64,000 nucleotides of DNA from Paraphaeosphaeria minitans (taxonomy: Eukaryota; Ascomycota; Dothideomycetes; Pleosporales; Didymosphaeriaceae), in contig WJXW01000015.1 in the NCBI GenBank assembly GCA_015832175.1, positions 930,001 to 994,000 of the forward strand, in the 5' to 3' direction. The position numbers and the translations under genes were made by a program. Position 1 is the stretch's first letter. Each line of letters opens with the position of its first letter. Under the pieces are notes generated by a model. It saw nothing but the letters and a program-made list of their open reading frames with translations. It made no database searches and was not told where the DNA came from. Positions 1 to 64,000 of this stretch are shown piece after piece.

Positions 1-2877
1 CTCTTCCAGTCCCTACACCCATATAGACCATACTCCCTGATACAGCTGAACAGGAAGGGCGGTACTCTGATGGTAGCCAAACTACGTTCTGCGAATTATA
101 CGTTATCCATGTTCCATCTGAGCCTAGTGCAGTGGTTTGGTACCGGGGGGATTCAGGCTCTTGGGTGGTGGTGATGTTTGATGATAGTGGTAGATCAAAA
201 TTAATAGCACCGATGTCGGTTAAAAGGACAGAGCTAGAAGCATTAAAAGACAAGGTCAGAAGTGAACGGCCGATGTCGAGCCTCTGCAGACACGCGCCGC
301 TGCCCGCGTCCCAGACCTTGACCGTCTTGTCGTGCGACGCCGACGCCAGCCGCCTCGGGTTCTTTGTCATCGGCGGCTTTGTAGAGATCCATAGCGGTAC
401 TTCCTTCTCGAACAACTTCCGGACTAAACTGAGCCTAGGGCTAAACAACAGTGCGGACACATATGCCTGAAGGGGGGCTGCCTCTATTGCCCCTTTGTGA
501 TACATAATAAATCGGCGCGCATCTTCTACCAGATTAAATAATGCAGGATTGCCTGTTTGTTTCTAGGTAATATTAGTCTTATGTCTATGCATAGCAGTAC
601 TTAAGACATTACATATATAAGAGCTTCAAGTTTTGCCATTGATGTTACTCCTTTTGGCATGCTCTTGCAAAGGCTCAGTGCCTCTAGCCAATAGAGGTAT
701 TTCTGTCATAGGAATTCGTCAATAATGCCTCCATCCTGCAGATCATCAAGATGTCCTGTAGTAGCGAGAGAACTGAAGTGCTGCAGATGGTCCACCCAGT
801 AAACAGAAGAGTAGCGTATCTTTCCCAGTGGATCTGGGTCTGGCATTACGACCCGCTCGATAGGATATCCAGGCGCGCCTAGGTTGTACATGTCTCGTTG
901 AAGTGAGTCGGACAAAACCTGGAGGGATCTGTAGAAAACTGCATAGTGCGCGTCTTCTATGCCCGACGGGAAGATAGTTTCAGCAGCCTTCTCGAACACA
1001 AGGTCTTTTGCGGACTGGTGCACAAAGTAGACAATGCTGTCTCGTGTGGTAAGAAAGGAGCCGCAGCGGCCAATAATGTCTTGCACGGATTCAGGATCAT
1101 CCGCCGCATCCTCGAATTGCTCCACAAGCGTAACCATCTCCTGTAGCGTGAGCGGCCGATATACAATAGCAGCCAAAGCTAGTATTTTCTTGCAAAGGTC
1201 GGCATCATCTGAGTCAACTAGGTGTTGCACCATCTGTTCGTACAGCGAGTCGAGTCCAGAGGGAAAGGCGCTTAGCTTCTTCCGGACATGCCGCTTTGGG
1301 ACGGCTTTGAGGCCCTGGCACACCAACGCCACCCAAAGGAAAGTGCCATTTGCGTTGGAAGATAAATGGTATCGCACTGCTTCCCTTGTTTCGGCATTGT
1401 ACTTATTGCTCTGCGATAGCTGGATCACTTTCTGCTGAATGAACACATCGACGGCGGTAGCCACAGACTCCGCGTTCAGCTCAATGCTCAGCCCTATTCC
1501 ATGCCCCACCGTCGAAAGCCGTTGCTCAATTTCTGGCCAGTTACGGCTAGATACGATCCACTTGACGCGGGACGATGTAGAAGATTGCTCGACAATAAAG
1601 TCTAAAAGCTTCTCGCGGTCTACCACACATTCGTCGAGCGCATCAACAATTAGGTGCGTGCGCCGTATACCAGGGTCTCGTAGAATGTTTGTGAAGATCT
1701 CACGTAGGGCAACCCATGCATTCGCGTCTTCGAAAAGCGCTTTGCCCGCATGGTCATGCTTTGCCTGGATATGAGAGACCAGCGAAGGCTGCTGGTCGAT
1801 AAGCAAGTACAACAAGCCACGCAGCACGGCTGTGGCACTGTTGATGCGCGAGTCTGTGGCCTGACAGAAAAAATAAGCAACAAGAGCGGTCCAAGCTGTG
1901 GACTCCTCTAACTCGTCGACAATGCCGCAGAGCAGCATTGACTTTCCCTTGCCAGGATCGCCCTTGATCCACAGCAGTCGGCTGTGCTGGTTTTCGCACC
2001 ATTGGCGAAATTCAGCATTTTGAAGTACCCAACGGTACGCGTCCTTCAACAAGCCGCCCTTGGTGTCTTCGATGCGCTTCTTGTCATCGCGGGGATCGGT
2101 GGGCCGCAAGTCTTGTAAGCAGTTTTGTAGGCAGCGCTTCCGCTTGTCAACCTCTTCCTGGAGCCGTCTCAACGCACTCTCGACTCCTTCATCGTAGTTG
2201 AGCATCATATCGACGTCGAAAACACCTAGAAGAGCGTACGCTCTATCGACTGCTTTCTTCGTCTCACGGCGCTCCATCCATGAGAATCGCTCATAGCCGC
2301 TGAAAGAAGAAAGACGTTCGCCTTGAAGCGCAGAAATCGGGATTCCAGTTATTTCGTGGATCTGCCGCTTCAACGATGTCTTGTCGCCAATCTTCTCCCA
2401 GTGCTGCGAGAAGAACTCGACCATACTAGGCGCAAGCAACTCTTGAAGCGTCCACCCGCGGCTGAACCACTCGCTCTTCCGGAACTCCAAATCCCATGTC
2501 GAGGGATCGGTCCCACACTCGTTATTTGGCGGAGCCTTATAGACATCCGATAGGTAAACATAGCACCGGGCTGCATCGCGGTACCAGCGAAACATGGAGT
2601 TGATAGCTTGCGAGAGTTCGGCATAGTTTTCCTTATCGATGCAGCACGTATCGACCCAGAAGTATTCTAGACCATCCTGAACAGCCTGTTCCGCGCAGAG
2701 CTGGATCTTTCTATAGCCAGCCTTATCCCTCCCTGTTCCATGTATTATATCTTCCAAGGTAACCTCTTCGTTAACTTGGCCCCATCTGTGAGAGAGTACG
2801 GCATAAGGAGGTATGGCCCTGTCAATGAAACGAGTGAGACTGTAATTATTCTCACTACGGCGTCGTAAAAGGCGCAT
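1..2877 (-). pseudogene. HET-NACHT-WD40 NLR (HET-E/HET-D-like), broken by a nonsense codon and WD40 loss
   Basis: The open frame 2877-706 gives an N-terminal HET domain (AVLSHRWG near residues 26-33, FWVDTCCID near 73-81, SRGWTLQELLAP near 139-150), then a NACHT NTPase with P-loop GDPGKGKS at 306-313 and Walker B-like LIVDALDE. It stops at a TGA (706-708), but the same frame continues past it with the conserved HET-E linker (KYLYWLEALSLCKSM). A 50-bp intron at 563-612 (GTAATG...CTAAT...TAG) then joins in frame to the usual ARRFIMYHKGAIE segment. After that only one partial WD40 repeat remains (LASASHDKTVKVWD, about 270-355), followed by the conserved C-terminal tail of the family, which runs off the left edge. 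Family members normally carry many WD40 repeats and act in non-self recognition and cell death. The stop is most simply CGA (Arg) to TGA. A truncated HET-NACHT protein might still be made. Confidence 0.88.
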
Positions 2878-3350
2878 ATTCGTGCGTAGAGCGGAGTGGG
2901 GAGCGGTAGGAGCAGGTTGCGGCGGGGTCTTGAGGTGGCAGCCTAGTCGAAACGAGCAACATCAATCGCTCGTCCGGCGACGACGCGAGTCCTGACGATT
3001 CAGATTAGCGTGCACCCTAAAAAGTCGCTACTAAGAAGTGTTAAGAAGCGCCGCACTTGTCTGTGCATAGTCTCGTTGCTAGTTGCAGTTGCTAGGAGGG
3101 TGCAAGTGGCCAGGCTGGGGAGAGCGGCTACGATAGTGTGGCCAGTGAAGAAGTTACATTAGTCAGCAAGCGCATGGGGAAGCTGGTTTCGCCAGGGCCA
3201 CGTGTGTAAGGCTCCATGCTTCTGATTACGCCAGTCTAGCTTCTACTACTCAATACATATGTGCCACTGGAGCTCTATAGGGAGCTGCTGCAATCCTCTC
3301 CTCCATCCCACCTCTTCCAATCGTCTGCATTTCCGCAGCTGTCGCGGGCT
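2878..3350. other. Intergenic, upstream of the NLR
   Basis: This is the sequence 5' of the divergent NLR start. I see no coding frame with recognisable content, and no clear promoter element can be assigned. Confidence 0.4.
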
Positions 3351-4205
3351 CTAACGAGGAGTCTCACCATTCCTATTGCGTTTCGCACGTCCTGCTATGG
3401 CTTCCTCTGTCTCCCTCCTTGCCCTCTTGCGCTTTGTATGAGATTTACCTTCATCTATGGTACCTTCAGCTGCCGCTATGTGTAAGTCTTCGACTGCCTG
3501 TGAGGCTTCTCCTGCGTCGGCTGATACTGTTGCCTCTAAAGACCCATCTGTCGTTGTCGCAGAGCGCTTCGGTTTTCGACCGCGTTTTCGCTTGCCTTTG
3601 GCTTCTGTAGCAGCCTTGTGCTCAGCACGCTTCGCTCGTGCAGCCTCGATATCCTCGTAGCTCATCACCCTTGCCTTGCCGAGTATTTCCGACTTAGTCT
3701 TCCGTCGAGGCTTGGCTTCATTGTTCATGTTCGACAGAAACTGTATATGGTCCTGGTCGAGGGCTTGCTGGGCAAAGGATGTCTGAGCGGCATTGGCAAG
3801 CTTTTGTAATAGCTTCTGATGGCGCCGTCTACTTGGCTCATCATGAAGATCTTGTCTGATCAGGGTAAGCAGGGACGAGAGAGCTTCCGACGAAACCGGG
3901 GTTATCGGGGTGTGAAGTACTCCATGTGATGGTACTTCATGCGATAGGCACGGTTTAATGCCTTCGCTGCGGACGGACAGCGGGACAAGTGGCTTGGCGA
4001 GACTCCTGAGTACCCTGTCTGGGTTGAAAGGAAACAAACCGACTTTGGCCCAACCGGCAAGAATGTTTTTCCTGCTCATGGCCGTCTCCCGAGCAGGGCT
4101 ATATAAAGAGGTGAAGTGCTCCTTTAGAACTACAGTTACCCCACTACGAACAGTCGTTCTACTTGGTCGCGGTGGGCTGCCTTCAGTGGCCCAAACACCG
4201 CAATG
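3351..4205 (-). pseudogene. Fot1/pogo-type transposase, C-terminal relic
   Basis: The minus strand encodes the C-terminal third of a fungal DDE_1 (pogo/Fot1) transposase. A block reading VFGPLKAAHRDQVERLF near 4130-4200 lies in a different frame from the following GVTVVLKEHFTSLYSP, AMSRKNILAGWAKVGLFPF and basic tail (FLSNMNNEAK, MSYEDIEAARAKRAEHK, KRKRGRKPK). At least one frameshift therefore separates them. The catalytic core is missing. The upstream side of the relic abuts the tandem-repeat tail of LINE A at 4206, so the LINE appears to have inserted into or next to this element. Confidence 0.8.
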
Positions 4206-5545
4206 TTGGTTGGTTGGTTGGTTGGTATTCATTTTTCGCCCATGGGACGGGGATCGAGTCCGCCATCTCGCCTCCCGAAGGGCATATGAGACGTGCTAAG
4301 CTATGGAATTACAGTGCCAACGCGCTACCTTAGAAAGCATTTCTTGCCTACGCGGGTATTGCTATCATTTCAAGCTACAGCTCCCCTTCCAGTTAGGAAG
4401 ACTGAGCCGTGTATGTACACCAGGGAGAGCCCCTTATATTCTGAGGCATCTTCATGCCGTTACAGTGGAAAAGAGCGCGAGAGAGTAAGAGGGAGAGGGT
4501 AGAGAGAGAGGCAGAAGGGGGGCAAGTGTCGCAGCCGTTGTGCTGCTGGGCCGAGTGCAGTAGAATTGTGCGCTGCTGGTGCAGGGGAGGGAGGACTACC
4601 GGGGACAAACCTTAGCATAGTACTGTGTGAGCTGGGTAAAGGCTTCAAAGCCCTCTGGATCTCCTATCAGCGCCGGAGTATACGCGAGGCCGTCAGCCCG
4701 GCTGGATGGTGGTACAGGTGGTCGAAGTGGCCAGCAGCGAAAGGCCCCGAGGGTCTTGCGGCAGAGCGCAAGGTGCTCTGGCGTCTTATCGCGTCCGCAT
4801 GAGCAGGTGAGGTTCGCGTTGCTGTGATGGAACTTCTGGTGGTACCAGGCAAAGTCCCCATGCATCGATCGGATGGAGAGGAGTCTAGCCAATGTGGCTC
4901 TTGGTAGGTCTAGTTCTCTTGGCCCGCGGCGTGGTGCGTAGTCCAAGTCCCAGCTTTTATACCATCTAGAGAGTTTCGTCTTCTTGTCTGACCACCAGAT
5001 CTGTTGCGTGCTACGCAGTGCTTTGCGAGCAACTGACTTGATGCCTGAGAGTGTGGGCACAGCAGCTTTCCCGGTTGGTGGCGATGGGTGCTGGGCTTCC
5101 TGATTAGCTAGTCTGTCAGCCGTCTCGTTCCCCTCGATACCCAGGTGTCCAGGGGCCCATTTGATAGAGACGTCGTGTGTCTCCATAGCGCCGTGGCATG
5201 CTAGGAAGGCCCATTGAGAGGTAGAGGGCGCGACGCCTCTAAGGCACCATATTACTGAAGTGCTGTCTATGCACATCCAGATTCGACGGGTGCTGAGCGC
5301 TGGTTGCCTTATAGTATGCTGGAGGCCTCTCCACGCTCCGATTGCCTCAGCGTCAAACACATGCGAGGTAGGATGAAGTGACCCGCGGCCGTGCTGTAGT
5401 TGCCTTCCGTTCTGATACACTGCGTAGCCGTAGGTGACCCGCTTTTCTCCTTCCTTTGTGTGCTGTTTAGAGCCATCTGAGAACTTTTGGGTCAAATGCC
5501 ACGCTCTTCCCGTAAACCACCCCTGGTGGAAAATACGTCGGGGAA
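4206..5545 (-). mobile_element. LINE A: 5'-truncated Tad-like non-LTR retrotransposon
   Basis: The coding part (about 5540 down to a stop at 4596) is the C-terminal RNase H domain and zinc-binding end of a non-LTR element. It shows the start FSDGSKQHTKEGEKRVTYGY, the mid motifs CIDSTSVIWCL and WAPGHLGIEGNETADRLAN, and a CCHC-like knuckle (CSCGRDKTPEHLALC). Endonuclease and reverse transcriptase are missing, as is usual for 5'-truncated copies. The 3' untranslated region runs to a tail of about five CCAA units (TTGG on the plus strand, 4206-4226), preceded by a hairpin with a C(TTCG)G loop at 4270-4283. The 5' end meets the 5' end of the oppositely oriented LINE B near 5545. Confidence 0.82.
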
Positions 5546-7010
5546 TAGATACCAAAAACAAGCGTTTCCCGTCGCCGCTCCAGCGCATCGCAGTGCAACT
5601 CGAATCGGTCGACCTCACGGAGATGGAAAGAATCGATCCATTCTGATACCCCCTTGGCAACAAGGGATAGAAGCACAGATCCTCGAGGGAGAAGAAGCAC
5701 AAAAATGGGCAGAGGACTCCGACGAGTTAAAAGTTTTTGTGGATGCCTCATACCGAGGGCACAACGCAGGAGTCGGGGTCTATCATTCGATCAGAAGCAG
5801 TGACAACTCGGTAGTCGAACACCGCGAGGCGGTAAAGATCGGGAAGAACGCTGGATACACATCCACCCATGTCGAACTCACTGCAATTCAAGCTGCACTG
5901 GAACTCATTTCAGCGATATGGTCACCCGACACGATCGCCCGATTTGGCAACAAGGCCAGAGAGCTCACGTATGTGATAGTGAGCGACAGTCAATCAGCGA
6001 TCAGAGCAGTGTCGCGCCCCTCTCGCCAAAGTGGCCAGGCGGTGATCCGACTGATTATAAACACCACAATGGAAATTAAAAGAAGGGGAGGCCCACATAT
6101 CCGCCTCCAATGGATCCCCGCTCACGCTATGGTAGTGGGAGACGAGATCGCAGATGAGCTGGCAAAGCAAGCAATCGAAGGGACCCTAGACCCTATTCCT
6201 GGGCTTACGTTGTCGGCAGCTCTCAAGAAGACTCTCATGCATACCGAAGATAAGCTCGAGAAACCGGTCGACATAGACACAGCACTTCCTGGAAAACATA
6301 CGAAAAGCATCTATGATCTACAAACCTACAAGAGAGCAGCAGTGCTATGCCAACTGCGCACAGGGAAATGCCGGTTAAACAGTTATCCGGCCAAGATAGG
6401 TGCTACCAATTCGGACAGATGCACCTGCCGGGGACGTCAGCCGGAAACGGTACGCCATTTCGTGTTCGAATGCCCGCTGTGGAAAGAAGAACGCAAAACG
6501 CTCCAGGAAGTCGCAGGCAACAGATGGGGAGATCTATCCTTCTTCCTAGGAGGTCGATCTGAACAGCGGCTTCCGTCCGGTGAGCTCTTGGACGGGAAAG
6601 CCGAATCCTGGAAACCAAATCTCGACGTAGTCAACCAGACCATTGAATATGCAATGGCCACCGGACGGTTATGCTAACCATAAACTCTGACCTTAGACAT
6701 TCCCCAGGAGACTCCCACAATATCTCCCGTTTGGACTCGAAGTCGACTGGCCGGTAACAAGAAAGCCGACGACCGGGAAATTGCTCTCGGAGGCGCAGTG
6801 CAGGTAGCGGTAAGGAGGATCTCTGGGTGAACACCTAGTGTTGGCAACAGTTGATACAGGAAGGTGAGGACGATGCGCGGTGGGCTCAGAATGAAACGTG
6901 GACTCGACGGAATTTCATTGGCCGGAAGGGACAGAAGTAGTTTAGGCAGCCTACGGGCCGAAAGGCACCCGAGTGGCGTAAGAATAAACCAAACCAAACC
7001 AAACCAAACT
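5546..7010 (+). mobile_element. LINE B: 5'-truncated non-LTR retrotransposon (RNase H end), mutated
   Basis: The frame starting near 5560 (FPSPLQRIAVQLESVDL...MERIDPF) stops at TGA 5644-5646 and continues one base out of frame as YPPWQQGIEAQI. It then runs open to 6677 as an RNase H domain (VFVDASYRGHNAGVGVY, HVELTAIQAALELI, VSDSQSAIRAV, QWIPAHAMVVGDEIADELAK) plus the zinc-binding C-terminus (CTCRGRQPETVRHFVFECP) and the conserved end WKPNLDVVNQTIEYA. So there is one nonsense change (TGG to TGA fits) and a 1-nt deletion. The 3' UTR ends with a GCC-GAAA-GGC hairpin (6957-6966) and a short (AAACC)n tail (6984-7009). It belongs to a lineage different from LINE A. Confidence 0.83.
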
Positions 7011-7699
7011 ATGAATAAGGCTGGAACGATTCAGAGTATCAAACATACCCCTAGGAACTAGATATATAAATTCCTTGGATAGTATAGAAAAACAACACAT
7101 TCTGTTCTAGATTTTCACTTACATTTTCGACCTGAGAAGGCTAAAATCTAACACTCCTCCTCTAAAAACGTTATGGCTGGAGCTCCACGTCCTGGCTCAG
7201 TTTCGTAGCGGTGAGCGTCCCAGAGAGGTAGTGCAGACGCCTCTAATCTCTCCTTTATGCGTGCTAAGAGCTTGCTGAGCGCTCCCTAGGTTATAGGAAG
7301 TTATTTGGCTAAGAAGTACTATGATGCTTCGCTCATTATTGCACCAACTGTGTATGCCTCTTCAGCTGGCAAAAGTTCGCGACGTAACGTATTATAGGTC
7401 TAAGAAAAAGTAGAGGGAGTCTTACGCAGCTTTCTACGCGTTAGAGGCATGTTGAATTAAAAGAATTGGGCATGATTTGGCAGAGTTATGGGCGCGTGGA
7501 GTAAGTGGGTTGGTGTTGACAATGGACCGCGGAGTGGTGTTCGGGGACTAGCGTGTACGCTATTCCTCAATTGTGACGAGCTCCTCGTATCCCTCTCTGT
7601 ATTGGTCTCAAAACCTCATTCCTCAGCCCATTCCTGTTGGACCTGCTAGTGGACTCCGTTGTGATTCTCCTTCCTGAGGACTACTATGTCTATGCGTGG
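7011..7699 (-). mobile_element. Copia-type LTR end and decayed flank
   Basis: On the minus strand a purine tract (about 7154-7163) is followed directly by TGTTAGATTTTAGCC..., the usual arrangement of polypurine tract plus LTR start. About 140 bp of the putative LTR survives down to 7011, where it is cut by the tail of LINE B. The rest up to 7699 contains no convincing domain; short minus-strand frames look like decayed coding sequence interrupted by stops. Confidence 0.4.
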
Positions 7700-9150
7700 T
7701 TAATTATCAGATGACGGATTTAGCCTCCCCGTTCTGCGTGCAAATTTGATGGTCGCGTAGACCACGTCTAGATTAGGTTTCCACTGGGTAATGGGATCGT
7801 CGGGGCTGGAGCCGTCCGGGTTCGTGTGTGGTGATCTTCCACCGAGCATGTAGGATAGGTCGCCATACCTGTCCCCCGCTTCTCTGATCATATCCTCACG
7901 GAGGTGTGCGTATCTTCGGCATTGTAACAGAAAGTGGCGCGTGTCCTCCTTGCCTTGGCCGCATTCACATTGGTCACCTCTATCTGCTCCTATTCTTGCT
8001 AGAAAAGCTCGGAGCTTCGAGTGGCCTGTCCGGAGCTGGGCTAATGTCCGCGCTTCTTCTCTTGTTAAGGTGTCGTAGAGCAGCCTCGCATGTGCTCCCG
8101 GAAGTGCTGTGTCTAGTTGTTTGAAGTGTCTTCCAGTCGTCCACTCTTTGATCGGCTTCGACATCGGTATTGCTCCCTTGAGTTTCGAGGCGCCTACTAA
8201 TCGGAATCTACATTGAAGTCCTGGCAAATTCAGTACCTCGCTACCGGGTTTCTTGGTGGCCCTCGCGGACTCGTTGGCAGCCACGCTCCCCGAAATGTCA
8301 GAAGGGGATGGGACCCATTCAAGCTGGACCCTCCGGCCTTCCCTATTACTGAGGGCTTGGGTGACGTGTGCGATTATTGACTGAGAGCAGGCTTCGGGAT
8401 CGCTTGAAGCGCAGACATGGAGTCCGAATATACTGTTGCGCCGGGCAGCGTTGGGATAGTCGTCAGTATGGCCTTAGCCCAGTCAACCGCTTCCTTGATG
8501 GCGTCCAGTTCCGCAATGTATATGTTCACCATGTCGGTGCTCCCTATTGTGCGTCTTTCTTGGGAGGCCGTTCTTTCGCCCTCCAAGATTACTACGCTGT
8601 ATCCCACCTTTTTGTTTCTCATAGACGCATCTGTGAACAGTTGTACTTCCCGGCCCTGCATGTCAATGCATCTGTTCTTGGCTCCCTCTCTGTCTGGACG
8701 GAAGCCTATTCTTTGCTTGTGAAGTCGTCCCCACGGCGATATAGCGAATCCATGGATAGTTTCCATGTCTGTGAGGGAGGGTATGAAGGACATTGCCATG
8801 TACATGGTCGGAGACTTGTACTGGGTCTTATGTCCGGCTCGCATCGCCCTCTTCAATGGTTTTCATAGTAGACTAGACTTGGGCAGAGTGTGAGCGTCCA
8901 CCCAGAATTTCGCTATTCTCCTCTTGAGTCGGCATGAGGTGGAGGGTAGGTACGCCTCTGCACACCCCGCTTCCTCTGAAACAGAGCGGAAACAATTCGT
9001 GACCGCCTTCGCATTTAGGCGTTGTATCGGTCCTAGTATGTGCCGCATCCAGGCAGATATCTCCTTATCCAGGTATTGGGGGAACCATGCTACCGCTGCG
9101 TAGTCGATGCTGGCGGTGACTGTAGCGCCGAAAAGCTGCCGGTTCTCACA
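7700..9150 (-). mobile_element. LINE C: reverse transcriptase end plus RNase H, mutated
   Basis: Read from 9150 downward, the fragment carries the end of a reverse transcriptase region (VTASIDYAAVAWFPQYLD, AKAVTNCFRSVS, RIAKFWVDAHTLP). An in-frame TGA at 8863-8865 (LL*KPLKRA; TGG to TGA fits) interrupts it. It continues as RNase H (FTDASMRNKKVGYSVVI, YIAELDAIKEAVDWAK, YSDSMSALQAI) to a stop near 8374, then resumes in another frame (QLEWVPSPSDISGSVAANE, zinc-like CECGQGKEDTRHFLLQC, WKPNLDVVYATIKFARR) to 7700. At least one nonsense change and one frameshift are present. Confidence 0.8.
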
Positions 9151-9151
9151 G

Positions 9152-9700
9152 TTAGGCAGTCAAGTAAGACAAAACGAGATGCGACACAGTCATTCCGCTT
9201 GCTGTTTCTAGGCGTTTTGTCGTTATCGCGTATCGGATTGTCGCGTTCACTGCCTCTATGCTCGGTGCCCATGTCTTCGCTGGATTTGTCTTTGCTCTCC
9301 CTCCAAGGTAGAATGAGAGGCTTCCCCTCAGCGTGTCTGATTGCTCTAGCATTTGTTCCCTAAGCGTGTCCCATCGCGCGCATCGGAAGAGGAAGTGCTC
9401 AGGTGTTTCCGTGTGGCCACAAGGACATGCCCTAGAATCCGCTGCTCTAATCTGGTAGAGATATGCGTTTAGCCGTATCATCCCTGTGCGTAGCTGTGCT
9501 AACACCGTCGCTTCTTGTCTGCTAAGGTTGTCGTATAACCTGCGGGTGTGTCGTCCTGGTAGTGCTGCATCTATCCGCTTGCTATATGCTCCTGTGCCGT
9601 CTGGCAGAGTCCTCTTTGCTTGTGCTTTTGCCATTGTCGTGTTGATAACGGTTGATTTAGCTTGAAACTGACGCACGGATGGCGTACTGCCCTCCTGCGT
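9152..9700 (-). mobile_element. LINE D: C-terminal fragment of another non-LTR element
   Basis: The minus-strand frame 9676-9152 encodes only the segment after RNase H: RIDAALPGRHTRRLYDNLS, the zinc-binding motif CPCGHTETPEHFLFRCARWD and the end WAPSIEAVNATIRYAITT. It lies in the same orientation as LINE C and ends two bases before the LINE C reverse transcriptase starts, so one element may have inserted into or beside the other. Its upstream side meets a pogo fragment on the opposite strand near 9705. Confidence 0.72.
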
Positions 9701-9705
9701 AGTCC

Positions 9706-10385
9706 TTTTTGCGTCAGTACTTAGCGGATCTGACTGGCGTAAACTAAATCGCCTTGTGCGATCTGCAGTAGAGGATCAAGGCAGAAAGGACGCGCAGAAG
9801 CTCAGCCGCTCACTCCACCACATCTCCGTTCAAAACGAGCTCCTTCGGCATGAAGTTAACGGGCTTAAGGAGGTGCTATTGGTTAAGAAGAAGCATAAGA
9901 AGAAGGGCAAGCCTCTTAACCTTCAGCAACGTCAAGAATACCATGGAGGTGTAGTTTTCTGGTCACCAAGGAAGGTCAGGGAGGCTCGTGTACGCCAGTC
10001 TGTGAAGGAACAAGAGGAGAAGGAGCAGAAACTTCAAAAAGTCGAGACAGCTGAGTTAAGGAAGGCAGCTAAGCTGTGCAAGGAAAAAATCGCAGCGGAG
10101 AAGCGTGTGACGCGGGAGGCAGCCAAGGTAGCCAGGGAGAAGGAGAGGGCTGAGAAGGCAGCAGAGCGCGCTCGCGAAAAGGAGGCTCGGGATGCAGCAA
10201 AAGCTTTGCAATCTGCCCGAAAGGGTAAGAGAAAGGCCCCGCAGCCATCTACACAGAGCGACAAGCGTCAGAAGCGTGTGGTGGACGCTGTAGCTACGAA
10301 GGAGGCCTCAGGTGCCGCATCAGCAGCTCCACCACAGACTACGCGATGGGGCCGTAACGTCACGCTTCCTAGTAAATATAGATAG
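9706..10385 (+). pseudogene. Fot1/pogo transposase C-terminal fragment (same family as the element at 27.1 kb)
   Basis: From about 9711 the plus strand reads SVLSGSDWRKLNRLVRSAV, then HHISVQNELLRHE, HGGVVFWSPRKVREAR, a long Lys/Glu/Ala coiled coil, and ends with WGRNVTLPSKYR at 10385. Each block has a counterpart in the transposase at 27209-29091 (SVLSASDWRKIERLLRSTV, HSISVQKQLLEHE, HGGAVFWSPARVQRAR, RTIRTPSRYL). It is therefore a 5'-truncated copy of the same family, without the DDE core. The coiled-coil frame is uninterrupted here, unlike in the longer copy. Confidence 0.82.
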
Positions 10386-11164
10386 CATAAATTTATCGCG
10401 GCTATCAGTTTACTGCTTCGCTAAATATCTTACGATAATATTTGTTGTGGGCGGCTCGAAAGCCTTAATTCTGCCTGGGCTGTTTTGGTGTTGAGTGGCG
10501 CATTGCGCGCACGGACACGGTAACTTATAGTGCAGAAGCTTACGGAGACGGTGGTGGCCCAGGGAAGGGAGAGTTCGCGCCAGTCCCAGAGTTAGCTTAT
10601 ATTACGTGATCAGCTTATTAAGTGCCGCTTGGCGCGGTGCATCGCTTAGAGTCATCCTGCCAACCACCCTCCACCTCGTCCCCACCTCGTCCATCTCCAT
10701 CTCCATCTCCCTCACCTTTTATTTCAGCCATCTTTGCCTCGTTCCTTTTCCTGCCTACCTGCTTCCCCGTCCTCTGTACGCGCCCTGCTGCATATCGTCG
10801 GTGCTCCAAGACCTCGTCCGCGTGCGTCGTTCCTTCCGTCCATCATCCTTGCGACTTCACAAGGCCTTTCGCCCAGTGCGTGCAACGTCGTCGGCTCCGG
10901 CCCACGTGTTGGCAATCTGGGTTGAGAGGGGTGGTTCGCGAAGAGTCGCGCGTTGGTTGGGCTCGCGGGGGTCGGCGATATTGTTGTGGGTGAGTGCGGT
11001 AGCGACGCTGGGACCCGACGACGACGGCCCGACGACAGCCCGACGACGACCGTTACGACGCCGAAGACGCCGGTGGGGTCAAGGTAGTGGCTGGAGAGAG
11101 CAGCGGGCTTCCTCGCAAGCTGCAGGGGACAGTGACAGACGACCTCAAATAGAATCGATTAACA
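10386..11164. other. Intergenic with pyrimidine-rich stretch
   Basis: There is no recognisable gene. A C/T-rich tract with CCATCT repeats at about 10660-10760 lies roughly 400 bp upstream of the gene starting at 11165 and could be part of its promoter or 5' leader, as pyrimidine-rich tracts often are in filamentous fungi. This is inference only. Confidence 0.35.
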
Positions 11165-12713
11165 ATGGGATACTCATTCCTGCTACGCAGCACTCCAGCA
11201 TTGGCATATTGCGCAACCCCCGCAGCTGCCCTCTCGTGTCACCTCTTCATCAAGTACTCGGCGGATCTCGATCAGGCTGCCATCACCATCAGTCTCACGA
11301 CGCATATCCATGGTTTCCGTGACGCGCAGGACTTCGATTTCACTTACAATGCCGATATCTTGGTGCCTGACGGAACTTTCATCAGGCCCGCTACCGAGGA
11401 CCTACCGCAGACCCAACTGTCCAAGATCGCGCGCAAGACGGCCGCCTCTGCTCCTGCCCTGAAGACATTTGTTTTGAAGCTTTGTAAGCCGTGCTCTATC
11501 AGGTGTTCTCGTTTGGCTGACTGCATCACCCCGAAGCAGGGCCACGACGCTGCTTTCCGCCAGCTTCGGGACCTTGCCAGCGTGACCGAAGTCTGCATCG
11601 TCTTCGACGCCGATTTCATCCATAAGCGGGACCACGCCGCCTTTTACAACCTGAGCAACCACCCGGATCAGCTCGCTGGCATCCCCGCCCAAGCCTACAA
11701 GGGACCGTTGTCCAGGCAAGTGGACTGGACCGCCTTTGGCCCTGCCGACGATGCTGAGCATGACGCTGAAGCGCCTCCGTCCTACGACGAGGCACGCGCA
11801 AAACGACGCAGACAATGTGAGTACTCATTTCGACCCATGTATGCTTTGGCGAGGCGACTCACCCAGGTGCAGGTTCATCGTCCCCGGGACGAAGCCCACC
11901 TGCCAAACGCGAGCGCGTCGAGACCGACTTGGACTGCTGGGGCTCTCCGACGGAAAAGGCCACGACCGAAGAGCGCGAGTCGCCCAGCCCTCGCGCTCTG
12001 TCGCCACCGTACCAGACCGAGCCCAACGACCGAGAGACAACCAAGGCTGCCCTCGAGGCATTGCTGCCGGAAGCGCTGCAGAAGGTTTGTGGCACGAGGT
12101 ATTGGTCACGTCGCATGCTAACTTGGACTAGGCGTTGCCAGACATGCTCGCGCGCGTTTTTGCCGTCCCTCGTCCAGCTACCTCGGATCCTCTCGCTACG
12201 GGCTCGCTCGGCGCCCTCATCATGTCGCAGATTGCCAGCGACGTCGTGACCCGCTTGCAGCCGCGCGAGAGGAAGGCCATAGAGAAAGGCTGCATGGAAG
12301 CAGTGAAGCAGATGAGCAGAGAGACCATAAAACAAATCTGTGCCAAGTCGCACGAGAAAATACTAAAGGACATGCTGGACTATGCCCATGACCTGCGGGA
12401 CGGTGCCGACATTCAGTTCTTCCAGGAGCTTGAGGACCATACGCTTAACTTGACCGTTGCCAAGGACGAAGGTATGGAGGAGATCCGCCGCGAGGTGATA
12501 GCCAAGCGCGAAGACCTGGTCGCAACAGCCCAGGACGTCGAAGCGCAGACCGGGGCCAAGCTGCAAGAGCAAGCTGATGAGGCATGGGAACAGACCAAGT
12601 GGGCTGTATCAATGAGGGAAGAATTGTTGCTGGAGCGAATTTCCGAAATAGTCGGGCACCGTCACCCGCCATCGGCCCCTCCGCGTCAGCGGGCGGGTTC
12701 GGTACCATTGTGA
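11165..12713 (+). CDS. Hypothetical fungal protein, three exons, apparently intact
   Basis: Exons 11165-11816, 11867-12084 and 12132-12713 join in frame to 483 residues. Intron 1 (50 bp) is GTGAGT...CAG and intron 2 (47 bp) is GTTTGT...GCTAAC...TAG. The N-terminal part has FIKYSADLDQAAITISLTTH and DFDFTYNADILVPDGTFIRP; a low-complexity middle includes APPSYDEARAKRRR and ESPSPRALSPPY; the C-terminal part is helical and charged (ERKAIEKGCMEAVKQM, GAKLQEQADEAWEQTKW). The start has a favourable ACAATGG context. I recall similar uncharacterised proteins in Dothideomycetes but know no function. A Ser/Arg-rich frame beyond the stop (RRRSSSWEAPSSQNARRRL, about 12720-12790) suggests the C-terminus may once have been longer and was cut by a frameshift. 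Confidence 0.7.
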
Positions 12714-13002
12714 GCAACACTCAAACTGCCGTCGCAGGTCTTCGTCCTGGGAGGCGCCGTCTTCCCAAAACGCGCGTCGTCGCCTGTCATCCCTGAGCAT
12801 AAGTTCTCAGACGTCGCTATCCTACACGAGCCGCAGCCAGAATCACCAACACTGCCGGAATCCCTCCCAAACCCAAGCAGGCCTTCAACCGCCAACCATA
12901 GCAAGGCTGAGCACTCGGAGAACAGTATCGACAGGCCGATCCATCAGAGGAAACAGGCCGATGAGGTAATTTGGAAGCCGCCGCCCTTGTCGCGCGTGTT
13001 TT

Positions 13003-14090
13003 CGAAGGTCCTGCATCGGTCATCTGGAGGCGGCGTCGGGGGTTGCGAGTATCATAAAAGGAATGCTGGCTATGGAGCACGGCATCATACCACCCAATAT
13101 CCACCTCTCCACAGTGAACCCGGATATCCTCAAGAAATGGAAAATGGAAGTTCCTCTCAAGCCGACCCCGTGGCCCGTCTGTCAAACCACACGCATGAGC
13201 GTTAGCGGCTTCGGCATGGGCGGTACCAATGCTCATCTGGTCCTCGAGGAGCACCAGAAAAAGGTCATCGCGCAGCACACCATCGATTTAGTAGATCGAT
13301 TTCAAAAAAGGTTCTTTGTTTTCAGTAGCCATGACCAGGCAGGGGTGAAGCCTGTCAGCCAGTCCCTTGTCGAGCACTTGGATGCACTAGGACCAGCTGC
13401 GTCGAGCCCAGAATTCCTGGCCAACCTGGCACACACGCTCTCCACTGCGCGATCGGGATTATCTTGGAAGGAGACATGCATGGCGTGTAACACCATTGAG
13501 CTGCGCGAGCAACTTTCGACGGATGGTCTGGTAAACACCCACCATGCATTGGGTTGGTCTTCATGGGGCAAGGTGCACAATGGGCTCGCATGGGTATCGA
13601 GCTGCTAGACCGGCGTGTATTCCGGGAGTCGGTGACCAAATCCACTCAGTACGTGAGAGAAATGGGTTGTGATTGGGATCCCGTCGCGGAGTTGCGCAAG
13701 GCACCCGCGGAATCTCGAGTTGGCGAGCCCGAGGTAAGCCAGCCGATCTGCTCGGTCCTGCAGATCGCGCTGGTCGATGAGCTACGCTCATGGGGAGTCT
13801 ACCCGTCCAAGGTCGTCGGGCACTCGAGTGGTGAGATTGCCGCCGCGTACAGCATTGGCGCATTATCCCATCGCGATGCCCTTGCCGTTGCCTTCTTCCG
13901 GGGAAAAGTTTCAAAGGGGCTCACGAACCTCAACGGGGGAATGATGGCCGTGGGCTGTACGCCCGAACTGGCGCAAGAGATCTTCATCGAGAGGAATCTC
14001 CAAGCCACGGTGGCATGCGTCAATTCCCCTGCCAGCATCACGCTGTCTGGCGAACTTTCGCTTCTTATTAAGAAAATATAGAGTCCATTT
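13003..14090 (+). pseudogene. Polyketide synthase relic (end of ketosynthase plus acyltransferase)
   Basis: The plus strand shows the end of a ketosynthase domain (IGHLEAASGVASIIKG, GIIPPNIHL, SGFGMGGTNAHLVLEEH) and the linker into an acyltransferase domain. A 1-nt frame change near 13550 then leads to FMGQGAQWARMGIELL and the acyltransferase active-site motif GHSSGEIAAAYSIGALS with its nucleophilic serine, ending in NSPASITLSGELS. The frame closes at 14079-14081 with no dehydratase, reductase or carrier domain after it. The beginning of the ketosynthase is absent. This is a roughly 1.1-kb fragment of a highly reducing type I PKS gene, not a functional cluster. Confidence 0.82.
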
Positions 14091-14486
14091 CTGCGTAGCG
14101 AGACACCCAGTGCAAAATCATTCGCACAGGAGGCCCACAATCAGAGCTACATTAAATTTCTGTCAAAGATGGACGGCAAAGCTATGCTGGCCGAAAAACA
14201 AAGCCTGACATATCTAGGAAGGTTGGAAAAGCATGGGACTGGTCGTATTCTCTTGGAGGGTTCATGCTCACTAATTTGGTACTAATCAACGCTTTTGCCT
14301 AAAGATACAACGTCCATCCCCACACAGCCCCGCTCCGTTATGGCACCAAACTGTACAACCGCGATGATGTACCTCAGAGTCTTTGCACGGACATCCGGAT
14401 GCACCGTTATTGCGAGTATCGATGGGGATACCTGAAGAGGGCAGTGTCGGCTGAAGGCACTTGTTCTTGCACTCGCAGTAGAAAAT

Positions 14487-16295
14487 TTATTTATCTTTCA
14501 AGAGGGATATTAGTCTTTGGACGGGGTCTTGATCTGACTGTGAGTATGTATAGAAAGCATTACTCGGGATTGCTTCCAAGTGAGCTTTAACGGTTTCGAG
14601 CTCGTTCAAAACCTGGGGGAACTGTCTTGGAGCGTCCTCGTTGGTAGAAAGACTGTTTTGGAGGATATAGCCTATATTGGTCATGACGTGAGTTATAGAG
14701 CTCTCAGGCCATATCATGCCGCCAGTCATGAAGGAGTCCTCGATCGTAAGTACCGCGTGAATAACTGGGTACCCTGAGGGTGTTACCCGGCCTCAGTAGA
14801 ATTCCTTGCACGGTGGTAGGGGCAGGCTTCCAATCCAGACCGTCTTCTGCGTAGCTTTTCTGAACTGCCTCATCCCACGGGCCACAATATACCAGCCACA
14901 ATTTCAGTCCGGTCTTGCACTGGACCCAAGTTCCTTTGAGCGCATCCATGGGATACTCAGAAAAGGATCCCCTCTCCCGTACAGGAGGAATTTGAGACAC
15001 GCTTCCAAATCCACCAATCAGGCCAGTTGGAAGCTTAGTTTGCCGATACCGGTCTCCGTGCTGTGGCCGATGGACCGTTTCGAAAGAACGGACAAGAGGC
15101 GGTATCGGAGCGTCGTGACGGCTTCCGGCTCACGGAAAGCCGAACCAAGAATCTCGGCAGACAGACTTAGAACGTTTACCGGATCCTTCCACTCGGCTTC
15201 ACTGCGCTGCATCTCGGGACGCTGTCCTCGCTCAGTCAAGCGGCCGAAGAAGTCTTCCAATAGCATGAAACCAGTTAGGTCCTCCTCCTCTTCTTTGCCA
15301 TTCCTGATGACTGATTGTATTGTTGATATTCAATAGTGGTGTCCCACCCTTTGCATTGGGATTGGAACACTTCGAAAGTATCGTCGATCTTCCGCCGAGG
15401 TTTTGTTGGAACAAGCACACAGCTGACGCAATCGGGAGCTTCTGCCCTGAGCCTCTCATCTCGTTCAGTTGTTTGTCAGTGACAGCGAGCACCGGACTGT
15501 CCACTTCCGCATCTGGGGAGCTAATTTCGTAATCACCACGTAGCAGTCCATTCACGTCGGGGACTTCCAGATATTCGGGGGCCAGTGTTGCGATCGGAGC
15601 GAAAAAATCTTCTGGGCTGTTCCCTTTACAGACCCGAAATAGCTCTGCGTACCCTTTTGCCAACTTGTCGAAGGACTCTGGTCCCGCCGTCTGCGCGCGG
15701 GGAGAATTTAGAAACACGGTAATTTCTTGGAAGATTTTCTCGATGGTGTCCTTGTACGGGCCCGCATCTGCATTCCCAGCCGCTCGCGCGGGTTGGGCGT
15801 AGCAGCTGAGGCTGGGGCACTTTGTCGTAGAGCTGAGGAGGGTTTACAGTAGCACGTGCTGCTCGGGCCAAAAATCTTGCGGCAACTCGAGCAATACGTC
15901 CAATCTTGACCTTGCTGCTCGCATTCACGCAAAGCCTTTTCCCGCCGTCTGTTTTGGCTGTCCGGTCCCCTTTCTCTGCAAGGGCCACAATATTGTTTAG
16001 TGCCGTCCTCCTTGACGCTGGCACGCCGAGTACGGCAATTTGTGCAAAGTGATTTTCGGCAATTGTTACACCCAAGCTCAACAGATTTCCGCCCTGGCTT
16101 CTCCCCACACGTTTCGCAATTCGGCAGGGGGTCTTTGCCATGATTCGTTCGAGGTTTCGCATGCAGTTTTGCAGTTCGAGGCGTTACGGGGCTGCGCAGG
16201 TGAGGTGCGGGTGCTGCCGCGGGATTGGCGGTGCGGGGAATTGGCGGTGCTGGGAATTGGCGGTGCTGCTGCGGGTTTGCGCTTGGCATGCGCAA
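14487..16295 (-). pseudogene. Zinc-finger/JmjC-domain protein relic
   Basis: From 16295 downward a Cys-rich region (CETCGEKPGRKSVELGC, CRKSLCTNCRTRRAS, YCGPCRERG, WTYCSSCRKIFG) is followed, one frame change away, by TVFLNSPRAQTAGPESFD and LRGDYEISSPDAEVDSP. After another frame change come LLEDFFGRL, GSAFREPEAVTTLRYRLLS and WVQCKTGLKLWLVYCGPWD, then after a third (near 14780) YPVIHAVLTIEDSFMTGGM. The last two blocks resemble fungal JmjC-like proteins around the cupin core. At least three frameshifts (near 15760, 15290 and 14780) make it a pseudogene. That the zinc fingers and JmjC part were one gene is inferred from strand, order and spacing. Confidence 0.62.
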
Positions 16296-17799
16296 CTACC
16301 AATCGATGGTTGCCCCGCCGCGTCAATTGAAGCCTCGACCACCACAACGTCGACTCGAGGTCGAACCATGTCCCTCTCCACTTCTCCCCGCCCCTCGTCC
16401 TGTTTCTTGCACACTTGCAAGCGACGGCAGCTTGACAGTTGGGAGAGCTCGCGCCCGCGCCCCTGAAAGAAGAAACGCAGTGTTGGGCTAGGCGAGATAG
16501 CGGCGAACGACGAGAACATGTTCGTGCGTTCCCCCAATAGCAACGCGTCGCGCCCAAAAAAAAGAGAGCATTGAGAAGAAGAGCAACGCCCTCGCCATCG
16601 AAAAATCAGCGCCAATTTCCCGACGACGCGTATTCGCTAACGACATCGGCGAAGCGACCCCTCGCCCGGACGGCTTCGGACGTAGCGCATACCCCATTCC
16701 TAATCTCTCGTACATAGAGGCTCTTGCCAACGAGCCTATCGAATACGGCGACGACCTCCAGGCCCGTTCGCCTACACGACCGCACACACAGTCGCAATCT
16801 TCCAACCCTTCGGCCAGTCCCAAGAAGATTACTTCTTTATGGAACGTTGGCAATGGGGTGACATTCACACACTTGGCAAACACGATCGCCTCGAAACGAG
16901 AACAACCGCGGTGGAAACGGACTTGCGCTCCTGGAGAAGCTGGAAGAAGTGGGCCACCCTCATTCCAACATTCCAGTTTCTCGGTCGCTGATTGGCGACG
17001 CTTCGCTTTCGAGCTGGACCGTGCCTCACCTCACCAAAACGGTACGCCAGCCTCTGCAGGTAGCTTTTTCTAGTGTGCAGTAGAATTATGACCTCTCACG
17101 TGACTTCGCGTCACACTCGCGTTGCCGCCTACTGCTGCCTACCTGGCGCCGACTCTACGCACCTGTATATCTTTCTAGCTAGATACCTTCGTTAGCAATA
17201 AACCCAGTCCTCATCCTTCCTCCTTACATACCTTTAGACTATATCTTGACCGTGGTGTGGTGAGGGGTTGTGTTAGATTATCGCGTGATGAGAATCGTCA
17301 AGTATCTCATGAAAAAGTGATCATTGATTGTTCGTTTTGTGTTTTCTTGTTTTCTTGTTGAATGCATGCCAAGCAAGGGAGAACACCGTTTTCGGGATAG
17401 GTACAGGTGCGCCAGCCACCTCGCAGTGCTGATGACCATGTAATCGGACAGGTTGTGACATGGCGCCTCGGCTAAGAAAACAGCCAATGAGAGGCTGGTT
17501 CGATCCTGATCCCCTCATTCTTCCATATCCGCCAGCACAAGCTCTTTCTAGACAATTGGGTTGGCATCTCCCAAGTGAAAGTGCCTCTAGCAGGACCTGC
17601 CACAGGAAAAGCAGCGATTCTGGTAATCGAATTTGCTGCCATAGAACCGTGTGGTTATGGGCATCAGGGTTAGGGTAAGGTTGGATGAGGCGGCGGTCAC
17701 ACCCGCGAGAGTGCGTTCCGAGATGAGGATGGAAAACTAAAAGCGAAGACACTTCGAGTCGCGAAGGATCCCAGGAAGCGATGTTTATATAATGCGACA
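16296..17799. other. Gene-poor stretch, low-confidence frames only
   Basis: Plus-strand frames between about 16620 and 17073 (including DDLQARSPTRPHTQSQSSN and WRRFAFELDRASPHQNG) have a coding-like composition but match nothing I recognise and contain no clear gene structure. From 17080 to 17800 I see nothing assignable. Confidence 0.3.
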
Positions 17800-18850
17800 T
17801 GCAAGTGGCAGGTAGCAACAGTAATGTGGCTTTGATTCAATTACCGTCACCAGATTTCACCCACATTAGTTGTCCGTTGCAGCAGTCCACCATTCGTATT
17901 GGGGAGCAAGTACGAATTGAGAGCTGTACAGGTGTTCCCTGGAATATGGCGCATCGCAAGATACCATGCAGCCATGTTCCAGTCTACCTTAGACCTGCGC
18001 TGCTCTATTGTACAAGATCGCGACTCTTCTCCGCTTCCCACCCGTTATGCACCCTTTCCCCAATCGTAAACGTGTAACCATGTTCCCATCCATACCTAAA
18101 TAAGGCTGCATATATTGCGTCCTTTCCGTACAGAAGAAGCTGTATTCAGTCGGTATTATCCCAGCGTCAGTTACTGTGTCCGCTCGCTCGGTACGAAGTC
18201 AGCGAGTCGGGCTAATGTCAGAGTGGGTAGAATGGAGGTACACTGGAAGTGTCTGCATCACATTAGGATCCACGATACTGCCTAGTCAACATTCTGGAGG
18301 AGTATATAAGGCGACGAATCTGGTATCATACCAATCACATTATGTTCACGGTAGTGACCATGACGATAACTCCGGAATACTCGCTTAACTCCGTCATCTC
18401 ATCAGCGTGTTGAAGTCCAGTGTAAACAGAACATTTGGAAGCACCTTTTCAAAACAATTCTAAATCCCCAGTAGCTTAGATCACTAGAGCTCTCCATTCC
18501 TCTCATATAATGGGACAAGTGAAACAGTACGGATTAGAGCCATCAACTAAGTGTATTCCCTGTTGCACCCTTGTTCAGACCCTCGACTTGACGGCTCCAA
18601 TCGTGCTTTTTTCCTTATCCCATATGATGAGGGGAATGGAGACCTCTATACTTTCCACCTCTTGAGGTTTGAGATCATTTTGATGAAGTGTTTGAAAATG
18701 CTCATTTTGCAACCGACTTCATGCGCTGACGAGACGACGGATTCAAATCTTGCAAGGCGGACTTCATAAGGGTTCCAGCCCGCTATTCGTATAGCGATCG
18801 GGTGAAATGGCTAAATTGTTTTCATTCCAACTACTAACTGTATGATGCCG
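17800..18850 (-). repeat. Palindromic repeat family, copy 1
   Basis: 17805-17990 is the reverse complement, with many mismatches, of about 26110-26315. 18370-18780 contains two arms that are inverted copies of each other around about 18580 (for example CTTATCCCATATGATG at 18615 against the reversed arm near 18510) and corresponds to 25640-26060. An extra segment of roughly 130 bp separates the outer and inner parts compared with copy 2. No protein is recognisable. It could be a degenerate MITE or foldback element, or a solo LTR containing a palindrome. Confidence 0.6.
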
Positions 18851-19029
18851 TCTTTCTTAGGGACTCTACTTGGTAGGTTTAATGCATTGCTCGGTTACGG
18901 CCAGCACACATGGTTGGGCGATAAAAATATATTGTATGAAGATGCGGAAGTACGAGGGTTTTTCCACACAGGGGGCGGCAGAAATATCTTATAGTTAGTT
19001 TGCTTGATGCGGAAAATGGGGAAACCTGA

Positions 19030-19310
19030 ATCTCGACCGCATCGTTCAACAGCAACTCGAACAGTGGAAAGAGACCGTTGAATCGGCGAAAGAGGAGACC
19101 GAAGCCATCGAACACGCATCAAAAACAAACATTCAAGCTTCGCTACGTAGTAGACAGAGTTTGGTGAGAGACGTTCAGCTAGAATCTAATTTGCCTTCGC
19201 TCCTAGAATTGAAATACCGTGCGGTAGAGGTCTCGATGCAGCATTCTTCGGACATGCCCTACTCCAGTAGTGAAGATGTATTCAACTTCGCCTCTAGTCA
19301 AGCCTGTCCT
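19030..19310 (+). other. Short coding-like relic of unknown origin
   Basis: One frame reads about 90 codons without a stop with a typical helical composition (LDRIVQQQLEQWKETVESAK, then EETEAIEHASKTNIQ). It has no start, no matching exon on either side and no recognised family, and could be a gene fragment. It faces the cyclin relic on the other strand. Confidence 0.25.
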
Positions 19311-19326
19311 TCAGCACGCATGGTAG

Positions 19327-19827
19327 CTAGAAGCCCTTGTGGAGTTCGGTCTCCAAAACGATTGAGACGCGCTTGTGAAGCTTGTCGGTGTACTTATTGT
19401 AGACAGCGGCGAGGTGCTTCGGTGGCTTCTCGCAGCACTCGAGCATAGCAGACAATAACGAGCGAAGCTGACGTGACGTATACCCGGAAGAATGGACGTG
19501 AGCTTGCGACTAGAAATGTTAGCGGTCAAGCATATTGGAGGCGTGAACACTTACCCAGTCACCCTTCCGCAGCATGAAACGGGCCAAGCAGTGAGCTCCA
19601 GCGGCAAGGAAGCTTGGCTTGTACCCAACAAAACGCTCGTCTATCATGGTAATCTTGAGAAAGTATTTGGCAAACGTACGGGTCTCCAAATCGTAGTCAT
19701 CAGCCCTACTAGATTGTCGGAGGAAGCTCAGAGCGGCCAATGTGCGAAGGATAGCGGATAGTTTCATATCTGTGAGTGATTGAAACGGAAGGAAACGATT
19801 CCCAAGAGGTGTTCGTAGGGTGGGCAA
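19327..19827 (-). pseudogene. Mitotic (B-type) cyclin, C-terminal relic
   Basis: The minus strand reads LSFLRQSSRADDYDLETRT, FAKYFLKITMIDERFVGY and FLAAGAHCLARFMLRKGDW, which is the end of the cyclin box and the Cyclin_C fold of Clb2/NimE-type cyclins. A 45-bp intron (19510-19554, GTAAGT...GCTAAC...TAG) follows, then HVHSSGYTSRQLRSLLSAML, CCEKPPKHLAAVYNKY, and a stop at 19327-19329. The N-terminal cyclin box, destruction box and promoter are missing, so this is a fragment, probably a duplicated copy of the housekeeping gene. The intron and frame are still clean, suggesting recent origin. Confidence 0.75.
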
Positions 19828-20292
19828 TTCATGTTAAGAAAGGACAGTAATTACGTGCCTTGCAAATCCAATTTCATTGACTATGGTTTTAGAACGGCTT
19901 GTAGGGCGCCTCACATCTCAGCATAGTATGACACGCGGTAGAGCGCCTTCCTCTTTTGCCATGCACCATGATAGCTGGCTCTGTTATCCTAGCAAGTCAA
20001 TACCTGCTGTATTAGGAGGGAGGCGACAGCTGCAGCTGCGTCCGAGGTGCTTACCAGCGCCATCAGCCTCGACGCGGCAACTGAACTCGGAAAGCGACGT
20101 AAACTATTAACAACATCAATCAAACGTTCCAACGCCGCAGACTAACACCAAGCAGCATCACCGTAATCAGCGTCACGAGTTTGAAGCGTGGGATGTGTAT
20201 GCACTCAGCATCGATATCAGCATGCTTGGCGCACCATATCAGCAGGAGAGGGGTCTTGCCTAAATTCTACTTTCCCAAATGCCGCCCGTCTG

Positions 20293-21072
20293 ATGCCATC
20301 TCCAGCAATGTCGCTTCTTAGCCTGCCTTACGAGTTACTACTGCTCATAGCAGAGCACCTGGAATCTGAAACGAACATCCTTGCCTTTGGAAAAGCGAAC
20401 CGCCGCCTTTATCATCAACTCAACAGCCTTCTTTATCATTACAACGTACAGCATTCTGGAGGCTCAGCGCTCTTGCGGGCGACCCAACATAGGCAGGAAA
20501 CAGCCGTCCAGAAGGCCCTACGTGCTGAAGTTAACGCGCGAGGTATATATCACCACCAAGCACTGGCCAGGGCATCATACGATGGCAATCAGGCATTTGT
20601 GAGGTTACTGCTCGAAAATGGCGCCGACATCAACACGCAAATTGGAGTTTTCGGCAATGCACTCCAGGCGGCTGCATGGAGAGGGCGCGAGATAACTGTG
20701 AGGTTTCTGCTTGAGAAAGGCGCCAACGTCAACGCACATGGTGGATACTTTGGCAACGCACTTCAGGCAGCTTCATGGGGATGTCACAAAGAGACGGTCG
20801 AGCTACTGCTCCACAGTGGCGCCGACATCAACGCGGAGGGTGGCGAGTACAGCAACGCACTTCAGGCGGCTTCATGCGCAGGTCACGTGGCAATTGTAGA
20901 GGTTCTGCTTGAGAATGGAGCCGACGCCAACGCGCTGCGAGGCGAGTACGGCAGCGCACTCTATAGGGCTTCAGAAGGAGGGTACAAGGCGGTTGTAGAG
21001 CTACTACTTGACGATGGCGCTGACGTCAACGCGCATGGTGGACTACACGGCGATGCACTCAGCACCTCGTGA
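20293..21072 (+). pseudogene. F-box/ankyrin-repeat gene truncated by a repeat insertion
   Basis: Start chosen at the ATG at 20293, just before an F-box-like segment (LLSLPYELLLLIAEHL, then NRRLYHQLNSLLYHYNVQ). About six ankyrin repeats follow with the consensus AIVEVLLENGADANA and the insert type GEYSNALQAAS, typical of fungal NLR-associated ankyrins. The repeats stop abruptly at DALSTS and the stop codon at 21070-21072 lies inside a copy of the palindromic repeat (from about 21062). The original gene was probably longer. A truncated adaptor could still be translated. The earlier in-frame ATG at 20188 would add 35 residues of no obvious character. Confidence 0.7.
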
Positions 21073-21595
21073 AGATGATTTTGAATCTACACCAGTCGAA
21101 AGGTTTGGACGTCTTAATTCTTGCTATGTTATTGCATAAGGAAGAAAGCACGATCAGAGCCGTGTGCCAGGGGGGTTTATGCAAGGGTACAACCGGAAAG
21201 ATACTCAATTACTTGGTTCCAATTTTGATTTCTCCCCTGTCCCATAATATGGAAGAAATCAAGAGCTTTAGTATTTTCAGTAGCTGTTGAGTTGAAGTCA
21301 TCTCAAGGAGAGGCTCGGAAATGGTTGTTTTGCAACGGACTTGATGGACTGAAAACCTTGCTAAGCAGGTTTGATACGGGGACCCGGACCGCTGTATTTT
21401 CAGCAACTCAGTGAAGTGACTGAACGAATTCTACTCCATTTACCAACTGTACGTGCTGAAGCAATTGATTGAGCAGAAACTAATGATATTGTATTGAAGG
21501 GCGGCGCGGCGCTGTGTATATATGGACATCATCCACGCTCCAGCCACACACATGTGACTGTTTCAGCCACAGTGATCTTCAACAATGTTAAGCTG
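21062..21595 (-). repeat. Palindromic repeat family, copy 3 (partial)
   Basis: 21107-21250 is the reverse complement of about 25790-25930 (shared GGAAGAAAGCACG and AGAGCCGT blocks). 21300-21590 corresponds to reversed 25430-25700 (shared GACCCGGACCGCTGTATT and ACCACAGTG-type ends). The copy lacks the outer part homologous to 26110-26315. It interrupts the ankyrin gene on its left and ends immediately before the exonuclease relic on its right. Confidence 0.62.
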
Positions 21596-21603
21596 ACTGA
21601 GTT

Positions 21604-22387
21604 GTGGGGATTGACGCCTCACTAGATAACGACAACCTACTGAAGATCAACCGAGCCGCTCGTTTATCACATTCCGCCATCTCAGCCCTTCGAAACAATG
21701 ACGTGCGCCCAACATTAAAAGGCATCGCTACGACAGTGGACTACCATAATGATGCCTTTATCACGATGATTCTAACTGATTGTGATTTAATTCAGGCCAA
21801 TGTCGGTCAGATCCTCGGTCGCGTTTCTATCGTGGTTTATGAGAGTCAGACCATCTTCGACATACTCGTGTGCTACCCGGAACCAATCGAAATTACAAAC
21901 ACACATCAAGAGTATTAGGGATCGACTGGGACGATATCGACCCACAGAGCGGTGCGCGGCCATTCTCTGGAGTCCAAACACGACTGCTTGAGCTATTTTA
22001 TAACCACATTGTGATCGGGCACGATTCACAAAAAGATCTAAGAGCCATCTCGATGAATCTGCCACCTTGCGTCTCATGGCTCCAAGGTTTTTCTCGATTC
22101 GTGATCCCCATCGCCTTCGACATGACTGTCCGGGACACACAGAGAAATATAATGGATACCGAAAGTATGCCAATCGTGGCGCCCAGCAGGTGCTAGGTCA
22201 TTCAATATAGTAGGATCGGCCTCTAGCGTTGAGGATGCTCTTGCAATCATGGAAGTGTATCGCAATGCTGATGTGGCTATCGACCAAGAGTATAAACTAC
22301 GAAAGGATCATCCAGCAGTACAGGAAGATAGTGATCGTAGGCTTATCTCTAGTATTATTATTCCTACAACTGTTTTGAGGTTTGTGT
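21604..22387 (+). pseudogene. DEDD 3'-5' exonuclease (REX4-like) relic
   Basis: The first frame reads GQILGRVSIVVYESQTIFDI and LVCYPEPIEITNTHQEY to a stop at 21916-21918. One base shifted, it continues LGIDWDDIDPQSGARPFSG and HIVIGHDSQKDLRAISMNLP. A further shift gives GYRKYANRGAQQ and SASSVEDALAIMEVYRNADV. Order and motifs (VGHD-QKDL core and the C-terminal SSVEDALA-MEVYR) match RNase H-fold exonucleases of the REXO4/ISG20 type. At least two to three frameshifts make it non-functional. The first catalytic D-E segment is degraded or missing next to the repeat at 21595. Confidence 0.68.
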
Positions 22388-23697
22388 AGTACCACAGGCA
22401 GTGAGTCCTCAAACACGCGAGGAGAAAGTCCTTGACCAGAAAAAAAAGGGACCGACAATCCTAGGAACTGAGCTGCTGTCTATGCACTGCGTTTTCACAC
22501 TCCCTATGTGACAGCGCAGCAGATTGACATTCTACTGATGAGGCGTCAGATAGTTCTGCATCTGATGATGCGACAGGTGTAAATGCATACTTTTGTGACG
22601 GGCTTATATGTCTGCTGCTGGTAGCTCTAGGTCAGTGTCAAGCGAATTGCGCCTGAAGTGGCTTGGGAATGAGTACTGATGGCGAATGGTATGGCGGCGT
22701 CCGCTTTAACCCTGCGCCGGTCTGCGATTATAAGGTTGGACACCAATGGCTGCGGAGACCGCCTTACCTCTTGTTGCAGCTTTGGCCTTGAGTTTGAAGA
22801 TGCATTATACCTTGATCCGAGCAGTATGTTTGGCACCGTCCAAATAGAAGAACATGGATGAAGCTCTCTAAATATCTCTCGCAAACACAGCTCTCTCAGA
22901 ACTGCAGATTTAGGAACACTCCGCAATGACGCCATCCTCAAGCTTACCCAGCAAGTACTTCTTTACGGCGCAATGTAGGAGTGCAGCATGCGTCAATTCG
23001 GATATACGGGACGGAGGATAGGATTTCAAGCTATTTTAAAGCTTTAAACTCCACTCCTAGTAATCTGCTGCTTTCGAAAGTCAATCAGTGATATTTTTCT
23101 GATCCGCTAAGAGGAACACCTGCGCATGGATCAGAAGTGGATACTCATTCAACCCCTCAACCAATGTCTCATCATAATCCATGCTGTAGAAGAAACCGAT
23201 TATTCCTGCCAATCGCTCGTAGAGCACATGTCCTATATCGATAACGCCCTCCCGTTGTTCCTGAACCTGGTCACGAGTAAGTCTGATCTTGAGAGCGGAA
23301 GAGGAACGTTTCAAGTTTGGAAGGCCCGTCACATGCTTTGTTAGATACCGCCGATAAAGCACAAATGATAAACACGATCGACCGAGATTGTTCCGAGATC
23401 CTGCGTGCAATCCCTGGGACCAACCAGGCGCATCCGCCTAATCGGCACATAGCGTGATTATGCTTGCTCTACACATGGAGTCCGCTTGCAGCGTTTGGTC
23501 TTTGAGTAACTCTATCTAAACAAATTCAGATTGCCTTTGAACAGATCTTGATATTCCATCGCCGCTTGCGTCAGAGTGAACAGTGCGACGATTAATGTCA
23601 GCGTCTTGCGAAAAGCCTTTCATACAAATACAATGACTCTTTGATGTATAAAGACGACATCGTCTGACACCAATCACGTCTTCCAGAAAATACCACG
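22388..23697. other. Gene-poor stretch
   Basis: I found no recognisable coding sequence. Short frames on either strand (for example around 22630-22940 and 23080-23410) lack family resemblance and splice structure. Confidence 0.35.
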
Positions 23698-24327
23698 ATG
23701 CCTTCTCCGCTTGTCATTCTCGACGTCTCCGGCTCCCTGTACAGGACGCACAAGAGTACAAGCTTCTTCATATTTTCGAAATCTCATTGCTAGATGGGAC
23801 GACTGCTGCAATAGACAAGAAGAAGACTCTTTCTTTGTCGATGCCGACCCGGAAATCTTCCAGAATATCCTTAGCTTCATGCAGCGGCCATCACAGTTTC
23901 CGTTATTCTGGGCAAAGACAATCAAATTCGACTACGCACTGTACGAAAAGCTCGAAGCAGAAGCAGACTACTTCCCTTCGATGACTTGCGCGACTGGATC
24001 AGAAATAAATGTCGCCTCGAGTCTGTCAAGACTGTCATCGAAATAAAGGCAGTATCCGAATACGAACTTGACAAATATCAGAGGCAAACTAGTCACGACA
24101 CAAACTCCGAATTGCAGATCCTTTTGGGTTCATACTCAGGAGAAAAGCGATTCGGTAATTCGTGCGAGATTCATGAAGGCATTGGGAGTGTACGGGGCTG
24201 CAATTCTTGCTGTGAACTCATGCGCGCTTTCGGACCATACTATGATGATGCACCTAAAAAACTCACCCTAGTGAGTAAAAGGATAGAGTTTGATCAAGCT
24301 ATCTGTACGAATAAACTCGACCCTTGA
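23698..24327 (+). pseudogene. BTB/POZ (potassium-channel T1-like) protein relic
   Basis: ATG at 23698 starts PSPLVILDVSGSLYRTHKS. A frame change near 23760 leads to ASSYFRNLIARWDDCCNRQE, FFVDADPEIFQNILSFMQRP and FPLFWAKTIKFDYALYEKLE. A second change near 23980 leads to DDLRDWIRNKCRLESVK, and the frame then stays open to 24327. The core matches the fungal BTB/T1 tetramerisation family (LYRT, SSYF-NLLARWDD, YFVDADP-VF, FPLFW). Two frameshifts mark a pseudogene. The distal part (24060-24327) has no recognisable domain. Confidence 0.75.
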
Positions 24328-25424
24328 ATGGTTTCAAAATGATGCAGGGTTAAGACACAGTATGAGTTTCAAGGAATGTAGGCTTTACGGCATACCGCCT
24401 GCTATACAATGCTCGATGTCAAGATCTTCTTGATGACCATCAGCTTTTATAGTGTTGCCAAGTGAAATCACATTGGTAATTAATGAAGAAAAAAGCCCAG
24501 AAACAAAAGCTCTCAAAATGGAATTGGACAGAAAAATAAAGGCTTGCACAGCGGCCGCAGACTTTTTTGAGCATAAAAAGGGCTGTGCGTGGTTACCAAG
24601 CACGTGATTCTTTCAATCACTATGCATTGTATAGATGCATTGCACCCTGCTCTCAACTCATGCCTAAGCCAATCAATGACTAAATCGCTAATCTAGCACG
24701 GGATTGTAAGATTATAACGACGTATTCATACCGAAACGACTGGGTGTCCTGGTAACTGTTGTGTGCCACGGATAGCCGAAACCAATTGCTCGAGATTCTG
24801 GCAACCCTGCACAACGAAAGTTCGCAATAGATTTGCTAGACGCACCAACGTCAAAAATTGCTGAAATCAAAGACATAATTGGAGAAATAAGTTAACAGAG
24901 CTTCTCTGAACACTCGCAATGAGTTTTGTGAACACTCCATACCGATGTTATACGAATTCTGGGCGGCCTCCGCACAGAACCGTTGCACATGGACGCGTCA
25001 AGATGTCATAAGTGGCGAGCAACTTCATCCTATATGAAGCATATAGTTGCAACGCGTTCCAAGCTCCATTCATTCGATTGCGAGCGTGCAAGTCATACCA
25101 TCGCGCTATTGCACCTTCCTGCCTGATTAGTGTGGCGACTTGAGTCATATTGAGATCATCAAAATAGTGAGGCCACCTCGTCATATCAAGCCAAGGAGAG
25201 ACCTCATTCTTCGCAGCTGAACTGCTGAAAGTCTAGCCTGAAGCTTGCTGCTCGAGCTTACCAGCGTGCAGCTACTCGTTCAGTATGGCTCGAACAAAGT
25301 CGGCGTGTCGAGAAGAATTGCTGGCAGTGTGACTCTACGAACATTCGGCCTCAATCTTCTTCCCGTATCTCTACTACTTCAAACTGACACCCCTGGTTTG
25401 CGTGCGATGCATCGGTGCTGGTTG
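24328..25424. other. Gene-poor stretch
   Basis: No gene can be supported. A 78-codon minus-strand frame at 24948-25184 (contains MTQVATLIRQEGAIARWYD) looks protein-like in composition but has no recognised relative or exon partner. Confidence 0.3.
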
Positions 25425-26325
25425 GAACCATTTCTATTGAACGACACTGTGGTTGAAACAGTCACGTGTATGGATGGCTGAAGCGGGGATCATGTGCATG
25501 TATAGACAGTGCCTCGCCTATCAATAATACCAGATAAGTAGTTCTGCTCAATAACTTGCTTCAGCACATACAGTTAATAAACGGAATGGAACTTGTTCAG
25601 CCGTCTCAATGGGTTGCTGAGAATACAGCGGTCCGGGTCACCTTATCAAATTTTTTAGACCGTCAACTCAGCAAGCAGCACGTGAAGACCGTTGCAAAAT
25701 GACCATTTTCAAGACCCTCATTAGAATAGTTTCAAACCTACAGTCGTTGAAAGCAATGAAGCTCTTTATTTCGTTCATATCATGGGACAAGGGAATAGTC
25801 AAGATTCGAACCACGTAAGTGAGTGTCTCCCCGGTCGTACCCTTGGTCAGTCCCCTGGCATACGGCTCTAACCGTGCTTTCTTCCTTATCCCATGATATG
25901 GAAGTAACGAAGGTCTTTGGACCGTTCGATTGGTCTATATTTGAAATCATTTTCACGAGGTGCCTGAACATGTTCATTTTGCAGTGGACTTCGATGGCTG
26001 ATGAGATGACGGAGCTAAGCGATCATTCCGGAGTTAGCTGCTGGAACCCAACTCGCTTCCTTCGTACCGGGCTATTATCAGAGATCAACTCAGGCAGGAA
26101 CACGACATTGAACCTATCTTCCCATGACGCCTTGCAATGCGCCCTATTCCAAGATATGCCTGTACAGCTCTTCTTCGTCCTTGCACCCAGATCCGAGTAA
26201 TTGTCTGCTGCAAGCAGGTTATGGGGTTGCTGTAACGGAAAATTGGTTGCATTGCGGATGAAAGTTGGTGATGGTAATTGAATGCTTCTTACTGTTGCCA
26301 CCTGCGCCTTGCTTGTCGCAATCAT
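25425..26325 (+). repeat. Palindromic repeat family, copy 2 (longest alignment)
   Basis: Inner arms 25640-25800 and 25870-26060 are imperfect inverted copies of each other around about 25830. Both contain a CCCATGATATG block and a TTCATTTTGCA-type block on opposite strands. The outer left part aligns to copy 3 and the outer right part (26110-26315) to copy 1 in reverse. No open frame is conserved between copies, so it appears non-coding. Confidence 0.62.
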
Positions 26326-27118
26326 CATGAGTTGGGGAGCTGATACTCCGGACTTTAGGCACGTGCGGGCATGTAGCGCTTGTCGTTCCGCGGAATGAGC
26401 ATGGCACTTACTTTTGACCGAGTGCGTTCTGGGTACCCGTTCACAGCCAATCCTGGCCTATTTTTGGGATTTGGTCCATGCATCTGCAACCCGCGGCATT
26501 GGACTGAAAGTGGCAGCCTGGATACTGATACCTTTCCGAAAAGGTCCCCAGGGGTACCTCTGCGTATCGAATTCGGGGGCCGATCGGTAACTCTTCGCAA
26601 GGCCTCCATCGTCATGGCTGTGATGCCCCTGATCGCCACCAACAGCAACTGCACCAAGTGGGAGATGCTCGACGGCAGTGATATGTGCTGCTAACCATAC
26701 CCGAAGATACCGAGTGACCGGCGGAGGATAGCACAAATAGCCACACCTACTCCATGTATGCACGCTGGGCGTGCAGGAAAGGCCGTCGCCTTCGAGCGTG
26801 ACACCAGCAGAAGGGCCCAGCGACGCCCAAGTGCCTCCCGCCGCCAACAGCAGAGGGTGACATCCCTCTCGTCACCACAACTTAGGGCAATTACACCCGC
26901 TTTTCCGAGTCCTAATCAACGGCCCTGGTCGTGGGCAAAGTCTAGGGCGTGGCCGCGTGGAGCCCTCGTAAATGATAGGTAGCGCTTGGCTGTGCAGCTG
27001 CCTAGGATGACAAGGCTTCATGATAGCAACCAGTTCCAGCCTCTTTGCCGGGAGTGGGGCTGCCGGCGTCTCAGATGCACTGTTATTGGGCCTCGGGCCA
27101 CACGGCTCAATACCCACA
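26326..27118. other. Unassigned flank of the Fot1 element
   Basis: Frames at 26380-26694 (+) and 26872-27118 (-) are open but unrecognised. Expected C-terminal transposase motifs continuing the relic at 29255-29875 are not clearly visible here, although the TA at 27119-27120 would place this sequence next to it before the insertion. Confidence 0.3.
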
Positions 27119-27120
27119 TA

Positions 27121-27165
27121 CCGTGCCAAGACAGTCAATGCACGCCGACAGTCAATGCACGCGCA
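27121..27165 (+). repeat. Left terminal inverted repeat of the Fot1 element
   Basis: 45 bp, identical in reverse complement to 29208-29252. It contains the doubled motif ACAGTCAATGCACG at about 27131 and 27148. Confidence 0.93.
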
Positions 27166-27208
27166 CCAATGTAGCGCCCCAACTTTAACGCGTCGCAACT
27201 CCACTTAT

Positions 27209-29091
27209 ATGGATCCAATTGAGGCTGCAATTATAGCAATCGAATCGCCAGAACCTGGAGAATATTTTACATATCAAGAAATCGCGAAAAGATTTGGTGT
27301 AAATCGATCAACGCTGAGCCGAAGGCATAGACGCGTCACGCAGGCGCGTCCTATCGCCAACATAAATCGCCAGAATCTCAACCAACAACAAAGAAAGGAG
27401 TTCCTACGGTATATTACCCGCCTTACCAAACGTGGTATTCCTCCTACACGTCAAATGATGCAGAACTTCGCATCATCTATTGCGCAAAAGGACGTCTCCA
27501 TACGATGGGTTGATCGCTTCGTTGAGCGCCACCGCGACTCCTTGATCTCACGATGGACGACTGGAATGGACAGTAACCGCCACAACGCTGATTCAGAGGT
27601 AAAATATAGGCTCTACTTTGAGCTTCTGCATAACAAGATCTCGAAGTATGGTATAATGCCTCAGCATACGTACAATATGGATGAGAAAGGCTTCCTCCTT
27701 GGTATCATTGGCCGCTCGAAAAGGATCTTCGACAGGGCTCTATATGAGAGACGCCAAGTAAGGCAATCTATCCAGGATGGCAACCGTGAGTGGATCTCGC
27801 TCATCGCATGTATATGCGCCGACGGATCTACTGTTGATCCGGCACTGATCTATAGATCTGACGCTGAGACTCTACAATCAAGCTGGGTTGAAGAAATCAA
27901 CGTCAACTCTCACAGAGTCTTCATCACCTCATCAACCTCTGGCTGGTCAAACAATGAGATATGGCTCCAATGGCTGAAACAGGTGTTTGATCGCTGTACA
28001 AAGGAGAAAGCTCAACGCGCTCGACGGGCATGGCGCCTCCTCATCCTTGACGGGCATGGATCTCATGTTACTATGGATTTTATCAACTATTGCCACCAAA
28101 ACAAGATCCTCCTGGCGATATTTCCCCCTCATGCGACTCATACGCTGCAGCCTCTAGATGTCTGCGTCTTCAAGTCTCTCTCCGCCGCCTACTCCAACGA
28201 GCTCACCGCATATCTCCACATAAGCCAGGGACTATCAACAATCGCAAAAAGAGACTTCTTTACACTCTTCTGGAGAGCCTGGACTACCTCAGTTACGCCG
28301 CAATTAATTACTAAAGCTTTTGAGTGTACAGGTATCTCGCCGCCAGATCCTACACCTATCCTTAAGAGATTTGACAGAGAGACTCCGCCAGAGCAGGGAT
28401 CACGAGAGAGCTCTACGTCAGTACTTAGCGCGTCAGATTGGCGCAAAATAGAGCGACTTTTACGCTCTACTGTCAAGGATATCGCGACTGAGGAGTCGCC
28501 AACCTCAGCCAGACGATACACTCAATCTCTGTACAAAAGCAACTCCTAGAGCATGAGAATCAGGGTCTACGAGAGGCGCTGGTAAACAAGAAACGGCGCC
28601 AAACAAAGGGCAAGACTCTGCCCTTAGAGCAACCTGATGAGTGGCATGGAGGAGCAGTTTTCTGGTCACCTGCTCGAGTACAGAGAGCGCGCGATTCTCT
28701 CAACGAACAAGAAGCTCAAGAAGAACAGTCACAACTCCAAAAAAGTCAGCAACAAGAGATCAGGATAGCTAATAGGCAACTCAAAGTTCAGTTACTACAG
28801 GAGAGGCGCGTTGCGCGGGCGGCAGCCAGAGATGCGCGCTCGAAGGAGAGAGCCGATGAGGCCGCCGAGCGACGCCTCCGTCAACAGGCTCGCAGAGCCC
28901 AACAACAACTTCAAAAACGGATCAAAATTGCCAAAAAGGGAAGTCAGAGAGCATCAAAAGCTACCCATAAAGTTACAAAGAGGCAGAAATCTACGCCAGC
29001 ACCTGTAGGCGTTGATGTGGCGGCATCTGCGCCATTAACGCCATCATCGCGCAGTGGCCGTACAATCCGCACACCAAGCAGATATCTATAA
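27209..29091 (+). pseudogene. Fot1/pogo transposase with a single 1-nt deletion
   Basis: ATG at 27209 begins an HTH region (YQEIAKRFGVNRSTLSRRHR, residues 22-41), a CENP-B-like second DNA-binding region (SIRWVDRFVERHRD) and a DDE_1 catalytic domain. Its acidic residues are D158 (YNMDEKGF), D281 (LILDGHGSH) and D317 (LQPLDVCVF); the D281-D317 spacing gives a D35D pattern. The first frame closes at 28547-28549. The correct continuation (HSISVQKQLLEHENQGL, HGGAVFWSPARVQRAR, Gln/Arg coiled coil, end RTIRTPSRYL at 29089-29091) is one base off. Alignment with the copy at 9.7 kb puts a single missing base at about 28515. The catalytic part is intact, so loss of the C-terminal coiled coil is the only visible defect. 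Confidence 0.87.
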
Positions 29092-29207
29092 TCTGATTAG
29101 AGAGAAATCATCTATAGGCCTTAGAGACCTCAAATCTAGAAAATCTCGTGATATTACTATTTGTGGGCGTCTCTATAGCCTCATGTTGCTGGTCGAGGTT
29201 TTGGTGA

Positions 29208-29252
29208 TGCGCGTGCATTGACTGTCGGCGTGCATTGACTGTCTTGGCACGG
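29208..29252 (-). repeat. Right terminal inverted repeat of the Fot1 element
   Basis: Perfect reverse complement of 27121-27165. It is followed directly by the TA duplication at 29253-29254. Confidence 0.93.
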
Positions 29253-29254
29253 TA

Positions 29255-29875
29255 CACGCACATAGCTGCTGTAAACGATCGATCGAACGCTGCCTTAAAG
29301 GCTGGCAGGAATTCAAGCTTCGTGATGTGGTTGATGTGGTGGCGGATCAGAGCCTCAATCTCACGGCTGTACGCGCGCTTCAATGGCGAGAAGCAGCCAA
29401 CGTCAAGCGGCTGCAGCAGGTGGGATGAGCGAGGCGGCATGCAGAGCGTATAGATATTGCTCTCATGGCCATCAAGGATAAGCAGCCGACGTGCCCCAAC
29501 CACCTTGCTCTCTGTATGCTTGATGAAGTGCTTCAGCCTCTCAACTCCTATCTCGTTGTTCGTCCAGCCACTGTCGCTTACTGCGATCACCCAGTCGCGT
29601 GGGATATCCTCCTCGTACCAGGCAGACAGGTGATCCTGGCTAGCAAAGATGAGGAACGGTGGGATTGTCCAGCCAGCAGCGTTGATCGCAGCGATCACCG
29701 TCACCCACTCACGGTCGCCAGGCTGGATAGCCGTTGGCCTACCTCTCCTTTCTGACCCTGTCACGACGAGCTGTGTCGTAACCTTGCCCATCATAAAGCC
29801 AGCCTCGTCAAAGTTATAGACGTCCTCATCTCAGATGCTGTACTTGGCCTTCTGGAGTAGGGATGGCTTTTGTCG
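29255..29875 (-). pseudogene. Second Fot1/pogo transposase relic abutting the Fot1 element
   Basis: The minus strand reads KAKYSI, an in-frame TGA (29831-29833), [88 protein letters not shown] and FKAAFDRSFTAAM. These are the catalytic blocks of a different pogo/Fot1 transposase. Its coding sequence stops at the TA where the 27.1-29.25 kb element lies, so that element landed in or beside it. The N-terminal DNA-binding part is absent; upstream of about 29875 the sequence belongs to the membrane-protein gene region. Confidence 0.8.
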
Positions 29876-30242
29876 CCTCATAGAGTGTGCGGTGCGAGTA
29901 GTGCTCGAATTCAATGCTGTGCTCGGTCCTCGACTTTGCCGCTTATGACTTGCAATATTAGCTGATGGAGGGCGTTTCCGTCTAGGGTGTTCGCTTCCCC
30001 ATATGTTTGTGGACGTTCCCATTGCCATCTTGTGCCCCATATAGTTGTAGTTCAGTGGCATTGTGTCATTATTACCCTTCCTTATGAATACATCCTCGTC
30101 GAAGCTAGCCGCCGCAGCATTTGGCCCATAACTACTCGGTGGTGCCTTGACGTCAATGCGAATTTCTGCTGTAGTAGAAATCGCTGCGCCTACTGTCAAA
30201 CTTGACGACGGATACTGATGAACAAACTCCTCTGCGTTGCTC

Positions 30243-31502
30243 CTAGCCTGTTCCTGACTGGTGATGTTTGGTTGCCGCCTTTGTTGCTTCCCGCATTTCG
30301 ATAGAAATTTCATCTCCGCATATAGCTTCGATTTCATCCACCGTGATTTTTTTCCTCCTGCAGCTAGAGGTTACACTATCCTCTGGATATCTCATATCTG
30401 CTCCCTCGATGTTGCAGAGGCTGCTATCGGAAGTAAGGCCATGGGTGCGCCGTTTAGCAATCTTTCCAATAAGGTCGGCCATTGACATCTCGATGTTGAG
30501 TTTGACAATATAGGCGAAGGGATGGAATTGCATGTAACTAAACCCGCTATTAGTGATCGTTTTATTTTCTCCTGTCCTCTTCCGACGAGAGATTCTCTTT
30601 CTTGTTAACCCCGTTATTAAAAAAAAATGTGCATAGACTTTACTTACACGAAGGTGTTGTGCAAACTCATCATAGAGATAATAAGGACATCCATGCTAAG
30701 AGAGAATCCGATAATAAACATATTAAACCGGACTAGGCTCTTATACTTGGTCAATCCATGCTTTACCAAGTTCTGTTGGACAATGCGGATAAAATAAAAA
30801 TTAAGCGCTCCGTCCACAATAAGGTAGATAACCTTCTCGCAACGGTCCCACCACTCGTTAATCCAGATGTATCTCTCTGAGATCTGTAGACGGGCGGGGA
30901 TCCAAATGTTGTAGACTGAAATATTAACAGCGGTAATTAAGATGGCGACACCGACCTTAAGACGGTATGCATGTTGTTTGTCGGTGAGGAGAATTGAACA
31001 TCGATTAATAATGATTTGGAGGAGAAACTGGACCTAATGGGGTTTGCATTACTAGGTCTTTTAAGGGTGTGGTAAAACATACTTGAAGTGCCCATGTAGT
31101 AACTGCCAAGGTTAGCATATACTATAAACAACATCAAAGTATACGTACGAATGCAGAAATAAAACGCAAAACTGTAGAATTCGAGTTTTAGCATTTATTC
31201 CACGTGTACAGCTTAACAGGAGTATCTATGGCTAACCTTGGGGGTATAATGCCTTTAAGGTGTAACCAACAAATGATGCCGAAGATAAGGCAAACAAGGA
31301 TCTCAAGCCATATCATCCAGACATACGCATTACAGAATACACGAAGGCCAAGTCTCATGTAAATCTGCCTAGTCTGTTTCATGGCAGTCCAGGTGGTAAG
31401 CCAACCAAACCCGATTGTGAATCCCCAGGCGAGTGATGCGAGTGCCAGGTCATCTTCGGTCACCCCTTGAGGAACGTAGTGCGGCAGGAGGAGTGTAATC
31501 AT
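30243..31502 (-). CDS. Multi-pass membrane protein of unknown function, five exons, intact
   Basis: Exons 31502-31237, 31171-31149, 31102-31083, 31033-30648 and 30537-30243 join to 990 nt (329 residues) with every phase matching. Donors are GTTAGC, GTACGT, GTATGT and GTAAGT; acceptors are all AG. Exons 2 and 3 are only 23 and 20 nt. About seven hydrophobic segments can be counted, including VWMIWLEILVCLIFGIICWL, FAFYFCILTTWALQVQFLLQ, VGVAILITAVNISVYNIWIP and FIIGFSLSMDVLIISM, then a cytoplasmic tail after YMQFHPFAYIVKLNIEMSM. I recognise a widespread fungal integral-membrane family without an assigned function. A frame on the same strand (30250-29880, LTVGAAISTTAEIRIDV) may be a former longer tail cut off by a frameshift. 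A broken paralogue lies at 35.7 kb. Confidence 0.8.
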
Positions 31503-31700
31503 TATGAATGCAGTGGAAATGAGTGATAACTATTGAAGAAAACTATTGAAGAACGGCGATAATAATAGAAAGTAGACTTGAAGGGTAAATAAACAACTTA
31601 CATCTTCGTATACCGTCAACTCACGATTCACACTTTGCCAAGCATTGGGGGATTTTCACACCACCATATGAGCTCTAAGCCACCAAAAACCATGACTCAA

Positions 31701-31899
31701 CTAGAAATGCTAGTGCCAGTGGTTAGACTTGGGAACAATCAAGCTGATCGACAGATTGATTCGCGAACGTGCCACGGGTAGGGACATGCCCACGTTCACG
31801 GAGCACGCGGTACCACCTGCACGCTCGAATCGGAATCAATCTGTAGAATCAGCTTGATTGATCCCAAGTCTGCCAGTGGCTGTATCACATGCTATTTCT
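31701..31899. repeat. MITE-like inverted repeat
   Basis: Left arm (about 31701-31765) and right arm (about 31825-31899) are inverted copies. The core AGACTTGGGAACAATCAAGC on the left matches AGACTTGGGATCAATCAAGC on the reversed right, followed by ACAGATTGATTC, with outer TAGAAAT ends. No open frame or obvious target duplication is visible. The CTTGATTG motif and CAGTGG-like ends suggest an hAT-type non-autonomous element. Confidence 0.72.
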
Positions 31900-34800
31900 A
31901 AAGGGTGAATAGACTCGCTAGTCACTGAACGAAGATCCGGGCTCGAGAACGCGGAACATGCCATCTTAATGTAAAAGAAGCCACCCGTATGGCTCTGTCT
32001 GCCGTCCCAGGCATTCCGATGCATTAGCGTGCTAGTACACCACCCAGAACGTGAGAGTTTTTGTCCAACGAGCTTCTCTGTGACGACTTCCGCCTGCGTC
32101 CCGATCAAGCATGTCCTTGCTTATGCGTCAAGTCAAGTCCTAAAAACATCGCCCAATAACTACGCAAACTACAGCCCCTAAGAAGAGTTAACTATCGGTC
32201 CATAAAGGCTTAAATTTGGCGAACTGGCGTGTATGTTAATGTAAAAACTTCATGTAAAGCAAAGCACAGTTGAGGGATGGTTGTTCACGAATCACGGCTG
32301 TGTCGAAATTGAAAATGGAGACTTGAGCCGTCAGTGCAACTTAGCCGATCTATTATCGGGACAGAACTCCCCTCCATTCGCGGCTTGCCGGCTCGCAAGT
32401 CAGCTCAAGCCTCGATACCCCGAGGCCGCGTTGCACCCGTGGGTCGTGACCGGAACTTGGGTCCGCAAGACGCCTGTTGGTTACCAAAAAGTCGGAAATG
32501 TAATCCACTTCCCCAGCCTGTTAGCGCTCGCGTTTTGCAATGAACCCTGATGATCGCCGATCCCTTCGTACATGTGCTAGCCAAAATGATATGCAGGGAC
32601 TCTCCCCGCCTTTCAGCCACTGAAAAAGCAACATCATGGGTGCCTGGCGTGCAGAAGAATCCAGCTAGAAGGGCCAGACAGGTGGATCGTCAGATGAATG
32701 GTCAAATCTATCGGACCGTTGGGTGGTCTCCATGAATCGAAGTCTCAGGGCTTGTGCACACATATAAACGCACAAATTGTGACGCACGTATCTGCATTTA
32801 TTAAGATCCTAGTTGTCGACGAAGGCCATGGACCTGCCGTTCCTTCGCACCCAAAAATTACCATCGTAATAACGCCTTCCGCACCTGTCTTGTGCAGAGC
32901 CTCGTTTTACCGCGAAACCAACTTCCCTCGCCACAGCACCATCATCGAGCTCTTCTAACTGTCAAAACCCCTAAAAGTGTCATATCTGAGCCTGTAAGTC
33001 CTGCTGTAGTACCCGCAGGTGACTATCAGCCTATGTTGGGCGCGGCGCGAAGATTCATGCAAGGCCGCCACCAGCATTGCAACTTCTGATCCAAGCAGCC
33101 GCTAATCCGGGCTAGTGGCGCAGGGCCTCGGCAAACCTTAGGTGTGGCTTACGGTGGAATTTAACACATGCTGAACTGCCTGCGCTGATAGCGGTCGAAC
33201 CCCCACTCAGCGCCAATGTGTCTGAGGGACCATAGTCAGGCATAATACGTGGAAGAGCATTTTGATATTACACTAACCACTTAATACCGCTCAAGTATAT
33301 CCTTAATCGACGTGGAAGCAATTTTTCTCGGCGGTCTAATGTGGTATTGCTCGGAATATACACCGATAATGGACATTACGATGTTTATTGCTCTCTCCCG
33401 TTCTTGTTAAGTGAGACGGTTCGCAGTTCCCATGATTCGTTGCCCCAATATTCTCCGTAAGGAATCAGTGTCGTAAACGCCACCCGGAATTCCCCAGACG
33501 CCACACAACCCTTTAGCCGAATCGGAAGCATCGCTGTATGAGACTTTGCGGATTTAGCTTCAAATATAGCGCATGCATGTGTGCCAGATGTTTGCTTCAC
33601 GCTATCCAAGCCTTCAGCCGCAGTCTTCATGCATCGTAATAACTGCCACGATCGTTCCGCGAAGCGCTAGCATTTTAGCTCCCGCTAGCGTTCAGACTAG
33701 CCAATGAGGGCCTGACGCAAAACCAGAATCGCCGATGAAATACTCTGCCTTCAGCTGTAAGCCCAATACGGGAAAGTTCCCTAATTCTGGTGTTCGTAAA
33801 GCAGTGCACGTAAAAGGGATGAACATAGGCCAGGCAGAATTTGTGTGGGAAACTGCAGGCCTCTGAGCCTCATGGAACGCCTGGGCCTATGGTGTGGTAT
33901 GCTTATCCACGGCCGGACATAACTTCGCGAATTGAAGTTGATCGCTCAGAGTTTGTGGAGAAGGGGGAACTAGAGCCGGAGCAGTGTACCAATTACGTCA
34001 GGTGTCGAATACCTTTCGCGCCCCTTCCCCTTCGATATAGCGACCTCTTCCTCCGGGTATGCGAGATCAGCGGACTTGTAGGTGTCGCGGCCGGCAACTT
34101 TCTCGAGACACGAGCCATTAAGCCACTTAGAGGAGGTCTCGCATTGGATGAGAAGTTGGTAGGGGTTGCAAGGGCACGTTGTCTACGCAGTACTTTGGGA
34201 GCTCCTATGGCAAGATCAACTACGATTCCAGCAGAGAGAAGGCTCACTTTGTACTGAGAGAACAGGCGGCTTCTTGGTAACATCTAGCGTTCATCTCAAA
34301 TATAGCTGTTCGGAGCTGAGCAATTCTCTCTGGTCCCTCTGCTCCTGCCAGTGGACGACGTACGTTGTATTCCATGGTACCTGATGGCTGAGATACTTCA
34401 GGATCGTGAGCACTCACCGGTCTTCGATTAGGACTCAAACCCTTCGCTTCTATGACTGCAAGGGCAAATCGTATGCCCATGACGCGGCGGCGTTTAGATT
34501 GAAGTCAGGTAGAGCGGCGTATGTCGATCCAGATCAAGGAGTGCGCGTCTAGCTATGATATTCGTTTCGACTTTCATCAATAGGTGAAGCCGTCAGCTTG
34601 AGATGAAATCCAAACTAGCTTATCATGTGAGCATCTCACAAAGTTTCTGACCATTTCCAGCAATCTTACCATTTCCCGACGTTTGTCTGTTTAGCGATCC
34701 AAGCAAATGTCCTGCTTGGTTTCTCACAAGGCAACTCAGACTAGCCTTCCAATGGCCTTCGATTGAGCACTCGCGTGCATTTCTTATGCGAGTCGGCCTT

Positions 34801-35658
34801 GAATGTCACTGCTAGTATGGCGTATTCGTATGAGTACTCTAATACTGTGGCGCATGTGACGCAATTCTCGATAGACTTGCAATTATCTCTATTTTGAGTG
34901 ATCTCACTCTCTTTCTTCAGAGCGCAGCCTAGTTTTTATATCTACGGTCTCAACTTCAGCTCTTCGGTCTGGCCGACGGCCAATCCGATATTCTCAGTCT
35001 CACCGAAGGTCTAGAATTTCGGTCTCTCCTGGTCAGATATCACCATATTTTCTAGACCTGCCAATATGGCGAAATGTGTAGAAGTCTCTGGTCCATCCAT
35101 TGCAGTTCGGACCTGATCCTCCTACAAGTCAACTTCGAATATTCGTCGCACCTCATTGTCGATTGCGGGCGGAAGGTGGGGTAGATTGTCAATGAAGACA
35201 CGAGCGGGGTGCATATTCCGTATACGATACGTTTGCGGGCGATAGTCTCTTGCTAGGACTGCACATTGAGATCTGTAAGGGCGTGTGCGAGTCGTTAGAA
35301 CCAAGTAAAGCAAGGATAATTTTGAGGAGGCACGGGTTGTGAAGGCGGGAAGGCTCATGCCTAGCCGCTAACCCATGACAGCATCGTAGCCTGTTATAAG
35401 AGCGGATTGCAACCAACTCCAAACTCATTCGTGACTCGAGGGTCTGTCAAATCGACGCCCTTTGTCTCCTGAAGTCGCGCTCTAGTTTCCATATTAATTC
35501 ACTTCACAAGTCAAAATAAGTGGTGCTCCTTCTCAGTCGCTACCAAACAGCATTCTTATTAACCGCCTATTTCATGCTCTCTTCTACTCAGTAACATCTC
35601 GAGAGTTTCTTCGGCCTACCCTGTCACCCTTCCACGCGACTGTTGTTTCTTCTAGATC
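31900..35658. other. 3.7-kb gene-poor stretch
   Basis: No gene is supported. Open frames such as 33841-34257 (+) have no recognised family, no conserved neighbour and no splice structure. I see no repeat boundaries either, apart from sequence becoming AT-richer towards 34.9 kb. Confidence 0.35.
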
Positions 35659-36505
35659 ATGGACGATGAACACCGATATGATCCTACGTTCAAGCCTTGG
35701 GGTCCGCTGATATCGCCGCACTATGTTGACGAATATATCACCAAGTCCGACATAATGATTGCTTCCATAGTCTGGGGATTAACATTGATTAATGTTATCA
35801 TCGCGATATATATTGGATATGGACAAACAAAGACTTTAAGCTCCCCGCTGCGGAGCGTGTATATCTGGATGATATGGCTAGAGCTGCTAGTGTCATTCAT
35901 CATGGGCCTTGGATGCTTTCTGCACCTGTTAAAGTATATTAAACCAAGTAAGGTCCTAAATATCTACACAATCAAGATAATGTACTAATAAGTAACAGGC
36001 TTTGCGTTCTATTTCACCATCCGTAAGCATGCCACTTTCGTCGAACGCATATCGGCAGCAGAATCCAGCAGCTAATACAATATTGTGTTCTGGTGGTGTA
36101 TTCAGGTCCAGCTATTGCTGCAGATTATCATCAACCGAATTCGAGTCATTGTGCCCGACCGCAAGCGGTCACGACTTGTATTAATTGGGACTGCTGTTTT
36201 CGTCACCGCTATCAACATCAGCGTTTTCAACGTTTGGATACCAGCGCTTGCAAATTAGTGAAAGGTATGTAGGATTTATCATGTCCAAGCTGCTCTGAAA
36301 TCCCCTTTCCTGAGAGCGCATCCCGAAAGCTTGGTGTGAGAAGGAGAAGAGTCCCCCGGTGGCTAGTCCAATGTCACTGCAAAGACTATTTAAAGGCGTA
36401 CGAACCTGCTGTCTTACTTGAGGCATCATTTCATCAACGAAATCTGGGATCGCATTGAGAAAGTTCTGTACCTACTTGTCGACGGGGTACTCAACTGGTG
36501 GTTCT
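35659..36505 (+). pseudogene. Paralogue of the 30.2-31.5 kb membrane protein, broken
   Basis: ATG at 35659 starts a homologous protein (YIWMIWLELLVSFIMGLGCF parallels the intact gene). Exon 1 ends at 35947 with GTAAGG; exon 2 is 35999-36022 (FAFYFTI), at the same position and phase as in the intact paralogue. The tiny third exon has a recognisable remnant (WWCIQVQ) but no AG acceptor before it. Exon 4 (VQLLLQIIINRIRVIV, NISVFNVWIPA) then loses its frame by about 2 nt near 36228 before RLQISERY. About 170 bp of unrelated sequence precedes HHFINEIWDRIEKVLYLLVD, and the gene ends at the hAT element near 36505. Confidence 0.8.
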
Positions 36506-38775
36506 CACAGTCCGCAACAAGCAAGTCAATCAATCTTGGGGTCGTCGATTGGCTTGCTTGTTGGCGACGTCGTCGTCGCTTGATTGTAGCTTGATTGTTG
36601 GTGTTTTCAGGCAGCTTGATTGCGACTTGATTGGTAGATTGATCAGATTGGACGCTAAGAGATTAAAGTTGTATACAACTACAGTGGCTTAATAATCCAC
36701 TCCTGTAACTATATTGTAGTATTGTACGATATCCTCGTCTGATACGTCCTCCTCATTGTTGCCCTCTGTACTCTTGTTGTACGTAGTCTTGAAGCCTGCT
36801 CTTGTCCACGATCGTATGAGTTGAAGAGCAGCTAGTAACTCACTGCCAATAGCTCGTCTTTTAGGCTCGAGTAAGTCGCCAAGCTCACTAAAGAGCCTCT
36901 CACACTCACAGCTTGATGCTGGAATTGTCAGTATATCGATTGCAAGCTGGCTTAAACATAGGTATTTTGAGCGCATTTGAATCCAGTAGGCGACTGGGTG
37001 ACCATCACCTAAGTACTGCTCTCTGCTCCACTCTGGCTCTCGTGTCCTCCAGCGCTCTTACTCGTCGTGATGAGCTGCCTCGTCTCTGGTGTTGTTGCGG
37101 CGTACAAAGGCACCAATTACGTCATCTATCCCACTTGCAATTGTTGTTGTGTGGGGATGAGGTTGAGAGTGCCAGAGTCGCTGAAACCCAGCGTTGGCAG
37201 CCGTGAGCCACTCTGGCTTGTCAGCCCAGCTGTTCTCGCAGTAGCACTTGTAGTAAGGATAGAGGCAGACAGGAGCGTACTAGGCAGGCGATCTATCGAG
37301 CTTATCGTAGTACTCGTTAGCCTTACTCCAGGCAGCGCGTAGGTTGATATGAAGGTATTCCCCTGGCGCGTCTGTGTAGTTGAAATCGACTTGCTCGTAT
37401 GGCCGCGTGCGCGCTTCGAGCGCGCTGAGTACGTACTCAAAGATAGGTATAACCTCGTATATAGCACCAAACTTGCCTGCTTTCCCGCGACCCTCAAGCC
37501 GCTCTGTAGCAAGCTTTAGCGGCTCTAAGCAGTCCTGGTACTCTGTTATTACTGCCCAATCAGCAGCTGTAAGACCAGTTGATCGTATCCAACTTGGAGC
37601 GTCTAAGAGCTTGTTGCCAGCTTAGTTTGCGCGTCTATCGTCGAGAGAGACGCAGCTAATGTGGTGCTCAGCGTAGGAGTTATAAGCAGCTTGAAGTTGA
37701 GTTGCGCGTGCAAAGGCAGCGTAGTACGAGTTCCAGCGAGTAACAACAGGCTTAACTAGCTCGAGTACTCGAAGACGCTCTCCAGCAGGCAACTCAGCGT
37801 TTGCAGCTCGCTGAAACTCTCTAAAAAGCTCATACTGCTGTGGCGTTTTGATGTAGTTAATAACGTCGATAAGCACGCTCAACGGCCCATCTTTACGCCA
37901 CTCGCGCAAGTACGACTCCTCTCCATCGAGCTGCTCAGCAGCGTTGTTGTATGCCTCTCTATCCTTGCCAAATATAATTGCCTGGCCGATGAGATTGAGC
38001 GTGTGAGGGCCGCAGCGGAGGCGTTGATGAGTAGCGTCAAAGTCGTATACGCGAGCGAGCGCGGCAATTGCAGTGTCGTTATTCGTAGCGTTATCGAGTA
38101 CGAAGTAGCCTAGCTTGTTACTAGTAATACTGTACTCCTCGAGCGTTTTGACAATAGTACTTGCAATAGCTTCGCCTGTATGCGAGCCTGCTAGCTGTGG
38201 CAGAGCGATAGGCAAGTCTTATATCACTCCAGAAGCGTTAGCAAAGTGCGCAACAATCCCAAAGAATCCGCGCTTGCCGCCTCTTGTCGTCCAGCCGTCA
38301 AAGCTTACGTGTATTTTACCAGCAGCTTCTGACAGGGCCTGGACAACTTGAGGCTGTATATAGCGGAAAAGGCGCATCGCGTATGTAGCAACACTACGAG
38401 GACTTACCCACAACGCTGCCTCAGCCTCTAGGTTTACAAAGTTTGTCATCTCTCGAAAGGAGGGCCTTGCAAGTAGCTCTATTGGCAGGTTGTTATTGAG
38501 TAGGCAGAGTACTGTAGCTTGTCGAAATTGCTGTATATTAAATTTACATATCGCGTTGGCAGCGTGCTGAGAGACCTCAACACCAGCCTTAAAGGCTTGT
38601 CGCAGAGAGAGCTGCCCACTAGAGTGTTGCTGTTGTTTGATGTCGCTCTTTGTAAGCCGATGGTCATGTTTCTGCTGCCCGAGATGAGTAGCTGCAGCTG
38701 TTGTAGCTCTTGTTACGTTAAACATGCCGCTTGCTGCAACTTTGTACCAGTCAAGTCGCGTCTTGTAGTAATCCA
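36506..38775 (-). pseudogene. hAT-family transposase, interrupted by stop codons
   Basis: Read downward from about 38760: HLGQQKHDHRL, KIHVSFDGWTTRGGKRGFFG, LGYFVLDNATNNDTAIAAL, QRLRCGPHTLNLIGQAI, VVTRWNSYYAAFARA, and the C-terminal dimerisation block SQLAIDILTIPASSCECERL, ending at 36689. These match fungal hAT transposases. In-frame TAA codons at 38219-38221, 37622-37624 and 37058-37060 interrupt an otherwise open frame; the first two fit CAA (Gln) to TAA. The downstream end (36510-36660) has at least four CTTGATTG motifs, likely subterminal binding sites. It lies inside the membrane-protein paralogue. Confidence 0.85.
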
Positions 38776-39046
38776 CATCAGTTTTAAATGCGGTTTGTCC
38801 ACCATTCGTTAAATCAGATGGGTTCGCTGGAGGCCGGTCTCCGATCGCCGCCCGTTTCTTATACGTTTCGATGTTTGGCTCGGTCGGAGGGGTCGGCTCC
38901 GTCTTCGGCAGGGCATCGCTCGTAGGGTCGACGAGGTGCCAAACCCTAAGTGATAGGCATCTGGCTTCTAGCTGCTCGTACCAAGGTTTCCAGCTCATAT
39001 AATCTGTGAGGATAATGTCGGAATCGCGGTTTGTTGGTTGCGCCAT
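38776..39046 (-). pseudogene. Copia-type gag N-terminus fused in frame to the hAT transposase
   Basis: The ATG at 39044-39046 starts a Ty1/copia gag-like region (ILTDYMSWKPWYEQLEARCL, SLRVWHLVDPTSDALPK, DVDYYKTRLDWYK). The same reading frame runs on without a stop into the hAT sequence (about 38740-38775) and only ends at 38219. No capsid, protease, integrase or RT follows. It is probably a recombination or insertion junction rather than a working fusion gene. Confidence 0.68.
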
Positions 39047-39430
39047 TGCTCTCGCGTAAGGTTGAGGCAGTGAGACTCTTAATTGTCAGATAAAAATGCT
39101 AAAAAATGCGCTTAGAAGAAATTGATGATTGCGATGATGGATTATGTGTTGATCATTTTTTTTTTGATGGTCGGTGTTGTTCTCTCTCCTTTGGAACCAC
39201 AGACCTGATACATCAGTGATATATAGGTGATACCGTCCACGACGCAGTATTCGCGTACTTCATCTGACAATAGGTTTCGTACTCTCCTCCTGCCTATTAG
39301 CAGATTTGAACGATGAGTTCGATGTCATTAACTAGGACAAGGTATATAATGTTGTTGTCATGTCGATACCTCTTACAGCTGTCGCTAAACTACAACTGTC
39401 AGATCTCACGTATTGTGCGAATTCTGATGA
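39047..39430 (-). mobile_element. Possible copia LTR/leader upstream of the gag fragment
   Basis: The sequence immediately 5' of the gag ATG has the layout expected of a 5' LTR and leader: a TATATA box region near 39340, a T-rich leader, and a purine-poor segment before the ATG. I cannot define LTR ends because no second copy is in the window. Confidence 0.3.
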
Positions 39431-39932
39431 ATTTTGAATAATGGATTTGATGAAATTGATTGATTGTGTCTGTGTTTTCGCGTCGTGCGTCTTAGGAGTT
39501 TTTATGTTCTTGTGTTCTCCAATGCTCCCATCGGCAGGCTCCTTGTCCCACCTCGGGAGCCAGCCACCTCGCTTTGGTTACGGGAACAGGGCTTCTGTTA
39601 TTTGACAACAACAGTCTCCGAATCCAGCGGGCTGTATTGGAACTCCATTACCTTCTTCCTTATAGAACATTGCTTTGTGGCATAAATAGCTGTAGATGTC
39701 GAAACAATTGCAAATACCTTACCTTAAACATAACTAGTTCATAAAGAATCAACAAGTCTATAGTCGATAACTATCATCCCTACGATCCCCATGTCACACC
39801 AGTACCCGAAGAACAAGTCAACAATTGAACCAGCGAAAGAATCGAAGTGAAGTAGTACAGCCGGAGCACCGCCGCTACGAACAACCCAACTCTATCACAC
39901 ACCTGGACAGGGACGGCCAGCCACATGTGTCC
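39431..39932. other. Intergenic
   Basis: No gene or repeat is recognised. This is AT-rich sequence 3' of the deoxyribosyltransferase-like relic. Confidence 0.35.
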
Positions 39933-40496
39933 CTATGCAGATGGATTTTCTCTCTTTAAGATCTCCTCAGCCTTGGCAATCGCCGTTTCAACGAGTTCGT
40001 CAAAATCGTCAAGCAACAGAACATTGTCTTTCCCACACAAATACTGGACGTTTCCACGGCGATGATATCCTTCCGGGCAGCAGACAATGATCTTTCCAGA
40101 TTGGGAATAGCGGCCCAGTTCCATTAGTGTGACGGCGCTGATGGTGTTGGGATGAAAATAGAAAATGATGAAATCAGCCTTGTCGAGATTCGTCATTTCC
40201 CAATGTATTTGGTGACGGAGGGTCCTGTTCGTGATATCTTGCTCCAAGCTGTCGTCCCAACGAATTCGGCGAGGGATGAATGCGGCCATGGGAAGAGAGG
40301 CGATTTTGTCTGCGAACGCGGCTTGCCAATCGGGAGCTTTGCCCATCTCGATGCTGCCTCCAACGAAGATTCGTACACGATCGCCAACGTCTACGTCGTC
40401 CAGAGGGCCGCAGTGTATGAATGCTGGATTTCATTCCGGCTTTTCCGCCATGTATGAAGTTAGAGGCTCTCCTTGATTGGTTTCTGGGAACTTCAT
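39933..40496 (-). pseudogene. Nucleoside 2-deoxyribosyltransferase-like gene with an in-frame stop
   Basis: The frame from ATG 40494-40496 (KFPETNQGEPLTSYMAEKPE) meets TGA at 40431-40433 and continues in the same frame. It encodes VRIFVGGSIEMGKAPDWQ, FIPRRIRWDDSLEQDI, HWEMTNLDKADFIIFYFHPN and TLMELGRYSQSGKIIVCCPE, ending at 39933. The order GSIE, R-x-W, W-E, FYF-PN, LELG and CPEG matches the Nuc_deoxyrib_tr_2 family, which transfers or hydrolyses the N-glycosidic bond of deoxynucleosides. The only downstream ATG (40346) would remove the first strand and GGSIE, so the stop probably inactivates the protein. A small unrecognised intron covering the TGA cannot be excluded; a CTAAC lies nearby but no good donor is visible. 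Confidence 0.7.
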
Positions 40497-41875
40497 GGCT
40501 GAAAATGGTGGTCGAATTGAGTGACAATATGCTTTCTTTGAGGGAATTGGGGTGATGGAGAAAGAATGATTTAGTTTATGGGCATGAGCCGCTTTAAGTA
40601 CTTCGTTGAGCACTGCTCTTGTGTTGATTGGTGCGGCGCAGTGCCAACTTGTGCTATACCCATACAAACTCAATGGTGCGTTGTTAACTTCAATTGGCTG
40701 CGGATCATATTAAAGCTCATCATGCACAAGGCGCTGTGACAGCCTTGGCTTATGCATTCTATTACGTTGATTTGTCCGGGCTCAGCTGACTGGGGCCCGT
40801 TTAGGACCCCAGTTAGGCAGAGCCCGTTTTAGCCGCAGAAGGTGTAGATGACAGCAGAAGAACACAAGTGAGGCTTGTTGCACAAACCCATCCATGCAAA
40901 CGCTGGTACAGACAACTCTGAATTATCTAACAGACTTACAGGTTTTTCCTCGACGACTACTTTGGGGTCGGAGGGGGCCGGAGCGAAGCAATGACCTAAT
41001 GTCGTGGCCGGCCTGGCCAGCAAGAAACAGCGAAAGAGCTAATCAGAAACCAGGCCTACTACCTAGCTTGACACCGAAGGAACACATCGCCACTGTGGCT
41101 CATATCGCAGGAATTCATGCAGTTGGCACCGCCGTTCATCGATTGGAACATGCCTTGCTTTTGGATAGGATGCTCAGATGGACTGAGCAACGTCCGGCCA
41201 GCCTACAAAGTAAAGGAATCCCGTCATCCTTTCGGCATGGGGCTCTGCCGGGAGGTCCCATTCCCTGGTTCTACCTTGTCACCCAAGGAGGCTAGTGTAG
41301 GGTCTCAAAAGTGAATCCTCTGAGAAGATGGACAGGGATATGTTGTTCTGGCCTCCTAGGTCCTACTCAGGCCCCTGTCGGTTTGGATTTATAGATCCCT
41401 AAGATTTTCAGTCCCTTTCTTAGAATGCCCTATTCTAATGGTTGACTTCTAAGAGTTGACCTGAGCTGATACTGTGGGGTATGAAGGAGAGGTGGGCGAA
41501 TAGCTGGACCAGCCTCACACATACACAACAAGGTGATGATGTCAGGCCAGCGATACTCCACGGTAGCAGGCAGCAATTTCTGCCCCACCGCATTATACGG
41601 CTCCGGTTCGCCCTTGAAAACCTTCCCCTGTGGCGGAGCTGATGGGCCATAAAAGGCAACCACTCCGTTTGGGGCTTATACTAGACTTTATGGCCATGCT
41701 TTGCTTGCAGGGCAAGGTAGGAAAGCCCATTCCAAAGGAAAGAAACCAAGCACGCATAAACTGCGCCTTGCTTCTGGGAGTCGTTAGCGGCCAGTTGTGT
41801 CTCTATTCGCACAGAGTACGTGCGCATGGACCGGAGACTAACGCAGTACCAGTCATATAACGTGACTCAAACCAA
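40497..41875. other. Gene-poor stretch
   Basis: No supported gene. Frames on both strands (for example 40894-41295) carry no known motif. I see no convincing terminal repeats. Confidence 0.3.
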
Positions 41876-42178
41876 GTGAGCACCTACGGGTGTGGCGCGG
41901 ACGAGATAAAGTCACTTTCCGCTAACAGTGGTCATTCGACGATGCCAGCTGATGGCCATCCCAACACGCAGCCTAGTCCCGCACAAAGCGTACCGCCTAG
42001 AGCTCGGCGAGCAGCGAACAACAATTACCAGAAGCCATCTGAAAGACTGTCAAAGCTGTGCCGAGAATATGACGTCCACATATACTTCCTAGCCTGCCGC
42101 AATGACCGATTCAACGGCTTCGTATTTACAAAGGAGACAGGCCAGCCATCGTCACCATCAGATCGCATCCACCTCTAG
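41876..42178 (+). CDS. Small MADS-like/unknown protein fragment
   Basis: A 100-codon frame with a disordered N-terminus and the C-terminal block LSKLCREYDVHIYFLACRND, then RFNGFVFTKETGQPSSPSD. This resembles a fungal family of short proteins related to the second half of MADS-box domains (LCDADVYL-R-G-FY-Y-S pattern). No exon with the basic DNA-binding half is visible upstream, so it is probably partial. Assignment is tentative. Confidence 0.35.
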   Translation: MSTYGCGADEIKSLSANSGHSTMPADGHPNTQPSPAQSVPPRARRAANNNYQKPSERLSKLCREYDVHIYFLACRNDRFNGFVFTKETGQPSSPSDRIHL

Positions 42179-42414
42179 TAATGAAGTCGTCAGGCCTTTG
42201 CCGTCGGGCTGAAAGGAGGATCATTTAGCAAGTCACGTCGTTTGACCGAATCGGCATAGCCCAAGACACGTGAGGTGGAAGGATTATGTCAGAGCAGGTC
42301 GACATGATGACTAAAGGTGCGCATTTCAAGGCTACCAGTACTACACCACGCGAAATGCGCACGCTTGCTATCACCTGTACACTATACATATCATTTTTCA
42401 AATTTCTTCACCAG

Positions 42415-42640
42415 TTATTCGAGCTTTCCATGAGCACTGTGAGGGCTTGGATGAATTTCTTATTCCTCTTCGCCCGCTTTTGAAGGGCCTTCTCGTCCCT
42501 CGTAGCCCACTCTTGAAAGACTCTCACCAACTTCCCTTTTCTTTCTTCTAGCGCTTCCACTCTTGCTTCCAGTTCCTGAATCCTTTTTTTTTGCCGTTGA
42601 TAGAGCTAAGCTGTCAGATTTAAAGGGATTTTTAATGGCG
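42415..42640 (-). pseudogene. Coiled-coil C-terminal relic
   Basis: The minus strand reads KKRIQELEARVEALEERKGK then LVRVFQEWATRDEKALQKRA and ends with a stop near 42417. It follows a 9-base A run, which may have caused a frame slip relative to the upstream sequence. It looks like the end of a longer helical protein; the family is unknown. Confidence 0.35.
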
Positions 42641-43294
42641 TGGTGAAGATCACGATGATGCACCGTGGGATTGTTGATCGGGTCTGATGATGATTGTGTC
42701 CTCTGTCTAGATCGTGGCTAAGGGTTCTAGTGTTCTAGCATTTAGCGCGTCACGTGCAGTTGGCCCCTAACCTCTAAGCCTCGGTTTACTACTGCCGTTT
42801 ATCTGACACCAACACACAACTTCCGGAGCTACCCCAGCCAACGGTCCCCCGTGCATGCAAACGATGTCCACCAACAGGTAAACCTTTCCTCCCGTCACAA
42901 GCAAGGTGCTCACGAAGTCGGAATCAGACAGGCAAACGCTTCCCATCCACTGCCTCCATGCTGCCGAACCTGCAGGGCGAAATCTCCGCTGACTCTTCGA
43001 ATCTGCGGCCGAAACGCAGCATATAGCTACTGGATCGTGGCGCTGGATCTTTCGACCGCAGCTACTAGTTCGCTCGACAATGGCCTGTCACAGGTTTCAG
43101 TGTCGCGACTTCTTCGCCTTGAGCAATCAGACCGACATTCAAGGCGGTCACTAGGCCATTTCTACCCTCACTCCTTGAACACTTGACGGCATCTATGCCC
43201 TCTCCGCTAAAGGAAGCCTTCGTTGTCGACATCAAGCGCCCACTTGTGGTAGACACCATCGGTTACAAGGTGCAACGAAGTCGTGAGCTTAGCG

Positions 43295-45871
43295 TCACTT
43301 GCATCGAATCGACTGGGCCATGCCGTTCAACTCAAACATCGCCCGCTGTATCTCCCGCGTGCATGCAGAAGGCTTTGCCTGTCCTTGCTTGGTCGAGCTT
43401 CCTGTCGGCCTCTTCCTTTTCCGGTTGGCCGAGATGACACCTAGCACAGTCCGTTGCTCGACCTCTGCTCGCTCGAAGTCGATCACCATGACGCGGTTCG
43501 TCTCCTCGTTCCACAGTATGTTGCGAGGCATCAGGTCCTTGTGCAGCACCCGCAGCCCATGGATCGCGTCGGCCGACTGTTTCACCTGCTCGTTGACCAA
43601 CGCTTTGTTCTTCGCCGTAAGATGTTGGCCAATGGGATGCCCTCCGAAGCTGAGAAACATCATGTGCACAAGCTGGACGATCCCTTCGTAAAAGTATGGC
43701 GTCTCCAGGTCGATGTTTCCCAAGTGCACCGGCACGTGGATGCCCTGGATCGGCCGAAGCCGCTCGTAGATGGACGCCTCCCGTCGCAGGCGATAGACGA
43801 AGTAGGCGGGCGTACACTTTGCCGCCACAGTGTATCCATGCGATCGCAGACGGACGCGAAAGAGCACCCCGCACGCACCAGGCATGCTCACGGGATCGCA
43901 GTCCGTGTCTAGGTCGTCCGCAAGCTGTTGACGTATGAGGGCAAGGAACGTTGGTCGATCGATCTGATGCTTTCTCTCTCCGTGGTAGCTAGCGTTAGGA
44001 CACGACCTGTCGAGCACACCGCCTTCGGCAAGCCCGCGCAGGCAGTCCTGCGTGCAGTATTGCCTCTCCTGTGTTCCTCGGCCGCGCCTGCGCCCGCGCT
44101 CGCGCCCGCTTGACGAGCTACCGGCAGTCCCCTGCGTGCGCGGCAAGTGCTGCGACGAGGACGGATGTCGACTCGGCGTGTACGGGTCCGGCTCCGGTTC
44201 CTCGTCACTCTCCTCACGCCGCCTCTCTGCTTGCAAGCAGCGGGGCGAGCTAGGCTTCGCTATCCTGCCCCGGAGCTGCACAGGCGACATGCGGAGGAAG
44301 CTGTCGTCCTCCGGAGGCTGGTACTCCGACGACTGCGTAGTGCCTTCGGGGATCGCATCCAGCAGCTCGTCATACACCACCTCCCAGCTGTGCAGTTGCG
44401 CCGCCGCCGCCGTCCGCCACGCCTGGGACCGTTGCGGTGTCTTCAGCGCCTGGAGAGTGAAGGCTAACATCTGTCCCACCGCTGTCAGGTGCAGCCGGTT
44501 CGGCCCCTCCGAGCCGGCTGTCCACCCCGTCGTTGCTCCCACATCGCCCTTGGGCACCGAGAGGAAGTAGTGCACCGTCCTAGGGTCGTCTCCCACCCGC
44601 AGGAAGATGTACGCTTCGCCTGTGCATACGCACCCATACTCCACTCCGATGCTGATCATGTAGGAGAATGCCTGAGTGATGACCGCAGCGACCAGCCGGC
44701 GAAAACGGTCTCTCAACGTCTCGTCTTCGTGGCACTGCACCACCTCCTCGAGTGCCATCTCGCCCAGCCCCTCGTAGATGTGGCCAAGCGGGAGCTTGTG
44801 CGGCGCTTTGAACTCTAGAATGAAGGCTGCAATGGACTTCTGTGCGTTCCGAGTCGTGCCGGTGTTGTATACGCAGAACTGGTCGGCCCGAGGACGCGAC
44901 AAGCCTGCTGTCCTGGCGCGACCAGCGTCCTCCGCTTCGGCCGTGCCTGTCGAGCCCGACGGCGCTGTCCCTTGCGCTCTGGCTTGCAGGCGCCGTGACT
45001 GCCGTTGCCCAGTCCCCGACACCGTCAGCTGCTCCATGCCCTCGTCCAGCTGCGATTCTGGGCTGAGCGTGTTGGCGTGGTTCTCGAAGTTCACCGAGCC
45101 CCGGAGCCCAAACTTCCGCCGCAGTCGTCGGTCGCCGTGCAGGCTCTGGATGATCAACGATACCTGGTCCTCGACCGTGTTCCGCTGGAAAAAGTTGAGG
45201 TCCAGCTCCGAGCTCATCATCCGCCGCCGCACAGCCTCGCCCGTCTCCTCGAGCGTGTGCAGCGACGTGAAGTGCCGCTGGGGCGCGAAGCCAGACTCCA
45301 TCAGATCGTCCCAGATCGTTGCCTGCCGAGCTGGGAAGTCCTCCCACAGGGCCAGCCTTTCCGGTCGACGCTTGTTGTTTGCGTTGGCGGGATTGCCTCG
45401 CGTCGACAGTGTCGCGTCGGTCTGGACGGTGAGGCCCGAGTGGAGGTGGTTGTGGCAGGCATCGAGGAACTCGAGAAGGGATGTCTTGCGCGTCTTCTCT
45501 GCGGTCTGTTCCTGGGCTTGCTCCGCCTCCTCGCGTCTGCGTTGTTCCTCCTCGCGTCTGCGTTGTTCCTCCTCGCGTCTGCGTTGTTCCTCCTCGCGTG
45601 CTGCTTCCGCTTCTTTCTGCGCGTTCTCCGCTGCTTCACGCTTGTGTTGTTCCTCCTCGCGTCTGCGTTGTTCCTCCTCGCGTGCTGCTTCCGCTTCTTT
45701 TTGTGCTCTCTCCGCTGCTTCACGCTTGTGTTGTTCCTCCTCGTTTACGCGTTGTGCCTCCAGATATAGAGCCTTATAGTCTGGTGACCTCTCAGCCATG
45801 TCGTTGCGATAAGATCTTTCCCTTCTGTAGTGGGTCCGTCTGTGGCGTTCTTCGTCGGCGGAAATGAACAC
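43295..45871 (-). CDS. Spok-like protein: coiled coil, PD-(D/E)XK nuclease, Cys/His cluster, kinase
   Basis: One uninterrupted 858-codon frame (numbered from 45871). A second in-frame ATG at 45799 (residue 25, AERSPDYKALYLEAQ) sits right before the coiled coil and is the likelier start, giving 834 residues. Order: heptad-repeat coiled coil (about 45-125); PD-(D/E)XK-like nuclease region with D330 and ILEFK at 351-355 (E353, K355); a C606-x3-C610...C624...H630 cluster (QYCTQDC, RSCPNASYH); then a protein kinase with VAAK (K685), E698, HKDLMPRN (H777, D779, N784) and DFE (D798). This is the architecture reported for Spok spore killers of Podospora and their relatives, where the nuclease part is linked to killing and the kinase part to resistance in the same protein. 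All recognised catalytic residues are present, so it looks functional. A nuclease-kinase protein of other function (for example Crinkler-like) remains possible. No intron is evident. Confidence 0.78.
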   Translation of the reverse strand: MFISADEERHRRTHYRRERSYRNDMAERSPDYKALYLEAQRVNEEEQHKREAAERAQKEAEAAREEEQRRREEEQHKREAAENAQKEAEAAREEEQRRREEEQRRREEEQRRREEAEQAQEQTAEKTRKTSLLEFLDACHNHLHSGLTVQTDATLSTRGNPANANNKRRPERLALWEDFPARQATIWDDLMESGFAPQRHFTSLHTLEETGEAVRRRMMSSELDLNFFQRNTVEDQVSLIIQSLHGDRRLRRKFGLRGSVNFENHANTLSPESQLDEGMEQLTVSGTGQRQSRRLQARAQGTAPSGSTGTAEAEDAGRARTAGLSRPRADQFCVYNTGTTRNAQKSIAAFILEFKAPHKLPLGHIYEGLGEMALEEVVQCHEDETLRDRFRRLVAAVITQAFSYMISIGVEYGCVCTGEAYIFLRVGDDPRTVHYFLSVPKGDVGATTGWTAGSEGPNRLHLTAVGQMLAFTLQALKTPQRSQAWRTAAAAQLHSWEVVYDELLDAIPEGTTQSSEYQPPEDDSFLRMSPVQLRGRIAKPSSPRCLQAERRREESDEEPEPDPYTPSRHPSSSQHLPRTQGTAGSSSSGRERGRRRGRGTQERQYCTQDCLRGLAEGGVLDRSCPNASYHGERKHQIDRPTFLALIRQQLADDLDTDCDPVSMPGACGVLFRVRLRSHGYTVAAKCTPAYFVYRLRREASIYERLRPIQGIHVPVHLGNIDLETPYFYEGIVQLVHMMFLSFGGHPIGQHLTAKNKALVNEQVKQSADAIHGLRVLHKDLMPRNILWNEETNRVMVIDFERAEVEQRTVLGVISANRKRKRPTGSSTKQGQAKPSACTREIQRAMFELNGMAQSIRCK
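45490..45770 (-). repeat. In-frame heptad/28-residue tandem repeats in the Spok-like coiled coil
   Basis: A 21-bp unit (7 codons, REEEQRR) is repeated in tandem, and a larger unit of about 84 bp (28 codons, HKREAAE-AQKEAEAAREEEQ) occurs almost identically twice. All copies keep the frame and the heptad register, so length changes by slippage would lengthen or shorten the coiled coil without breaking the protein. Confidence 0.85.
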
Positions 45872-45997
45872 TCAAATATGCCTGCTGCATCAGTGTGGGA
45901 GATACTGCACACGCGAGATCCTTGTGTGGTCGAATGGTAGATTTGATAGCTGTACTGAGAGGAAGAAGTTGCGAGATTCGTACCGCTGTTTGGCTGC

Positions 45998-48414
45998 CTA
46001 AACTCTTGGCGCACAGGCCCCTGCGCGCGGTTGCCCCCCCAACGAACATGACTCCGGTGCCAAGAAGTGGGCACCTCGGCTAAAAGCCATTTGCGAAACA
46101 ACGGGCCATCGCGCACCGTCTTCATGCCTCAGAGGTATAGTCGCAATGCTGAGTAGAACACCATCCACGTTCTTCATATCGTACGCCAAGGAATGTTGCC
46201 TGTGGTAATCTTCGGTACTAGTGCAAGGTGAGCATTCCTTCAGACACTCTCTCTTTACCGTTATGAAAACTCTGGCAAGTTCGGGATGCTGTTTATCTCG
46301 GGTCAAGGCGAAGAATCGGACCAACGTTGTGGCTGCGATGAAGTGCATGGACTGAGAAGAGATCTCGCAAGCGTCTACCATTATGTACATTGTAGATAAA
46401 TGATTGTTAAGCGTGTATCGAAATGGTCAAGTCTTCATATCTTACCGCGCTAATCGCTGTCTCCTCCAGTTTCTCCAGTCCCCTCTTGAATAATGGCTCC
46501 GTCCCGTCTGTTCTTGTCATCGCTGCGAAGGCCCTGCACAACAAGTCCTCCGGGGATATGGCTTGATCGCCGTCCAGTGCATTGATTGTCCTCCACTTCA
46601 GGCGCAAGATGCGGAGGTCGTTTACAGCCAGCACTCGGTCTACCGTTTCCAGTGTTTCCGCGCTAGGCTCGCTTTCTATCATTCGTTATCCGTCGCTCGC
46701 TGATCCATGCAAAAAGAGCTTCACGGTAAGAGGCAAATAGACGATGGAAGGCTAGCTTGAACTGCTGCTCGTGTTCAGCCCATATCTCTTCCAGGCTGCA
46801 CAACAGATCAGCTTCTTCAACCTCGTATCCATCCCTAGGGAACAGGTACCCCAATAGGAGCTGTAGAAGCTCGCACTGTAGGATGGTCACCTCGCGTGGA
46901 GCAGGCAGCGCATCTCGCTCGGAACTGCTATGATGTTCGATAGTGTGGCCAATAGTATGGTGTAGACTGGGAACCCCATCCGGCGACAACGGCAGCACTC
47001 GGGTAGCGTTGTTTGTGCGTACGGCGGTTGCAGATTGAGGAGCGTGGTTCTGAAGGCTAGCCGTCGCAATGGGAACCGCAGAGGTGGTAAAGACCTCTGT
47101 CGGGTACGTCGTCGTGGCTTGTGGCGCAAGTCGGGTTTGAATATACGATGTATCGGTGCCCGTTTTCCTTCCAAGACCGCTCTGATGCTGGGTAGAAGAT
47201 GAAAAAGGGCGCAGTCGCTCATGGCTGCTCGATTCGTTAGGAGTCACTGGTGAGAGTGATACCTCAGGAAGTGGGCCATCACTGCCGGTAGTACTTGAAG
47301 CGGCCTGCACGCTTCTTATGCTAGAACTATCGCTGCAACTATCGCTGGCGAAGGAGTCGCTTCTTGGAAGCTGATTGACGGCAGTGAATGTGCTTGCACG
47401 ATGGTTGGCAGGACTGTGCGCGCCGTTCAGTCTACTTCGAAAGGGAGGATTCGTTAGCGTCGTAGCTGTTCCGGAAGGGGAAGCGGACAGTGTGCGCGTG
47501 AGCCGAGATGACAAATGGGTGCCATTTGGAGTAGGTGTATGGGCAACATTCTCGCTACCATGTCTTGACGGTGAAAGAGGCTCTTGTGAGAACGCTTGGG
47601 CAGACATGGTCGCGTTTAAGCAGGTTCGCTTTTCGGCAGGGCCAGTTGTGATGGTAGAATCGCCTTCCGTATACAGGATTGCGATGTTGGTGTCGGCTGA
47701 TGTTGGTGTCGGCTTTTCGCTTCCCCAAATCATTTCGTTGCGCCATAGCGGGTCTGGCTGTGACTGTGTCGTAAATAGCAATCGTTTCAGCCGTCGATGC
47801 TACTGTTGACTGTTACTACTGTCAGAAAATCCACAGTGTAAACCAGGGAGATGAGGGCATTACTACCGATGTGGACCTGTCGCCCGCAGCTGATAGCCTC
47901 GGCAGCTTCCTTGGCTCATTTTGTTTGTACGTTACGCCGTCTTGTAGATCCATCAATGAAGGTGGGTTTTCAGTCAACAAAAGGTCAGCAGTCTGGAAAT
48001 GCTTACTTGGTAGGCGACTTACATCTCTCTGTCGACAGGGACTTCATAGAAGAGACCCTTGCGATATGTTGTCGAATTTCCAGGTGCTAGTAATAGTCGT
48101 TTACGGTCTGCATTCTTACCCCAAAGGACAGGACCATGGGTAGTCAATAACTCGTCCAGCTCCTTGTCGATCGTGTTGGGAGTCGATGCAGATTCAAGTA
48201 GAGCGTGTAGGTCTCTAGGAAGGTTCTTAGACACTTTTTGCACTCCGTTGGATAAGTTTCTTAATTCACGCTTAGAGAATCGTATGGCACCACCGCGTTC
48301 TGTAGCGCAAGAAAGGCCCAAACATTCAGTAATTTCGCGAATCGTCGGGCCTTGACTGCTGAACAATACTGCCCAGTCGTCTTTACTCCAATGCTGAAGC
48401 GAAGAATCTCTCAT
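45998..48414 (-). CDS. Hypothetical multi-exon protein upstream of the Spok-like gene
   Basis: Proposed exons: 48414-48023, 47909-47867, 47799-46663, 46682-46446 and 46351-45998. Splice phases fit for introns 47910-48022 (GTAAGT...AAG), 47800-47866 (GTAGTA...TAG) and 46352-46445 (GTAAGA...CAG). Between the third and fourth segments the frame changes by one near 46670 without a visible intron, so the gene may carry a frameshift. The N-terminus (SKDDWAVLFSSQGPTIREIT, LWGKNADRKRLLLAPGNSTT) is globular, the middle is Ser/Thr-rich and disordered, and the last exons are helical (LVRFFALTRDKQHPELARVF). I do not recognise the family. It is on the same strand as the Spok-like gene and ends about 130-200 bp before it. 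Confidence 0.5.
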
Positions 48415-50244
48415 AGTGAATGGTGTCCGCTCGTGACTGTCGTTCGGGGACGAGTTCGATGGGAGGGGCCTGAGGAGGAAAGCTCGTGATGTTAGGTTTT
48501 CTCCATGGAGGTAGACGAAGGAAGGTCGAGGGGTGAGGACATAGGATCGAGGGGTGATGATGGAAGCTAGTCCCGAGTCAATTAGACAGCTTGGTGGCTC
48601 GAGCTTTCATGTTAGCATTGAAAAACGAGGCGCTGTCGGGGTTACTAACCACTCCAGACGCGACAGGCTTATGCTGACTGTAAGCAATCACGCTACTGTG
48701 TCCGAGGCTTTTTCCGATGAGGTGATGCTGATTGCAGGCAAAACGTCATTCTTCATGCTAACCCGTTTCATAGGCTTACCGGCCACCCAAGCTCGCGGTT
48801 GTCAGATCACGGAGTTTTTGGATGGACGAGATGCAGGATAGGATGGTTATGGCCGATGCAATCGTTCCCTCAAGGTACACTGCACGGACACTGTCGCGGA
48901 GCCATCGCGTGACCTTTGTCACGTGCTCCGGTTGGGCTCAACGTCCGACAGAGCAAGTAGAGATTCTCCGCCGTTTTCGTTGTTCTCACTCGCAACTGTG
49001 CGAGAGCCTGACCGAATGCTAGCCTTCTGGGAAGGAAAGTGTTCTGCCGATAGAGTTATGATGGCAGATTCTGTCAGCTGAACAACATGCTCCCATCGAT
49101 ATGGTCCTAGATAGTAATTGTATCTTGGTTGTCGGGCCGGAAATGGTGAAAGTTCATGCTAAGATGTCATTATGATATAAAGTGGTACACCGAGGTATGC
49201 AAGACCGTGACTGGTGAGACTCGAATGATGATGGGATGCGGCAGGCTGCATTTCCTGTCGCGGAGACCACTCGTGTCCACTTGCAAGGGTACTGAAGGGT
49301 ACACCAACAGCAAAGCTCCGAAACCATGAACGAAGCTAGTCGTGAGCATGCTTTAGTCCCCAAAGTGATCGAATGGATTACGCAGCCCAATCGTACGTGA
49401 AATGCATATCCGTTCCAAAGCGGTGAAGATTACACTGTTATTGGTGGTTTTGGTCGAACAGCTGAACCATTGCCGAGCGAGTGCACTTTGACCATCCTTC
49501 TCGCTCGCTAGCGGCTACCCATCCTCGCACCTCTTACTCGCATCATCTCCATGAATCGAACAACTGCCACGAAACTCTAGGCTTCTTGCCCTCGTGCAAG
49601 TTCACAGTTAGACATCATAGAGTACATTTCCCATGACGAAGCCGCCGGAGCTCACTCAACTAACATGAAATAATTTCCCATAAGACTCCTCTTGTTCTTC
49701 AGAACCGTAACTTTAAGTTAGGTGCATCAGCTATGGCTTAATAGAGCGAGAGGAGTCATTCCTAAGACATTAGGGGCGAAAAATAAACATTAACGTTAGT
49801 ATTCGCACGGTTTGTCGACCTGCAGGTAGGGATGTCACGCGATATTAGTCACCTCACAAAGATCTCCAATATGTAACTATGGTAACATCAGTTGATGATA
49901 TGCTAAGCAAAGAAGGTGAGTGCAGACTAGCCAACACGCGGAGGTCAGCACAAGTCACGTCGATACAGCCCTTGATAACGCAACAGGAATTGATTAATTA
50001 CTACCGTGTTCCACTAGTTCCGTCACAGGCCTCACCACCGTATTAGTCCAGCATGTCTATCACGAGTAGGACAAGAAAACTAGCGTTAGAGATAACATTT
50101 GCAGCACATCGAAGAACATCGTCTGACGAGAACTACACCCAAGCGAGGCTGCGGTCTTACATAGGCGCGCCTTTCGACGGAAAAGTTGGGATGTCGTAAT
50201 TGTCGTGGAGTGGCATCGCAAGTGGCCGACTCCAGCGTACAGAA
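48415..50244. other. Gene-poor stretch
   Basis: I see no coding sequence or repeat with recognisable content in these 1.8 kb, which form the 5' flank of the gene at 48414 and the 3' flank of the Rds1-like gene. Confidence 0.35.
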
Positions 50245-52001
50245 TCACAGTGTTAGACTGACAACGACTGGGCCTGCTAGTGTAGCTGCCGTCAGCTCGT
50301 CGATGCTGGTGAGTTCTGGCTGCGCTGTCAGGACTGCAAATGCCGTCCCGGAGAGTCCTGGCGGAACGCGTGTTGTGCCGGAACCGTCTCCAAGCGCCGT
50401 CAGCGAAGTAAATACCGGGACATCCAGCTGGTCTACCCATCCGACGAACAATGGCTTGCCCGACCGCGTGGCGGCAGCCCTTCCCGCAGCATCCCAACTG
50501 AAAGTGACCTCGGTACCCGGCCGAGCGTATCCAACAGTCCTGTCGTTCATGGTGAGGGTCGGCAAAATGGGTAGAGGCAGTTCAACAGCGCATGAGCCAG
50601 GCTGGACATAGCCCAGCGCCAGATTGTATGCCCACGCTGCTGATGAAGGTGTCTCGAACGATTCTATGCTGGGGTTGGAGACAGTATGAGTATGTAGGAG
50701 TGCATTCTGTTTAGCTGCGATGCTGGCCATACTGGACAGCAAAACGGTAGCTGGGGTGTCTGTTGGAGGGAGCGATTCTGCCAGAGACATGAAGACGCCC
50801 AGCTCGATAGATTTCAAGACGGCCATAAGCGTGACTAGCTCGGTTGCGTTGCCGGGAGCACTATATTGGCAGGGAGTCACATGTTCGCCGCCAGAGCGAC
50901 GAAGCAGCGTTTGTAGAGCCTCCAACTGCATCTGCTCTTGCTGTTGTGGTCGCCTGAGTAAGTAGACGCTAGCAGAGAAGGTGTGGAGATAGAGCTTACC
51001 TCAAAGATATCAGCGACCAACGACGCGAGAGAGGAAGCACCATACTTTGCTTCTGTTGACCGCCGGGTGTACAGTTTACTCGTGTTAAGAACCGAGACAC
51101 CCAGGTTCTTCAAGAACTGAGCTAGCTGAAGAGCGTCGACTGCCGACGGAGACAGGCTTATCGTTGCATTTTCCGAGCTCGACGCTGGCCTAGGTGTCGA
51201 CAATGCAGGCGTTGAAAGGCTTGTGGAGGCTGGCGCTTGTGCTTGTGTTTGATTCATCAAACTGGAGTTGTTACCAGCGGCTGTCGGAGTGAGGTCGTTA
51301 CCGGATGATAAAGCACCACCGACGGCAGTCACTGTAGGGGCTCTGCTATCGAATGTTGTAGCACGGTTTGCATCTGATGCATTGCCACCGGTTCCTACCC
51401 CAGTAAGGGCCGTGGGCAAAGCACCAGTGCTGGAGGTCGACCCATTGCGACTCGTGTCAGTCGTGTTGCCACTCGCCACCGCCCTACCAGGGTCTGCCGC
51501 GAAGCTGTTGGAGTTACCCGTAACAGAAGTAAGTTTTGCGGTCACAGTGTTGCTGCTGGCCACTAGGAGTGGACTGGTCATCATTGCGCCTTGACTCGCG
51601 ATCGACGAGAAAGAGCTGCGAAGCGAAGAGTCTCGCCCAGAAGCAGAACTACGCGAGGAAGCCCCACCGTCGGTCCCATTGCTACCCAGGGTCGGGCTGA
51701 GTATGCCAGTTTGAACGCCAGATGCAGCCAGTGGACCAGTGCTGCTCACTCCTACAGGGGCTGCAGTAGAGATGGCGCCACTGAAGGTGACTGTGACAGG
51801 GGTCGTAGTCAGGGTAAGACCACTGTATATCATCGTGATCGATGGCCATATGGTACCGTTAGAAAAGGGGCCGCCAGATCTAGGAAAACAGTACTGCTCG
51901 AAAGTAGAAAGCGCGGAAGCCGTGGTCGAGGCACCGTCGTTCGAAGCCCTACTGCAGCCTAGCAGAGCGCTCGTCGTGAGCAGGAGAACGTATTTGGTCA
52001 T
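50245..52001 (-). CDS. Rds1-like/ferritin-like secreted protein
   Basis: Exon 1 (52001-51000) and exon 2 (50940-50245) join in frame across a 59-bp intron (GTAAGC...ACAG), giving 565 residues. The start at 52001 was chosen because it opens a signal peptide (MTKYVLLLTTSALLGC); an ATG 18 codons upstream would bury it. A long Ser/Thr/Gly-rich region with many N-glycosylation sites (NGT, NTT, NNSS) is followed by a ferritin-like (Ferritin_2) domain: LAQFLKNLGVSVLNTS, IFEQEQMQLEALQTLL, then PCQYSAPGNATELVTLMAVL and the C-terminal beta-rich segment (TFSWDAAGRAAA, GTAFAVLTAQPEL) typical of fungal stress-response protein Rds1 relatives. Probably cell-wall or extracellular; no iron-binding role can be claimed from sequence alone. 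Confidence 0.78.
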
Positions 52002-52748
52002 GATGCAGCAAAGCTCGGCAGTGAAATGCATCGAAACGTGTCGCAGCGGCTTCATATAATTATTTTCTAGACGCAGTGCTTATTTCCGACCATACGCGTG
52101 TTAGCATCATGATGCAAGTCCATTACTGCTTATGCAGACGGCTTACTAACATATCGGTGACTATCTGCTATTGTTCAGAATGATGACCTTCTCACGGGGA
52201 GATCGAGTGTTTCACCTCCGTTCCCTACACCCCTGTACCTATGCATCAGGTTTTTCGGTCATTGAGGAGTATGCAGTGAGCATGTCGATTCTTTCAACCA
52301 TTCCGCTGTAACGTCTTAGACGCTACACGTGCGATCTAGATCACTGCAGGAGGCTATGTAGCGGCCATATGTGTCTTCGCCCGGTAACATCATCGTCAGC
52401 AACTGCAGTAAAATTCCTTTATTTCTTTGGTGTTTCGCCATATACACTAGGTATGTCTGGAAGAGATGTTGTCTAATATGCTCTCAAAGGCGCGAGACGG
52501 CAGGTACAGCCAGTCAATCACAACATAGAGAGACTAGTGGAGTAGAGAAAGTGGCAGTATGCATCAATGTATATTCATGCTATTACCTGCCACGACACAA
52601 GAATTCAAGCTCGCCTGCAACGCATTTCTATTACGCAAAGCCGAACCCGTTGTTCATTTTGACCTTTCACATCTGAAAGTTAGGCCGGTTGGGGTTGCTT
52701 TGGTGCTGCTGCTGCATGAACCTAAACACTTGCTGTTGGATATCATGG
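52002..52748. other. Intergenic
   Basis: 5' flank of the Rds1-like gene. No other gene is supported. Confidence 0.35.
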
Positions 52749-53159
52749 CTAGAGACTGGATGTTAGTGGTCTGAATCCAATTCGAGAGACGGACACATAC
52801 GGCAGTTTGTCTTGCTGTGAGGCCGGAACTGAGCGCTCATCTGTGTCACGCTGCGCAGTCTCCGGCAGTGGTATCCGACCTGGCCGAGCGCCGTGCGTGT
52901 TCTGTGCATTCGCTGACAGTGGCAGCGGATCCGAGCGGCGAGGGTGCGATTTGAGCAGAGATTGGATGGCGGCTAACTGCCTCCTTATTGCCTCCTGCGA
53001 AGCATCTCTAGTGTCTTGCCGCCCTTTGAGTGCTTCGAGTGCTTTCAGGATGTAATTCAACAGCTGATCCTGGCGTTTTCCTCGTGCGATCTCGGCGCTC
53101 GTGAGCTCGTGCAGTGCTTGGACGATCTCATTCTCGTGGCTCTCGGGAGCAATCTGCAC
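52749..53159 (-). CDS. Hypothetical protein with short coiled coil, probably partial
   Basis: An open frame with a helical N-terminal half (NEIVQALHELTSAEIARGKR, LLNYILKALEALKGRQDTRD) and a Pro/Ser/Arg-rich C-terminal half. The frame opens with GTG and has no good ATG, so an upstream exon is likely (an ATG in another frame lies near 53218). No family is recognised and it could be a relic. Confidence 0.35.
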   Translation of the reverse strand: MQIAPESHENEIVQALHELTSAEIARGKRQDQLLNYILKALEALKGRQDTRDASQEAIRRQLAAIQSLLKSHPRRSDPLPLSANAQNTHGARPGRIPLPETAQRDTDERSVPASQQDKLPYVSVSRIGFRPLTSSL

Positions 53160-55721
53160 ATCTGGCCGTCCGTCCCTCGTCGCGCTGCTGAAGGTTTGTC
53201 AGCCATCTTATCGACCTCAGCGGGAAGTGTGTGCATTCGCAGCGTGGTCTGCTCACCTTGCTTGCTCCGCTGCAAAGTTCCCAGAGGGCCCCAGAGGCCC
53301 AGGAGAGAATGAGTAAGGTACCTCACCACTCACCATGCCTGAGAAGTTTGTATTGAAGAGATGTGCAGTATCTGCGGTGAAGTCTTCGGAAACCATCTTG
53401 AGAGAGATCTGTGTGCGTGTGGGCGAGTGGCAGGTACGCTGACACAGGGGAATGTGAGCCTACTATTTATGCTATTGTGCCATCGTCGGTACCGCGGCAT
53501 ATACCCTGCCATCTCCATTGCGACAGAGCTTGTTGAGCTACGATGTGGGGACGTGAATTCGACGACTGGCTCGGCGGCTCCATGCTCACAGTCGAAGGCG
53601 GCTATAGTTTGGATGGGGCCGCGGGATGGGGTCTCTGCTCTGCTCGCAATCAGAGAGTATGCGTATGATAGTAAGCAGTCGGTCTGAAAAGCGGCGTAAA
53701 GTCACTTACGTTTTAGTGCCCTGCCTCCCCCCGCCTCCCCCTGTTTTTAGGGCTTTCAACCGCGAGTGAGCGAGACTCGGTCTGTTGCTTACCGAAGCCG
53801 CAGAAATGGAAGAGAAAATATTGGTGCTAAGCGCCGCACGCATTGACGTCGGGAAAGATAACAAGTGAAGAGAAAAGGCTGACGCAAGCAGCGACTATCA
53901 AGGATTCGTTGGAGTCCAGCAAGAGACTTCCGAGCCCTAACCGTAAGTACATGGACGTGAGGTGGGAGCGTGCCAACGATCCGCCTTTCTTCACCGGTTT
54001 CACCGGCGGCCAAGGGCAGTTCCAGATGATTGGCTGTAGTGGAAGCAAGACCGATCCGTGTTGCGTTGATGATCGGACCACATCATGTTCGTGTGAGCAG
54101 GCTTGTGGATCACCATCGATAGAGAGCCATTGGATTGCTAACCCAGGGTAAACACGTACGAGGAGGGTACGCGTGCGAAACCTGCTGGCCTCGCGGATAA
54201 GCATCGCGGCAGCGTCAGGTTTACCTTTCCACCAATACGACCTTATGTACTGGTTCCCACCTAACTTCCGCGCGGATGCCCCACGCCTTGCAATTGTTGT
54301 GCGTCAGCCTAGTAGGGATGGTGGAAATCCCATACTCTCAGGAGAAGTGTGCGTAACCAACATGGTAAGCCGAGCCATCGGGACACTTCACAGAAGGCAA
54401 TGTTACGAGCTTACGGACCATCGCTTTGAAGTTCGATAGGACGACTAGAAAGGACGCCTTGCAGTGGGCGCCGAGCAGGCCGCCAACCCTCAAGGTTCGA
54501 ATGCTGGGTGGTCAGCCTTGTCATTACGGGTATGGAGAGATCAGGGGTTCAGAACTGTGCCCCATCCGTTTGCTACTATCAGCTAGCCGCAGTAGGCTTA
54601 GACGAAGCATGAGCTGCATACACCCGCATACATCGTCGGTCATGTGATGACATCCATCAGTCGAGGATGCTCGGAGTAGGCCAGCAGTGTGCTATGTGGG
54701 TGCATTCCGGAAGAAGTGCGAATATGGCTTTCTCGTGAGCTAACAACATGGGATCTAGTCCGAGACGACTTTATCGCCGTCAAGCCGCGCCTATTCGCGG
54801 TTAGCATGCGATAGCAGGTCGTAGTCAAGGATTCCCTGTCTCGCGGAGACGGGGCACGAGCACCAGGGTCTCTAGCAAACAGCCGCAAAGCAGCTGTCCA
54901 CTGTGCCGTGTATTGCACCGGGAGAAGACGCGCTTCCGTAGCAAGCGGGCCGAAACACCAGAAATGCCTGCTAGCTGACTGCGGCTCACACTTCCCATCA
55001 TGGAAGGCATGCATCTTGATTGAAGCCTCCGCAGGCTGCCAGCCGCCCCAATTTCAAAAGGGCAGCGCCTGCATACAGCGGGCCATTGCCTCGGGACCAG
55101 CCGCGTGAGAAGCGGGGGTTCAGCTGGTTAGTGCGCGTTTACGGCAAGAATACGGTTAGTCAAGCCCACCAGCGTTCGTGTGGAACTCCTCTACGCCAAC
55201 GCGGCAAGACTGAGCGCGCCGTCAACGTGTCCATGCCTTCTGCCGTACGGTACTCCGGAGTTGGCCGCATCAAGTGGTACAAAACTTTGCTGGACCATGT
55301 AAAGCCGGTAGCGGTAATCGAACATCTGCTGCAGCTTGCGCATTCTTACTCCTAGCATATCACGCATCATGGCGATATGCGCCGTCCAGTCAAGGATGTG
55401 TCGGGTCACTTGAAGCAATCTTCATCACGGCCGTCATTTGGCTGCGCATTGATCTACTCTGCCATCACAGGCACCAATCTGGTTGTCTTTACGCTGATCA
55501 ACTATTCAAACACCCGTGCGATTCACGACCAGCACAGGCATCATCGCAAAGCGCGACTTTATCGATGTTACGTCATCCGTCATCGAACCGTCGCTGTGAA
55601 TTCTTTTGGTCCACAGGACTGTGGGGGGTGGCTAGCGCGGGACGCAATGGCTGGGCGGTTGGATGCTCACATAGGTCTAAGATAATGCATCACCACCCAT
55701 GTCAGCACGCTATGCAGCGCA
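53160..55721. other. 2.5-kb gene-poor stretch
   Basis: Several open frames occur on both strands but none shows a recognisable domain, signal peptide or splice structure. A short C-rich run lies at about 53725-53745. Confidence 0.3.
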
Positions 55722-56258
55722 TCAAGGGAACACGAGGGTGATGGGGTCGATGAGTACAGGCACCGATGTATTGTGAAAGGTCGCGATCGAGAAGTCCACT
55801 CTTGTTGTCGAGCTTGCGATGTTTTGATTGGCGGTGAAATGAAGGATCTCGTAGGATGTAGGCTGCCCGAACAAGCTGAAGGTTGACGACGGAGTGAAAA
55901 GCCCGAATATGTACTCGGGGTTGAGTTCAGCGCCGTCGAACGTACGGCTATCGGAGACACGGCCTTGGACCTGTAGCACGTCAGTGAAGCAGCCATGAGG
56001 GCGGATATACATTGGCTGAGAATATGGTCGAGTTGATAGATAGCGCCTCCTCGACATTGGCGGGGTACAGGAACTTTGACCAGAAGTCGTTTTGCAACCT
56101 CCAGAGTTCTTCGTGGCCAAAGTCTGGGCCCGGAGTACCAGGGAGAGGAACTAGATTGGTCCAGTGAGGCTATAATCGGGACAAGGCGTCGGCAGCTTAC
56201 GTTGATGTTGGAGATATGCCTGTGAGACTCCAATGAAGAGACCTAGAAACATCCGCAT
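55722..56258 (-). CDS. Small secreted protein, three exons
   Basis: Exons 56258-56201, 56150-56011 and 55970-55722 join to 447 nt (148 residues). The introns are 50 bp (GTAAGC...CTCAC...TAG) and 40 bp (GTATAT...CTGAC...CAG) and all phases fit. The start gives a signal peptide (MRMFLGLFIGVSQAYLQ) followed by PLPGTPGPDFGHEELWRLQN, NSTIFSANVQGRVSDSRTFD and SIATFHNTSVPVLIDPITL. This looks like a small extracellular alpha+beta protein with a few N-glycosylation sites. I recall similar secreted fungal proteins but no function; candidate effector only by size and secretion, without a cysteine pattern. Confidence 0.6.
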
Positions 56259-57233
56259 GCTTCGTGCATCTATCGCTGGGAGTAGATCTGATGGTGATGT
56301 TCGAGCGGCCGCAGAAGGTTTGAGTGTGAAAGGAAACTACTCTCTTGGGCATCTGGCCATATCTTTATAGACCAAAATCCATTTCCGGCAGCGTGCTCCA
56401 CTGAAACTGAAAGCGTGCAAGATGCAAAGGATGACGCAACATATCATCTTGATGGGTGATGGGTCGCACCATGTTTGAGGAAAGCCGGCATGGAGCGTGA
56501 AGAGGACGGGGACGCAGATGTGAACGGGGATAACGCTGACCGACTGAAAAATCGTACTGGATGCCCCTAACCGATTTTTAGACCTGGCAAGCCGTGCATG
56601 AGCATCATTGCTCCTTCAATGCCACCCACGCTATACTATCGCAATGGTCTATCACCTTCAGATGGTAACGTGCTATGTGATGTTCTGGACATGAACGTCA
56701 ACCGTCAGCACTCTGCGGCAAAGTTTTCGACCCCTCACGTACACTCCTAACATTCCCGTACAAAAGCTGCATGAATGCTAGTGAACGGGGAGATGGATGC
56801 GCTGATTGCCGTGCTCGGATCTAGAGCTGACCAGACTGTTCCACATAAACGTATCAAGTTCGATGGTACCGATAAGGCACTACGTGAAGCTGAGAACTTC
56901 CCAAAGCGGAGATGACGCCAAGGAAAAAGCGTTTCGACGGAACGAGCAGCAGCACAGGCGAGCGAATGACAAGCCACTCATAACAACTTGGACGGCCCTG
57001 AATAATGGCTGCCGAGAACTCCATAGTCTTAGATGCCAAGTCAATGTTGCCATTGACACGAGTGGCCCTAGTGCTGAAGAGGAAGCCTGCAAATCGCGCG
57101 CGGGGGGGCTATGGCATCTCGCGCTCAAGGACTTAATATCTTAGGTAGCATCCCAATATAAGGGTTGGCATCCATTCACACTCCTTCGATCAGCTTCATC
57201 CCTTCGTGCTTCTACACCATCACCAGCTCGACG
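56259..57233. other. Intergenic
   Basis: Shared upstream region of two divergently transcribed genes. No further gene is supported. Confidence 0.35.
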
Positions 57234-58122
57234 ATGAACCCCCAACTCAAAGCGTTACTGGCTGGAATCGACAACCCGGCTCGTATCCCATCTCCAGAAT
57301 TGACGGGCACAATATTCGAGAAGTATGCTCGAGAAGCTTCTGACAGATGTCTGGGGTTGTCCTCATGGCTCTCTGTTGTGACTGCTACGGCGGTGACCCT
57401 CAAGTCGTCGGCGCTCATGATAGCTCTCTACAGTCATGCCACGGCGGGCAAGGATCTAGCTGAGAGCATTGTGATCGCAGAGTTCATGCGAGATGTAGGA
57501 ATCGGCGGCATAGCTGTGATCGGGGCATGCGAGAACATATTCGTATTGGATAGTACCTGCTGACCACGGACAGATTCCAAGGGTGATTAACATGCTTACC
57601 GCGTTCCATGTTTCGCTCCCCTCCACGGTGAAATTGTCGATCACGAGCACGTGGTCGGACCGTGCAGATGCGAGTATCATCTTCACAATCCAAAGCAATG
57701 GGCAAGCCCTTTGGAAGAGTGTCCACGCTCCGATGGAAGAGGCGATTGATCGCAAATTGGCAAGGGCGCATCCCGATCTTCCGAACTACATAAAAGATCA
57801 CATATACGGCGGCCTATTGATGCGACCTCAAAGTCAGGCAGGTGGCATGGCTGGGAGGATAACAACGAGCCTTTCGGCAATCGCATATCTACGGGCAGAT
57901 CAAGGTTCAAGTCCACAGTTACTAGGTCACGTGTTTGGATTGCAGAAGGCATGGAGAGATGGTTCATGGAGGTTGGAACCGAGCGTTGGCTCAGTTGAGG
58001 GCATACAATGGCTCACCAGCGACGAAGGCTGCGTTTGGGTGCTAGAGATGATTGATGACCTGGTGTCGGCCGTTTCCCATGACCCCATAGATCATCCGAA
58101 GATTGTTAGGGGAAAATTATAG
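57234..58122 (+). CDS. AhpD-like superfamily protein
   Basis: ATG at 57234 (MNPQLKALLAGIDNP). The first part contains REASDRCLGLSSWLSVVTAT and ESIVIAEFMRDVGIGGIAVI; the second part, open to 58122, has IPRVINMLTAFHVSLPS, ALWKSVHAPMEEAIDRKLA, HPDLPNYIKDHIYGGLL and QLLGHVFGLQKAWRDG. The order matches fungal AhpD-like (carboxymuconolactone decarboxylase fold) proteins. The two parts are one frame apart; an intron at 57543-57573 (GTATTG...GCTGAC...CAG) restores the frame but is only 31 bp, so a small deletion or another splice site is possible. Without that join the C-terminal two thirds would be lost. No CxxC redox motif is evident in the part I can read. Confidence 0.6.
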
Positions 58123-58538
58123 AACCTAATCAAAACATCCGGGTGCCACTTAAGAATGTAGTTAGGATCTTTTGTCAAAGCGGATATTTATGTTATAGTA
58201 ACGTTACTTCTCTGTCCTGTCGTCGTCTGCGGTAATCAGGTCTAGCATCTCTAGCTCCTGACTCTTTCCGAGGAGTAAAGACCAACTTATTCGCAGCGGC
58301 TTCCCGGGCACCTTGCGTGTCTCTGGAGAAAAAGACCTATCGCTTAGCGTCGTCAAGTCAGTGGCGGAGCTTGCACTCGGATTAAGCAAGTTCTTGTGCA
58401 CCAGGGGTTCCGCTACAGAGCACCTCGTCCTTGAGGCCACTGGGTCGACGTAGATCGTTCTACGCATATGTAGCAGCAGCTTGACTTGGATTTCTGGATG
58501 AATCGCGTGTTGAGCTGCGGGAGACTCAGCATCACGCG

Positions 58539-61500
58539 TTAGTAACTTTTCTTGAGCATCCAGAGCTTGCCCTGCCGCGTATTCATCTCAACATGAGCAT
58601 TTGAGTGTGCAATTTCAGTGGTTAATCCCGTCTCAAAGAGTATCAGGTTGGTGAACAGCAGCGCAGTACCACGGTTGTGATAAAATGCTATGTCGGCCTG
58701 GGCACGATGAGTAATCAGCAAACATTGGTTTCCAGCGACCAAGCGTTCAGTGATCATTCGATAATGCCACTGCGAGAATCGTCGTCGTCGTCGTCATATC
58801 TGCAGTAGTCCGACTACTGTAAAGGTTTTGGATACCACGGAGTTCGAAAGGCTTGCATTCCCGGATCAGGTACTTCAGCTCGTCGTGTTTGTTATACCTT
58901 ATTGCTGTTGCAACTGGTGATCGGCCTTCCGGATTGACTGCACACACTGCGGCACCGGACTGGATGAGCAGTTCCACCATGTCTAGTTTGCCGCCAAAGG
59001 TGGCTGCATTCAGTGGGCTGCTACGAAAGAGTCCTCTCGGTACTTCAGGATCAGGAAATGCGCCACTATCAAGAAGCGTGCGGAGAGCTGCCGCGTTTGA
59101 GCTGTCCACTGCATGCAACACCGCAGAGCGTCCACTGTTATCCATTGTGTTGACCTGGGCACCATAGTCAAGCAGAAGTCTCATCTCTGGCACCCGACCA
59201 AGAGCCGCAGCCCAGTCCAGCGCGGTACGACCGCTGGCATCTTTCTCAGCAACGGCATTCGGATTGTCTTCCAGCTCGTCTTGGAGTAGCATTGCATCAC
59301 GTAACGTGACAATCCGATGGGCCAAAGGGAATCGATGCGCTTCCTCCCATTCTTCATGATCGAGACTGGGTGGATTTGATGTAATGCACGCGAGCTCTGT
59401 GCTCTCCTTGTGGCTACATTTCATGCGAGCTGAAAAGTCCCAGACGTGATTGTACGATCTGGGTTAGTTGTCAGTGATGAGCTGGGGTTAGTTCGGCGAC
59501 CTCCTTACTCTTCGTCCACGAGTGCCCCTTGCTTCAGGAGAAACTTGACCATCATAATTGGCCATGCCTCCATATAGTGCCCACTAAAATACCATCAGGT
59601 TCTTCTTGACTTATTCAAAAGCAAGTGGTGGAGAAGGGATTGGACCTACTCTTATCATGCTAAATCCTCGAGTGAAGCTTACGGCTCTTGGGGACGCGAC
59701 TCCCCGGCTAAACAGATCTTTCAAACCTTCTATATCTCCCTTTATGGCACATTCGATCGACGGATGAGTATCCTCGACTATGTATTGAAGTGTTGGCTTG
59801 AGTTGTGGCGATGTGTGATAACCGAGTTCGTGGAATGGCGAGATCTCTTGCTGCGGCAAGAACTTGATGCACTGCCTTTGCGGACAGCTTATTTCAGAAC
59901 TACCTCGTTTTTTTGAACCTGTTTGTGTGGCCTCAATCATGCTACCTTCGAACGTTACATGCATGATAGGCTCACCTTCCTTAGGTAACATGAATGTCTG
60001 TTGAGTTTGAGGGCGTGTGTGAGGTTGATATGAGTCTCCAGGTCTATCGTTGCTCTGAAACAAACCTGGATCTGAAGCTCTGAATTCATGCTGCGCAAGA
60101 CCAGCAAGCAACGGTGAGGAGCATAGGATAAGTGCATCGGCATCATCAGACGATACTTCCGCAAAGCGTTCAAGATACGCATTAGCCTGAAATTCACCAG
60201 TCTCTTGATCAAATCGTGATTCTGAGGTCGGCGTCGCACCGGTATCGTCGATGTTTATCATGGCGCTCGTTTCACGAGCACATTGGGGAGTTGTCCATAA
60301 AAACGGTGGCTGCGTGTTCAACGACGTTGCTACCGAAGCAACACATTGTGGTATGGTGGATTCTCTCGACGCGTTCATAGTAGTCTCGTTGTTACCGGTC
60401 GGCTGCATCCCGCCGTGAAGTTGGTCGTTGCTTCGTCCACGATAGTAGATCGTACCTCTTATAGCGGAGAAATGCTCATGTATGACGGGAGTAGTGTCCT
60501 CTTCCTCATCTTCTCCTCCCTGGTTTTCCCCTCCCTCCACGTCTTCGTATTCGTTTGCCACCCTTCTTGTTCTAGGGATCATGATTACTTGGGAAGGAAC
60601 CATACTCTGATCGTTATCCCGGGCGTGCATCGAGCGCCGATCTACCTTCGTTAATATCGATGTAACTTTCGATACCATTACGCATCCATAACATACCGTC
60701 CAGCCTCCTCCGTTTGTACATTGGCGGCTGTTCTTCTGTCGAACTAGGAGTAAAACGTTCCCGGGCCTGCATAGTCATGAGTGCTCTTGGCGCTGTGACA
60801 GCTCTCTCGCCGTGGTGGTCTGGTTGCACTGGTAAATCACATTGATGGAAACTCGTTCCCTCGTGAATTCCATCTACATCGATGTCATAACTTGTGTATG
60901 ATGAGCAAAGGATAGTTAGGCAACGAAACGGGAATCCTGCCTGTTCTGTGATTCAATTGGACATCGGCATCATCTCTTCCTTCACCTGTTTGCTCCGGGA
61001 GGACGTGCTTGTAACTCTTCTCTCCCGTTGCGAAACCGTCAATCTGGAGCACCTCTGGAGTCTCGAAGCTTAGCCCATCCTCCGGCACAGGTAGATGTAA
61101 ATTGTCTTGGGGTATATCGGTTGCCCTTGCGGGGGATGGCGTCGTTCTTGAGATGAAAGTCGTTCGTGATTCGTATGGCTCTATATGTATCGTTGAACGC
61201 CTCTCAGAACGCCCTTCAAGAGTTAAGTCGCGCGTGATGGTCATTTCAGACCCATGGAGTTCCCTTGAAGTTGCTCCGCTTCCCGCGACTAATGTCCTGG
61301 TTTGGGAAGGCTGTGAGGCTGGAATACCCGCCCCAGGCAGTGCAGGTGGAAATACGGACACTTGCCCCTGATTAACACATACAAAGGGTGCCCGTAAGAT
61401 TCCTTCGATGCTCCTTGCAAGCTCTACAGCGCCTGAAACCGTAGCCTTTTCGGCAATTTTTAGATGCATAAGTCGTCGAGCAACCTCATCAAACCGGTAT

Positions 61501-62406
61501 TTGGGAAGACGTTTCTTCCATCTGATGGTTTCAGGCTAGGATCATTTCGGTTTGAGGTCATGCACTCACATCCCTTCTGCAATGTCAGGCCAGAAGAAAA
61601 AGGAGCTGGAACCACATGTTTTATCGGCAAGCGCTCGGTATCTCGAACCTTCTCGTGCTAATGCCTGGAGGCTTTTGGTGTCCTTCGGTGATAACGAAAG
61701 AATTTCGATTGCATAGGTCACTCCTAAGTCTCCTTTTTGAATCCTTGCGTGGTTGGAAAGCGCGGATATACCGTCAAATAAAGCCGCCATTACAAACCTC
61801 CGGAGAATCTTACTAGATGCCGGCAGACTCTCTACTTTAGTTGCATAGCCAATATAATCAATGTAAGACAAAGGTATTTCTAGCTTCTCGCTACGCAGGA
61901 AAGCCTCGGGCTCTTTTCTCCATCTCTGAAAATGAGCTGGCAGTTCGGCAGGCAAAGCGACGTCTTTCTCTTCAATGTTCCAAATCGGACTGCTTCGTGC
62001 GTCGTCGTGCGAAGTCGCGTTGTCTGGCGGAGCCGCATCTTCTGGGCAGGTTGCGTCGTCTGGTGGAGCTGCATCATCTCGCGAGGCTGCATCATCTCGC
62101 GAGGCTGTGTCGTCTTGCGTGGCCGAGCCCTCCAGAGAAGTGACCCAGTGCAGTACATTGCCTGGGGACTTCCGAAACTCAGCCAGGTTACCGCGGGCGT
62201 CTTGACCAAGTGCGCCTTCATCGCTCCATAATTTTGCGAAGTACTGCTGGATGCGTTAAAAGCCGACACACGTTCACACCCATCATGAATGAAACCTTTT
62301 TGTCGCCCAGTAGATCAGCGAAAGTATAGAACTCAAGGTCTGCCCTGAGAGCCTTGCTGACTTCGGCACCCATTGGTGTGTTGAGGTGATGGGGAATGAG
62401 GAACAA
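58539..62406 (-). CDS. Long multi-exon ankyrin-repeat protein, function unknown
   Basis: Exon A 62406-62296 (FLIPHHLNTPMGAEVSKALR), intron 62247-62295, exon B 62246-61570, intron 61522-61569 and exon C from 61521 join in frame (ILRRFVMAALFDGISALSNH in exon B; WKKRLPKYRFDEVARRLMHL at the start of exon C). The middle (about 60900-59640) is disordered and acidic, and joins between 60900 and 60680 are unclear. The C-terminal part carries ankyrin repeats (59424-58747: ALDWAAALGRVPEMRLLLDY, AVLHAVDSSNAAALRTLLDS, DMVELLIQSGAAVCAVNPEG) preceded by THPSIECAIKGDIEGLKDLF. The last block (58757-58539) may belong to another exon. Whether all pieces form one intact gene is inferred from strand, spacing and splice signals. 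Confidence 0.5.
62030..62125 (-). repeat. In-frame Asp/Ala-rich minisatellite in the ankyrin gene
   Basis: An 18-24 bp unit encoding variants of SRDDAA/PPDDAT is repeated about six times within exon B of the ankyrin protein. The two adjacent TCGCGAGGCTGCATCATC copies on the plus strand are identical. The reading frame is kept throughout. Confidence 0.7.
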
Positions 62407-62493
62407 AGAGCACGCATCTGAGCGATTTAGGACTATGGATTGCTCTGGGCGTAGGCAAACTTGAGCCTAGCGCGCCACAAGCGACACCGCTGT

Positions 62494-62551
62494 GCCCGTG
62501 CATACGCTAGGCCTGAACTTGTGGATAGTTCCCCGTAGCGTATGCACGGGC
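62494..62551. repeat. Perfect 16-bp inverted repeat with 26-bp spacer
   Basis: GCCCGTGCATACGCTA at 62494-62509 and its exact reverse complement at 62536-62551. It lies about 90 bp upstream of the proposed start of the ankyrin gene, so it could be a dimeric regulator site, a cruciform or a tiny transposon remnant. Confidence 0.7.
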
Positions 62552-63150
62552 AGACTTGTACTAAGAGTTGTAGGCATTGACTATTCGACAACCCCTCATC
62601 CACCCGATTGCAAATAGGGACAAGCAGGGTTCGACCCTGGTCTATTTGAGCTGCAAGGTTTGACTGAGGCTCTGGTATCGCTTTTCCTAATTACGGCTCC
62701 TGTCTGCATTTGGGCTTAGACGTGGAATGCAACAAATTTTGACCATGGCGGATCTCCCACCAAATCGCGGGTTTTCATGCATATGACCACGATCAACATC
62801 TCCCGACTGTGCAAAACACTCAGATTGCGGCGTTCATCTAGGCACAGAGCAGCCGTCTCCTTCTTGTTATTGTGTCTTCGTCACGGGAGTTGACTTGAAC
62901 GAGATGGACACCCGAGACTAGTTGTCACCTTGAAGATACACTCGGGTAGCACCCGCGTTCATGTCCGTCTAGCGCCAAGACACAACCTTGGAAGCAATTA
63001 GCATGTGCCACGCTAACACCGTTCCCAAGCGGACGTTCTCGCCGGTTCACTTATAGCATGCATGTCCGTCTCACAAGGCTGGGACGTCCGCCTTCACCAG
63101 TTGCCTTCCTGCATATTCGCCCCCAGCACCCTGAGGCTTACGTTCACCGG
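62552..63150. other. Intergenic
   Basis: Between the divergent ankyrin gene and the membrane protein gene. It contains a B-box-like GGGTTCGACCC at about 62623 but no complete tRNA can be folded by eye. Confidence 0.35.
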
Positions 63151-63942
63151 ATGTTAGACCTATCGCCTGGAGTTCTTGTGTGTGCGACACTCATCTTCGC
63201 CCTTAGCAGTGCGCATATTTACCTCTGGGGTCGCCCATACAACATAGTTTGGTTGTCTTTTGTTGGCCTCGTACTTTCAATTACGCCTTTTGTCGTCTGG
63301 CAAAGGAGAAAGGAGAAGCCCCAACAACCTATAGATCAGTATGCATACTTATTTGCACTCGTGGTACCTGAAGTCTATGGGCTCTGTGTTGAGGTTTGTG
63401 CTCATTCTTTTGAACACTAGAGAAGACTAAAAATTAAGGTATACATTTGCTGGCGGAGCATCGCCAGGTCCAACATCCCAAACACTACTCAACGCCTACC
63501 TTTCGTCACACCGTTGCGTTCACCAGCACTCAAGCTGATACAAAAGATATGGCGGAGCTTCAATGCAATTGAGTGGTCTATCATGAGCGTCGGCGTGATT
63601 GCTACCACACTCCAACTCCTAGAATTCTCCGGCATTATCATAGTGGGGAAACAAATGCCTCCCCCTTTCGCTGGCAGACTTATATTCCACGGATTGGTAA
63701 CATTTATCCTCGTTTACCTTCTCTGCAGAAGTGCAGACTATAGGCACCGAAAGCTTGTATGCTTTACGTGTTGCTTTGCGTCCGCACTTGTTAGCGATAT
63801 AGCCTTGTTCATATTATATCATGCTCTCCCTAGTGGAGGTACTCGTCCCAGTGGAGATTTAGACGTATATACGCCACTACACAAAGTAAGTTGCTCAATC
63901 GTGCTTCCTGGGCTTACTTTGGATATATTCCTTGTGTTCTAA
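63151..63942 (+). CDS. Small multi-pass membrane protein, at least two exons
   Basis: ATG at 63151 gives LDLSPGVLVCATLIFALSSA and IVWLSFVGLVLSITPFVVW, two membrane segments, ending at a likely donor (GTTTGT) at 63394. A downstream frame on the same strand (about 63527-63942) has further hydrophobic segments (IMSVGVIATTLQLLEFSGII, LIFHGLVTFILVYLL, CFASALVSDIALFILYHAL). The acceptor between them is not settled: CACCAG at 63526 is attractive, but the phase does not match without another change. No family is recognised. The 3' end may lie beyond the window. Confidence 0.45.
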
Positions 63943-64000
63943 AAGCCTTCTTTCTATCCCTTTTGCTCCTCGTGCGGCTTGCGCCCCCCTTTTTACGAAG

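What the first reader, a model, noticed from the sequence alone, without database searches (positions are those of the whole stretch)
43295..45871. Apparently intact Spok-like meiotic-driver candidate
One frame combines, in order, a heptad-repeat coiled coil, a PD-(D/E)XK-like nuclease core (D330, E353, K355), a Cys/His cluster and a kinase domain with K685, E698, H777/D779/N784 and D798. Established knowledge: in Podospora this architecture defines Spok genes, single-gene killer/resistance spore killers, with relatives in other ascomycetes. Seen here: no stop, no frameshift and no missing recognised catalytic residue, in a neighbourhood where most other genes are broken. Inference: the gene has been kept under selection or arrived recently, and may act as a selfish element.
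Basis: partly seen in the sequence, partly recalled or inferred. Interest (0 to 1): 0.92.

Follow-up and report, generated by a model that had tools for sequence, protein, structure and literature searches.

The report
Intact Spok-like killer-and-antidote gene
A fungal genome carries an unbroken relative of the Spok spore-killer genes, present there in six copies of which three are full-length, that is predicted to make one protein acting as both poison and antidote and would likely help the gene spread itself.

Summary
In detail: one intact minus-strand frame (834 codons from its ATG) with a heptad-repeat coiled coil, a nuclease-like motif (D306, E329-x-K331, Q376xxxY380), a Cys/His cluster and a kinase. 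It is Spok-like: its catalytic residues are nearly colinear with published SPOK3 positions, and 107 of 121 family proteins checked (window included) keep all 16 motif residues. Membership of the Spok clade proper is not shown: two details reported for SPOK3 differ, and no Podospora Spok sequence could be retrieved for a direct test. New here: the gene sits in a 33-kb duplication on one contig, 99.2% identical, with one run of 10,102 identical bases, while its coiled coil and 5' flank differ sharply between the two copies. A third full-length copy (contig C20) is 91% identical to a Xylaria protein but only 69% to the window gene. The nine matches found in the genome (six loci) all lie on two contigs, which also hold 12 of 20 DUF3435 (Starship-captain) hits. 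Best reading: a predicted single-gene poison-antidote selfish element of a known kind. Killing and drive are untested.

The parts
43295..45799 (-). Spok-like gene, 834 aa from ATG, one frame without stop
   Evidence: sister copy has stops upstream of the same ATG
45491..45778 (-). N-terminal coiled coil (residues 8-103), heptad repeats; 21-bp unit x7.7 and 84-bp unit x2.4 at 45526-45761
   Evidence: tandem repeats; one long helix 8-103 in the model
45065..45478 (-). domain 1 of unknown function (residues about 108-245)
   Evidence: folded region, blocks at pLDDT 77-97 up to residue 240, between coiled coil and low-confidence linker
44360..44890 (-). nuclease-like domain (residues about 304-480): D306, E329-x-K331, Q376xxxY380
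   Evidence: conservation; model; PD-(D/E)XK name taken from the published SPOK3 annotation, not confirmed by a fold match here
43967..44056 (-). Cys/His cluster C582-x3-C586-x13-C600-x5-H606-x4-H611
43400..43942 (-). kinase domain (residues about 620-800): K661, E674, H753/D755/N760, D774
   Evidence: (kinase fold)
13926..47091 (.). 33.2-kb segmental duplication, sister at C15:797511-830677, 99.24% identical; continues more diverged at 47203-48696
45488..47091 (.). divergent end of the duplication: coiled coil 9.6% and 5' flank 4.9% substitutions, against 0.32% in the gene body and 0.24% in 13926-42999
46595..55248 (.). 5' flank shared with contig C20:75390-77967 and C20:80255-86322 (94-97%)

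Best explanation
This is an intact Spok-like gene whose single protein is predicted to act both as a DNA-damaging poison (nuclease-like domain) and as its own antidote (kinase and Cys/His cluster), so that cells or spores that receive the protein but not the gene would likely die and the gene would spread. Shown here: the intact frame, the residues, the near-colinearity with SPOK3, the conservation of both halves in the relatives examined, and copies in several places. Inferred by analogy with tested Spoks: poison and antidote activity. Untested: whether it acts in spores, in hyphae that lose the surrounding DNA, or in both. It most likely persists by copying and moving with large blocks of transposon-rich DNA.
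Against: No activity data of any kind. Four of six tested Fusarium homologues with conserved active sites showed no effect in yeast, so intact motifs do not prove function. The window gene differs from SPOK3 in D-E, K-Q and H-H spacing and is 36-37% identical to the Fusarium langsethiae protein P0273. The nuclease-like domain had no supporting match among solved structures: the only hit, E 0.69, was a sortase.
Confidence: 0.6

Rival explanations
1. The gene is an inert passenger. It looks intact only because the block around it was duplicated recently, and it no longer drives anything.
For: 29 kb of the duplication outside the gene differs by only 0.24% and one run of 10,102 bases is identical, so there has been little time to decay. 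Other own copies are broken: C15:1144889 has 8 stops and C15:82968 has 4, and copy C20b has its start region replaced by what looks by eye like a small element with inverted ends.
Against: Older divergence still shows constraint: dN 0.23 against dS about 1.9 to C20a, and 107 of 121 family proteins keep every checked residue.
Confidence: 0.17
2. A host-serving nuclease-kinase: the protein works in allorecognition or defence against foreign DNA, not for its own spread.
For: A HET-NACHT frame (706-2877) and a nucleoside 2-deoxyribosyltransferase-like frame (39933-40430) lie in the same window; families of this sort occur in conflict systems (recalled).
Against: Several copies, broken copies, and a 91% identical protein in another fungal class fit a selfish gene better than a fixed host gene.
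Confidence: 0.12
3. A resistance-only allele: the kinase half protects, but the nuclease-like half is inactive, so the gene shields its carrier from other Spok-like killers in the same genome.
For: Resistance-only Spok2 is known from Podospora strain A (PMC6660238, passages). This genome has three full-length copies of two types.
Against: The published catalytic positions of the nuclease that I compared are all present, and the single residue difference from the sister copy in residues 300-475 touches none of the 16 checked residues.
Confidence: 0.08

Closest known systems
Podospora Spok1-4 (spore killers)
   Same: Order coiled coil, domain 1, PD-(D/E)XK-like, Cys/His cluster, kinase; no intron in the coding frame; coiled-coil length varies between copies; residues nearly colinear with SPOK3
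   Different: D-E spacing 23 against 19, K-Q spacing 45 against 54, H-x4-H against H-x7-H (SPOK3 values from the text of PMC6660238). No direct sequence comparison was possible: no row listed or 44 is named Podospora
FuSpoks of Fusarium (PMC12693581)
   Same: Same architecture; the model of a Fusarium langsethiae relative (P0273) shows the same order of helices and strands by eye
   Different: 36-37% identical to P0273 and in another part of the tree. That P0273 is a FuSpok is inferred from its species and motifs, not from the paper's tables
Spok-like genes of other ascomycetes (Grognet 2014, PMC4022471; IPR052396)
   Same: Patchy, multi-copy, often pseudogenes, horizontally spread; this gene fits that description
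   Different: No difference found here

Membership tests
Spok-like genes in the broad sense | N-terminal coiled coil of variable repeat number | tested here: met
   7-residue units differ in number and order between the own copies
Spok-like genes in the broad sense | Nuclease-like D...ExK and QxxxY, then Cys cluster, then kinase HxD...N and D in one frame | tested here: met
Spok-like genes in the broad sense | PD-(D/E)XK nuclease fold | tested here: inconclusive
   motif conserved and region confidently modelled, but kinases filled the fold-search lists and the profile search of solved structures gave no supporting match; one of six relatives had a weak HSDR_N_2 hit, E 0.093
Spok-like genes in the broad sense | Kinase fold at the C-terminus | tested here: met
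   (Pkinase E 4e-05, below the curated cut-off)
Spok clade proper (Vogan clades I and II) | C-x3-C-x13-C-x5-H-x7-H as given for SPOK3 | tested here: not met
   C-x3-C-x13-C-x5-H is present, but the next H follows after x4 and the x7 place is D614. As a clade marker it is weak: only 4 of 233 relatives with the cluster have H-x7-H (P0206, P0250, P0253, P0273), not even all of P0273's group, and 187 have H-x4-H
Spok clade proper (Vogan clades I and II) | 19 residues from catalytic D to E, as I read SPOK3 (D219, E238) | tested here: not met
   23 in the window gene; 92 of 226 relatives measured have 19. If the paper counts 219 from the P of PD, the SPOK3 value is 18
Spok clade proper (Vogan clades I and II) | Groups with Podospora Spok1-4 in a tree | not tested
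   no Podospora sequence obtained. Proxies disagree: the window gene lies outside the 13-row group of Fusarium P0273 (SH-aLRT 100), but Beauveria and Akanthomyces rows, from an order with clade II members, lie on the window's side
Spok clade proper (Vogan clades I and II) | Kills spores that lack it | not testable with these tools
   needs crosses
Starship cargo | Lies in an element headed by a DUF3435 captain | tested here: inconclusive
   no DUF3435 hit in the window and no window match to frames from five captain loci; a captain gene lies about 32 kb left of the sister block, at C15:764514, but element ends were not found and the duplication ends showed no shared 9-mers
Gene of an accessory chromosome | Host contig lacks core genes and is dispensable | tested here: inconclusive
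   C15 (3.4% of the assembly) holds 3 of 125 Mito_carr, 2 of 149 Helicase_C and 1 of 95 RRM_1 hits: fewer than its share, but not absent

The most novel reading that the evidence does not exclude
A lineage of self-spreading killer genes in Pleosporales that jumps between fungal classes inside large mobile blocks and makes new killer types by swapping the coiled coil and promoter between copies while keeping the poison and antidote domains unchanged.
Probability: 0.15. Interest if true: 0.78.

Novelty: new member of a known kind. Interest (0 to 1): 0.45.

Why it matters
In the papers read here, drive is shown only for Podospora Spoks; a Nectria homologue killed in Podospora without protecting, and two Fusarium poae genes were toxic in yeast. 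An intact, recently copied, apparently class-crossing lineage in what is probably a Dothideomycete would let one ask whether single-gene poison-antidote drive is general in ascomycetes. The two C15 copies differ in the gene body by only 7 of 2,193 bases but by nearly 10% in the coiled coil, so they are a natural swap experiment on what sets killer specificity.

Tried and rejected
Retrieving a Podospora Spok: three protein searches listed 276 distinct proteins (P0002-P0277), the best 120 each time of 403, 596 and 213 matches. No listed row is named Podospora; many rows carry no name, and the unlisted rows were not seen. Passages and sections of three papers were looked at for printed Spok sequence and none was seen.

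RIP as the cause of the differences between the two C15 copies: not supported. Of 177 C/T-type differences (direction not known) 33 were in CpA context, fewer than CpG (55) or CpT (52). The two broken copies show somewhat more C-to-T at CpA (20 of 54 and 14 of 42), a weak sign.

The H-x7-H and D-E details as markers of the Spok clade: I first leaned on them, but H-x7-H is found in 4 of 233 relatives only, and a D-E spacing of 19 occurs in several groups, so they do not settle the clade.

Starship membership and accessory-chromosome status: not settled. The Pfam family PF27653 attached to most listed relatives is not in the local library, so its meaning is unknown to me. The search of viral models listed kinases only, save one polyprotein row, one row named only phosphotransferase, and rows without a name.

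Papers searched for earlier description of this lineage. None of the listings names this gene group in Paraphaeosphaeria (no paper) or Alternaria (one review, which mentions Spok only in general); in two Starship papers opened, Spok occurs only in the reference list. Papers outside the held library are not covered.

Full report
What is there. The minus strand of 43295-45871 is one open frame. The first ATG is at 45799, so the gene is 834 codons. The sister copy elsewhere on the contig has stops immediately upstream of the same ATG, so I take the ATG as the start. The coiled coil is a tandem array: a 21-bp unit in 7.7 copies and an 84-bp unit in 2.4 copies.

Is it a Spok? The published description of SPOK3 gives 219 to 240 for the PD-(D/E)XK motif with the core lysine at 240, QxxxY at 294-298, cysteines 493, 497 and 511, and kinase base D667 (PMC6660238: outline, passages and sections 17, 19, 40 and 41). 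I read D as 219 and E as 238. The same residues in the window protein are shifted by 87, 91, 91, 82, 82, 89, 89, 89 and 88 positions, so the two proteins are nearly colinear over about 450 residues. Details differ: the D-E spacing is 23 instead of 19, K-Q is 45 instead of 54, and the His after the third Cys is followed by H-x4-H instead of H-x7-H. These details are weak clade markers: among relatives with the cluster, 4 of 233 have H-x7-H and 187 have H-x4-H; 92 of 226 have a D-E spacing of 19.

The tree. In a tree of 81 rows the window gene groups with Pyrenochaeta and Alternaria proteins, while a Fusarium langsethiae protein (P0273), which has both the D-E spacing of 19 and H-x7-H, lies in a separate 13-row group with Colletotrichum, Pyricularia, Ilyonectria and others (quick search, SH-aLRT 100 for that group, midpoint root). 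Identity between the window protein and P0273 is 36-37%, a little above the 33-34% reported between Spok1/Spok2 and the Nectria homologue (PMC4022471, passages). Against a simple 'outside the Spok clade' reading: Beauveria and Akanthomyces rows lie on the window's side of the tree, and Beauveria and Metarhizium rileyi homologues are discussed with Spok clade II in print (PMC6660238, section 19); whether these are the same proteins I could not tell. So: a Spok-like gene in the broad sense; its place relative to Podospora Spoks is open, because no Podospora Spok sequence was obtained.

Copies and movement. The own genome (47.45 Mb, 30 contigs) has nine matches at E <= 0.001, seven on C15 and two on C20. 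They make six loci: the window gene; C15:826887-829439 (834 aa, intact from its ATG); C20:127759-130047 (780 aa, intact); C20:277198-279441 (long open frame, but its start region is replaced by what looks by eye like a small element with inverted ends); and two broken loci at C15:1144889 and C15:82968. Window 13926-47091 is a duplicate of C15:797511-830677, 99.24% identical. Outside the gene, 13926-42999 differs by 0.24%, with one run of 10,102 identical bases; the gene body differs by 7 of 2,193 bases; the coiled coil differs by 9.6% and the 5' flank by 4.9%. The copies are therefore mosaics with a break inside or beside the coiled coil. The flank at 46595-55248 is shared with C20 at 94-97%. 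I cannot exclude an assembly effect without reads, although the differing ends and flanks argue for two real loci.

Crossing of classes. The C20 copy is 98.5% identical over 721 aa to a protein of Bimuria novae-zelandiae and 91.3% over 780 aa to one of Xylaria polymorpha, a Sordariomycete, but 69% to the window gene. In the tree it pairs with the Xylaria row (SH-aLRT 90) and groups with Amniculicola (98) and Diaporthe (97) rows. This fits the horizontal spread described for Spoks (PMC6660238, PMC4022471). The window gene is 98% identical over 529 aa to a partial protein of Paraphaeosphaeria sporulosa, so the host is probably in or near that genus (inference).

Mobile context. DUF3435, the domain of Starship captains, has 20 hits in the genome: 10 on C15, 8 on C8 and 2 on C20 (several hits can be exons of one gene, and only the best candidates are scored). 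None is in the window. A captain gene at C15:764514 and one at C20:54643 lie in an 8-kb stretch that is 99.3% identical between the contigs. C15 and C20 together are 4% of the assembly. C15 still holds some genes of core families: 3 of 125 Mito_carr, 2 of 149 Helicase_C and 1 of 95 RRM_1 hits. I do not call it an accessory chromosome, nor the gene Starship cargo. Sandell et al. 2025 (PMC12693581, parts 1-4 of the text and the model section) report Spok homologues enriched on accessory chromosomes and sometimes on Starships in Fusarium, so the setting here is of a known kind.

How it would work. By analogy with Podospora: the nuclease-like domain damages DNA in cells that hold the protein (SPOK1 acts through DNA in E. 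coli and yeast, PMC9972908, discussion), and the kinase with the Cys/His cluster cancels this in cells that keep making the protein (PMC6660238, passages). Cells or spores that inherit the protein without the gene would die. Whether this happens in spores or in hyphae is open; Sandell et al. propose vegetative action too. Against: four of six Fusarium homologues tested in yeast had no effect.

Verdict. A real, intact, Spok-like gene, with evidence of constraint and recent copying, and a new member of a known kind.

Noticed in passing
window 706-2877 (-): 723-aa frame with HET and NACHT domains, the make-up of fungal incompatibility receptors (recalled).
   Followed up: partly
window 39933-40430 (-): 165-aa frame with a nucleoside 2-deoxyribosyltransferase-like domain (PF15891, E 1.4e-27), about 3 kb from the Spok-like gene and inside the duplication.
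   Followed up: partly
window 27020-28549 (+) and 29108-29830 (-): DDE_1 transposase frames, the first 509 aa without stop and with a Tc5-type DNA-binding domain.
   Followed up: no
L004, upstream of its position 1492: Start region of the second C20 copy is replaced by what looks by eye like a short element with inverted ends.
   Followed up: partly
C15:761351-763054, C20:51482 and C20:86564-88268: A 1.7-kb stretch near the captain gene recurs inverted about 35 kb away on C20.
   Followed up: no
ends of many contigs, for example C1:2394 and C1:5151393: A 1475-aa frame with Helicase_C at contig ends, probably subtelomeric. On C27 and C30 the tool gives open frames of 12765 and 7932 aa, perhaps because withheld stretches read N.
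   Followed up: no
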